64,000 nucleotides of DNA from contig NC_088295.1 of assembly GCF_032854445.1 (NCBI RefSeq), positions 70,768,028 to 70,832,027 of the forward strand, given 5' to 3'. Shown here piece after piece: positions 1 to 64,000 of this stretch. The notes beneath the pieces were generated by a model. It worked only from the letters and a program-made list of their open reading frames with translations, made no database searches and was not told the DNA's origin. This DNA comes from Liolophura sinensis. Taxonomy: Eukaryota > Mollusca > Polyplacophora > Chitonida > Chitonidae. A program made the translations under genes and the position numbers. Positions within the stretch are counted from its first letter, which is position 1. Each line of letters starts with the position of its first letter.

Positions 1-64
1 TTGCAATCAGTTAAATCCTGTTGAAGGTAAGAGAGGATATACATGTTGCAGTGTTATTGTATAC

Positions 65-3000
65 CTGAAGTCCTGGAGCTCCCTGTGGACCGGGTCTGCC
101 GATTTGTCCCATTTCACCTTGCTGGCCAGGCTGGCCAATCTCACCACGTCCTCCGGCGTCCCCACGTTGTCCTTTAGCACCGTTCAGTCCAGGGGGACCA
201 GGAATACCCTGGTCTCCGGGCTCACCGACCTCTCCATTCTTTCCCGGAGCACCGTCTGTGCCTCGGGCACCTTGTTCACCCTGGAATAAGGGATATAATA
301 CATCATAAAACCAAAGTGATACCACATCTGCTCTATTTCATTTACTGCATCTCACCTAAAGTTTGGTATGTAAAAATGCACTTAAATTGATACTTTTTCT
401 GCCAACAAAAGTTTTTTTCTGACAACATCATACTTCAAAAAGTGGCCCTACAAGGTGGATAAATCAATCAGATTCAAGAAAAATGCTAGCTTTCCGTTAA
501 ATACAGTACATATTTAATATGGTAGTTTCAAGTTTATTTTTATCGTTAAAGGTAAAACAAGTCATACTGTACCATGTGATCTGTCAGAAATGTTTATCAC
601 ATTTATTGTCAACTATTATTGATCACATTTATTATAACATGGAAGTTTTGAAAAATTCGTAAAAAAGATATTTAAAGTAAACTAACGATGTAAGAGATTG
701 AGGAGATGAAAGTTTGTGACATTGAAAAGCTTCTAAAGGAAGGAGCTTATGGAACACTGTGAGACATGTGATGGGTAAATCAATGTCAAGAAAGGTTGCC
801 TAATATTTATCACAAGTCAAATGGTACAGTACGAGTGATGTCATTTAAATGTAAATATGGCCGCATAGATCAACCGTGGAAAATTCATTGTGTGGAAATT
901 GTGTAGGGTGTTTTTGGCCTAACGTACGTTGGGTCCTCTTTCTCCTGGGGGTCCGGCGCCACCTCTCTCTCCGGGCAGACCCTGTCAGGCAGAGAACAAA
1001 AAAGGGGGTTACACACCGTCCTAGAGCAGAAGAAGAGTTCTTTTCAAACATACATTAACATGTCCACAAAGAATGAAAATAATCCACTATATTCGGCAAT
1101 GGTATCAAGAATAGAAAGCTACCCAAATATGATACATGAAATTTAAGCCAAATATAAATTAGGATTAACATTTTCACGACATATAGGATCAAGTTTTCTA
1201 TGTATAGCAACAAAAGACATTGTTTGAAAGAAGACAGCTTATTGAGACAGAAGGTAAATGGTAAAACTTACCACCAGACCAGGTGGCCCTTGTTCACCTC
1301 TCTCGCCAGTCGGTCCAGGTGGACCCTAAAATATAATGCAACTTCCGTAAGGCACAGGACATTACCTCTAACTTCAGACAATCTGACAAGCACGGGATGA
1401 ATGTCAAGCACAGGACATTCCTTATAACTTCAGACAATCCGACAAGCACAGACCGTACGTCAGGCACAGGACATTGTCTATAACGTCAGACAATCTGAAA
1501 GGCACAGGTCGTATATCAGGCACAGGATATAACGTCAGACCTATAACGTCAGACAATCTGAAAAGCACAGGTCGTATATCAGGCACAGGATATAACGTCA
1601 GACCTATAATGTCAGACAATCTGAAAAGCACAGGTCGTATATCAGGCACAGGATATAACGTCAGACCTATAATGTCAGACAATCTGAAAAGCACAGGTCG
1701 TATATCAGGCACACGATATAACGTCGGACCTATAATGTCAGACAATCTGAAAAGCACAGGTCGTATGTGCCTGCACAGGACATTGCCTATAACGTCAGAC
1801 AATCTGAAAAGCACAGGGTGAATGCAAAAACAACCGCCACGATTAATTTTTTAATGTTCATGGACTCTTTTCAAACGTTTCAGTCTCTGGAAGATGTAGT
1901 ATTGACTTACTGGTGGTCCGTCCTGTCCAGAGGGTCCGGGGGCACCTCTCTCTCCTGGGGCACCGGTCGGGCCAGACAGTCCAACCTCTCCTGGGAATCC
2001 TCTTTCTCCCTGTCAATCATCAGACGACCAGTCACAATTAATACACTCCTGTGAAGACCGATCTCTGTGAGGGCCAGTAGAATTGTGGCCGTTAATTTTC
2101 TAAGCGAGGCTAATAGAACACTAAGTCAAAGAAAAGACGCAGACCAGTTTCTGTTTTAGCGAACATGAAACATTTTTATAGAAAATACCTTTGTTTAGGC
2201 TAATTTGTTACAGATTCAGTTTGTACTGTAAATTAAGCTTCAGTCTGCCTTTTGAAGTTGTCATGTCCTAACCACGCAACTCTTTCCAAGGCACAAAATC
2301 CGCCAGATACTCACCCGCTCACCAGGAGGTCCTGGTTCACCCTGGGACCCAGGTCGTCCAGGCTCACCAGGTCGCCCTGGTTCTCCAGGTTGTCCTGGTT
2401 GTCCCGGCAGACCTTGGAAACCAGCAGGTCCCCTGTTACCGGGATCTCCCCTCTCTCCTACTTCACCCTGAAGAATAAGATAGACTGGTAAGAAACAGGC
2501 CCTTTAAAGTGATAGATCTAGAATCTATAATTCACCTTCAATTAATAAATCGGAAAAATTTTGTGATAATTCAGCTTAGTGAATAATTCTGACAATGTTT
2601 CGTGATAATTCAGCTTCAATGAATAGACCCCTCTAGTTCTGCAAAGGTATGGGGATTAATGAATAATTTTGCAAAATTTTGCAAAAGTGTAGTGATATTT
2701 CCGCTTCAGTGAATAATTTGCAAATGTGTAGTAACTTACCTGAGGACCAGTAAGACCCTGATCACCAGGAAGGCCGGTTGAACCACGGTCCCCGTGAGGG
2801 CCACGGGGGCCGGGACTACCTTGTTTGCCGTCTTTACCGGGGAATCCCTGCAGAAATATTACACCAAAACATCAAATACAGTAAGTCGAAATATTTATAC
2901 AAAGAAAACAATTTTAAAAGAAAGGCAATGTTATCCATTGAAAACATTGCAAACTTCAAACTCTCTAATTTATGTCGCTTGGCGTTCAGCATGAAGGGGA

Positions 3001-3944
3001 TAGTGCAACGACTGGTTGACCCGTATCAGTATAATGTACATATATCAGTATCAGTACATGCACCCTAAAGATTCCTTCGTCGTCATATGACTGAAAAATG
3101 GTTAAGTACGACGTTAAACCCCAAGCACTCACTCACTCACTCACTCTAATTTATGAGGTACCGTAAAGGACTCAGTGGCGTTACGAGTATTACGTTACCA
3201 ATTTGTTTACCAAACGTCATCGCAAAAGTTGGAATGAACAACCGAGAGCGTTGCCTATGCCCGAATTATTTTCGACAGGAAGGATTTTTCATTGGTGTGT
3301 TAAGTATAAATTAGATATATTGTACATCTTCTTAACCAAGAGAAACAATTATATTGCACTCAATATAGATAGTTCTTAACATTAACATTTATTCTTAGCA
3401 TGTTACTATCTATGTCATCAAATACCATTAAATAGTTTACACGTCCGAACCCCCGATAACATTATGGCAGCAGACAAAGACGCTGTGCACGTTACCGTTT
3501 CTCCTGGGGCTCCGGGAGCTCCCTGCAGACCGGGTAGACCACGCTCTCCTTGGGGACCTTGTTCTCCAGTCTTACCATCGTTACCAGGGGGACCCTGTTG
3601 AACAACACATGAAATTGTTGACGTCTCATAGAATTTCAATGAAATCCTAATATTAATCAAAAATCTTCATGAAGGCTTCAAGAAGTTTTGAGAACCTACT
3701 GTTGACATGAAATATAAACGCCCAGAGACATAGCAAAAAATCTGTTATAATGTTATGACAGTCCACTTTTCCCAAGGATGGACACCTACAAATGCATATT
3801 ACAGTGAAACATTTATATAATGATGAGAACGGTTTATGAGAAATGGAATTCTGAAATTGTTAGTATTCTGGACATAAAAAGTTTACTTACAGATGGTCCA
3901 GATTCGCCAGATCTTCCGTCAGCACCGGGGGTTCCAGTAGGTCC
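65..3944 (-). CDS. Gene A main helix exons, third block, running off the window
   Basis: The exons are 3891-3944 (54 nt), 3496-3594 (99), 2740-2847 (108), 2315-2467 (153), 1911-2009 (99), 1272-1325 (54), 928-981 (54) and 65-280 (216). The 216-nt exon encodes 24 triplets and is the counterpart of gene B 36411-36626. RGD tripeptides occur across triplet borders (GER GDP in the 153-nt exon, GQR GDA in the 216-nt exon). The next exon, expected to be 54 nt, lies left of position 1. Confidence 0.95.
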
Positions 3945-6900
3945 CTGTTACGAAGAAGGCAATGCTTAAAGAATATGTAACATAGGTAGTTTACAATGAC
4001 ACCAAATCTACATACATTTCGAGAGTTGTTAAAACACACTTTACATACATAGCATGTCTATTGTATCAGCTTAGCTATGCTGTAAATCAGATTAGGGGAT
4101 GTCAGGTAGAAAGGTAATTAAGAAACAGTATTATGGGTTAAAGGATTTCTACTTTCTGGGTGTAGCATGGATTCTAGTGCTGAAAATTGGCTTTCAGTGC
4201 CACTCCAGGTTTCGATCCATCGTTCTGGATATGGCACAGATTCTACTACTGAACGAGAGTACGGTTGGAACAGCGTCTCTGGATATAGCTCACATTATAA
4301 TGCTGAAAACTGGCTTCCAACACTCCGGGTTTCGACCCATCGTTCTGGATATATCAAAGATTCTAGTCCTGAATAAGACCACTCTGGGCCGAATAGCCTC
4401 TCTGGATATAGCACAGATTCTAGTGCTGAAAATTGGTCCAGACATGCTGTCTAGTTCAGAATTAAATACGCTAATGTTAATCGTGAAGCAAATGCTGTGA
4501 GTGCTTACCCTCAATCCTGGAGGTCCTGGGGGACCAGGTCGGCCTGAGTCACCCTGTAAGAAAACACACACCGAATGTGAAGTCAACAAAGTACGCAACA
4601 AAGGCTGTAAATTAGCCACACATATCTTAACGGCGGATTTCAAAAAACGTTGTTATACATGTACCTTAGATAGAAAATTCAAGCTTTGCTGGTGATAAAA
4701 TTTAATTTAACAAATATGACAACTTTTACTGTATATCGTTTATTAGAACGTAACTTAGACAACTACTCTTTGCGCGCAGTAAGCTTGTAAGGAAAATATG
4801 TTCTGAACAAGGCAGAGTCAGGTAACATTAAGACAGAGCGTTTACCACGGGGCCAGCCTCGCCAGTTTCTCCACGGGCTCCACGTTCCCCTGTCTCGCCC
4901 TTCATTCCAGCAAATCCGTTAGATCCAGGAGCTCCACGCTCACCGCTGGTTCCCTGAACAAAAAACAGCGGTCAGTATGGTGTACTTTGACGACATGTTA
5001 GAACATTTTCACGACGATAGGCTGATATGCTAAATCATTATATCTAACATTCTAGATGCGTCTGTGTTAGAAATTAACATATCCACAGTGAAGTTCTGCG
5101 TAAATGTAAAAATGTATAACATTTTATACAAAAAATGCAGTACACAGTGGAATATAACGCGAAACATTAGTAGTACTTGTAACAGTTAATGTCTTACACC
5201 TGAATGTACTCACCCTCTCTCCTGCCACACCTTGTGGACCAGGGGGTCCTGGGGAGCCTCGGGGGCCCTACAACATTCAACCATGACGTTAAACTCCAAG
5301 ATAGGCTTAGTGTCCATCAGGTCTCCTTTTGATTCCCAAACGCAAACTTCAGGATGAGATGGTTTACAGTAGCATTTTTCAAAAAGAAGAAAACCACAAA
5401 TATTCCTCAACTTCTAAACCTTGCTCATAGATTTGAGTAAATGAATTAAAGTGCAGTTCAGTATGTTTAATCACAGAGATTCAAAACGACATAGCATCTG
5501 TGTATGGACATAGATTGCAGGGACTCTTACAAGGATTGCTTACGTTCCCCGTCAAGGCTGTAACAAACAGTTATCCACATAAGGGTAGGCTAGCTACACT
5601 TACTACCATGTGAAGTAACAGGCATCCCTGAGGAACTGGAGTAATGGTACTTACTCGCTTACCGTCTGCGCCCTGAAGTCCGGGTAGACCCCTCTCTCCG
5701 GGCACTCCGGGTGATCCTCGCTCTCCATGCTCACCAGGACCTCCGGCTTGTCCGGGGGAACCCTGTAAATTGTATAAAGCGCTTAGTTACAAAACTACTG
5801 AACAGTGTTGATCGGGAAAATGTCGGCAACTGAAGCACGGTACATCACACTACACCACAATAACAATCCTTACTGAGGGTTCATATAGCTGAACCTTCTG
5901 ATCTGTCCTTAATTTGTTTAATATGATCATTTATCTTCTTCACTTAATTATCAATTGTTCAATACACACATATACCACCAGTAACACGTTTACCTCTCAC
6001 TTTCATTTCTCTTTACTTTCGATATCTGTCACCTGCTCGTTACTTACATTTTCTCCCTTGGGGCCGGGTAATCCAGGGCTCCCATTCAGACCGGGCGGAC
6101 CCCGAGGGCCGGGGAATCCTGGGGGACCAGCGGCACCAACACCACCCTGGCAACAGTCACCAGTGAAGGGAATAAATACATATCATTCAAATCCCTATTT
6201 GACTACCGTTGATTTATGTGAGAATTTATTATCTAGCAATATTTAAAAAATGATCAGCGTTATGAATGTCCTGCACAGGGTAACAATGAACATACGAGTA
6301 TTTCCATCTGTTGTCACAGAAATAGTTGTAAGTGATGGAACCAGTATTGGTTTGCCTTAGGCACTAGGACAGACTAACTCACTGTGTTTCCCTTCTCTCC
6401 ATCGGAGCCAGGAGTTCCCGCTGGTCCTGTTCGTCCTGCCTCACCTGGAGCCCCGGCTAACCCGCTTTCTCCCCGTGCGCCCTGAGGTCCCACACTACCC
6501 TTGGGTCCAGCAGGTCCTCGGTCTCCCTGGACAAACATGCACAGTGCTTGTTAGACAAATCTACACCAGAGTTCAACTGATGGCAAAAGCATTAAATCTA
6601 ACTGCTGCAAATAGTTGTAAACCTATATATAAACACTTAAATTATGCGACTACTGGAAATTAAATATTGTCACTTCAATAAATTGTCGATAAAACTCCAT
6701 AATTTGACCATAATTTTATATTGTCACAATGATTGCAAATTAAATTTGTGTATGTTTAAGGAAATTCTTTCAAACGTAGTAGAGTATTTTATAAAATGCA
6801 GAATGTATTAGTGCTGTATTCCCTGGTGACTTACCTTAGATCCTGATACACCTGGAATACCTGGGGGTCCAGAGGGTCCAATAGCTCCGGGGGAGCCCGG

Positions 6901-9359
6901 ACTTCCGGGTGATCCGTCAATACCCCTCAAACCCTGCGGACAAACTGATCAGATTAATGCCATGTTTAAGCACGTTAATGCATATTACACGAATTTCTTC
7001 CTCTCCGATATGTCCAGTGTAGCGTCCAAATGGGAGACTGCATAATCTGTAGATTTTCAGTTACAATATTGTTGCTCGATAATGATGGACGTAAGAACAT
7101 GTGTCATTACAACGTTTTCACTGACACACATAATCAACGTTATAAGGACATGTGTCATTACAACGTTTTCACTGACACGTATAATCAACGTTATAAAGAC
7201 ATGTCATTACAACGTTTTCACTGACACACATAATCAACATTATAAGGACGTGTCATTACAACGTTTTCACTTACACACATAATCAACGTTATAAGGACAT
7301 GTGTTATTACAACGTTTTCACTGACACACACAATCAACGTTATAAGGACATGTGTCATTACAACGTTTTCACTGACACACAGAATCAACGTTATAAGGAC
7401 ATGTTTTAGTACAACGTTTACACTGACACACATAATCAACGTTATAAGGACATGTGTCATTACAACGTTTTCACTTACACACATAATCAACGTTATAAGG
7501 ACATGTTTTAGTACAACGTTTTCACTGACACACATAATCAACGTTATAAGGACATGTGTCATTACAACGTTTTCACTTACACACATAATCAACGTTATAA
7601 GGACATGTTTTAGTACAACGTTTTCACTGACACACATAATCAACGTTATAAGGACATGTGTCATTTCAACGTTTTCACTTACACACATAATCAACGTTAT
7701 AAGGACATGTTTTAGTACAACGTTTTCACTGACACACATAATCAACGTTATAAGGACATGTGTCATTACAACGTTTTCTCTGACACATAATCAACGTTAT
7801 AAGAATATGTTTCATAACAAGGTTTTCACTCACAGATATAATGGGCGTTATAAGGATGTGTTCCATTATTAACCTTCATTGATAAACATAATCCTAACTG
7901 ATGTTGGGCTTACTTGGAGGAACTTATTTGTGGGCACAGAAAAAGTAATCGAATTTAGAAATTAGCAAGGAGAGATCCAATAAACAACATAACAATGACC
8001 AAATTCTGTGGGCCTGGTATTAACTCATACACAATAAAGCGTTAGGAATCCATCATTAGAGGCATTGGTATTTAGATGAAGAGCTGACATATGTTGTACT
8101 TACAGCTGGTCCTGGAGCGCCATCACGTCCCTGAGATCCTGGAGCACCGCTCTCACCAACTGCACCGGGGACACCAGCAGGACCGGACGGGCCAGTAGCT
8201 CCCTATTCAGATACAAAAAAATCAAATTTGATGGTGGGAAGCTACATAATTGATAGACATAGAAATTAAAGAAACTATGGGGTATCATAGTTAAATTAGA
8301 ATTGTTGTTATTTATCTAGATTTGGAAATTACTGCTTATATACAAATCATACAGGCCCTAGTTAAAAATTAAGCTCAACAAGCTAACAGAATTAAGTTAC
8401 ACGAAACAAGGTGTTCAACAATGACATCTTGGTATGGTCACATATTATGGTGTAAGACTCGTATATGAAATTCAGGTGTCAGCATCATAATATAGATTGT
8501 TTATTGCTACAATATTGCTGAAATACTGGTGACGTGACGTTGAGTCAGAATTTTCTTCACATGAGATTGTACACTTCCGACTCAAAGGCGTCATTTTGTG
8601 CTTAGCGGTTATCTTACCTTTTCACCGGGAATACCTTGGTTTCCTTGACGTCCAGACACACCGGGGAAACCCTGGGATACAGAAGATAATGGAAGGTGTG
8701 TAAAACATGTAAGACTTCGTAGCTTTTCTCACAAAATGTTTTTCACAACGTTGACATGGTGACTAGAGATACAGCTATATCCACATTCCTGCTTTGCACA
8801 AGAAGTTTCTTCTGGCTCCAAATATTCTGATATTTTGAATATCCAGGTAATGAAGTACTTGCGGGTCTATATGCGTTCAAGATATCCCAGTTTTCCAATA
8901 CAGCGCAATCAATAGCTTCACATCATCCGAGGACAGCTTTAATGTACTTTGCTATACTCACTCGGTGGCCTTTTGGTCCAGGCAGACCTGGGATACCGGG
9001 CAACCCACGAGCGCCCTGTAAAATGGAAAATATGTCAGATAAGGAATGGATTTAAAATACTGTACTAAAACACGTAAATTAAATTCGAGTTTTTATCTCA
9101 AGTTTTAAAACGAAAAATTATTGTTAGGCACCTTTGGATGCAGGTATATTTGAACGTATGTTTATGTTAAGATGTATATATCACGTGATGTACCTGAAGG
9201 CCTTGTAATCCACGGGGTCCTGGTTCACCGTCTCGTCCACTGTCACCCTAAAACGGAAATTAGTCGATAATAGCAAGCTAGCAAACACTAAAAGTACCAA
9301 CACTTCAGTTAGGTAAACGTAAAGATGCTATATGCACTCCCAACTATTTTTCTCTGAAG

Positions 9360-9446
<87 letters not shown>

Positions 9447-12400
9447 AGAAAAGACTCAGTCTTTAGTGATTTTATCGTGAAAAATATTAGTAATTGTTGA
9501 GATCGAGGTGTTCAGTTATGTGACAGCTTCACTTACACTTTCTCCAGCTAGACCAGGCGCGCCGGGTGGACCACGTGGACCCGGATGGCCCTACAAAGAA
9601 AAAAACAGAATATACAGTGTGCCACAAAAATTATGCTAATGTATTAGACATAGTCTTCATAAAAAAATAATTACAGTTTTATTAAATAAAATAGCAATTC
9701 TTAGACACAAATTTTTTTTTAATATTACGTGGACCATAACATTGCAAGAATATTGTAGCAAAAAATAAAATAAAAACGTAAATGATGTTATACACAAGTA
9801 AGGACAGAAGTACTAAAGAAGAATATATTTATGTTTAACTTCACTACTTGATGTTAAGGAATTGCAGTGCTTGGGTGTAGTATATGGAAGTACTGAAAAC
9901 TGACATAGGATTAACTGAAAGAGAGTGATGTGTATACTTACGGGTTGACCCGGATCCCCCGACTCCCCAGGGAGACCTTGGAACCCAGGTGGACCCTAAA
10001 CAGAGGAAAACAGACAGCATAAAATATAGACCTACCTGTAGAAGATATGGACAGTGTCTGGCATTGCTTACACATGAGGCTTCCAGTTCATACTCATGTA
10101 TTAGGATTGATTATCCATTGTTTTCCTCTTGACAACACGCTCCGGTACTAAGCGAAGTCTCAATATTGATTTTGTTTATCAAGGTGAATTAAGAAGATTC
10201 CACTCGCCAGGCACATAGCAAGCCCACTGTCTTGGAAGTCGGTAGAACCAGTGAGAGCTGGAATCGAACTTGTCGCTGACCGGTCAGTGGGAAATTGTAG
10301 GAAAATTCAGGCAAAGGCCAGAGAACCCCTCGCGGCGAATGCCCGTCAATTGGTTACGAAGAGCCCAGTATTACGTTTTCATCAGTTCCCAAGAGTTATA
10401 TCCCTTTGATAGCATTGGTTAAGCAATTTTTTTCACCAATATCTTAATAGGAGTATAGACAGAGGCGACACCTACCGGCTGTCCGGGCGGGCCAGGTGGA
10501 CCGCGAGGGCCTTGAGGACCCTGCAAGAAGAGAGAGGTATGGAATAAACAATAGTTTTCATGCAGTCAAATAATATGTCCAGATGATAGTTAGCATTAGA
10601 TCAATTAATAGTTCAAATGATTTTTTTATTTATTTGTTTGACTGGTTTTTCACTCAGTTAAGATGAGATTATATATATCCTAATATATGATCAGAGTAAG
10701 AGATCAGAGTGGGAATAAAGAAAATGTGAGCTGTAAAAATTTGCTACATGCATGTAGTAAAAGTTAGCATGATGACATAATCAGTTCCACAGAACTGTAC
10801 ATAACCTGAGGTTGTGAAATACTTACAGGCTGAGCTGTTATATAACTAGATTGTTGGAATCCATAGCCTTTGTTGAAGCCTTGTGGAAAGTAGTTATCAG
10901 CCTGGTACTGTAAACAAAAACACCACAAGAAAACATAAAGAAACGTAAATGAGACTAATGGGGGGAAAGTGAGCGGGAAAGATCAAATAATTCTGTACTA
11001 TAATCATAATAAATTTAAAGTGAAGGTGAATCTATTGTAGGTAAAGAATGATCCTGATTTTTGTTAAATCACACTCTTAAACTGTTTTGTCACCGGTATA
11101 ATATAATTCTTAAAGCTGTTATATTGTCTCAACTGCTACTGTGTACGAAGAAGATCTAAATAGTCTTACGTCTGGAGAAGCGCCGGGGGGACCTGGGGGG
11201 CCCGGGATGCCATTGTTACCATTACGGCCTGGGTCTCCCTGTGGACAAAAAGTGGACATATCATAACCAACTCGTATCCATACATTAGGATGAAACAACA
11301 TTAAAACAATGCTCTTCTAAAAGGCGCAATGCATTGCACGTTCATTTATTTTTTATTTAAAAATTTATAATAAAAATAATAGTTCAAAGTATGTTTCTAA
11401 GAAATCAACGAGAGAACAGTTATAACTAATAGAAACATATTACACTGGAGTAACAGCCTAAGAACATAGCCGTCGCCATTAATGCAATCATAGCAACTTA
11501 CCCTTGAACCGGCGGGGCCTTGTGCTCCTGGGGCACCCTCATTGCCCCGGCGACCCTGAAACAATGCAACAACTCGTCAACACAACTATATTAAAACGCG
11601 AATAACAAACACCTAGGTCCACCCAACGGTGGACTTTCACAACAACAAAAATGAGGCAATACATTTAACTGTAAAAAAAATGCAAAGCAGCGCCTGGTCA
11701 AACAATTGAAACATTTGCTTCCAGTAAAGATGAATCTCTCTCAACGAGGCCGCTGACTAATTTCTCTATACTGCCCATAGTCAGCTCTAGTATGACGGAC
11801 TTCATTTTGACAAGCCTCTCTAATTTGAATGTCTTAATCAATCAGACAAGGTGGCCTTGTCAGTACGCTGATATGGCGTATTGCCGATATAAGTTAGCAT
11901 ACCATTTGTCCAGGAACGTCCATTGGAGGTATGTTGACATGGATCTGAGAAACAAAAACAAAAATATTGTTGTTAATCAGAGCAACCTATTCATAACAAA
12001 ACATGTTAGTGCTTTAACATTAAAGTTGTCCACATGCCTTTACTCTGAGATTTTACTTCAGTAAGCTCGCGTCTTCACTCTCATACTTAATTGCAACTTG
12101 TCACAGTATATTTCTACTCTGAGATTTGAATTCAACTAGTCCACGTGTGTCCACTGTTAGACATTACTGCAGTTTGTCCCATTATTTCTACTGTGAGATT
12201 TGACTTCAGCGTTATACGCGATCTCTTGCATGGTTGCCATTTGTTCACGTTTTGAACTCTTGAGGCTTCACTTCATTTCTAAACTTACTGACAACATGTA
12301 TTGAAATAAAAGTTATCACCGAAAAAACTCCATTATTTTCAGGAATTTCCTTTTAAGAAAGAGAGAATCCTACCTCCTCTGTCTTCTCTTCCTCTGAAAA

Positions 12401-15400
12401 ACGAAACAAAAAAACACATCCTTTAGCCTTAAATAAATGAGTTTTTTCTCCCCTTCCATATATATCCCAAGGTATGAATAACTATAACGAAATCTGACCA
12501 AAGAATGTCCATTATGTCCATCAAGAGGAACGTCTGAACTGAGGCGAAAAATAACTGAATAGGGAACAAGATGGTAACCACAGTTACACCTGGGCATATG
12601 TGTAAATGTCACGTGAATTTGCATTTCCACTATGCCTAAGCATACTACTCACACTTATCCTCGAGGGTTCTTATCATATATTGTGGACTTATGTGAAAAA
12701 AAACACTAGATGTTCGCGGAGTTCCCTCAGGCAGATACGGACAGAATACACAAGGGAATGCCTGAGTAGGAAATTCCCATTCAGAAGAAAAATAAGTGAA
12801 CAATTTTACAATCATTAACAAAATTATCATTAGTCCCCCTGGAATTACCACAGCCTACAATGGACGCAGATTGCAGCCTACCTGGACAGACGGGGCAGCA
12901 TTCCCCTTCTACCGGGTATTGGATCCGCACACGTTGGTTCTTTACATTCGATCTGGTAGCAGGTAGCTACTCCATCGAAGCACTGGCATTCCCGACACGG
13001 TTCCCTGAATGGCTGTGGCCTGACGGCGAGGCCGTTCTCCACCCCACTGGCTCCTCTACATCACAGCCACCAGATTCTACAAGATCAATAAACATTTGAA
13101 ATAAAGAGTTTAATATCGCTTTCTACTGTATTGGGTGCGAATATATACAAATCACACCATATCTTTAATCACACAGTAGATCAAGCAGAGTTGAGTAGAC
13201 CACCACACGCACAGTTATGTGTCAGTATGTTGCCCACTGTGTGAAGTGTCATAGCAGAGTACAATAGAGTACTAAAGTTACAACCATGTGTCCAATAAGA
13301 TTAATTAATGCAACAATCTTTTCATAATTAAATATTTATAACCATATCGACATATACTTAAACAGTTCTGACGATGACACGATGCTATACTGTCAGGCCC
13401 TCGATCAATTAGGTCGCGTGTTCGAATCCAGGGTTTGCCACTGCGGCTGCGACTTAAGTTAGCATATATGTCAAATACCTGGCGGGGTGTGGGTGGGGTG
13501 GGTGAGTAGCTCCGAGAACTACCACATTCATAAACCTGACCGCCGTCATGTAAGTGAAACATTCTTTAAAACAGTGTTAAACACCAATGAACTATAGGCT
13601 TCACATGAGTAATGTACAGCAGTGCATAGTCAACTTTCCGAAAACCTAGAGAGGAACGCTTAAGTTTTCGAAAAATAAACACGTGACAAGTAATAATCGG
13701 GGTTATGCATTTGTTATAACGTATTGGGAAAACAAACTAAGCCATTGACCATTTTGATGTTTAGCAACTTTTTCAGCTTTTTTTACCAGCACAACAAATG
13801 ATTTTTCTCGATTACATGTGGTGAATTTGAAGGTGGGAAGCTCACACATCATTTTTTGGAGGGAAATCGAAAGACTTCTTTCCCTATCAATACAAGAGAA
13901 AGTTTCCAAAACTAAAATGAAGGGTAACATTTTTCATACTGAAAAGAAAATTCACCTATACGTCTCCATCTGATACTCAGTTAGTTATACCCAAACATAG
14001 TCATAAGCCAGAAGAACATTTCGCTCCTATTTTTCTCACTGAGAGCACACGCAGTTATAAGAAATTCTTTGGCAGGGAAAACACAGAACAATTGTCCTTT
14101 AAAAAATATACATTTGGGGTTTTGATCGACTCAGTAATCCATTATGTGACCCGCCAGCATATGGCGGCAAGCTTTCCAGGCGTTGTCCCGTCGGCAGCGG
14201 GGCCCACATGTGGCGCAAAGCCCGCTGCCACTTGCATTCCGTTCACAGCTCTGCTGAGAAATGCGGTTTCCTGCATTTTTCAGTCAATGCATTCTTTCTG
14301 AAGAACAGTTTTATGCACTGCATTTACATTTTCAGGGACTACGTGAGGACAGTAATAACGCTGGTTTTTAATATTCAAATTAATTTCAAAACTGTTTCTT
14401 ATAAATGATTTCTTCTGATACTAATACAAGAATTCCCGTGGACTTGTGAACTTGCTGACAAACTTATATAGGTGGGAAGGATCAAGTTTTGGGCGACTAA
14501 CATTGTAACACCTAATACTCGCAACCCGTTAAATCAGACACCGTTCCTCGGCTCATGTTTCTGTTCATCAGCCAGCTGGGATGGCGATGACAAGTACCAT
14601 AGATGTATCAGTTTTCATGCTTAGCTTGACCTTGAACGTTGTGCGATATCTGGGCACCCCAGAGCCACCCGCCTCTCTTAGCCCAGGAGAGCCATTGAAA
14701 TGGGGTTTCCGATAGACCTGTAGTCCATCGGGCAGCTACTTCCAATTACATAACATACATGTATAAACCCCTCCCACATCCCATGAAACTGGCCTGAGAA
14801 CTAGGCCTCTCTCAGACTATCAGTAACATAGTCCAAAGGGTCCCCATTATACCCTGGCTGACCTCCTATATTAACTACCGTATACTGGGCACATATGTTC
14901 CAAGCACAAAGTAATGAGATCACACAGACGGCAGTTCGCAGGGTTCAGTAACACGGAGCTTACCCATTACCAACCGCTCAAGACGCTACAATCTTGGTAT
15001 GATTCAAACATGCCCATATAAACGTTGACTTGCCGAAGTGTACATTAACTTTCCGAAATGAACTTGGCATTTTTATACATTACATTACATTATATGCATC
15101 ATTATATCACAGCTAAGGCTACTGATAATCTGATGATTCAGTGAAATAGATGGGATTATTTAAATTGTATTCAACAAAACTTAATAACATTAACTAAATA
15201 AGTAAAGTATTCACTATATCACACACGCTATGAATGAAACTTTTCGTGACATCAGGCACCATAGTTCTAAAGCAAGTCAAAAACGCTAATCATATCAACG
15301 AAAGGCAGCAAAGTGCATAGTCAACTTTCCGAAAACCTAGAGAGGAACGCTTAAGTTTTCGAAAAATAAAAGAGCCAAGGTGCTTAATTGTCGCACAGTT

Positions 15401-16984
15401 CACATTCATGGTATGATATCGTCAGCTTCTGGAGAAACAATTGGAAAGGTTTCAGAGTCTATATCCTTGGCCTAATATTGCCCGACTAGAAACAAGTGCT
15501 GAAGTTACAAAGTTAGTATTCTTACAATTCATTATACTACATACTTTGAAATAGGTGTAATCCTGGCAAAGTTCATGCCGTAATAAAGTATTGTCTTTCC
15601 AGAAACAAGTTGTATGTAAAGTTAAGTATCTTATTAACGATATTATTTTGACTTGATTTAATCACACCGGCGCTATGAGAACTGCGCAATATCTATACTG
15701 TAATTAGTTCAACGGAAGTCGATAAACAAGTGAACAGTTACACCAGGCAATGTTGATCTAAACATGGTGGTAATATCCTTCATTGCTCTAACCCGGTCTC
15801 AGTAAGGACAATCACACAGTCGAGATTACATCATCATAAAATTGTCTACACAGACAATCTGCTTTATCACGTGACAGGCGATAAGTGCGCAAAAATTACA
15901 GGACTGGAAAAAGGGAAGACATCGAACAGAAACTGTAATTACAACAAGTCATTTAGTTCCGTTATAACTGGCGCACTGTTTGGAAATACTTTCAAGACGT
16001 TTCCCAGGGAAATTTGGGGGGGGGGGGATATGAGCTGTCAATCATCCTGATAGGAGGGGTTAGGTGACCAATGTAAACCCCTCCCTAAAATCAAAATGGC
16101 GATTAAATCACTTACAATGTGGATTGTGTGAGAAATACGGAACCAAAGATAAGTGCCGTATTTAATACATAATTAGAAAGACATACCATTTATTTTTGTC
16201 TTGTTACTATATTTGATCGATAAACAGTCACTTCGAGCTGCTAACTTAACTCAAAAGCATGTGAGGTAACTAAAAACAGCCAAAATAATTATTTAAAACT
16301 CACTTTAAAACATAAGTTAAGACATATCCGGTCTTGTGCAATTTGGACATTGAACGTACATTTATAAACGAAATCAATAAATAGTTCTTTTTCGAAGCAG
16401 ACGGCTCTGCTACAAGGTTGCCCGGGTGGGTGACACCGCAAGGCCACGTCACTCTACGTCTTAAAGTGGGTCACTTGTGCCACTCTAAGGTGCCGCCATT
16501 GCCCAACAGGCTCACCGTGAAAGAAAACTATCGACAACACAATTTTGCCAAAAACAGCGCATCAAACTTGACAAAAATCCTAATTCAGACTGCCGTTCAT
16601 TTCCCTGTCAAACTACCTTGGATGTCTCCCGTCAGATAATGCAAGCCCGAAGGATTCATAAGAAATGTAGTTTCTTATTTTAAGAGAAACGGTTAAATGA
16701 CACTGCTTAATGGTATGTGACCTAGAGATCAAAGTTACAAGTCTGGAGGACACATTGGTTGGCCAACTTGTGATGCAGAGCAGACATGTGACTTAAATAC
16801 TGTCAGATAATGTAAACTTCGGCCCTGATGTTTGTAACGCTATAACTGGAAAGAATTGGTGATGAAAAAGAAACATGTTGACGTAAAGAAACTAATGGCA
16901 TGGAGACAATATTAACTCACCGAATCCTTGGGACGATACGGCCGAAACCAGTAAGAACAACGCCAGGAGGATCTCCCCCCTCAT
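65..16984 (-). CDS. Fibrillar procollagen alpha chain, clade A type (gene A), 3' part outside window
   Basis: This is a secreted extracellular-matrix chain that should trimerise and form fibrils. In sense order the coding exons are 16921-16984, 12882-13076, 12374-12393, 11903-11944, 11502-11555, 11170-11238, 10827-10907, then 22 main-helix exons from 10476-10520 down to 65-280. Together they give 2433 nt (811 codons). The order is signal peptide, VWC domain, acidic linker, minor helix, N-telopeptide and 212 uninterrupted Gly-X-Y triplets. All junctions are GT-AG and phases agree throughout. About 126 triplets and the C-propeptide must lie beyond position 1. The VWC exon as given has two compensating one-base frame breaks, probably sequence errors. 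The exon sizes match gene B at 27757-49087, so this is its tandem paralogue. VWC plus a long perfect helix is the family signature of clade A; the exact orthology is not resolved. Confidence 0.93.
1345..1818. repeat. 63-bp minisatellite in gene A intron
   Basis: About seven copies of a 63-bp unit containing TCAGACAATCTGAAAAGCAC and a GGCACAGGATATAACG-like segment. The central copies are nearly identical and the left copies diverged. The array begins about 20 bp upstream (in sense) of the acceptor of exon 1272-1325. Because 63 is a multiple of 3, it leaves long open frames on both strands that are not genes. Confidence 0.9.
2985..3147 (+). mobile_element. Family 2 SINE, 5'-truncated, in gene A intron
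   Basis: GTTCAGCATGAAGGGGATAG and CAACGACTGGTTGACCCG match the body of 23925-24272. It ends CGTCGTCATATGACTG, ACGACGTTAAACCCCAAGC and an (ACTC)n tail. It is antisense to gene A. Confidence 0.72.
4160..4440. repeat. Degenerate 120-bp tandem repeat in gene A intron
   Basis: TCTGGATAT recurs near 4224 and 4344, and TCTCTGGATATAGC near 4279 and 4399, a 120-bp period made of two diverged units of roughly 57-63 bp. GATTCTAGT and GCTGAAAA also recur. Confidence 0.7.
4509..6933 (-). CDS. Gene A main helix exons, second block
   Basis: The exons are 6835-6933 (99 nt), 6383-6526 (144), 6048-6146 (99), 5655-5762 (108), 5214-5267 (54), 4846-4953 (108) and 4509-4553 (45), all uninterrupted Gly-X-Y with GT-AG borders. 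Exon 5655-5762 contains GVPGER at helix residues 271-276, similar to GxOGER integrin-binding motifs if the proline is hydroxylated. The block corresponds exon for exon with gene B 39619-42018. Confidence 0.95.
7085..7860. repeat. 51-bp minisatellite with two-unit higher order in gene A intron
   Basis: About 15 copies of a roughly 51-bp unit around ACAACGTTTTCACTGACACA and AATCAACGTTATAAGGACAT. From about 7400 the units alternate between a GTGTCATTAC/CTTACACAC type and a GTTTTAGTAC/CTGACACAC type, so the later array is a 102-bp higher-order repeat. A 182-codon open frame on the minus strand is a by-product. Confidence 0.93.
8104..10520 (-). CDS. Gene A main helix exons, N-terminal block
   Basis: The exons are 10476-10520 (45 nt), 9942-9995, 9537-9590, 9194-9247, 8962-9015, 8618-8671 (54 nt each) and 8104-8202 (99 nt), all perfect Gly-X-Y. 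Exon 8962-9015 ends GPK GHR, placing Lys at helix residue 84. That KGHR matches the N-terminal helical cross-link site of vertebrate fibrillar chains (Lys87 in human alpha1(I)). The introns contain nothing recognised except an AT microsatellite at 9361-9442; intron 10521-10826 shows only AT-rich sequence. Confidence 0.95.
9361..9442. repeat. (AT)n microsatellite in gene A intron
   Basis: About 40 uninterrupted AT dinucleotides in the intron between exons 9194-9247 and 9537-9590. Length is likely polymorphic. Confidence 0.95.
10827..10907 (-). CDS. Gene A exon 7: N-telopeptide region
   Basis: This is an 81-nt phase-0 exon without Gly repeats, beginning [11 protein letters not shown] and ending SSYITAQP, with an NKGY motif in the middle. 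It lies between the minor and main helices, where the N-proteinase site and N-telopeptide occur. The lysine in KGY is shared with gene B (DYKGY) and is a plausible lysyl-oxidase cross-link site. Confidence 0.8.
11170..11555 (-). CDS. Gene A exons 5-6: minor collagenous segment of the N-propeptide
   Basis: Exon 11502-11555 encodes six triplets ([18 protein letters not shown]). Exon 11170-11238 encodes [18 protein letters not shown] and then GASPD, where the repeat ends. This gives 12 full triplets plus a partial one, comparable to the short N-propeptide helix of vertebrate types I-III. Gene B has no equivalent; its Ser/Gly-rich exon occupies this position. Confidence 0.85.
11903..12393 (-). 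CDS. Gene A exons 3-4: short acidic linker exons
   Basis: Two small exons join the VWC domain to the minor helix. Exon 12374-12393 (20 nt) completes the split Glu codon and encodes EEEKTEE. Exon 11903-11944 (42 nt) encodes [14 protein letters not shown] and has a strong pyrimidine tract before it. The phases fit: the VWC exon leaves one base, the 20-nt exon takes two, and everything after is phase 0. The 20-nt exon is a micro-exon and is the less certain of the two. Confidence 0.65.
12882..13076 (-). CDS. Gene A exon 2: VWC (chordin-like) domain, frame-broken as given
   Basis: The exon is 195 nt with phases 2 and 1, as in gene B's VWC exon. The ten-cysteine VWC pattern is present but split over two frames. 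The frame entering from exon 1 gives [11 protein letters not shown] and then meets a TAG. The frame one base earlier gives [24 protein letters not shown] and TCADPIP. The entering frame then returns with [10 protein letters not shown]. The breaks fall at the GGGG run near 13036-13043 (one base too few) and at CCCGG near 12911-12915 (one too many), so the net length is right. That is what sequence or assembly errors would look like; genuine damage cannot be excluded. The domain usually sits in the N-propeptide of clade A chains and binds growth factors in some vertebrate members. Confidence 0.8.
13385..13592 (+). mobile_element. Diverged tRNA-derived SINE in gene A intron 1
   Basis: A B-box-like GTGTTCGAATCC is followed by a 3' end CCGCCGTCATGTAAGTGAAA and GTTAAACACCAATGAAC that matches family 1. 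It is antisense to gene A. Confidence 0.6.
13621..13679. repeat. 59-bp direct repeat, copy 1
   Basis: A 59-bp sequence starting AGTGCATAGTCAACTTTCCG and ending TTTTCGAAAAATAAA is repeated exactly at 15312-15370. It contains the palindrome TTTTCGAAAA. Both copies are in gene A intron 1. Confidence 0.85.
15312..15370. repeat. 59-bp direct repeat, copy 2
   Basis: An exact second copy of 13621-13679, 1691 bp away. The 1.63 kb between them shows no coding potential that I recognise. Confidence 0.85.
16921..16984 (-). CDS. Gene A exon 1: signal peptide
   Basis: The ATG at 16984-16982 opens 21 codons plus one base: [10 protein letters not shown] followed by [11 protein letters not shown]. This is a typical secretory signal with a hydrophobic core of about 12 residues and probable cleavage after SS. 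The donor is G|GTGAGT. The start is preferred because gene B begins with the same nine residues (MRGEILLAL), with A at -3. Intron 1 (13077-16920) is about 3.8 kb. Confidence 0.9.
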
Positions 16985-16996
16985 CCTGGATTTAGG

Positions 16997-17045
16997 CTAG
17001 GAAGAGCCGTGCTGCAACCACTCGATTGCAACACAAGATTCCTAG
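16997..17045 (-). promoter_or_regulatory. Gene A 5'UTR stem-loop
   Basis: In the RNA sense an outer CUAGGAA pairs with UUCCUAG, and an inner GUGUUGCAA pairs with UUGCAGCAC (nine pairs, one G-U) around an eight-base loop. The hairpin ends 12 nt before the AUG. The same structure occurs in gene B with a different loop sequence. It recalls the 5' stem-loop of vertebrate fibrillar collagen mRNAs that LARP6 binds, although that one spans the start codon. The pairing is read directly; the function is inferred. Confidence 0.6.
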
Positions 17046-17080
17046 TAAATGTAGCCTAAAGAGTCGTCCCTGCTGTAGGC

Positions 17081-17098
17081 CTACCTACACCAAGTCAT
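17081..17098 (-). other. Short upstream ORF in gene A leader
   Basis: An ATG at 17098-17096 opens a five-codon frame (MTWCR, then TAG) between the predicted start site and the hairpin. Gene B's predicted leader has no upstream ATG. It matters only if transcription starts near 17125 as predicted. Confidence 0.35.
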
Positions 17099-17112
17099 GG
17101 GGCAAACTACAA

Positions 17113-17176
17113 GCAGTCGACTAATGATCTCCAAGAGGACACGCCTTTTAAATATGATGACGTTTTCTGGACCAAT
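17113..17176 (-). promoter_or_regulatory. Gene A core promoter (predicted)
   Basis: On the minus strand an ATTGG (inverted CCAAT) lies at 17172-17176, a TATA-like ATATTTAAAA at 17146-17155, and an initiator-like TCATTAG about 28 nt further on, giving a predicted start near 17125. The stretch CATTAGTCGACTGCTT recurs at the same place in gene B. The 5'UTR would be about 141 nt. The positions are inferred from motifs and from paralogue conservation, with no transcript evidence. Confidence 0.55.
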
Positions 17177-20100
17177 CGTCGTGGAGTGAACTTGCCCGGC
17201 GCCCTAGCTCTTCTCAGCAGCCGACGACGAAGTAAGAAACTTTAACTTGGTTCTAACTGCTGACCCAGCGCTCCTCATCAGTTTAGAGGCTCTCGAGGAG
17301 TACTTCGACCCCCGAAAAAGCAACTTTCGATTTAAATTTGGATGTTTTCATTTTTCAAGTCGACTAATGTCATGTTCTATACGTCAGAAATGTCTTACAC
17401 TAAAGATTGTCTATTTTAAATCGATAATAATGTTTTTGAAACCGATTTTCACAGCCCCTTAAAGATCCTCATGTGGTTAGGTCAGACGTCAAACATCTGA
17501 GTGACGGCTGTCTTCCTCATGTTCAGTTGTCTTGCGCGAGTGGCCGGTCTGCTCCAAAAGATGTGATTAGCATGTGGTGGCCCTAGACTTCCAAACGACC
17601 TCGGCCAAAGCGAAACAAGGTCTTGGTTATATTTGATATGACAGAAACTGTATGTAAAGGTGACTGCAGTGTCAGACGGAAATCTGATCCCATCTGTCTT
17701 TGTGAATGTGGAACACAAAATCAGTTAAGGTACAGATAGAAAAATAATTACATTGTGTTGCATTGTCCCACGACATATTAGTCATAGTCCATGCTGACAA
17801 CCCAGTGTCGTACATCAGTAAGCGGTTTTAATGCATTCCATTGTAAAAGACAGAGGTCGAGAGAATGAGTCTGTTCTCGGCCTCAGTCCCCCTCCCTCTC
17901 TCTCCGTCCCCCTTGCGTCTTGACTAAGACCATATGTCAGGAGACTGTGTCTCCCGACAATCATGAGTGAGAGTCTTATAGAGTCTCGAATACCAAATGC
18001 AGTTTGAAATAGTACAAGGAATAAATACCCTTTCCAAGGATCAATGTTTAATGTGCTATTCTACTTAATAACATAGCGCATCTTAACTACCATCTGGAAT
18101 TTTTTGTGCGTCTCTTGTGTGGGACGCGGGAGAGGCTCTTTTCTAATATTTTGGCAATTTGGAGGAATTGTATGCAATAGCCCACCTTAGCCCTGACCTT
18201 CGCACTAAAGTAGCCTTGGCAGATGACCGCTTTGTAACCAAATAGCTTTCACCGGGTCAGATATAACACAAAGGGCTAGTGCTCTACAACGCCCCTTTCC
18301 TCAAGCCTATTAACAGCCGAAGGATGCTCCTACAAATGTTAAGTAATGAAACAAAGCCACTGTAATGGGTATTATTTTGATAGAATCTAGAGCTGGGAAT
18401 AGCTTCTCACGATTCCTAGCCGATTGTGTGTGTATATGTCAGTGAGAGTGCAGGGAGTATTACCAGATGTGTACAACACAGTAAAATTATATACTTAGGA
18501 CAAATGATAAGAAGCTCACTGAGATGAACAGGACTGAATGTAGAAATAGTTCAAGTACTGGTTGTATCGATGAGCTATGTACATGTAAAATAGATACTTA
18601 CAGAAGGTTTCACGGCACGTACGCTGTGGATGTTAACTTTGGCGAGCGTAATTTGTTCTACATGTGATACCTTATGGAATCATTTTCAACTGACTTCTAT
18701 ACGTACTCCAAAATATAGCCTCTCTGCAAAAGATCAGCAAAACAATAGCATGTTCGACTTTAAAGTACGGCTAGTTAAGGCAGCCAGTGTCATAAAGTAA
18801 TAAGAAGCCCGGTTTTTGAACCATATCGGTCAAGCAACAAATTCTTGAGCGAGTACATATGCTATTTAAGCAAATCTGATATATACGAGAACAGGTTTCG
18901 TTCCACGTATTACATGGTAGTCATGTACTTCTATGTTTCATGTTGCGGGCAGTTAATGGGTCAGGCAGATCTTCACGGAACCTTCCGTTATTCCCGTTAT
19001 TCATGGAAACACAACATGTGACAGAACAAAAGTAATAAACGGTGATTCTTACACTAACATTATTTCCTCATGACCTTTTGGCGACAAACTAACTTACTAC
19101 TTCATAATAATTATTCATTCTATAAACGTTGTCCACATTTGAAGGTCTACATACAAAATTGTCTTTGCGAATTGAATTAAAAAAATATTGTCGTTAATAT
19201 ATCCTCAGTTCTAAAGATATAAATAGAGTCCATGTTACAATAAAGTGAAATAACCGCAGGAAGGTGAGTGCTTATAATGTGTATTCATAAGAATTATACG
19301 TGTACGTGCCACCCAAAGCATTTACAAAATGTAAAATCTGTGAATGACAAAGTCTTCATTTCTTGTAGTCGTTGGAATCGTTGTTTTGTCCCCTATGAGT
19401 ATTTAGAGCTCAAAGGCATGTTGGGTTTTTTTTGGGAAAGACTCTATTTAAGGATGTGTGGAACCTGCACCTATTCCTAGAGTTTCTCAGCTGTCAGGCA
19501 GAATTGTCCACGTAAACCTGATCGTGCCATATTTGTCCTTATACACTCAGATCTAGTCAAGAATGGCCATATGCTCAACAGGTTTAGTCGCGGAAAAGTT
19601 GCCATGGAAACCGCATTTTTATAAACCCGAAGAAATTGATAGCAGATTGTATTGTTAAACAGACATGTCATTACATAAATTTAATAGTTGGCATAAGTTA
19701 AGCTCAAAGAGTGAAATCCCCCGAGATATACATGTTCAAATCTGGAATTCATTTTAGGAAGAAAGTCTTCTCTTAGTCTATCGACTCATGTGAATATTGT
19801 CAGATTTTTTTCTAATCCGAGGTTTGTGTCGCAAAATAGTCGTTCCCCTACCCTTGTCCGCTTAGTCTACGTCGACCACCTACGAGCGGACTGTGGTCTC
19901 GCGGTCAGAGGAATTTTCAGTAGCTATAAGATCACTCCACCTATCTAATTGGCATATCAGTACGTCACATGTGCAAAAGGATGAAGGTTTACAAACTTAT
20001 AAAACACTAATATGGTCTGAGTTGGTCTGAGTTGGTCTTTGTTGATTTAAATTTCCCACGGTGGCAACACGTTGTTATAACTTGCACACACTCAGGATAG

Positions 20101-23100
20101 AAATTATTAAAGTTTGCGATGTATGAAAACAAGCACAAGAACAGGAATATTAACAAAAAGTAGAATGGAACAATTAACGGTAGATAGTATCCAAGCGCTT
20201 TTACCAACTAGTGTGTCTATGTTTGACAGATTACTCAGTTTCAGCTGTCTGGCCGTACGTTCTGTCATGGTCTTGGTGAATCACCGCTAGCGCATTTGGA
20301 AGTCATTATCTTATAAAACAATGTATTAAAGGTACTTGATTATTTCATGTTCTAACGTTGTAAACTGTTCTTTTTGTAATGTAAACTGCTTGGCTGAAGT
20401 AATTCACCGCATGTGTGCTAGAAATGACAAAAGTACACGCTGGTATTCTCTAGAGATGTGGTAAGGGTACATGAATGTGGTGTTGCTGTACGGTATTGTA
20501 TTGACGGGCTATTTACGAGGCTCTGTTCTGGTATCGCAACACTGACCTCATAAGTCTAAGGAAGATACGCAGTAGTTCTCTCCCTTGCATTACCGAGTGT
20601 CCATCTGCCTATGTCAGTGACCATATCTCAAAGAAGTTCAAGAATGATCTGAAACTGATTTCGTTAAATGGCTCTTCAGGGATGACATGTAACCATTTGC
20701 TTAAGACATGGGAGAAAAGCAAAGAACTGGAATGTAGTATATTTTTAGCATTAGGCTCCAAGGTCATTTTGTCATTTTTATGGAATAATGATTACAGATT
20801 TTAACGATTTGCATGGCTGTATTACAATGTTCATTAGCGTTGATTGGACATGTACATGAAGACAAAGCTTTTAAGCCACTATATACAGAACGCCAACCGG
20901 ATGTATAACATTGTTCACGGCCAAAACTAGAAATTCGAAAAACTGAGTGATGGGCTGACTAACTGATGTTTAACCCCACAATTTCACTTATACAAGGCTG
21001 GTTAGTTTTATGAGTACCAGAAACGGAAGTCCCTTTAGTAAACTATACCGACCTTTGGCAAGTACGGCGTTGAACAGCGGTGTAATAAATATTAAATAAA
21101 ACCTTTGTGCTTTAACACAAAGCACAAATGCCCGTTGTTTATTCACAACGACATCTGCAGTTTTAGAAGTATCCTGCCAATTTTAATAGTCTTACTAGTG
21201 TTAGTTATTTATTCTAGAATTAAGGATGTCAACAACTAACTTTGTTAACATTTCGAAAAGTGTAGAGTGGACCAGTTCTGAGCAAGTGCGGAGCGTTTGT
21301 CATTGCGATTTTACACTTTCAGATAAACATCATAAACATCGAAGGGTTTTAGAAACAAACTAACATCTGTGAGTACAGATAACACCTGCATCTTAAATCC
21401 AGTCTTTGGAACTAAGCAGCTGACACACAACAAAGAAAATAGTTTAGACAGACGCCATAATACCACACTTAATTAGTATCGAAGCACTTTTACAACATGA
21501 GTGTTCATGTAATGTCCAATTTTTCGTGAGTATTTAGCCAAACTTTTACAAGCAGTATTGATGTTTTCCCATGCTATAGTATATCTTCGACTTCTTTTAG
21601 TTTTATATGACTTAGTTGTTCGTATAAGATGCAGCGTATGCGTCATGGTGAAACGAGTATGTTAAATATATTCAATACTCTTTTAATCTTCGACTTGTTT
21701 ACTTGTACTCGTACAGCATACAATAAATGGACGACAAGTACTTATAATCTCATTAAGCCACTCCGCTAACTTTATGTACTTTGTAATGCTCTTTTAGCAG
21801 CTGTCTGAACCTTTTTCTGTCCGTTCGAGATGAGGATTGTAAAACGGAAATGCCACAAATGATTTGCCGAAAATTCAAGCCCACAAAGTACTTATAAAAC
21901 TTTCCTTTCAGAATTTGTTAAGTGATGTGGAGGAAGTTCACGGTGACCTTGCCTATATTAAACAGTATACTGTAACAGAGGATATATGTTATCCAATCAC
22001 TGTAATGTGGGGTGACTATATGTATGCAGAATTCATCATCGTTCAAGCAAAAGCATCTCTTGGTAACTACTTTGATAGTTTTTAGACGATTTTAAGAGGC
22101 AATGAAGATTATGTGCTGCCTTGTGGTCGCTCCCAGGGATGCATTCCATAGCCTTAAAAAGAATTTTTAAAAACAGTTATTTGATTGAAAGAAAATTTCT
22201 ACCAACCTTACTTTGTGAAAATGGGTATGCCTCGCAGATTAATCACTATTATTTGTCCTCTCATATCCTCATGAAGGCCTCCTCGAAGGATCTATGTTTC
22301 GAATACTTCAATATATGACCGCCCAGTAGAGATTTACTTGATTACGAAGTGGCTGTCTCTAATCTTAAATATTGTAGCTCGTAAACGGAGCTTACGATAA
22401 TCTGTATGATGTGGACGCCATCAGAATGCAGTTCTGATTCCTTGATATTAAATTATATCCCTTCATTCAGACTATGCACAAAAATGTTAGCCGTAAACAC
22501 AAAAGTGGTTGTAATGCTCGAAACAATAATTAAGCTTTTAATCATTCCTGCATCACTTTGGCTGGACAGTCTGTAGTCCAAGTGGCCGATATTTGTCGTT
22601 CCTATATCTCACCATATGTCACTTCGCCCTTTCTGCGAAACTTACACAGTATATTTGTATTAGCCACCTGTTACGCACTGTCAGTATATCACTGCTAAGT
22701 TATGGCCAGTGGCTGGAAGGGAGGAAAACAGACGGATGCGTTAGGGTCTTAAATGGTTCTGGGAGTTTCTGGCAACGTTGTAAATGTCCTTCTGTAGATC
22801 ATACAGTAAAGTGATAGCTGAGAGACGGACATCTGTAGTTGATCACTCTAAGTGTGGGATTGCTCAAGATGGGCTTAGGTCAAGATGACCGTGCCCAACT
22901 ACTGCCGTTCTTCTTTCTCAGTTCAAGTAGTGTGATACACTGAAAGTACGAGACATAAAGTTAATGTGCCCAGTAGGAATTTCACTGAAGGACGAGTATG
23001 GGAGAGGCATACATCAAATAGACTCATTGTACGGCCGACATTTTACAGCTGCAGACTGTCTGTCTGGTGTAAATTGTTTGGTATCGTTCTACAAGACAAT

Positions 23101-23654
23101 CATCGTCGGTACAAGACATTATAATAAAACATGCTTAATTCAGATTTCTTACAGATTTAGATTCTTGCATACCAACGCAGATGGAATTCATCTACGCTAA
23201 AATATATTCGTTGAAATGATGAAACTTATCAGTTATGAAGTTAGTCTAGTGCTAAAAATTGTTCTGATTATTTTGTCACAGATCGCTGGTATATATGTAT
23301 CTATACCTTGTCTTCATTACATCTCGTACATTTGGTGTGCAGTGCATATGTACCTATACCTTGTCTTCATTACATCTCGTATAGTTTGTGGAGTGCATGG
23401 TAAGGTGCACGACTCTTAACCTCTGGTACGCAAGGTGCGCGTGCAATTTCCGGCTTAGAACAAGGGACATGTAAACATAGAAATTAACGTACCACCATCC
23501 TAACAGTTAAAATCCCTTCAGTATAGTGTCAAACATCGATCATATAAATAAAGAAATAAAGAAATAAATAATAAATCGCTTTGCTGAAACATGTTACAGG
23601 ATTGATGGGCTACCATTTGTTCTGACAGGCAGGGTCATAACAAAGACTTTACAA

Positions 23655-23870
23655 TGTCCGTATAATGTGATAGGGTGGGGTGTCATGTTTGGGATGTCAT
23701 GTCTGGGGTGTCATGTCTGGTATCTTCAGGGCTCTGGCGGCAAGAACTCGCTCTGCCACAAGAAAATACAATATATGTACACACATCTAATGACTCCTCG
23801 TCGTTATATGAAAAATTGTTACGTACGAACTAAAAATCCAAGCATACATACATACATATTAATTTGATAA
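23655..23870 (+). mobile_element. SINE related to 56995-57325
   Basis: GGGGTGTCATGT is amplified in a small run, then comes CTGGCGGCAAGAAC and the tail GACTCCTCGTCGTTATATGA, TACGTACGAACTAAAAATCC and (CATA)n. Confidence 0.6.
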
Positions 23871-23924
23871 TGTGCATATGCTTGACCCAGGTCTACTCAA
23901 AACCAGAAGTTGCTTGTCGAAATA

Positions 23925-24272
23925 AATGAACAAACTTGAGGTTTAATATCATACTCAACAATTTTTTAGTCATATGATGACGAAGGAGCTCTTAGAGTGT
24001 TTGCAATGTGCCTCCTTGTTGCAGAACGGATTTCCACCGCTCTTTTATCTAGTGCTGCTTCATTAAGACGACTTACCGAAGGTAAGTAAGCAGCCCTACC
24101 CGAACCATTATACTGATGCGAGTCAACCAGTCGTTGCTCTTCCCCTTAACGCTGAATGCCAAACGAGGACGCCACAACTCCCTCTTTTAACGCCTTAGGT
24201 GTGACCCGACCCAGGATTGACATTGGATCTACAGCCCCTCTACCAACTGAGTCATCGGGGCCGGTCCGTAAT
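23925..24272 (-). mobile_element. Full-length tRNA-derived SINE (family 2)
   Basis: In the minus sense the head has CCCGATGACTCAGTTGGTAG (A box) and a GGATCCAATGTCAATCC region, a body with AGAGCAACGACTGGTTGACT, and a 3' end CTCCTTCGTCATCATATGAC, then TATTAAACCTCAAG. It differs from family 1. Confidence 0.7.
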
Positions 24273-26359
24273 GAATGTAAAAGGAAAATGAATGAATGAA
24301 TGATTTTGGCTTAACGCCACTTAGACAATATTTCAACCATATCATGGCGAAAAAGGAGAAGGATAACATTGTTTTAATACAGTTACTGCATGTTGACATA
24401 TTCATGCAAAAAACTGAGTCAGTTATGGTAATTTTAGGCGGCTAATACCTTAACGGTTACACATGATAAGTTAAAATCCCATATTAATTTAGCTGGTTGA
24501 TCCTATTAGATACTGATGGAGCTTACTCAAATGTTGGTGGAGATGTTTTTAGCTGCTTGATGCTGTCATTTAGATGTTGGCTGAGATGTCATAGGCTCGC
24601 CGACTCACATGCAAGTGAAGGTGTTATTAGATGCGCAATGATATTCGCAGATTGTACAGCAGCAATGTTCTACCTCTTTGATAAATTTGTCAAATCGCTT
24701 TGTTTTCCAGATGCGTGCCAACCAAATATTGTTTGCATCATATATACCAAAGCGGAAATCATTCACCGGAATAAGTTTACAGGTGGATGGAAAAAACCGA
24801 CGTGCTCAGGGTAAGCCACCGACCACTGACAAGCTGTACAGATGAAATACACTGTTAAACCGTTAAGAATGTCCATATAAGTTAACGTTTACCGAAAATG
24901 GGCAGCATCCGATTCAGTAAAGTTTCACTTCACATAAAAGTTTACTTTTGTTATATGAAGGTTAACATTCATTTGGTCATGAGTAAACCTTTACAGAATA
25001 TTTATTTTAAAAGATGCAGTCTAGATATTGTAGTCCTCATTCATACATGTTGCAGTAGGCCTATAGGCCTATAGGCCTATAGGTCTATTTGCTTTAGGAA
25101 AGTAGTCGTTTAATATACATAAAAGCGTCTTACATGGCCAGTTGTAGACTTTCTGCCATTTGGATGGAGAGTGAGATATACCATACTTGAACATGTACAT
25201 GTTTACTGACTGTTACTTACGCAATGTGAAGATTACTATTTCACGTAAAAATACCTTAGTTCACCCTATAAATGCGAACTGTAAACTGTAAAAGGTAAAC
25301 ATTTGTAAGTCTTAACAGTAATCGCTGAACGTTTGCTACAAATTCCAACAGCGTACAGATGTATACATGTACACCATATTGGTAGAAGACAGCTGGTCTT
25401 CAACAAACACTATACTGTGCGAACAGGCACACAAGGGTCATCGACCGCTTATTTTCACTGAGGCCTCACTAACTGTGAGGGTTGGGGAATCTACAAATTT
25501 CTACTTTGAATCGGCACATCGAATATGGTAGCGACTGTAAGGCACGCGCCTTAACTACATTGTCAGAATACGCTCTGTGATCGTTTTAAGGTCAGGTTAT
25601 GTCATAAAGTCAAGGCCTAGCTTACCTGGAGGTTTGTGGTTAGCGGTTTGTGGTTTACTTCAGGTACTCTGGCTCTGGTTCCACCCATAAAACCGATCAC
25701 TATATAATAAATAATATCACTTTCTACAGCTAATATACTATACGGAAAGTATTAAATGTTGTTTAAATGGATCATACTCAGATGATGGTGTAGGTAGCTG
25801 CCTGATGTTGTTACTCGCATGTTGGGGATGGTAATATCACCAACGTTTCACAAAAAAAAGCAAGATTATGGTGTATTCTGAAAATTTCCTGTCCGAGGCT
25901 TGACTTGAAACCGTATTTTACGTGAGTTAAGAACCAAATGTCCAATACGTTAACCACTCGGTCAGGGACCCCTCGTCAGGTATTAAAGCAAGGTAGAAAA
26001 GTAAGCCCAAGAAAATCCCAGTGTCTGTTTAAAACTACTTTACTGAAGTCATTGTCAGAAATTACATGACATCTTACCACCGTCATATTAATGCTTTTTC
26101 TCATATGGCTTGTTCAGTGTTTGTCTACAGTACATTGCTATTGTTCCAAGTGTTCCATTGCCTCGGTGTGTAAAAGAAACGTTCGTTCGCTGCTGCATAT
26201 TTATTGAAAATGACATAAAGCAATATAAAAATACTGAATGCCAAAATGAAGATGGAGTTAGCTTGCCACTACATTTAAACACAGCCCGACCTTCGTGACA
26301 AAAGAAGTAGAAAACCACACAGCCTTAAAACCCTCCAGAAAGCTTAGCTAGACCCTAGC

Positions 26360-26620
26360 TTTATTTATGTTTTTATTTGTTTGATCGGTGTTTTGCGCCG
26401 TTCTCAAGAATGTTTTATTTATATGGTGGGAAGAGTCAGCTCAGGGACCGGAGGACACCCACGCCCTTCACAGACTTTCCTGTGCACGAATGGAGAAGAA
26501 GAGGCCCGACCTTAGCTTTATGACAAGATGTTGTGACAAAAACCTGAACTCAACCCGACAACAGAGTACGCTATGGCAGGGTGATTAACGTCATCGCCTT
26601 TCAGTAACTACCAAGCACGA
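26360..26620 (-). mobile_element. Diverged family 1 SINE
   Basis: TTTGATCGGTGTTTTGCGCC and CTCAAGAATGTTT mark the 3' end of a degenerate copy. The body is only partly alignable. Confidence 0.5.
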
Positions 26621-27333
26621 AGTGCGGGTCCAAACCCTTCAGGACAGGGAATTTGTTCCCTTGTTCTCACTGTTTACCACGCTTCGCCTACCGTATAAGT
26701 AAAATCAATCTTGAGTGTGGCGTTAGGATACAATGAAATAAAAAGGTAAACATAGGTAAAACATAAGTGAATACGGTATTTTAAGCGCCTATGAAATAAA
26801 TAAATAAATAAATAAATCTATCAACTCAGTTGGTCTGTAAATACATTGACGATACACGTACGTGTGTATAACATTGTCAAATCACTGAGGTAATGCTGTC
26901 TTTTCCTAACTGGAACGTGGGTTGAATGAATAGGAATATAACGAATCCCCCATTGGCAGTATTTCAGCCAAACTATGGCGACAAATATACTTGAATATCT
27001 CCTTCAGCGTTTTTTTTTGCGTGCAAACTGAACGATTTTGTGGCTAAAGCCCTGTATAAGTTGTACATGAACAACAATTAAAATAATAATACGGGCGGTG
27101 TTTACAATAAACAGCGCCTTCATGGCAGGCGTATCCATGAATTTGCAGGAATACAATAACCCCAGTTTTGATCCAATGCTCCCGATGAATCCATAATCAT
27201 GCATTAATGTGAGTAAAACCACCGTTACTCCAAAAATCAAAACGCGCACACATGGGACATAGTTTTTTTAAGTATTTTTTTTTTATTTTTTTACAGCCGC
27301 GGCCGACTCAACAACTTGCTGACTACTCGATGG

Positions 27334-27756
27334 TTTATTGTTACATTCACGTGACAGATAGATCACAAGAACAAAGAAATAGTGCAAAGAATATCTCGAG
27401 CCATACCAAGGGATATGTCCAATTGTAGTACAGGGAAACAATGGCAGTGTTTGGTTTTTCAAATATCACAGAATGTTTGAGGTCTACATAGTTGGACCGT
27501 TGCGTTTCACGTATCTTCATTCAACTGTGGACGTCTGGAGAAACCCACTGGGGTAGTCTACCCAAACATTGTCTCCTTTTCCCTGTCGGAACTAGTATAA
27601 ACATCTTTACCCCCGTCACTTCGTATACTCGATCCACGTAATACCCCTGGTCCACGGTGACACTGAACAATTGTCAAGATGGTAGAAAACAGCATGGTAG
27701 ATTGATAATTGCCGGTCGGCCTGGGCTGACTAGAGTTCGGTATATCTGCTCCTAGG
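27334..27756 (-). other. Gene B 3'UTR with AATAAA signal (predicted)
   Basis: Downstream of the TAA stop the first clear sense-strand AATAAA is at 27339-27334, about 420 nt on. A second lies in an A-rich tract at 27282-27287. The cleavage site cannot be fixed from sequence. Confidence 0.45.
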
Positions 27757-29641
27757 TTACCGGAAGCAGACTGGACCAAGCTCGATGCCGAACTCTTGGT
27801 TCTCAGCACCAATGTCACGGACAAACATATCTGTCACTGGTAGCCAGCGCGAGTGTCTCGTGCTAATTTCAATAACTGTTTTGTCCCAGGTGTTGGTCTT
27901 ATCCTGTAAAAATACAAAACAAAACAGTGTTTTTGTAATATATAGTATTCCTAAGATTAGGGGTATGATCCTAATACACTGAATCCTGAAAAAATTACAG
28001 CAGGGAAACTTTCATTAATAGCCTAGATATCGCCTGAATATACTATTACATGTTACTCTAATCAATACTTTCAAACATTAACGAACTGTAAATACAAGAC
28101 GGCTGTTAAAGATACCACACGTTTTACACAAAGCAAAGTGATAATTTACAGTTAAGGTAATATAGTATACATGTCTTCAAAATGAACAAATCTAGGCGTA
28201 GTATCAGATATTCGTATATATCAATCGTTCATCATAATTATTTTGTGTCATTTTTAATTAATAGATTTGTGCAGCTCTCATATATACATTACCTTGCAAC
28301 CATCAAATTTAACAGCATATCTCTTCTTGGGATTTTCATCAAAAGGTGTTATCGTCTCTCCGTCAAATCGTTCCAGCATTACAGCCATGTCGCTGACATA
28401 GTCGTTGGTCGTTGAATCTCCGTAGGCAACAGAGTTGCGGCAGTGATAGGTGACGTTCTGATAAGCGTGTCCACTCAGGAGCTGGAGGAAACGGATCTGG
28501 GAGCCTTCAGCCTTGTAATAGAACTGAAATCACAGTGCCAAATTAGTTAACTAAGTCTTTCTCTGCTGAAAATTGTCATGAAATTTTGACCGTTTACGTA
28601 CAACTGATAGTGTTTAAGTAGAATAAAATCGAGTAACTCCAGATAAACTATCTGCATACTTGTAAAACAAAGGACGCACAAGGAAGAAATAGAACATTTG
28701 TTACGTAGGTAATAAAATCTGAGAGGTAAAGATGGAACCCCTTTATAGCTTTCCCACACAGTACCAAAAAAAAAACAAAGCATAAATGTGAGACAGCGCC
28801 AAGAAGAAATACTTAATCATGGAAAGCCATTTAAAAAGTGTCCCAAGTACTACACAGTTGTCTTTCTCAACTAGTGAGACATCCCAGTATCGACCTACCT
28901 TCCTGCTGCTCATCTCCACAAATGACATGTGGTCAATGGGCGTCTCTGTGGACCACCGTTGTCGGTCACTCTGAAAACAAAATCGAACAAACCTTTGTTA
29001 CTATTGATTGCATATGAACTGTGACTCCCACTGAATGTCATAACTCCGGAAAATGACAAGCACTGTATCTTTGATTTTACATTTCTGCTTTATTAAACCA
29101 TCTACACAATGTTAATATATCAATTGCATAATGTTATATTATGACATGGCAGTTTTCATGCAATCTTTTTAAAATACATTATGTATGTTGGTTTGATCCT
29201 TACCATGCTTGGCTGTGGTAGAATGCAGGTTTCCATCGTTGATATCTTACAGTATACCTGGAAGCTGTCGGCCAGTCTGCCTTGGTTGGGATCCACCCAG
29301 TACATACCTGAAGTGCGAAACGTTTAGAAGTATATTCAAAGAAGTTGCAATTCCACAATTACAATTTTTTAGCATTAGAATTACGAAGACTGAAAAGAAA
29401 GTACTAAAAATGGAATAGATGGAATACAGTACTACAGTACTGCTGAAGTTCTAGAGCACACATTATCGCCAAAACGAAAGGTAGGAATGTAAGGTCGGAT
29501 TTTCAGCATACCATCCTGAAGATCAAGGCCAGGGTTTGAAACGACCAAGTCTCTGCATGAACGAGCAGGGGCATCCTGTTGTCCAGTAGGTGCCTTGATC
29601 TGCTCCATGATGCTGGCGATGTCAGTGACGTCAACGATGTC
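27757..29641 (-). CDS. Gene B COLFI C-propeptide
   Basis: The exons are 29512-29641 (130 nt), 29204-29307 (104), 28899-28970 (72), 28293-28523 (231) and 27757-27903 (147 with stop). The domain directs chain selection and trimerisation in the ER. Visible landmarks are [15 protein letters not shown] (coiled-coil stalk region), [16 protein letters not shown] with a following Asp (calcium site residues), NVTYHC (N-glycosylation sequon, as NIT in human), VKFDGC and the terminal GPVCFR. Only six cysteines are present. The C2 position (LKMC in human) is LVVS and the C3 position (PNQGC) is PNQGR, so the two interchain cysteines are absent while all intrachain ones remain. Confidence 0.95.
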
Positions 29642-32600
29642 CTAAAACAATGCATTAATGAACTCGTGAGTGTGTCTTCAATGGTCAAGCTTTCAAAAAC
29701 TTACAAACCCAAAAGAAAGCACACCTGTTTAAAAATACACTCATATAAGGGACGATTCTCTTTTAAAGATTATTTTGTGGAGAAAACATTACGGCACAAT
29801 TTGAATGAGTGCATGTACCGCACAAAATACACAGTTTAAAAGGGTACCAGGAGGTATGAGGTTGAAATATATACTGTGTTTTAAATGGGAGAACGTTTGG
29901 TAATGTTCTTCCGAGGGCAGAATGTATGAATAGACTAATATACCAATATTTGTGTATCATACGTATATAATGAACAAAAACAGGACGGAATCGAAATTTA
30001 TTATGACTTCCTGTAAGTCCCTGATTCTTGGAATGTTGATGTACTGAAGATTTGTGACGTCAATAAACTTAGCGATATTATGTAATCAGTCAGACTGCAG
30101 AATGAAGCACAAATCGTGCTTAGTACCGTGTGTATGTCTAAAGTCTAGGTAGCATAAAATAACGAAAGCTAAAACTTACTGGTCTAGCTTCATCACCTCT
30201 GTACTGAAATGAGAGAGAAAATGTTAATTTAAGTTGGTTTATTGGTTGACCCATTGTTCAGCAATTTTCCAGCCATACTACATGTATGAGCTTTCATCAA
30301 TAATATCATCGTCGATATAGATACGTAGAGTAACAATTTACTTATTAATCAAATTAGTCTTTGCCAGACTAATTCCACCCTTAATTCCAGAAATTTACTG
30401 TAAATTATTTCTATCAGGCAGAACAAAGAATATATCGACACATATTGCAATGAAATGAAAGATGACTTCATCCTATTTCAACTGTTAATTCCAGGAATTT
30501 CTGTATTTCTTTCTTTCTTTCTGACTGAACAAAGATTTTACTGAAATATATTACAAAGCAATAATAAAAGCTGAATTCCAGAAATTTTCAGCAATTGTTT
30601 CTTTCAGAGCTATGATTATGTGGAAATATTTTGCAATACAATAAAAGTGGCTTTATCTGATTTTTAGAATCAAACTTTTTGTAAAAAGAGAGATGAGTTT
30701 GAATACGTACGTAATAGGCGGGATCAGGTCCCTTCTCTTGGGAAATGGCTGGTGGTCTGTAAGCTGGAGCGCCAGGGGGACCCTACAACAAAAACACAAA
30801 TTTAATGAGTTAATAATTCGCCTTAACACGCACCGATTTGGAAACTTAGGCATGGCATAACTGTTCTTACGTTTTACCATTCTCTTATTTTGAATTAGAA
30901 TAGAACTATAACTACATGTCAGAATGTTTTATCAACGACACCCAAATCAGGTTTTTATTTCAGATTTGAGAAGGTTGAAAAAGTTAAGCTGTACTTACTG
31001 GTCGTCCAGCTGGGCCGGGTGGACCTGGTGGTCCCTGAAATAGATAACATAGCACACATAAGACTTAAAGTTCAAAGTACAACCTTCAAATGAAAGATCA
31101 GAGCATACTGAATTGTGCGACAGAAAATATTAAACTTCTGATAAGACAGTTTATTTACTGCTATCAAACTCATAAATGAATTGATTACTAATATATATTT
31201 TGTCTATTTTACATCCAGTTTATGGGATCATTGAAGGCGCTTGCTACTTACAGGTCGTCCATCATCACCGGAAGGACCGCGTTGACCCTAAGAGAAAGGA
31301 ATATAGAGAATTAGACAGAAGTGAAACATAGGCAAACAATCAGGCAGGAATTGCATATGCAGTTAAGTAAAAAAAAATGGGACGAAATATAAACAGGGAA
31401 GAGTATTTCCGAAGAAAATCAACTTGAAATTAATGAACCGATGCTACATCATTAAATATTGTCAATATGCTGATTAAGAAGGTTAAGAAGTTCAACTCAC
31501 TGGAGGTCCGTTAACACCTGGGGGTCCGTTGTCTCCATCTTTACCTGGGGGTCCTCGACTTCCAGTGGAGCCCTACAACACAGGTGCAGATACAAAGACG
31601 CTTCAAACAAGGCGGCACCCATTTGTTTTAACTGAACATGGTATGGCATTTCCTTAAAATTATTTCATTTATTTATTTATTTATTTATTTGATTGGTGTT
31701 TTACGCCGTACTCAAGAATATTTCACATACGAAGGCGGCCAGCATTATGGTACGAGGAAACCGGGCCTAGGGAAACCCACGACCATCCGCATATTGCTGA
31801 AAGACCTTATGGCCAGAGAGGAGCTGGACTTGAGCTCACAGCGACAGCATTGGTGAGAGGCTTCTGGGTCATTACGTTGTGCTAGCGAGCTAACCCTTAT
31901 AATTAATATTAATTTATTAAATTTACGTGAAGAACCAGAACAACTATAATTCTAACTCTGGACGTTACAATTGGCTTATCCTCAGAGAAGTTGAGGCTAT
32001 TTGTTTTTGAAAGTCAGTACTTACAGGTGGTCCCTGAGATCCGGGTTGGCCGGGTGGGCCGAGCTCTCCGGGTTGTCCGGCAGGTCCGGGTAGACCCTGG
32101 AATCCGGGCAAGCCAACGTGCCCCTTGGCTCCCTATGTAAGGAAAGAGGTAAGAAGTGGAAATCACTAACTCTTTCTTAATCATTTCGGAAAACTTTATG
32201 TTTACACATATTGGTTTGATTACAAAGAGAACTTTGTAATTTACAATAACGGTTGGCAATAATGAAATGCAGAATATAGTGAGAAATAAGTTTGCATTAG
32301 AGCTACAAAGACTTGAGTATAGATGGAGACTTACATGAGCACCTTGACTTCCTCTCTCTCCCTGAGCTCCTTGTGCTCCAGTGGCTCCCTGAAATGAATA
32401 CGGCGTTCGGTTAGGTGTGATGAAGTAGGGATCACAGAACGTCATTGCAATCTTCAAATCTAACAGGAAAATTGAGAGGAAATTATCGAAGCATAGCCTT
32501 ACACAGTTATGAGATGTTGGCTCATGTTTGTTCAGATTCAAACAATTAACAGACTCACATTTTCGAAACGGAAATTTTGCATTCTTCGGTGAGAAAGGCT

Positions 32601-35600
32601 TGTACACTTTAAGTCTTGGGTAAAACAATGATTCACATCGTAAGCAGACTGTAAGAGTTGAAGTGCAGCATACTTACAGTATTACCGCGCGCGCCTTGTG
32701 GACCTTGTGCACCTTGAGAGCCTGTCTCTCCCTACAACAGGAAAATGTAAAATGTAATGTAAAACATAAAAACGTTTTAACGAATTTTAATTCTAAAATA
32801 AATTTGAAGACTCAGTCGTCATTAAAATTGACGAGTGGCCAATCACTGTTCAGTGGTCAGTCACTATTCAATGGTTAATCACTGTTCAATGGTGAAACAC
32901 TATTCAGTTGTCAATCACTGTTTAGTGATCTATCACTGTTCAATGAACATCAATGGCCAATCACTGATCATAGGCCAATCACTGTTCTGTAGCCAATCAT
33001 TGTTCAGTTGTCAGTCACTACTTCGTGATCTATCACTGTTCAATGGCCAATCACCATTCAGTGGTAAAACACTATTCAGTGGTCAGTCACTGTTCAGTGA
33101 TCCATCACTATTCAGTGGTCTAGCACTATCCAGTGGTGTATCACTATTCAAATGAGTACATATCTTCTTACTCCATCGCAGTGTTCTAAATGTGGCTGTC
33201 TTCAGAGTACCCTGAAATTACATGTGTAATTCCACCTGGAGTAAAAAATAGGTGCTTACCCTCTCTCCTCTCTGTCCCTCATCTCCTTGAGGTCCAGCGG
33301 GACCGGGCATACCCTGAAAGCAAACCCAGAAATTAATCATCTGCAAAACGCAATTACAGGAAAGTTAAATGTTAAGACGGGCATTTCAACACATAATGAA
33401 AAACATATACAACATTAACGGACAAACGAGAAACAGCAAATGCTGACAGAAGATTCCATGGTTTCCGTGTTATATCATTGATGAGGTTTTTCTTAGGTGA
33501 ATGGTTGCAGGAGAGATATATCAGATACTGACCTGAAGTCCTGGTAGACCTTGGCTACCCTGTTCTCCCTGAGGGCCCAACGATCCCCTCTCTCCGGGAC
33601 GGCCTGGGACACCAGGGGCGCCATCTTTACCTGCAGCACCCTACAATATGAACAGTAATCTTCATTTAGTAAAATTAACAAAATGACAAAATACGACCGG
33701 GTTAATTTAACAAACTTTTAAAGTCATTAGTACTTAGTTATATAAAACAAACGATAGATGTAACATGCGCTAAATACTAGCACGTAGTTTAAAAGGCTAC
33801 TTACGTCATTACCGCGTTCACCGCTAGCTCCGGGGATTCCTGGCGGACCGGGAGGACCAACAGCTCCGGGGGCCCCGTCTTTACCAGATGGACCCATGTC
33901 GCCATTTTCGCCCTGTCCAACACAGAAGGTCTCATATTCAAGATTTCGCCGGTTACGTGAAACCGTTTGCCAACTACCACATTGTCGTCACTTTTCTGGT
34001 TTTACTCTCCATGCCGTAGTCTTTTATATAATAGTTATTCGCTACGGGGAAATGGCCTGGCCTAGTACAGTGAAAATATACAAAAAAAAACAATGTACAA
34101 TTTAGCATTTAATCTTCCGCTGGAAATAGTTATAATCTGCTTACCCTTGCACCAAGGGCGCCGATGGGCCCACGCTCTCCCTGGACACCGGGAACACCTG
34201 GAGACCCCACTTCTCCCTGGCTGCCAGCAGGTCCAGTCGCGCCTGGGGGACCCTGAAACAATAAGTAAATCATTGCATATGAAAAGGAATACATTTGTGG
34301 GCACAGAATAAATTTCCATTTGGAATAGTTAGAACTCTGGCTATTTTGTAAGGTATCCCGAATACAGCTAATGATGAATGAGATCGATGTGATGGACTGA
34401 GCCGTAAAGAAAATCAGAAAGTTCTATATACTATATGCCTTATTAACTAATTAAAGTTATTGCCTTCTGCATGATTGGTTAGTGAAAAAGCCATTTCAGG
34501 GCCTAGATACTAAGATTTTGTGGTAGATGACTTATATCCTTGATGGTCATGTTCACTGTTTTCATCTACCAGACTACTCCTGACATAGACAGCTATATCT
34601 CTGTCCCTTCAGCTCAGAAGGGAAAACAAACACAGACGTTGATTAACAAGGCCGTTAATGAACAAATGCTGTCAACTTACCGGCCTGCCGTCCTCGCCGG
34701 ATTCTCCTCTCTGTCCTGGTTGTCCGGGAACTCCGGGTTCTCCGGCTTCTCCAGAAGGTCCAGGGGGGCCAGTCTCACCTCGGGCACCCTACAATAAGAG
34801 TTGTTCACTCATTGTTCTGCTATAAGCACTATGTGATTGTGAATGTGCTTAAATAAGTCATTCATATAAATGTACAGTAGTATATCCTGGAATGAGTAAC
34901 TATGCATTAGCTTATACCCCCTGTGGTGTGGAGGTCTATACTGATTCATGACGTTGTCCAAACATAATAACTTGAAAGTACCATCAAGTCAGCATGAAAG
35001 GAAATACTCACAGTGCTTGTTTCAAACAAATGTGCACATTTTGTTGTAAACTGTTTTCATCGAAAAGGAAAACTTACAGGAGCGCCTTCTCCTCCGGGAG
35101 GACCCTGCGGCCCAGTGGGGCCGTCAGGGCCTGAGGGACCTTGTGGGCCTGGATTGCCGGGTGTGCCTGGGGTTCCTGCATTACCTGGGGGTCCGGCATC
35201 TCCGCGACCTCCACGTCGGCCTGGGGTACCATCGTTACCCTACAAAAGCGTCAAAGAAACATCACCATACTTCGTACATGTAAAATTATTCTCCTACAGG
35301 CTTATCGCACACTTAATACCGTATTTTCTATTTGCTTTTAATATATCGTTACACAGCAAACCGATTAAACACTTGAGTATTTGATAATGCGCAATAAGGC
35401 ATCTTAGTACTGAGTGAGTAAACAACTTACTGGTGCTCCTGTAGCTCCGGGCTCGCCTGGGCGTCCAACATCACCAGGATCCCCCTGTAAAAATAGCGCA
35501 CGACTGTCAAGTAAAGATATATATTAACAATCTGGAACACAATACTCGAGATTTGAAAGCTTGAAGGCTTAATCTATAATTCTTCATTCAGCCAATCTTT

Positions 35601-38600
35601 TTTAAAATCTGGAATGTCATTTGAAATTTTGTTCATGCAATATATTGCTCATGCGTGTCTTTGCGACTCAGAGAGCTTTCAGTCGAGAATCAAAAGTTCA
35701 TTTCACTTCATAAACTATTGTATTTCACTGAGAGGAACGAACATACAATAAATATAAAGGATACTCTGTTAACAATATTACTACTTCTCACCTTTACTCC
35801 TGGAGAACCGGGTTCACCTCTAATTCCCTGAGGTCCTGGGGCACCCTGAAACATTCATATTACGTACTTGTTAGTTGACATTAATTATCACAGCCACTGA
35901 GACTTCAGGTACAGATGGATAATAGGTACTGAGAATTAAGCCAGTATTCACAATTTAAAGTGAAGAAAGTAAACTTCAGCCAATATGACACATGTTTCTA
36001 TAGATATCAATAGTAAGCCATTGCTAGCAAAACAACCACAGAAAGGTATTAAGCGTACTTTACATAGGCTAAATGACAACAGACATCTGTACAGGATACT
36101 GAAGCTTGAAGCTTACTTTACATAAGCTACATGACAACAGACACCTGTACAGGATACTGTAGCTTTCGACTGAGAAGAGATGGCTTACAACAGATATCTG
36201 TACAGGATACTGAAGCTTGAAGCTTACTTTACATAAGCTACATGACAACAGACACCTGTACAGGATACTGTAGCTTTCGACTGAGAAGAGATGGCTTACA
36301 ACAGATATCTGTACAGGATACTGAAGCTTGAAGCTTACTTTACATAAGCTACATGACAACAGACACCTGTACAGGATACTGTAGCTTTCGACTGAGAAGA
36401 GATGGCTTACCTGAAGCCCTGGCAGACCCTGATTTCCTGGGGCACCCTGTTGTCCACGCTCGCCTTGAACTCCCTGGGGTCCCTGTTCTCCTCTGGGGCC
36501 TGGGTCACCGCGGTCTCCTGGGGCACCAGTGTTACCTTGGTTGCCCTGGGGTCCTGGTAAGCCTACTGGACCGGGCTCTCCGGGTCGTCCCGCGTCACCA
36601 TCAATCCCTCGTTCACCTTGGACTCCCTATCATCCAAAATTAGACGTTATCCTTCGGACAAAAGGCACGAGTGCGCTAAAACTTTGAGTTTAGATACTAA
36701 GATCGAAACTGAAATAGCAAAAGTAAATGATTATTTCCCTGTACTTATACTATAAAATCACATAATACCATGAGACACACAAGTTACACACTGAAATGTG
36801 GTGTACATGGAGCAAACAGTTGGGCTTACCTGTTCGCCTCTGGGACCGGCTGGGCCCACGGAACCACGATCTCCTGGAAGACCCTGTGGAACAGAATAAG
36901 TTCAGATGAGATTCTGCTGGAAACACGACACTGTTGTCCTTGTCATACTAAATGTTACAAAGCATCTGAACTACGCATGTCACAGATGAAGACGTTTATG
37001 TTTTCATGTCTGTAAAGAGAGCATTAGATAAAAAAAAACCCATTCAATTATCACAATAACTGACCGATTAATATGCTAATTTTATCAAAGTAGAATGTAA
37101 CTTACAATCAGACCAGGAGCACCGGTCTCGCCTCTCTCGCCGACCCCGCCTGGTGGGCCCTGAAGAGATGAAACAACGTGAAAAGTTGAGAATACACGAT
37201 ATGGTAAAACAAAACCCGCGGGTATTACATCCATGCTCTTTGTTCATGATAGTCAGGTTCAATGATATGATTTGAAATATCTATGCTAGAGTTTTTCAAA
37301 AACTTTGATAATCTATTTCATTTGTTCCTTGTGACCTAATGGTTTTCAAACCAAGAAATCATTTAAAAACCAAGTATCTATCAATGGCAAAGTTCTTTGA
37401 TGTTCTATTTCATTTGTTCCTTATAACCCAATGGTTTTCAAACTAAGAGATCTATTAATGGCATCTACCAATAGCAAAGTTCTTATAGCCGTGCCATTGT
37501 TTTCAATTAGTTCTTGCAACCCAATGATTTTCAAACTAAGAGATCATTTAAAAACCAAGAAACAATCTACGATAAAGTTCTTTGAGCTTTGACATTATTT
37601 TTAAAATTCAAAAGCTTTCAGAGTAATAGTATGGTGGGTGTACACACCGGTTGTCCGTCATCTCCAGCGGCTCCCATTGGTCCCATCTCACCGGGGGCAC
37701 CTGACTGACCAGTCGCACCTCGCTCACCAGCGAATCCTCTCTCGCCCTAAAACACATCAAAAAGGGGTTAAAGCTCTTGTCCTCCACAGATAAGCCATAA
37801 ACGGAAGGGTTCCAACTGAGCAATGGTTTCGTATTTCAGGTAATGCATAAAAAACGAAAGCTTTTGTCATATGTTTAAATCGTCAAGTGCGAATGTGATG
37901 GTAAAGTGGTTGTCTGTAAAGGCTGATGTGTGGCACCTGTGGCACCTGTGGCAGCTGTTGCGTTGACTTACCCGACCTCCTGGCTGACCGGGCGTGCCTG
38001 CTTCTCCCGGAATACCGGGCTCGCCTGGCTTGCCTGCCTCGCCGGGGGCTCCAATAGGACCGGGAAGGCCCTGGAATCCTGGTGGGCCCACCGCTCCTGG
38101 GCCTCCAGCTTCACCACGCTCTCCCTGAAAAAGAATACATTGAAGATTTCAATCACAAACTTTTTTAAGTATACCAGCTTGGTTAACATTTTCTGGCTAG
38201 TTTCGAAATTTAAATTTTGGAAAGATACTGTACTGAAAGTTACCAGCGGAATAAAGGATTCACCATAAGCTCTTCGAGAAGAATAGGCTATGTTGGTAAG
38301 CAAAAATACAAACCTGTAGACCAGTTTCACCAGGAGGACCGGGGTCGCCATCTATACCAGCTTCTCCCTTGGGCCCAGCCACTCCTTGTTCACCAGGAAC
38401 TCCGTCATTGCCGGGGACACCCTACAATATGTATAGGCATTAATGCGCTGCGACAGGCGAAAATCACTGAACAGTAACACAAAAGAAAAGCGCTAAAGAG
38501 AACTTGCGCATTGTTGCAACAAAAAGTATGTCACCTGTTCAAAATAAATAGTGTATCAAATCAGGTATATGAGAACTGACAACGTTTTAGCACATTATGA

Positions 38601-41600
38601 CATTTTATACTTTATTAATAACACTTTATGAAGATCAAATCTGTTGAATTAATTTATTCTTAACAAACTCATGATATTAGCGCCACAAGGGAATGGTGAT
38701 GCAAGATACGCGATTTATTTTGCACTTGTCTGTACCTACCTGCTCTCCGGGTACGCCTGGTGGGCCCTGAAGACCTGGAAGTCCGGTCAGACCACGGGCA
38801 CCTTGTTCTCCGGGTTTGCCGTTCTCACCTGGGGGACCCTGAAGAACAGACATTTTATATAAAAAGGTGTAGACCTACACAGGCAACGTATAAGGCAATG
38901 TAGATGAATACATACGATGTATAAGGCAATGTAGGCCTATACAGACAATGTATACAGACATTGTAGGACCATACACACAATGTATTCAGATAATGTAGGC
39001 CTATACAGGTAAGGTATACAGACACTGTAAGCCTATACAGATAATATATTCAGGAAATGTATAAATATAATGTAGGTCTACGCAGACAAAGTCAACAGAC
39101 AATGCATACAGACAATGCCAGTTTATACAAACAATGCATACATAATACGATGTACATGTACGATTCCACATGTACTTTAATTTGATCGGCATGACACAGG
39201 CTTTCAGCAACACAGAGTACAACTTCAGCCATCTAAACTGTACTTTATTTACAATTCTGAATGCATCAAACACTGCGACAAACACATTACAGTTAGAAGA
39301 TTAGTAGAGAAGACTTACAGGTGGTCCTGGGGGCCCACTTCGTCCGTCATTACCCTGCTGACCGGGTGCTCCCTGAAAGAAAAAAATCGACGAAGGTCAG
39401 CCATCCGTGTTATGTTTGATCTTTCACCTATAAAACAAGATCTGATTTTTTTTTATTTTAAAAAGCAGAAAGGTGACCACTTTAACGTGAATCCTATGAG
39501 ATTCAATATAGACTCTTTTATATTCTTGAACAATACAGACTTTTATTTGATACCTAATGTAGCCTAGATTTAGTTTGGTAAAGGTGTGCGTTGTGTTAGA
39601 TGTTTCATCCAGACTTACCCTTAAACCTTGGGGTCCAACGGCTCCGGGTCTACCTTGTTCACCCTGCAATGGAATATAGTAATCTCGTGAGAGCGGCATA
39701 AGTCAGTAGCTACCGCTCATAAAGATAAATGAGCATTTGGAGGGGAAGTTGCCAGTATAATAAGAAAACAGTTTAAGCACAAGCTAGATTCATATCGTAT
39801 CATAAAATTATGTGCATTAGAAATTTAGGGAAAATATAATATTATTTCGTTGTTCTGACCACATGTCTTATGAAAATCCACACAAGGTAATTTCTTCATT
39901 ATGGCATTAAAGTGATTGTGTATCTGCTCTGGCCTCTCACCTGGCTACCTTCAGCACCTTGTTCGCCCCTAGCTCCTCTTTCGCCAGTCTCTCCCTTGGC
40001 CCCTGGGATTCCACTAGGACCAGGAGCTCCTCTACCGCCGGGAGCACCCTAAGCAAAGCACTACACTGTTACAATACCGCAATACGAAGTTATTAACACA
40101 CAATTAATAGCAGTTCACTTTAGCAAATAACCAGTTTCATAAAATGCCTTATAACTTAATGGGAAATCCGTTTAAATTTAAGAAGGAAATTCCATGCTGT
40201 TATTAAGAGCAAGTTGTAGAATTCCGAACGATAAACAGCGGTTAGGATAATCTTTATCTGTAGCCAGAGAGTGGGATCTATTACTGGTCTAACATGTCAA
40301 CGCAGTGCCTCAAATTCAAATACCAAATCAGTTCAGATACTTACTCTCTCTCCGGCAGTGCCTTGGGGTCCGGGTGCACCGGTGTTTCCACGTTGTCCCT
40401 ATATGGTAAGATGAGAAAGAGCAAATTTATTTATTTATTTGATTGGTGTTTTACGCCGTACTCAAGAATATTTCACTTACACGACGGCAGCCAGCATTAT
40501 GGCGGGGGAAATCCACAACCATCCAAAGGTTGCTGGCAGAGCCAACACAGAAAATCATGGGTTCTGCATAATTAGTATCTATGTTACATTATACAAAGCG
40601 ATTTGTGTAAATATGCTTTATAGGTTCCATATTTCAAAGACAGTGATTCATTCGTGTGAATCAGACAGACACAGCCGCGCGGTGGTTAACTTTATAAAGT
40701 ACATGGATGGAAGGATTTCATGGAATGAGACAATTACAGAAAATTTAACCCAGCTTTCTGGGATTATCAATGTGCATGTAATTTCTAGAAACATTCAGAA
40801 GGGTACTCACTCTCTTGCCCTCTGCTCCTGGGAGACCTGGAAGTCCTCTCTCCCCGGGGGTACCGTCAGATCCTCTCTCTCCAGTCTGACCTCTCTCTCC
40901 AGGCATACCTGGGTCACCCTGTAAGTCCACACAGAAGTGATTTACGAGCATAGCCGAATGTCATAACGATGTGTTTGCTTTACTGCGTAAAAAAGTCATC
41001 AAATTGTTTCAGATATTGAAAAAAGATATGCGCTTTTAATAGTTTTACTTTATACTTCGGTTTGGAAAAACAGAACGTTCTTAAAAGTCATTGCAAATTG
41101 TAAGGTTATACGAGATAACTTAAAGAATGCAGCAATCAAACGTTTCCTAAAGCGATATTTTTATAAACAAGGGAGAGGAATGGTATTCGTACACTTGGGC
41201 CCTGGGGGCCAGTTGGTCCTAGAGCACCATTGGTTCCGGGAGGGCCACGTGGTCCTGGGAAGCCAGGAGCTCCAGCGGGGCCGGGATCGCCCTGTATGAA
41301 ACAAAAGGTTACATATAAACACGGTGTATTAGAATACCCCTGTACCCTACAGAACTGAACATTAAAATAATGTGGCTTAAATTAAAATGTCAGCTTAGCG
41401 AAGCAATAGCTAAACATTGCACTATTACAGCTTACTGGCGCGTGGCTTCAATAGTGAAAAGACAATGGAAAAATTTACTATTACTTATTGTAAAAACCCT
41501 GTTGAACTAAAACATTACTCTTATGTGACAGCCCTACTTACGGGAGCGCCTCTTTCGCCGGGTACTCCATCCTGACCAGCCTCTCCAATTCGTCCAGGTT

Positions 41601-44600
41601 CTCCGGGGGCACCCGGACTACCGCTCTCTCCTCGAGGTCCAGCAGCACCGATGGCACCACGAGGTCCACCGTTTCCACGATCACCCTAGTGAGAAAATGT
41701 TAATGTTTGTGAAGGTAATGTAATAGCCTTTTTGGTTTAACTGATATCACCATAACGACATATACACACATTACAGCAGAGACCTCTTAGGTATATTATT
41801 GTCTTTTGCAAATGTTTTTAACACTTCAGTTTGTTTAGGGTAGATTTCTTATTGCTGGATAAACTGTGGGCATACCTGTATGCTTTATATTTAACTTCAT
41901 GAGGTATTTGAAGAATTACCTTTGCACCAGCAGAGCCGGGGAAGCCAGGGGGACCAGCTGGGCCGACGGGACCTGGGGGGCCAGGGTTTCCCGGAGAGCC
42001 GTCAGTACCGCGAAGACCCTGATAGAAAATAGAAACGGTCCATTAGTAATTACATTCACATTGCTAATTTCATATTTCACATATTCAACTTACCTACCAG
42101 CATGTGAATTCGAGAAAAACGGAAACAAAATATTACTTGCGAATTATTTGCCGAACCTAAATTGCTTTATTTTCTGTCATTTAATATCAATAAATGTCAT
42201 GGGAATTTAACCAAGTACGTTTATATGAAAGCTATCTTGTTTTAATGATATAATACAAATAAGTGATCCATCATAATTCCAAATATCTATAATGTAAAGT
42301 TAAAGGAGTCTTACTGGAGATCCAGTGGCACCGTCTCGGCCTCTCTCGCCGGCACTGCCCCGGGGACCTTGGGGACCAGCAGGACCAGGGGGACCTGTGG
42401 CGCCAACATTACCCTGTCAGCAACGAAAATACACAGAGTTAACCATATCTGTTTATTAAACAGCAGCTAGACTCGTGGCACTCGCATTATCTTGTCAGCA
42501 ACGAAAATACACAGAGTTAACCATATCTGTTTATTAAACAACAGAAAGACTTGTGGCACTCGCATTATCTTGTCAGCAACGAAAATTCACAGAGTTAACC
42601 ACTTCTAAACAAACCACATCGAAGTGAAAAGTAAGCCTTCAACACTTAGATGATCAAAGACACTTCGTTTCTTTCCAGTTGGGTTTTTTGCACTTAGTGC
42701 ATTACTACTGTCAATGCCCGCAGAATATTTCTACGAAACAATAGCGTGCTACTTTTCTCCACGAAATTTTTTGTATTAAAGTTCACGTGTCCTACCTTGT
42801 CTCCTTGTCTTCCGTCACTGCCGGCCTTGCCGGGAACTCCTGTGAATCCCTGAAAGGAAACGAAAGAAAAGATACGAATTACTTAAGGTGAAGGATGTGG
42901 CTTGTATCGTTAAATACTGACCACAAGAAGACAAGACACAGTGTACCCCATAATACCTTATTACATATATTCTAGCCATTAAACGTTTCGTACTAAACCA
43001 CATCTAAATATAGTTGCCTTGCATGTATCTTACTACATGCATACAGTCCACGTACTACGAGAAATGTTGCATACAGTCCACGTACTACGAGAAATGCTGC
43101 ATACAGTCCACGTGTTCCGAGAAATGCTGCATACAGTTCACGTACTCCGAGAAATGCTGAAATCTATTTGTTTGCAGTGCATGAAAACAAATGGATAATG
43201 GCAGGTGTACTTACTCTGTGTCCTTTAGGTCCGGGCAGACCTGGGATGCCCGGCATACCACGGTTACCCTGTCAACAGAAACAAGCAACAGTAAATCATA
43301 CTGCATTCCTTGGACACGGAAATTAAGATAAGATTTAGTCTTTGGTTTATCTAACAATCACTAAATTTTACTGTTAACCTTTAAGTCAGTAAAGGGAGTG
43401 TCAAAGAAATTTCTTCCAATCTGATTGTGGACAATGGCACATAGGGAAACGTAGAGGATAAGAGAATAAAGAAGTGTACACTTACTGTTAAACCTTGAAG
43501 ACCACGTGGGCCAGCCTCTCCATCTCGGCCAGACTCTCCCTGGAAAATACATAGAGGATATACAGGTTAATAGTCACCCACAAACAATGACACTCGTTCA
43601 TTTATACAATGGTTGATGTTAATGTTCATTTAAACAGTTTTCCCTCCTATCAACATGTGCATGCATATGTTCATTAAGGACTGAACTGACACGCTTTATA
43701 CTTTTGTATTCATGAAGTCATGTTATAAAGAGGCGAGCTGTGTAGGTTACACTTACATCTTGTCCAGGAACACCAGGGGGTCCCATGGGGCCACGGGGTC
43801 CGGAGGGGCCCTGTAGGGAGAAATCAAAAGGTTATGGTGTTTTTTTTTAGTAATACGAGAAAAAATGAGTCATTTGAATGAAACTAAAAAGAATAGGCCG
43901 ATTAATAAACTTGTTAATTCATTTTACGACACAGAATTTCACAAATTGAAACTTTTGGCAGTATAAGATCTAGAATTAAAACGTTACACACTTACACGCT
44001 ATCGATCTTTTGTACGAAGTTAGTGTACTTACTGGGGGTCCAGGCTCTCCAGGCTCGCCTCTCATACCCTGGAATCCTTGAGGTCCCTGTGGAAGACGTC
44101 ACGAAACATATAGTGTTCACATCCAATCATGGACGTTGGTAGTCTTAAACACGAGACTTACATCACATGGTAGGGATATATAGCTAAGTCAGTGTAGACA
44201 TTAAGCCAGTTAGCCACTGACAACAAGCAACTTGAATACATTTGGCAAGAATTCAGATTAAAATGAATGAAAATAGCAAAGGCCATCTGGCAGAAAAGAC
44301 ACGAATGATTAGTCTGTTACCTTTGTGTCTGTACATAAATATGAAACATGTATTTTATGTTTTATGTTAATGATTGGTATATCTTACCGGAGGACCGGGA
44401 GGGCCGGATGAACCTCGTGGACCCTGAAAAATAGAAGTGGTTATATTGAAACAGAAATGCTCTGTATCACCACAGAAGTATAGTTACATGTAAATAGCAG
44501 ACGATTCCTTATCTGCACCAGATTGACATTGATAGAGCAGTGGTGATGTTCTAAAATGATCAGAAATATGGATCAAACCTTTCCAGTCCTATTACAATGT

Positions 44601-47600
44601 TAAAGACTTTTTAATTATTTTTAACACAAACCACATTGTCATGTTTCTTACATGTGAAATAAATTCTGTTTATTACAAAACTACTGCTCCAATCTGGTTG
44701 AACCTCAAACAACTTAAGAGCTATAAAATATAAAATTATTGCAAGAGATATTCTCTCTATGGCATATTTGTGTTATTAGCTGTTTTTATACAAACGAGCA
44801 TACTTACGGGTGAGCCAGGGTATTGTTGGCCGTATCCCTGAGGAAGATAACCTTTGTAGTCACCACCATAACTGGCCTGTGATTGGTACGAATCCTGAAC
44901 AAAAAGAGGTTAATAGGTCAATTGTCTACTTTCATCTTAGGGAGTTCATCCAAAATTCCATAATGAAAGAAAAAATTCAGACGATTCTATTCTTCAGTAC
45001 TCAGCAATACAGCATAATGCAAAACTTAAATGTTAAACACAAGTTACTTTACCTGTTGACCACCACCAGCGGCAGCACTTCCCCCACCGTATTGTTGTCC
45101 TGAAGCGTATCCTCCTCCAGAAGACGAGGAATATTGGGAGTCTGAAGATGAGGCAGAGCCGCCGCCGCCGCCGCCGCCGCCGCCCCCAGCAGAGGAGGAG
45201 GAGGAGGAAGAGGAGGACGAGAGGGAGCCGCCGCCGCCGAGGGATGATGAGAGGGAGCCGCCGCCGCCGCCGCCGCCGCCGAGTGATGATGACGAGAAGG
45301 AGCCCCCTGCATCGCTGCCACCGCCGAAGGATGATGACGAGAAGGAGCCCCCTGCATCGCTGCCACCGCCGAAGGATGATGAGAAGGAGCCCCCTCCATC
45401 TCCGCCGCCGGTTGAGGAGGAGGAGGAGAAAGAGGACGATGGCTGAAACATAAACACATACATATCTTCAAAGCCTGGCCCATCCTATCCCAACCTTTGA
45501 ACATCTTACTACTCCAAACTTTTATAATATGTGGGGCAGTTTGTGTCTAGGTTAATAATGCTGTTTGTGCTAATACTATAGTGTATGGGTTAATAGAGCA
45601 CAGCTTAACACTTGTCATGACAGAGGTTACGTTAACAACACCCGGACTTTTTATCTTATCTTACTGATTTGAAGTACTAACTGAAAGTAACAGATGAAGT
45701 TGGATGTTGTGGTGTTTGTGAACGGTGAGTTTTAAATCGGAATTTTACAACTTAAAAACTCTGGCCGATACTGGCACAAAGAGATACAGTAGAAAAGTTG
45801 CTTGATTTTTCAACAGAGTGACATTGCCTTAATTTATTGTCATTATGAAAGCAATGGGACAATTTTCAAAGATCAACAACAACTAAGATGTTGTAAACGT
45901 ACGAAATATGATACGAAATACTGATTAATAAGTTTACTTACACCATATTCATCATAGTAGGTGGTGTCTGAAAAGAAAGCAAACAAATCATGAGAGCCGA
46001 TTAGACATTGGCCATTTAGAAGAGATGAACCAATATGTATGTCTTCTGTCAGGAGTAATGTTCCTATACATTGTTGCGTAGATTTACAACATCAGTATGT
46101 TACAGGCTAGTGGATCACTAGCTCTTATCACGGCATGGAAGTATCGCACTGGCCATGTCATAAAGTGGTACACACAAGGACACACAGAGCTGTACACAAA
46201 TACATACACACAGTGATACACACGCGCATACACACAGTGGTACACACACACATACAACCAGTGGCACACACACACACATACAACCAGTGGTACACACACG
46301 CATACACCCAATGGTACACAAAGTGGTACATACAATGTCTCTGCTTTGTGCGTCTTAGAATTTGTTACACCCTGTGTGTTGTATGACCATTTCAGAACGT
46401 CACAAGTTACTACAATGACATCAAGTGTGTCAAGAATATCCTATTCAACGCCTTCCCTCAAAATTTTAAAAAATTTTTTACGACTTTAAATCTGTTGCAA
46501 AGTAAATATGGTCTAGTCTCCAAAATGTCAGGCGCTCTGCTTTATAACGGTGTCTAATTCAACCCAACTCTGGGTTAGAGGCTGCAACGTGTTAAATAAA
46601 ATGGCCGTGTCGGTATGCCAACAGTTGCAATCAAAGCACAACTGAGATATATATGTCTGATTGAACTAGCATGGTACACGGTTTGGACGCTAATGGGCTT
46701 AGAACATCAACGAAAACTGGTGACGGTGATTCTCTTTCCATGACTCGACCCTAATTACTTACTTTAAATAATGTAGCTAATTTTTTAGTGGCCAGTTTGT
46801 GTTGAACGTTGTTTTGAAAATTTCATTTTGGACGTACCTAAAACATCCATTATAGTTGACGAATGGTATAGGGATCTAAATGCCAAGTCCGACATTCGTA
46901 TACCATCCGTAAACCATAAATGGGCGTTTCAAGTTAATAATCGCAGATGTCTGATACACCACGTAAATTAATAACAGAGAAAACCTAAATCAGTATGAAA
47001 GGTGTTTGTAAATGTCTCACCTGGACACTTGGGGCAGCACTCTCCTTCTGCAGCCACAGCATCCGGACAATTCACCTCCTCACAGCTCTCGTAGTAACAC
47101 TCCAACTCTCCGTTCAGACAGGTGCAAATCTTGCAAGGGTCCGTGGACGGCTCCGGCCGAAGACTGTCCTGGTGGGCATAGAACTGCCCATCATAAGTAC
47201 ACGGTTTGTCTGTGAAACAACAAGAAAAACACAGCTGTAATGATATTAAATATATTTATCCTTTAATGCATAAAGCGAAAATGAAACAAGTGTATCATAA
47301 TTGAAGTTCAGATTTAGGAACTATCCTATTTACCCTGTTATAAAAAAAAACACTCATTCCGATAACTTATTAACTTAAGTACATTGGTTTTACTTTCAGA
47401 AGAAACCATACAACAAAGTCTGATTTACACACGTCGTATGCGCTTTGGGTCATGTGTTGATATGGTCGACCGAAAGCTTTAATACATCATTGCTTCACAA
47501 ATATCTATTGTTTTTTTAAAAAGGTTCAGTGAGAAGTCTGTACGTTAGAATATAATCATTGTTGTTGCCTTTCTGGAGAGCCATATGTGTGCATTTTGTC

Positions 47601-49087
47601 GCGTTTGACTGTGGCGTTTGCAGGCTACCAGTCACGTTGGGTAGGTGGCCCATAGGCTACACAGTTACTCCGTAGTTACTTCCATCCAAAATGGGCTGGA
47701 ACATGTGGCTGGCACTCGATCAGAGAGAATAATTCAAGGGTACAGATTATACCCCATGCAGGCGTCCATGTGGTGAGAAGCTAGCACTTCTTCGTAAACA
47801 GGGCCGTATTTGATAAGTGAACTTTCTGTAGCAAATGGTAAATCCGGGCATTGGAATCTTCATATTGTTTATGCATCTTGATTCTGATAGGTAACAATAA
47901 AACAATGTAAAGTTGACATTACAGTCTGTGTCATCTCCGGAAATTGAGAAATGTCACGCGCAGCCCCTGGGGTGTCACAGACGGTCACAGGAACAGTGAC
48001 GATTGAATGGAATCGTGAATACCACGATTATAATAACATGCTTAATACTGAAACAATTATTTGAGAAAGCACTGTAAAATGTTCAAAAAATAAATTAGAG
48101 TCTTGTAGGCGGCCCAGCATTTTAAAGTCTTAGATGATATTAAAATTATTCCACACAAGTGTTAATATATTGTATTTTACTTAACAACTTAAAAGGTAAA
48201 CTTTTGTGTTTAAGTCAATGTTAACTGCCAAAGGCAGGTGTTCAAAACGTACAGATTAACTGGAAGAACTCGCAATGTACATGTCGAGCCACAAGCAACG
48301 AGTGGTCGGAGAGAAGCAGCAGGAGGCCATAGAGTAAAATATGAAATATGTTACTTCTAAAAAAAAAAAAAACAAGTATTTTTCTTATTAAAAACAGATA
48401 ACAGGATAAAGAAAATTACTTAAATATCTTATGCAAAGCTTTGAAAGAACACTGGCGTTGTGTAAATTTGTATTTATGGGATTCACCTTAAGTGAGATGG
48501 ATTAAGCGGTTATGGCGGCCTTTGACGGGTTGTCTATCATTGTTTAGTCCCGCCCCTTTACTCAAATAGACCACCCCCTCTGATGGTGAATACAGCGTTT
48601 AAAGTCGAACCCGACATTTAGAAACAAGTGTATTATTTAAATGAAAAGTTAAGCCGTAGTTTTAAACTGAGTATCTACGGAAACGTTTTTGTCTAGTTAT
48701 CAATCTGCCTTCCATCCATGCGGATGACAATTCAGTGATTTGCCCACAGTCCACAGACCGTAGCTCCAGTGTAGTCTGAGTGTTCCAGAATGTCAGCCTA
48801 TCTTTCCATGTTTCTCTTACAGTCACTATGGTCAATCCAAAACTACATGTAATTTCACTTTGATTCTTGAAAATTTATCTGAAAAGTGATGGCTTTATAT
48901 GAACCTAAAATTTCCTAATGGCGTCTTGGAATAAACCTTAAAAAAAAAACAGCCAACAAAATTTACTGCTGGTTATACACTGCTGAAATACTTTGCCATG
49001 CCAAAATATGAAATAAAGACACTTACCATCTTGGCCGGCCACCACGGTGACCAGTCCGATCAACGCTAGGAGGATCTCCCCCCTCAT
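27757..49087 (-). CDS. Fibrillar procollagen alpha chain, clade A type (gene B), complete
   Basis: This is a complete secreted fibrillar collagen chain: 48 coding exons, 4548 nt, 1515 residues. Order: signal peptide (49027-49087), VWC (47021-47209), acidic/Tyr linker (45942-45967), Ser/Gly-rich exon (45053-45442), N-telopeptide (44808-44894), 36 helix exons (44423 down to 30999), C-telopeptide (30711-30782, 30180-30203) and COLFI C-propeptide (29641 down to 27757). The main helix has 338 uninterrupted Gly-X-Y triplets (1014 residues), the same number as human alpha1(I). The stop is TAA at 27759-27757. Two features stand out: the C-propeptide lacks the usual interchain cysteines C2 and C3, and the N-propeptide has a Ser/Gly block in place of a minor helix. 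Its tandem neighbour is gene A. The naming as a type I/II-like chain is by architecture only. Confidence 0.96.
30180..30782 (-). CDS. Gene B C-telopeptide and C-proteinase junction
   Basis: Exon 30711-30782 (72 nt) ends the helix with GPP GAP and continues [18 protein letters not shown]. Exon 30180-30203 (24 nt) encodes YRGDEARP. The junction YYRGDEA aligns with YYRADDA of human alpha1(I), which BMP-1/tolloid cuts before Asp. Here the site would be Gly-Asp, as in type III procollagen, and it also creates an RGD. The EK lysine is a candidate telopeptide cross-link residue. The intron 30204-30710 has no other recognised feature. Confidence 0.85.
30999..35845 (-). CDS. Gene B main helix exons, C-terminal block
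   Basis: The exons are 35792-35845 (54 nt), 35431-35484 (54), 35078-35239 (162), 34681-34788, 34145-34252, 33805-33912, 33533-33640 (108 each), 33260-33313, 32678-32731, 32335-32388 (54 each), 32025-32132 (108), 31501-31572 (72), 31252-31287 (36) and 30999-31034 (36). Exon 32025-32132 opens GAK GHV, placing Lys at helix residue 927, the counterpart of Lys930 in human alpha1(I), although Arg is replaced by Val. A sense-oriented SINE sits in intron 31573-32024. Confidence 0.96.
31666..31895 (-). mobile_element. Family 1 SINE, near full length, sense-oriented in gene B intron
   Basis: The reverse complement of the family runs from the AAAT tail at 31666 to a degenerate A box at 31895. Its sense is that of gene B, so the tail places several AATAAA hexamers in the pre-mRNA sense strand of intron 31573-32024. 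Confidence 0.8.
32826..33150. repeat. Short-period (about 19-bp) minisatellite in gene B intron
   Basis: About 17 degenerate copies of a unit like GGCCAATCACTGTTCAGT in the intron between exons 32678-32731 and 33260-33313. Many units contain CCAAT or TCAGT variants. Confidence 0.88.
36055..36410. repeat. 111-bp tandem repeat abutting a splice donor in gene B
   Basis: TGGCTTAC recurs at 36181, 36292 and 36403, exactly 111 bp apart. The last copy is the true donor (sense GTAAGCCA) of exon 36411-36626. The other units carry the same donor hexamer inside the intron. Confidence 0.92.
36411..40918 (-). CDS. Gene B main helix exons, middle block
   Basis: The exons are 40811-40918 (108 nt), 40345-40398 (54), 39941-40048 (108), 39619-39663 (45), 39319-39372 (54), 38740-38838 (99), 38314-38421 (108), 37972-38124 (153), 37648-37746 (99), 37106-37159 (54), 36830-36883 (54) and 36411-36626 (216). 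All are uninterrupted Gly-X-Y. GMPGER at helix residues 256-261 (exon 40811-40918) resembles the GMOGER integrin site of type III collagen. Two donors depart from GTAAG/GTGAG: GTTTGT at 38313 and GTGTGT at 37647. Confidence 0.96.
37300..37610. repeat. Degenerate tandem repeat (about 110-bp period) in gene B intron
   Basis: Three diverged copies share TTTGTTCCTT, CCAATGGTTTTCAAACTAAG and AAGTTCTTTGA in the intron between exons 37106-37159 and 37648-37746. Confidence 0.7.
38875..39130. repeat. Degenerate tandem repeat (about 32-36 bp) in gene B intron
   Basis: Repeated variants of TGTAGGCCTATACAGACAATG in the intron between exons 38740-38838 and 39319-39372. Confidence 0.75.
40426..40545 (-). 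mobile_element. Family 1 SINE, 5'-truncated, in gene B intron
   Basis: The 3' part of the family lies with its AAAT tail ending only about 28 bp before the acceptor of exon 40345-40398, in gene B sense. The branch-point region must be in or next to the SINE. Confidence 0.8.
41193..44423 (-). CDS. Gene B main helix exons, N-terminal block
   Basis: The exons are 44388-44423 (36 nt), 44033-44086, 43757-43810, 43486-43539, 43215-43268, 42796-42849 (54 each), 42315-42413 (99), 41920-42018 (99), 41542-41685 (144) and 41193-41291 (99). All are perfect Gly-X-Y. Exon 43215-43268 ends GPK GHR with Lys at helix residue 84, the N-terminal cross-link site. Apart from tandem repeats at 42414-42615 and 43020-43160 the introns show nothing recognisable. 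Confidence 0.96.
42414..42615. repeat. 78-bp tandem repeat abutting a splice acceptor in gene B
   Basis: TGTCAGCAACG occurs at 42415, 42493 and 42571, a 78-bp period with about 2.5 copies. The first copy is the true acceptor region of exon 42315-42413; in the others the sense acceptor CAG reads CAAG. Confidence 0.9.
43020..43160. repeat. Tandem repeat of about 33 bp in gene B intron
   Basis: Four copies of a unit containing GCATACAGTCCACGTACTAC and GAGAAATG between exons 42796-42849 and 43215-43268. Confidence 0.88.
44808..44894 (-). CDS. Gene B exon 5: N-telopeptide region
   Basis: An 87-nt exon encodes [22 protein letters not shown] and QQYPGSP. The last three residues, GSP, are the first triplet of the main helix. 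The KGY lysine is shared with gene A and is a candidate cross-link residue. There is no clear N-proteinase consensus. Confidence 0.85.
45053..45442 (-). CDS. Gene B exon 4: Ser/Gly-rich N-propeptide block
   Basis: A 390-nt phase-0 exon encodes 130 residues that are almost entirely Ser and Gly, beginning [13 protein letters not shown]. It has runs of up to ten Gly and ten Ser and a repeated unit [15 protein letters not shown] (about 15-16 residues). The end is more mixed ([15 protein letters not shown], then GGGQQ). The DNA is a GCC/GGA-rich near-microsatellite, so length polymorphism is likely. It sits where gene A and vertebrate chains have a minor collagen helix. Ser/Gly blocks of this sort occur in silk-like and shell-matrix proteins; any such role here is a guess. 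Confidence 0.85.
45942..45967 (-). CDS. Gene B exon 3: 26-nt Tyr/Asp linker
   Basis: This exon completes the split codon left by the VWC exon and encodes DTTYYDEYG, with acceptor TTTTCAG and donor GTAAGT. It occupies the place of gene A's EEEKTEE micro-exon. The flanking intron 45968-47020 holds a CA-rich repeat (46170-46325); the rest has no recognised feature. Confidence 0.82.
46170..46325. repeat. CA-rich minisatellite in gene B intron
   Basis: Repeated CAGTGGTACACACACGCATA-like units mixed with plain CACACA, in the intron between the linker exon and the VWC exon. Confidence 0.85.
47021..47209 (-). CDS. Gene B exon 2: VWC domain
   Basis: A 189-nt exon encodes an intact VWC domain with ten cysteines: [31 protein letters not shown] and finally GECCPKCP. 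The CxxC and CCxxC spacing is diagnostic. The phases (2 in, 1 out) equal those of gene A's VWC exon. VWC in the N-propeptide places the chain in clade A (types I, II, III, V alpha2 in vertebrates). Confidence 0.93.
49027..49087 (-). CDS. Gene B exon 1: signal peptide
   Basis: The ATG at 49087-49085 opens 20 codons plus one base: [10 protein letters not shown] followed by [10 protein letters not shown], a secretory signal with likely cleavage after VAG. The donor is G|GTAAGT. The first nine residues and most bases match gene A exon 1. Intron 1 (47210-49026) is 1.8 kb; I see no gene or clear repeat in it. Confidence 0.93.
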
Positions 49088-49095
49088 CCTGACTG

Positions 49096-49146
49096 ACTAG
49101 GAAGAGCCGTGCTGCAACCACGGGATTGCAACACCAGATTCCTAGT
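49096..49146 (-). promoter_or_regulatory. Gene B 5'UTR stem-loop
   Basis: An outer stem ACUAGGAA/UUCCUAGU (8 bp) and an inner stem GUGUUGCAA/UUGCAGCAC (9 bp with one G-U) enclose the loop UCCCGUGG. It ends 8 nt before the AUG. Stem bases are conserved with gene A, while three of the eight loop bases and the flanks differ. It is a candidate translational control element comparable to, but placed differently from, the vertebrate collagen 5' stem-loop. Confidence 0.62.
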
Positions 49147-49210
49147 AAAGTAGGCCTAGCTTGACTTGAAGAGTCGTAGCCTGCAAAGCCTGTGTCTTGG
49201 ACTAAGCAGT

Positions 49211-49273
49211 CGACTAATGTCCTAATCTGGGCCAGGGAGACTTTTAACCGGCCTGACACATGTAAAAGCCAAT
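49211..49273 (-). promoter_or_regulatory. Gene B core promoter (predicted)
   Basis: On the minus strand ATTGG (inverted CCAAT) is at 49269-49273, TATA-like GGTTAAAAG at 49241-49249, and initiator-like ACATTAG about 30 nt downstream, with a predicted start near 49218 and a leader of about 130 nt. The spacing and the CATTAGTCGACTGCTT block match gene A. CCAAT/NF-Y sites are also a feature of vertebrate type I collagen promoters. Confidence 0.55.
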
Positions 49274-49308
49274 CAGAGCTTGTTCCATGACCATCCTCCT
49301 CCATGGCT

Positions 49309-49320
49309 TGCTGAGTCAGC
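49309..49320. promoter_or_regulatory. MARE/AP-1-like site upstream of gene B
   Basis: TGCTGAGTCAGC matches 12 of 13 bases of the T-MARE consensus with an AP-1 core TGAGTCA. It lies about 95 bp upstream of the predicted start. Binding is inferred from the motif only. Confidence 0.35.
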
Positions 49321-51051
49321 GACGCTCACCACCCCTACCACTGGCCACGCCTCCTTCCACAACTTTTCTACGGGAGATTTTCGACTACTTCTCCAAGGGG
49401 CCCCTTTAGGGGCTGAGGTTTTGTGACTGGAGTAAAATCAGGCTTGTTCAAGTTGGAGAAAAGTTTTGAAAATAAAGAGACGGTTTTTAACAGCAAAGAA
49501 TCCACTTTTTACAGAGTATTATATGCCTTTATGTGATAAGAAAAGTTTAGGGTGGAAGAAAAACATTGCCTATATACAACATTTGCTGACTTATGCAGTG
49601 ATGTATTTCAGTGCTGTACAAGTAAGCCCCCTGTAACTCCATTCTTTTTTAAAACATACAGAGGATACGCCTTCATTTAACATAATATGTAATATGCAGT
49701 GAAATATGTAGACCATTAACATGTTGTTTTGCGGACCACTCGTATGGAGCCTCGTCAGTTTCTGTCGAGTTTCTGGTGATCTAGCCCTGGCTTCACAACT
49801 CTGTCGCCAGTCAAGATGTCGCTGACTGACGTAAGCTGATACCCTATCTAAGCGATACAAGATGGGAATCCAAACCTAGGAGAAAAAGAGAAAGTTAAAC
49901 GCCATGCCATTTTCTGATTTGGCTTTCCTTTGACCCACGATCTCTTGTCGCTGAAAATTGCTTCAAGTCCGTCCCATTACCAAACAGGTGTGTTGCCATG
50001 GCAACTGTAGGATGTAGGCGGTCTGTGCAACACGTTGTCCTTTTTCTGTTTTATTCAAATCATCATTCAACATCCATGTTAAAACTCATAAAACACGGTT
50101 AATGCTTTAAAAAATGGTAACGTCAGTGTTAGTGGAACAGGACAAATATATTGGCGGTGATGTACATAAGTAAACCCACCTGCTCCAGACGATGTTGTGT
50201 CGCAACTGACGCTTTCTGAAAGGTTTTTACAATGTGCCAGTGATTTAGAACTGCGTTGCCTCTATATATGTCAAAGCTTTGGTAAATACTTACTACTTTT
50301 CCATTACAACACAATCAGCTTAAAAAAGATCGGGTGTAAGTGAGAACTCCAAATTTACCTTGAATGGCTGGTAATATAAAGCCATAAGCCGAAGATAACA
50401 CAAAGGTCAATGTTTAAAGCAACCTCAAATCAAAATCCGAAAGATCTATTTTCCGTTACTAAAGACAAAGATTTTGATGTGTGGGGAAAGGCGATAGGTA
50501 GTTTACAGGTAGGCCAATAGGATAATGATTATATACTAGCAAGTTCACCATGAATAGGCCTGCTCAAGTTAACTTTAACTGTTCTTATCATATGGTTTGG
50601 TTGAAATATTGCCTAGGAGGCATTAAGCCAAAAACATTCATTTGCATATATCATTCATATATGAATATGTGAAAATATATAACCTTTGAGGATAAATATA
50701 CTGAAATACCATATATGATGGCAATTGTTAGTACGCAAGAGCGCACACCACTTACAGAAATATAATCGGACTAAAATCATTAAGCTGACAGTATCTTCAA
50801 ATGCTTTATGGAAACATTGCCTTGGGACCATATATAAAATGTTCAGTGAAAAGAAAGAGATATTCATTTTCATTTTTCTTAACAGTATTTATGTGTGATA
50901 GAATAATCTTCAAGACAAATGGAAGTTCATTGAATTAAAACAGTATACTATATCCCATGCCGCAATAATATTCAATATATTATATAGTTATGGAATTTCT
51001 AACACATCATCAAGATGCCGAAGGACCAATTCAGGCACTTAGAAAGAAATT

Positions 51052-51260
51052 TAACTTATTTTATTTATTTGCTTGGTGTTTTACGCCAATTACAAGTTGT
51101 ATTTCACCTATGAGACAATGTGCAGCATCATCCACAGGTTGTTGGCATACCTTCACACTTGCTACTACATAGAAAGCCAGCATATTGGCTGGACTTGAAC
51201 TCTCAGCAACCGGACTGGTATGAAAGCTCTGCCACCGCGTTACGCTGACACGCCACGCTA
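51052..51260 (-). mobile_element. Diverged family 1 SINE
   Basis: The 3' end GCTTGGTGTTTTACGCC is followed by a body with CATCCACAGGTTGTTGGC and a degenerate tRNA-like head that runs into a poly-C tract. Confidence 0.65.
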
Positions 51261-51276
51261 ACCCCTGGACCACTGC

Positions 51277-51298
51277 CCCCCCCCCCCCCCCCCCCCCC
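51277..51298. repeat. Poly-C tract
   Basis: A run of about 22 C bases next to a SINE. Length is likely to be unreliable in the assembly. Confidence 0.9.
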
Positions 51299-51811
51299 AC
51301 GCCACCCCTCCATTATATTGAAAGTCTTTATTCCCATGCACTATTCCGATGCACTATTCACGGATTAAGGCTTAATACGCATTGACACAGCTCTCTGGAA
51401 CGTTGCCTGCAGTCATAGAATTAACCTGCTGAGTTATCTGAGTATATCTCGAATCTTGGTATTTCTTGAATGCACTCATTCAGAAGAAATAAGCTTTTAG
51501 ATCAAAACCAGCACCAAGCAAACGTGCATCATTCTTATGACAGGGTGCTTGTGAAATTCTGCTAACTCCCAAAGTGTGGTGTTTGCTACTTGTTTCTTTC
51601 TCTCCAATATCGGATCTGTGATAAAGGTCAGTCAAGCAGATCAAAAGATCTGCCTTTTGGCAAAATCTTTAAATGCAATCAAATTAATGGAGTATATTCT
51701 GTAGACAGAAATTTTGTTTGTCTGTTTGCCTAAAGAAAGTCTAACTGTTAATCGAGAAAACTGGACATCAGAAAATTGTTTTTAACCATCTTTTTTGGAA
51801 GGACTTATCAC

Positions 51812-52048
51812 ATCCGCGCGGCGCAATGACCCAGGAGCCTCCCATTCATGCGGTCGTAGTGAGTTCAAGTCTATCTTCCTCTCCAGCCGTACGTTTGGAG
51901 GTACGGCGGCAACACGAAAATGGTTGTGGGTTTGCCGGGACTCTGGCTAGTTTACCCTCAATATAATCATGACCGCCGTCGTATAAGTGAAATTTTCATG
52001 AGTTCGGCGTTAAACTCCTGGACCAATCAAATAAATAGATAAATAAAA
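51812..52048 (+). mobile_element. Family 1 SINE
   Basis: From GCGCAATGACCCAGGAGCCT through GACCGCCGTCGTATAAGTGA to CCAATCAAATAAATAGATAA. The head is partial. Confidence 0.75.
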
Positions 52049-52999
52049 TGTTTGATCGAAAAGTCTGGACATTTCGCGACGTTGATGTTTACACAAATAC
52101 AAGCGAAAAGTACTGAATTGACTGATTCCGGTTTCCTTAATGCATAAAAATGACCAACGTCAAAACATTCTTGATTATGGCGTTAAGCAACGATCAAACA
52201 AAAAATTGCAATTTAATGAACAGACTGAACACAGTTTTTCTGTGGAATATAAGATCTTTTTATTGAGGCAACATAACTTTTTTAGTTTTAATATACAGCG
52301 GTATGTACATGCATGCGTATAACGATTGATCAGTTCTCCCATTGACACTGGTGTGCACCGTAAGCATGGTCGCAATAATAACGAAAGAAAGGAAAAAGTT
52401 ACAGAATGAAAATCTTTTGCAAAGATTGAAAAACTAATATGTCAACTTGATATATTTTCTGAGCAGGATAGATGACATCTACAAACTGTTGTATTATATA
52501 TGACAGACTTCTGCTTTTCCGACAGAATACTTCTGTTGGTGTAACGATGTATGGTACTTGTTAAATTGGCTACAACTTAATATTAGTAGCATTATGTCAG
52601 TAACATAACCTATTTTAGCATCACTCAAAAAGCATAGCATTATGTTAAATATAACGGAGTAGTTTTTAAAGAGTAATGATCTGTAGTACTTGGGCCATTT
52701 ATCTGTAAACATGTCAACACATACACATTCGTCTATCTTTAGCGACATGATGAAAACAAATTGTAAATAGATTTTGAAAACATAGTTAAGGACATATAAT
52801 TAAGAACATAGTTAATTTAGCACTTTATAAATAAAGCATCAGAAGTCATATATTGAGTTCTGGTGGCTCAGCGTCTTCATGCCAGGGCGAAATCTGCCAA
52901 TCCCTGTAGAACGAGAAAATCATCTTACGTTATACTACGTTGTAACATTGTATTTACAATGGTATACAGAGCGTTTTTTTTTTATCATTGCACCCTAAG

Positions 53000-53140
53000 T
53001 TATTTATTTATTTATTTGATTGGTATTTTACGCCGTACTCAAGAATATTTCACTTATACGACAGCGGGCCAGCATAATGGTGGGAGGAAACCCACGACCA
53101 TCCGTAGGTTGCTATAAGACCTTCCCACGCACGACACTAA
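53000..53140 (-). mobile_element. Family 1 SINE, 5'-truncated
   Basis: Tail TTATTTATTTATTTGATTGG and TTTTACGCCGTACTCAAGAA, then GGAAACCCACGACCATCCG. It stops near CCTTCCCACGCACG. Confidence 0.78.
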
Positions 53141-55711
53141 TTTAAGCAGGGCTAGGGCCAATAACGACTTCAAATCTCTGCCATATATATTTTGCCACCT
53201 GTGAATTGTTTTTGGGGTCCAGTTTTGGTGTCCACATTCAACCGGTATCATCGTTTGACATTTCTAATATATTGATAGAAATACGTAACGTATTAACTAT
53301 TACAACTTAACATTTACAATCTTTCATTATAGATAGTCGTATTAATATAAAAGCTTTTTTTTTATAAATCTGCTGAAGTAATTAAGATCTGAGAGTTAGT
53401 GACGAAGAAACTAGAGCATCAGTAGTAGTAGTAACTTATACGTCTGCCATTGGAGACGGGGCTAGGAGCAGAAACCTAATCTCAAAATGAGGGTCACTTT
53501 TGGTCATCCTCGAGATTCTCAAAGTCACGCGTGATTATCCAAGGTCAAAGATGCTTAGCAAAACCGGCTATGTAAGGGTCAGTCGTCTATGCTACGCTGA
53601 TATTCACTGACCTAGTGCTTACTCGAATGATTTATATTTTCGTCTGGTCAAACATACATATAGGGGAAGTTTTGATGTCATACTGTCATTTGATATCAGC
53701 CTCAATCCAAAAGCATCTGGAGACATGAAACACATTTATTTAAATATATGTAACTATGTCACTGAGCATTTAATGAAGTAATTTTGAGGTCAATTATTGT
53801 CCACAGCCATCCCTATGGAATTGGCTTGTCGTAACCTGTTATGTCTTCGAAGAACACAACAACGTTGATTCCATACATTCTGTTGACTGCAGTTTGACGT
53901 TTTAAAAAAAACTACAGACCGTTACGGAAACAAATACAACTTAAATCTTGTTCTCATACAATCCCTTTGCACATGAGCGAATATGTTCATTTCTTAGTGA
54001 AATATGACACCTGGAAATTGTCAATATTCGCGTGTGGGGTACCTGAAGAGTTAGTGTCTGGTTGCAATGAAGAATAAATCTCAAACGTTCATGTGTACAA
54101 ATACATGTATGATTATGTAAGAGAATTGCCTGGACGCCTGTGTTTTAAAGGTCAGAAGAGCATGTCAGCGAGCCCCGCCTGCACATGTCCTCTGGTCGGC
54201 CTTTACCCTCACAAGATCAGGATTTCCTCCTCACGTCTTGGTTAGAAGCACATTCTCAACTCCTCTTACGTCACTAACTCGGCGATTTAACCTTTACCAT
54301 AAAATTAAAAAATAATAAAACACCGTCTTAGCTAGTGTGCTTTAACTCCAACTTAATTTGTGGCAAGCTGCAATGGATGTCTAGAGCGATCGACTGACGT
54401 GGAGAACACACATCCAAGCTCGTTGGTGTTCAAAAAATATCCTGGCACAATTTCTGCGCTGTTATATGCGTCTAAATGCAATTTTGTCCCCAGAAAGTAC
54501 ATCTTAGCGGGTATTTGGTGAGGGTTACATCTAGGACACATATGCAGGCGAAGACTCATTGAACACATGGAGAACATAATGTTATATTCCGCCTCCTGTT
54601 GACTTCCTGTTTGGGCTTGTGCCGCCTGAGACCCTACCGTACACATACCTTACATTCATAACACCAGCCCAACAATCTGTTCATGCGGTTGAGATATTAA
54701 CCCACAAATCTCCACAAAACAACTCCCCCATGTCCTCTTCAGAATGGAAAACATGTTTGTTTACTAAACTATAGAAGTATATATTTGACGTACATCACTG
54801 GCAATTGGATTTCTAACTGTCGAGGATCGATAAGTTTTGATAATGTTGTCTTCGAATCGCTCAGCGATTTAAGACACAGACACAGTGAAACGCCCCACGC
54901 AATGTTAGAAGACTTACTTTGTGATGCAACAAATGTTGTGAATTATATTACATTGTTTATCATCCAAACCCTTTTTGGCCTGCATAATTATCCATGCATG
55001 TGAAAAATACAATATATATTGCGTTTTTTTTCTTTCTTTTGTTTTGGTTTCTTTTTTTTTTTTTTAGTTCGTTGCGTTTTCAACTGTTGGTATCTGATTT
55101 GTATAAAATTTAACGAACAATATACAAATGTCTATATGGTTATTAAATTTCTTGAGCAATTTACATCTTAACTTTTCTTTGAACTGTGAGATCCACCATA
55201 TATCAGTTAGAGTGACACATTGCAATAATGTGTTATTGGAATTATTAATGTACAAGCCCTTGGAAAAGTTTCGCTGTGTATAGCCTAGGTCTATTTGATA
55301 CCAGACGTATTGTCTAACCCCTTACCGTCTTACATCATTGCCCTGTGTCAAAAGGTCAAGGCACCGATGGTCCGACCTTATCGGCAGACAAGTTCTATTA
55401 CCACTTAAAATGTGGTTAAAACAAGGGCAGTAGGCCTTTGGTATACACTATACCCCATCAAATCATCCGGAAAACTTGGACCAGCTTCCAGTTTATCTCT
55501 TAAGTAGCTTACCGTGGACAATCTCAAATTCTCAACAGCACTACTTCAGCAAGTCCTTGCTTGAATGGAAATTAATTAACTGAACCGGTGATGATTAAAG
55601 TATGATATTTTATATGGGGCATTTGCGATTTCTTGTAGTGCTTAGTTTCGTCCTTTATCGTCTTTTTGGCTAATTAAATCTGGCTTATACGTGATTAATT
55701 AACAAACTATA

Positions 55712-55995
55712 TTCATTTATTTATTTGATTGTTGTTTAACTGCATACGCATAAATTTTTCCTTTCTACGATGGTAGTCATTTTTATGGATGGAGGGAACT
55801 GTAGAGTACACGTAGTAAAGCAGACTTTGGCAAGTCACTGACCATTTTTCCTACGTGTGACGTACAGATATGCATACACATGATCTTCCACAAACGTTAC
55901 ACAGCACAAAAAAGCGGCATCGACCACTCTTTGTCACCAAGGCAGCCCGACGAATCTACAAATTCTATGTCCAAGACCAGGTTTGAACCCGTTCC
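55712..55995 (-). mobile_element. Strongly diverged family 1-like SINE
   Basis: ATTTATTTATTTGATTGTTG marks the tail. The internal sequence is weakly similar, with a tRNA-like CCAGGTTTGAACCC at the far end. Confidence 0.4.
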
Positions 55996-56994
55996 TCGTG
56001 AAACGAAACTACAAACAGAACATGTATTATCACATATGTTAAGCACATGTGTAAAATCTAAATGAGACAGGGTCAGGGTGATCTATATACAGTAGATTGG
56101 GAATGAAGCCTCACTCAGCAGTAAGCCACATAGTTCTGGGCGCCTAACCTTGAACATAATCAAGTAATTCACAAAATAAGTCTCTGTGGTAATTAGATGC
56201 AGGTTGTTGCCTTCTAGAATATAAGTGATAGCATCAAAATCTTTCGCGATAACATTTAAGATATGTTTAACTTGTTTAATTTATCTGCATCACATGCTCT
56301 AGGCTTTAATCGTTTTGTTCTAGACGTAAAATAAAAATGGCATTATAAGACACTCTAAACAATGGCATAAATTTCATTACCACTGTTTTTTTTTTTTGTA
56401 ATCCACTTAGAAATCCAACACAAAGGACAGAAAGGGGACAAGGGGACCGGATATTATGTCTTGAGTCCAAGTGCGAGTAACAGAAGCGGTTACGTGTGCA
56501 TGGAGATATTGGTATACACGAACAACTAACAATGAAGTCTGGAACATTTATGAAACATTCATCTTATACATTTATGTTGTCTGTCATCTTGGCATAAAGC
56601 AATCCCGATGTCGGATAAAAACATCTGCTTGAGTATTATACATATGCAATATAGTTGCAATTGTACTGGAGAAATGTTTCTATCATCATCCAAGTTCAAC
56701 CAAACTGAGGTTAAAATATCACTATTATATTTCCGGTTTGGGCTGACATTTTTCATGCTGTCGTTATAGAGTATATTTACGCGTGAGTGAAGTCTTCACG
56801 CAAAGAGCGTATACAACAACCATCAAACAAATACATTTGATTATTGTATCGTGTTGAATATGAAATTAGATCGCAGATTATGTAACTTACCCTTTGTCTG
56901 AAGAACGGCACAATGTATATGAATTGATCACAATAACTACACGCCATATGGTCCTATAAATGGCTTGAGGTGTGAAAAGATTTGAACAGAGCAA

Positions 56995-57325
56995 CTCTGT
57001 AGATATGTATGCTTGAGGTTTTACGTCGCATATTTTTTCAGTCATATGACGACGAGGAGTCATTAGGTGTGTGTACATGTATACTGTAACTTCGTGTGAC
57101 AATGGGCCAGGCAAAGCCGACAAAGTGCTGCCGCCACTAAAGTAGACACCAGACATGACACCCCACGCAGTCACATTATTCTGGCATCGGACCAACCAGT
57201 CCTGTCTCCATGCTCTAGCCTGTTAGTGCTGAGCGCCCAGCGAGGGAGCAACAAGTGCCATTTTAAAGTCTCTGATCTGACCCGACGCGAGCTCGATCCC
57301 AGGTCCCCCTGTAGATATATAAAGC
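56995..57325 (-). mobile_element. SINE sharing the family 2 tail
   Basis: In the minus sense a tRNA-like CTGGGATCGAGCTCGCGTCG is followed by a body with GGGGTGTCATGTCTGGTGTC and the tail GACTCCTCGTCGTCATATGA. The body differs from 23925-24272 but matches 23655-23870. Confidence 0.62.
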
Positions 57326-59363
57326 TGTAAAACAATGAAGGCTTCTGACAATAAATGGTTTCCACATAACGTCTTTGGCGTTGACAAATCAAACGGATTT
57401 GTAATCTTCAGATGAAATTCTTCGCAAACCATTACATGCATGGAGCTGTTAGATCTTTCTGGAGATAAAACGTTTCAAACATTTAAACTACAGCGGCAAA
57501 CCTGTTGGTAAGGAAACAGAGAGATGCTGGATGTTAATATAATAAATAATCTCTAAATCAACAGAAGACAATGTGTTTATTGTATTTCGCGAATTAATAA
57601 GAGCCCGGATACATGTATATTCTAATCTGTTTTGGCAACAAAAATAGGTATTTTTTTTTTCGAGTTAATAGTTTGAATACTTGTCATAGTAATTTAATCG
57701 TGTACATTCTAAAGTGAGAGTTGAACTGTGTATAAACTGAGAAAGAATATAATTAGTGTGTGTCACACGCAAACTATCACGCTTATATTGCGTCATTGTT
57801 GTAAGTCACACGATCTTGAGCTCTTTCCTGTACTGGTGTCTTACATTAGTATGTCCACTACTAAGGGTATGTAGTCCAAAACCAGACTGGCACATTTCTG
57901 TTCTATATAGTGCATGTAATCTGCTCACAAAGCTGCAAACCCCGGTGTGCTGTACATAGTAATTTGACCAGCCACAGATGTTGGCTAAGGTGTCACGAAA
58001 GGTTCGGTTGCACGTTCTACTGCCTCAAAAATGCGATCTTTGGTCATCTGGGATTCATATGCAGTGGAATTCTTTCCATATATGCTGTTATAGCTGTTGG
58101 TCGACCCGACGATATATGGATTGTTGTGATAGACACATCCTGCTGGGTTATGTGCAGGGCAGGGGTGGGCGTTACCTCATAAATCCCAGCGACAGCAACT
58201 AGCTGACCTGTCTTCTATATTACAATGCCTTACCCTACTCCATTGAATGGAAAAGAAATTGTGGAAAATTGACATTAATTAATTTAAAAATTCGCTGATT
58301 TTAGTTTTGGGACAAAGAACACAGCATCCCCAAGAAGGTCGATACACTGAAAGGGTAGACAGTGTCCTCATTAGACATTTTATTGGAGAACGTAAAATTA
58401 CTACATCGTACACAGAGACAATATGTGTGGATTCTGAGAGTAGATTCTGAATCTTCTATACATCCCAACAGGCTCTCTCATCATAGATGCTGAAGCAAAG
58501 CAAATGATTTATTTATGGTTGTTTGAGGATTTACTCCGCACTTAAAGAGTACTTCACGTCGGAGGAAAAATGACAGAGCCCTTTCACCTGAACAAAAGTA
58601 CCCCGAATTCATATACTGTTTGCAGTGAAAGAATTACAATACAATAGAATGATGCCTCAAAGTACAATAGTATTCAAGCAGAATGAGGTCGCAGCATCAA
58701 CAATATATACGTTACTACCGCCTTGTATGTGTGTAACGATTTCCTTCTCCATGAAATGATAGATATGACATACTTTCTGATGCATTTAGGCAAATATAAA
58801 CCCTGCTACTTTCTTTCTTGGAAGACTTTAACCACTGCTAAAACCACCATCGGCATGTGGCCAATGCAGTAAAGTAGTGTCACAGATCAAGTTGATATAC
58901 AAAATGTAGACACAGCAATCTGGGTGTGGGAATGGCGTGGGTGCGTAAGCGCTGCAGTATATCTGCAGGCAAGGCCTTAAAACAAATGTTATATGGAAAT
59001 AGCTTGACTCATGCTATACAGGTGGTGACCACGCACGTCTGTGACGACACTGAACCATACATGGGCCGAGATGCTGGGACGATCCATGGATACTCAGTCA
59101 CTATGCCTATGGCAGAAAGACGGATATATGATCTAGCTATGGTTTTCTAAACCGTGACGTATCATATGCAGAACATGTAGGTTTTATAGGCCCATGACTG
59201 TAGTAATAGGCTATGAAGATCTTATTTGCCGTGGATTAATTTAACAGCATTTTGGACTGTTATACGTTGGCAATACTGTTAGGGAAAAGCGGCAATAAGC
59301 AGTTTATAATGAATAAAATCTATTAAAAATGTATCAACACGTGGATTTACTTCATATATGAGT

Positions 59364-59455
59364 CATTATAATGTCGACCGCCGTCGTATAGGAATAAGTG
59401 AAATATTCTTCCACACAACATGCGTAAACCTCCAATCATGTAGATTAATAAATCA
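59364..59455 (+). mobile_element. Family 1 SINE, 3' fragment
   Basis: CGACCGCCGTCGTATAGG and GTGAAATATTCTT are followed by a diverged tail ending AATAAATCAAAT. Confidence 0.5.
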
Positions 59456-60981
59456 AATATAAGTCTACATGTATATAGGCCTGACGGAAACTTTACTGCA
59501 TAGACCTCTGTATTTTTCAGTCTCTCTGCGTAGCTTATCTTTTCCCACCCAAAGTGAAATTTTCAAATATTAGCATGGATTGTAATTTGATGTCTTTATG
59601 TGCATAAAATATAGATCATTGGGGTGGTGTCGACTGCGTTGCATGGAAGAGAAGCCAGAAATATAATTAGTGGAAGGGGGATAATTCAACACAAATAACA
59701 TAACGATGTAGAGTAACTGCCCTTGAAAAGGAATTCCCTGGGTAAAATATTTCTTTGGCTCTCATTTATACATTAAATATATTTGTATATTTATGATCAA
59801 TTCAGTGAAATTTGTCTCTTTAAATACAGTAAAGAAATACTGTAATACTGTAATGTGTTCAGAGAAGTATATTCATATGATGGTTTCAAGGTCTAATCGG
59901 AGAAAGCTATCACAACTCAATGTGCATTTTGAACTCAAAAATCTAGCAGTCTGCGAGTGTAAAGTGGCAAAGATCTCATTCTCGGATAACTCCCGAGCAT
60001 TGAAATGGTAAGTAGCACGTGTAACAGCTCCATGTAAGGCACAAGTATATGTAGGCCATAAAAGTATGGGACTTGATATTGTATAAAAATTTCATTAGTA
60101 ATTGCATTTCATTGTGCATGACAATTTTGGATAGTACCTAATGAAATATTAATCGACAGGTTACGGACGTGTCCCGAGGGTAAATGCACTAATTGCACCG
60201 GTTTCCTAGGAAGCGTGTGTTTAGGCCAAAGTGGTCCTAATGATCAGTTTGTTGCAAGATATCTCAATGTTTCTTTGGCCTACTGACACCACACGCTACA
60301 CATCGTGGAGAACAATTTGTACAACAAAAGTTCATGAGGTACCTTCTTCATACATTGGGGAAAGTTGCTTTTAAAACACACTGCCACTTCCTCCAATGCT
60401 ATATATAGGAGCCTAGTTGTGACGTCACTAAGTATGAATATGACGTGAGCGCTAGGCAACAACGTTATGACGTCATCCCATTGTCACATTACATCGAAGC
60501 ATCGTAATCTTTCAAGACGGTTACTGGCTCAATTTTCTGAGAGAAAACCTAGATTTTGGACAACATACGAGCTTAAACATGAAGACACAGTAACTTTACA
60601 CAAACGTGTTCTATTCAACCGTGAGTTTTTGTTTCACTGCTGTGGCGAAAAGAAAAACATCCACGAAATCTGCAAACAGGAAATTACAAGGGAGCGCACA
60701 ATCATACATAAACATGTCAGTTTATCGTTTGTGGTTTAACATGCTGTGTTTAATGGGATTTGTTTGAGAATGAATCACCGTTGCCGTGTAAGGGGAGGGG
60801 GAGGGGGAGTGCGGAAAGTTGTTAAACTGTTCAGGGAAGAATCCGTTCCCTTTTGTTAAACATATACAGTACCTTAGCTACATTTATGGTTGTGTGAATG
60901 TTCAACGCACATGAAATATAACGGGAATTTAAAGCTCATACTGAACTTCATGTTCTACTGATTTATTCACCCTTTCATCCA

Positions 60982-61238
60982 GGGGCCTTCGTGGCTCAGT
61001 TGGTTAGCCCGCTAGAGCAGCGTAATGCCCCAGGAGCCTCTCCAATCCGGCCACTGTGCGTTCAAGTCGAGGTCATGCTGGCTTCCTCTCTTACGTGGGA
61101 AGGTCCTTCAGTATTCTGCGGATGGTCGTGGGTTTCCCCCGGGCTCTGCCCGGTTTCCACCCACCATAATGCTTGCCGCCGTTGTATAAGTGAAATATTC
61201 TTGAGTACGGCCTAAAACACCAATCAAATAAATAAATA
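60982..61238 (+). mobile_element. Full-length tRNA-derived SINE (family 1)
   Basis: The tRNA-like head has an A box (GTGGCTCAGTTGGTTAGCCC) and a B box (GCGTTCAAGTC). The body contains GGTCGTGGGTTTCCCCCGGG, and the 3' end is TAAAACACCAATCAAATAAA followed by an AAAT tail. It is the best copy in the window and serves as reference for the others. I associate this family with bivalve and other mollusc genomes. Confidence 0.85.
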
Positions 61239-61639
61239 CTCTCTCATCGGCTTTGGTAAAACATTTTGTATGGGATATATGAAACTGCGACGTGTTTGTA
61301 TATACAGAATTGTACTATAACTCATGTGGTTGATTTTTTTTGTTCATGAAAAAATCACATCCATGTTTTATTTTTAAAATTTGGTTTTATTTAATTCATT
61401 TGTATTTATTCTTTCCTATTTAAATGCGCTTACTCAAAACAATTCTTTTTAGCATTTCCTAAAATTGCTTCAACTATTCTCGGAAGAAATGCATAACTTT
61501 CGTTAAAAAATCATCATGTTTACTGTTAGTGTGTTTTTATGACCTCAAAGGTTTGATTTTGAGAAGAGCTACCTGAGTTGGAGTCATGTTATTATACACC
61601 CGGATGTGCTCGTCCGCAAGTTCAAACACAGTGACTGGA

Positions 61640-61859
61640 GTGAGACAGCTTAACGCAGCACATCTGAGATGGCTCCGTAGCCTCTCACCAATGTGGTCGC
61701 TATGAGTTCAAACCTAGTTCATGCTGGCTTTTTCTCCGGCCGTAAGTGGGAAGGCCTGTCAGCAACCTGCGGATAGTCGTGGGTTTTCCAGGGGCTCTGC
61801 CCGGTTTCCTCTCACCATAATGCTGGCCGCCGTGGTATAAGTTAAAATAAATAAATAAA
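61640..61859 (+). mobile_element. Family 1 SINE
   Basis: Head with a degenerate A box, then TGAGTTCAAACC, GATAGTCGTGGGTTTTCC and CATAATGCTGGCCGCC, ending in an AAATAAATAAATAAAAT tail. Confidence 0.78.
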
Positions 61860-62018
61860 ATATTTGAGAAGGAAAAAATATTAACTTTGAACGAACTTTT
61901 TTTCTTAACATTATTTCTGTTACTCATCCATAGAGAGTTCAAAACATAACCACGCTAAGTATACTGTCTCCACATTGTGTTCATAGACCTTTATAACTCT
62001 ATGTCTTTCACTTTTCAG

Positions 62019-62176
62019 ACGGTGAAATGGGCTATTCCATTTTCAGTCAACTGGACTTGATCATACGGGACGCAAAATTAGTCAAAGAGGTGATCGCTGC
62101 AGACAGCAAGATTACCAGTCACGTGGCCTGCATGGAGGCAACCAAGCGTGGGAAACCAATTCAGACTGAGTTCTGA
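62019..62176 (+). other. Candidate terminal coding exon on the plus strand
   Basis: A strong acceptor (CTTTCACTTTTCAG) is followed by a frame beginning with two bases of a split codon, then GEMGYSIFSQLDLIIRD and on to EATKRGKPIQTEF and a TGA (51 codons plus stop). The composition is protein-like and unlike the surrounding repeats. I do not recognise the family and cannot find a matching upstream exon in the window. Confidence 0.28.
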
Positions 62177-62331
62177 TTTTGTTATAATGGATTCTAACTG
62201 TAGAGAGTAAGATAGGTCTGCATGTGGAGAAGTATCGAAATTATTTTATGCTTGAAGCTTTTGGTCCATGACCAAATTTTAACTCAGCTTGTTAGTCAAC
62301 AATGCTTCTACATACTTCAAATTGTTTACCT

Positions 62332-62480
62332 CTTTATTTATTTACTTATTTGATTGATACTCAAGAATATTTCACTTATACGACGGCGACCGGAATTATG
62401 GTGGAAGGAAACAGTGCAGAGCCCGGAGGAAACTCACGACCATCCATAGGATGGCGCCAGGCCTTCCCGCGTACGAATAG
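62332..62480 (-). mobile_element. Family 1 SINE, 5'-truncated
   Basis: Tail TTTATTTATTTACTTATTTG, then CTCAAGAATATTTCACTTAT and CTCACGACCATCC. It stops near 62480. Confidence 0.72.
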
Positions 62481-63135
62481 GTATCTGACAGGGTGGCCAA
62501 CAAACCCTACTGCCTGTCTAACATATACATGTATCTGTGACTTCACATCGTTGTAATACATACCCTATCTTTCGAGAACAAACGCTGTAGCTCACACATA
62601 CATATGTATGTGTGACCTCAAATGACAATGTCTCATTTTAATAAATACTATTATATTTTGCGAACAAACGCTATAACTGCCTAATCTTACGTATGCATGT
62701 AACTGTGCTTTCCTTGTTCCATCAATCCAACGGTCACATAAAGGACTTGGTAAGAACCAGAAACGTTTTCTGGAAGCGGTCATAATGAAGCTCCGAGGGT
62801 TGGTCATATCGATTTTAGGCAGGTGGGTGTGAAGGGCCGATTATCTCTATATAACCCTTATCCATGCGAACCGGAATGTTGTTTCTCGTGGCACTTAAGA
62901 GATTTTGTTTTTCCTTAGTGTGATATGCAAAGAGCGGATATCAAAGTTATAGCCACGTACAACATTTATGACCCGTCTTGGTAAATTAGGTTGTATAGAA
63001 ATGATTCCGTTGCCCTTGCACAATTTAACTTGGTCTACCCAAGACAAAACATTTACACGTTTGACAATTTTTAGCACGTGTGATGTTGATTCCATCCCTA
63101 TACCCTTTCTAACTTAAATCTACTTGCATTTTCAG

Positions 63136-63648
63136 ACCACATCAAAACAACAAAGACTGTAATGCAAATAAATGACAAATGGTAAGTTTTTCCATTAATT
63201 GTGCAGAAATATGGCTAACATAAGGAGCTTATTTGACTGACAACTCGCTTAGTAACATTTAAGCCTCCTCGATGTATTTGCAGCTGTTTCATTGGCACAA
63301 TTCTAAACTAAGGGTCAGGATGATTCTGTTTCTACTGTCAGTTCTGGTAGTTGTAATCCTCTGATTGGCTGGTGTAATTACTGGTTTGTTTAATCATAAT
63401 TCCGCATGGAAACTATCAGAGAAATGAATAACATGCTATCAGTTAACATCTTTATAATTATGTGTGTGTGTGATTTCTTCCACAGCGATCCTTTGACAAA
63501 AGCCAAGAAGTCCCATTGCTTTAATTTGTTGGAATACGACACGGTCTCCGACAGAATTGACCCAGATCCAACGAAACTGTGCCCGGTTTCCACACACCAT
63601 AATACTGGCCGCCGTCGTATAAGAGAGATATTCTTGAATACAGTGTAA
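63136..63648 (+). other. Two candidate plus-strand exons, the last running into a SINE
   Basis: Exon 63136-63181 (TTTTCAG acceptor, ATG|GTAAGT donor) reads HIKTTKTVMQINDK in the phase that also opens the 62019 candidate. Exon 63486-63648 (CCACAG acceptor) completes a Cys codon and reads CDPLTKAKKSHCFNLL, then EYDTVSDRIDPDPTK. The final 24 codons before TAA come from a SINE (63577-63671). The family is not recognised. The frames could be chance. Confidence 0.25.
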
Positions 63649-63671
63649 AACACCAATCAAATAAATAAATG
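63577..63671 (+). mobile_element. Family 1 SINE, 3' fragment
   Basis: TGCCCGGTTTCCACACACCA through CCGCCGTCGTATAAGAGAGA to CACCAATCAAATAAATAAAT. It forms the end of a candidate plus-strand exon. Confidence 0.75.
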
Positions 63672-64000
63672 ATACAAAAAACGAAAGTAAGATCTAGCGA
63701 GTCGATTTATCCGTATACCAGTAGTTATAATTCCATGTACTTTGTCATTATTTCCTGTTTATTAATATCTAGTTATATATATAGATACTAATTGAGGTAT
63801 GCATTCTAGACTTGTAAGCATGTATCTGTACGTTAGAGCGGGCAGTATAAAAAACTCTAATATATATAAGCAGAAATTATGATCACTATTCTTTTTCATT
63901 AGATTGGTTTATTATAGTTTTACGCGTATGTTGAGGGATTTACATATACATATTACAATGACCGGATCATCTGTGAAATATCCTGGCACAAAGAATTAAT

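Follow-up and report, generated by a model that had tools for sequence, protein, structure and literature searches.

A stem-loop predicted before the start codons of two tandem fibrillar-collagen genes in the chiton Liolophura sinensis, with LARP6 as a candidate partner

The window, by which we mean the whole stretch of 64,000 nucleotides that was analysed (contig NC_088295.1 of Liolophura sinensis, assembly GCF_032854445.1, positions 70,768,028 to 70,832,027 of the forward strand), contains two fibrillar-collagen genes arranged in tandem and in the same orientation on the minus strand, both of which gave matches to the COLFI and VWC domain profiles. Gene A starts at 16984 and runs past the left edge of the window, while gene B starts at 49087, and the exon after the leader resembles a signal peptide by eye. 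The initial annotation of this DNA, made from the letters alone, had spoken of a mollusc and of a hairpin common to two collagen genes, and both points hold, as the animal is a chiton and the hairpin is common to two VWC-bearing fibrillar-collagen genes. The 11 COLFI matches in the genome belong to gene A, gene B, one gene on contig C13 and one match on contig C3 that lies barely above the cut-off (27.7 bits). We take the VWC-bearing genes A and B to be probable members of clade A. The C13 gene has an upstream exon that is TSPN-like by eye, for which Pfam gave no confirmation; a TSPN domain would presumably place that gene in clade B.

Several features of the gene bodies are recorded here in their own right. 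In the VWC exon of gene A, near 12915 on the minus strand, there is a change of reading frame close to a CCC run, and the VWC match in one frame continues into the typical ECCPVCPG ending in another; the change may come from an assembly error, the coverage being 14X, or from a polymorphism, or it may point to a skipped VWC exon. Tandem-repeat-like non-collagen stretches occur within both gene bodies (7046-7875, 9282-9511, 42983-43198 and 45033-45484), comprising minisatellite-like arrays, an AT-rich microsatellite and a triplet-rich stretch, which we recognised as repetitive open frames. In vertebrates the C2 and C3 cysteines of the C-propeptide, as numbered in human COL1A1, link the chains. 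By eye, both chiton chains appear to be without these two cysteines (gene B 29201-29620, and likewise gene A, both on the minus strand). We had considered the cysteine pattern as a case for obligate A-B heterotrimers and set it aside as uninformative, since both chains seem to miss the same two cysteines.

Upstream of each start codon lies a 16-nt block, CATTAGTCGACTGCTT, which is preceded by a TTAAAA whose offset to the start of the block is 25 nt in gene A and 28 nt in gene B. From the sequence, this pair of elements is consistent with a TATA box and a transcription start site, and counted from that putative start the hairpin described below would lie 80 nt from the cap in A and 73 nt in B. 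The exact 16-mer is also present at C6:42631316 and C6:55573630, possibly by coincidence; these two places are probably repeat copies because their flanks resemble each other, and their presence weakens the block as a promoter signature. One upstream AUG lies within the putative leader of gene A (17098, minus strand) and none within that of gene B; two short upstream open frames are on record for the type I collagen mRNAs of vertebrates (PMC4813270).

When both leaders were folded, a two-part hairpin was found on the minus strand just before the start codon of each gene, as the initial annotation had proposed (Table 1). A drawing common to both genes has a lower stem of 7 bp (CUAGGAA/UUCCUAG in both mRNAs, extended to 8 bp in B), an internal loop of 4/5 nt, an upper stem of 11 bp and a 4-nt apical loop, with energies of -23.1 kcal/mol in A and -23.4 kcal/mol in B. 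The outer stem of 7-8 bp thus stands as first drawn, whereas the inner stem, which had been given as 9 bp with one G-U, is longer, at 11 bp, and includes two G-U pairs. The distance to the AUG is 12 nt in A as claimed; in B the gap is 9 nt, falling to the claimed 8 nt when the hairpin is taken to include its eighth outer pair. Folded without lone pairs, the B hairpin occupies exactly 49096-49146 at -25.1 kcal/mol, and the minimum energy of the B 49-mer is -23.5 kcal/mol. The best fold of A on its own differs somewhat from the common drawing, with 7 outer pairs, an internal loop of 2/3, 13 inner pairs and a 4-nt loop (-24.7 kcal/mol).

Table 1. Features of the two collagen genes and their leaders (window coordinates; all on the minus strand).
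Feature	Position	Strand	Remarks
Gene B 5' stem-loop	49096..49146	-	8 bp, internal loop 4/5, 11 bp, 4-nt loop; from folding
Gene B upper stem, 5' arm	49124..49134	-	partner 49109-49119; apical loop 49120-49123
Gene B internal loop	5' side 49135..49138 (UCUG); 3' side 49104-49108 (GGCUC)	-	common drawing; 5' side in A is UCUU
Gene A 5' stem-loop	16997..17045	-	46/49 identical to B; from folding
Gene A upper stem, 5' arm	17024..17034	-	partner 17009-17019; apical loop 17020-17023
Gene B codons 1-9 (MRGEILLAL)	49061..49087	-	26/27 nt identical to A
Gene A codons 1-9 (MRGEILLAL)	16958..16984	-	
Open frame through hairpin	49084-49155 (B); 16981-17055 (A)	-	no AUG
16-nt block CATTAGTCGACTGCTT, putative start region of B	49204..49219	-	identical in A; TTAAAA at 49242-49247
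16-nt block CATTAGTCGACTGCTT, putative start region of A	17111..17126	-	TTAAAA at 17146-17151
Gene B COLFI-domain matches (C-propeptide exons)	27763..29314 (C1:70795790-70797341)	-	profile match; one exon rechecked
Gene B open stretch with VWC exon	46968..47255	-	Pfam VWC 7.4e-12

In the context of the putative leader together with exon 1, the pairs of the upper stem have probabilities of 0.98-1.0 in A and 0.88-1.0 in B. The lower stem is likewise firm in B (0.84-0.97), while in A its two outermost pairs drop to 0.07 and 0.33 under competition from a longer helix specific to A. Gene A alone has an upstream UUUAGGCU (17053-17060, minus strand) that can pair with AGCCUAAA (16991-16998, minus strand) around the hairpin's 3' end, a pairing that would displace the outermost pairs of the lower stem. 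A second hairpin, enclosing the AUG, is predicted for isolated pieces of both genes and is not firm in the leader with exon 1, where its GGGGGG/CCUCCU stem has probabilities of 0.39-0.54 in A and 0.12-0.17 in B; the AUG itself is paired with a probability of 0.99 in A and 0.17-0.31 in B.

Against dinucleotide shuffles the 49-mers fold unusually well, with 2 of 20,000 shuffles of A and 6 of 20,000 of B reaching the native energy, and some 49-nt stretch of a shuffled leader folded as well in 2 of 1000 cases for A and 7 of 1000 for B. Longer pieces are less extreme: the leaders have z-scores of -3.6 (A) and -2.8 (B), and the leader with part of exon 1 gives -3.2 for A and -1.8 for B (8/200 shuffles), so that the B hairpin, once its surroundings and part of exon 1 are included, beats shuffled sequence by a modest margin only. 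Stability by itself is not rare, as 25 merged regions (29 by coarse bins) reach -23.5 kcal/mol on the two strands of the window on a 2-nt grid. In a scan of 309,472 strand-bases for the two-stem geometry, 21 loci fitted and only hairpins A and B did so at -20 kcal/mol or below, a background count that is tuned to the hairpins, the limits having been loosened once these were known and the match having been scored post hoc. An earlier, stricter geometry scan yielded 2 loci, neither of them hairpin A or B, because small extra pairs alter the minimum-energy drawing.

Genes A and B are old duplicates. Their synonymous difference (pS) is 0.72 over 13 aligned segments, some ends of which run into introns; the count of four-fold sites, less exposed to such overrun because it compares only codons that encode the same amino acid, gives 166 of 249 sites differing, near saturation, and among amino-acid-identical codons the same codon is used in 175 of 404. 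The 49-mers of the two hairpins nonetheless match at 46 of 49 positions. The three changes, at position 11 in the internal loop and at 23 and 24 in the apical loop, fall on loop bases, as had been claimed for them: all three are unpaired in the common drawing, although in the minimum-energy fold of A taken alone position 11 pairs as U-G. In the common drawing all 36 paired and 10 of the 13 unpaired positions are identical, and the chance that three randomly placed changes would all fall among the 13 unpaired positions is 0.016. The shared stems thus carry zero substitutions between these two sequences of one species, so that compensatory change had no room to show itself, and by the measure set in the initial annotation the pattern counts as conservation of primary sequence without covariation.

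A block-by-block comparison, in which each identity is set against that of shuffled sequence, gave: 1) 0.49 upstream (shuffled 0.46); 2) 0.47 in the 31 nt preceding the putative start block (0.42); 3) 0.44 in the middle of the leader (0.43); 4) 0.80 in the 14 nt immediately 5' of the hairpin (0.42); 5) 0.94 in the hairpin (0.47); 6) 0.50 in the spacer between hairpin and AUG (0.37), with 6 matches, 3 mismatches and 3 gaps; 7) 0.57 in exon 1 beyond codon 9 (0.44); and 8) 0.43 at the start of intron 1 (0.48). Conservation thus peaks over the hairpin and the opening codons and takes in a short stretch immediately 5' of the hairpin. In the first nine codons the same codon is used for 7 of 8 shared amino acids (P 0.003, with codon rates from small samples), so that this stretch appears more alike than amino-acid conservation predicts, and the conserved element may extend through the start codon.

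The DNA match between A and B around the hairpin spans 113 columns at 86.7% identity. We searched the 609-Mb, 632-contig assembly for further copies by a best-candidate word search that skipped very common words. Allowing up to 3 mismatches, we recovered the 31-nt core at two places, which are A and B, and the 23-nt 3' half also at two; the 23-nt 5' half occurs at three, the third with 3 mismatches against one match in the reversed control, and a 116-nt DNA search of the genome gave two matches. As the core, half and 116-nt searches brought up no extra genome copies, we rejected a dispersed repeat or transposon end as the identity of the element.

That a selected RNA element of some kind is present in both leaders seems to us very probable. 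For its function we lean, a little beyond an even balance of belief, towards a cis-acting RNA stem-loop kept by selection so that one protein recognises both collagen mRNAs and sets or couples the translation of their chains, in the manner of the vertebrate collagen 5' stem-loop. The same stable hairpin 9-12 nt 5' of the AUG could also be a generic structural feature of the leader that reduces or times initiation, as a roadblock to scanning or through helicase dependence, either without a LARP6-type partner or with another RNA-binding protein, and an internal loop without the adenines critical to LARP6 would suit such a role. A roadblock, however, needs stability and not sequence, whereas 36 of 36 paired and 10 of 13 unpaired positions are identical, which points to sequence-specific recognition; we consider a generic structure rather unlikely. 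Local gene conversion might instead have homogenised a short stretch without any RNA function, as the genes are in tandem and in the same orientation, the conserved stretch is short and the 14 nt 5' of the hairpin are also alike. One conversion tract followed by neutral change is not expected to spare the stems, and the identity is patchy, passing from the 16/16 block through a mid-leader at background to the hairpin (46/49) and codons 1-9 (26/27) and then to an intron at background. This patchiness is not decisive, because the spacer is just 9-12 nt, and on balance we judge conversion improbable. Conservation at the level of DNA, as a downstream promoter element or an inverted repeat bound by a transcription factor with the hairpin as a by-product, would fit the nearness of the putative start site and the promoter-like upstream blocks that A and B likewise have in common. 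Two helices, one of 7-8 bp and one of 11 bp, separated by an asymmetric internal loop would nevertheless be unlike the usual binding-site palindromes, and the three changes all lie outside the common stems (P 0.016), so that little weight falls on a DNA element.

Coding conservation of the hairpin is unlikely. One frame is open through it in both genes (24 and 23 codons) up to a TGA that overlaps the AUG, and 2 of the 3 hairpin changes are synonymous in that frame, as might be expected of a short upstream peptide begun at a non-AUG start and kept by amino-acid conservation. Yet this frame has no AUG and has an in-frame stop upstream in both genes, there are just three changes from which to judge, and the complementary arms would be left unexplained, which makes such a peptide scarcely credible; of the other frames, the main frame has two TAG stops within the hairpin in both genes and the second frame stops in A. 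An iron-responsive element (IRE) was considered because chitons are reported to make unusually wide use of such elements, with 271 predicted for the chiton A. granulata (PMC7850002), and a hairpin in a 5' leader is what such an element would look like. CNNNNNCAGTGH, however, has 21 matches in the window (18.9 on average in shuffles) and 0 inside either hairpin, the apical sequences read CGAGUG and CCCGUG, and Rfam reports no family at gathering score for either leader. We accordingly rejected an IRE of the form CNNNNNCAGUGH, to which we give next to no credence. The Rfam search returned over hairpin B a chance-level match to CRISPR-DR8 (13.3 bits, the cut-off being 39) and none at A, and with 18-19 pairs in 49 nt the hairpins look, in our judgement, short for a pre-microRNA.

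A candidate for the recognising protein is encoded in the same genome. An open frame of 627 codons' worth of protein (627 aa) at C8:20397656 contains La and SUZ-C motifs, and its La motif finds its best PDB match in the LaM of human LARP6 (2mtf, E 1.5e-33; LARP7 4e-22), with 44 of 64 aligned residues identical to human LARP6; judged by this best match and by its domains, the gene is probably the LARP6 orthologue. Six conserved residues of the LaM pocket (Q99, F102, Y103, D112, F114 and F135) are kept in the chiton protein. In human LARP6, according to Table 2 of PMC4288179, mutation of five of the six abolished binding and D112A weakened it. Human W85 and K86 are replaced in the chiton by F and V, positions at which, in the same source, mutation did not abolish the binding of human LARP6 (PMC4288179). 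Against LARP6 as a dedicated partner, LARP6 proteins are also described from plants and protists (PMC4288179), and human LARP6 is credited with a broad range of RNA targets (PMC13031558). That the chiton LARP6 binds the hairpin is by analogy plausible, a proposal in which we place somewhat less than even trust.

We can thus outline how such a control might operate. Folding places a two-part hairpin in each leader, and within this genome both genes have retained that hairpin although the noncoding sequence around it is mostly randomised. The constraint would act on the RNA, given that the arms are complementary, that the conserved block is centred on the hairpin and that the changes are unpaired in the common fold. 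A protein would then bind the internal loop, chiton LARP6 being the most economical and a plausible candidate, and, once bound, would mark both messages just 5' of the AUG, so that translation of the two chains could be set together; a joint molecule built of A and B chains is putative. The system of LARP6 and a collagen hairpin has been described for vertebrate collagen mRNAs, and LARP6 has been studied as an antifibrotic target (PMC4813270, PMC6344531). Among the open-access full texts that our searches listed, we found no report of a collagen 5' stem-loop in a mollusc. A wider proposition, tentative and in our view doubtful, is that LARP6-coupled synthesis of fibrillar collagen is not a vertebrate invention, and that molluscs might use the same protein and RNA architecture with a wholly different sequence, through either deep homology with complete turnover or convergent recruitment of LARP6. 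An element of this shape in a protostome, carried by both VWC-bearing collagen genes of the locus, would open the origin of the control to testing, with the same protein and a co-evolved RNA on one side and convergence on the other. The locus offers a natural experiment in this respect, because the hairpin has been kept while silent sites and most of the neighbouring noncoding sequence have turned over.

Among known leader elements, the IRE has as its consensus a CAGUGN loop with a bulged C. The chiton element resembles it in being a single hairpin of the 5' leader, which in the IRE has a protein partner, and is unlike it in being without the CAGUGN loop and the bulged C. The closer comparison is with the LARP6-bound 5' stem-loop (5'SL) of vertebrate COL1A1, COL1A2 and COL3A1, which is described as an element of 48 nt, 75-85 nt from the cap, that encloses the start codon and has two stems flanking a central bulge; LARP6 binding needs the bulge nucleotides U and A on side B1 and C, A and G on side B2 (PMC4813270). 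The human COL1A1 5'SL folds with 8 bp, a 5/4 loop, 10 bp and a 3-nt loop at -23.5 kcal/mol. Sequence similarity of the chiton hairpin to this human sequence is undetectable, as 1193 of 2000 shuffles align as well. The chiton AUG lies 9-12 nt 3' of the hairpin whereas the vertebrate AUG lies inside it, and the chiton internal loop (UCUG or UCUU / GGCUC), which A's own best fold narrows to 2/3, has no A on either side. The suggestion of a mollusc equivalent therefore stands for size, two-stem shape, stability, putative cap distance and the presence of LARP6, and falls for the bulge adenines, the enclosed AUG and the sequence. Because these last three differ, we regard the chiton hairpin as resembling a collagen 5'SL in its design rather than as a member of that class: like its vertebrate counterpart it has two helices around an internal loop in 49 nt (against 48), a stability of about -23 to -25 kcal/mol and, counted from the putative start, a cap distance of 73-80 nt (against 75-85), and it is found near the AUG of fibrillar-collagen mRNAs, common to two collagen genes, in a genome that encodes LARP6.
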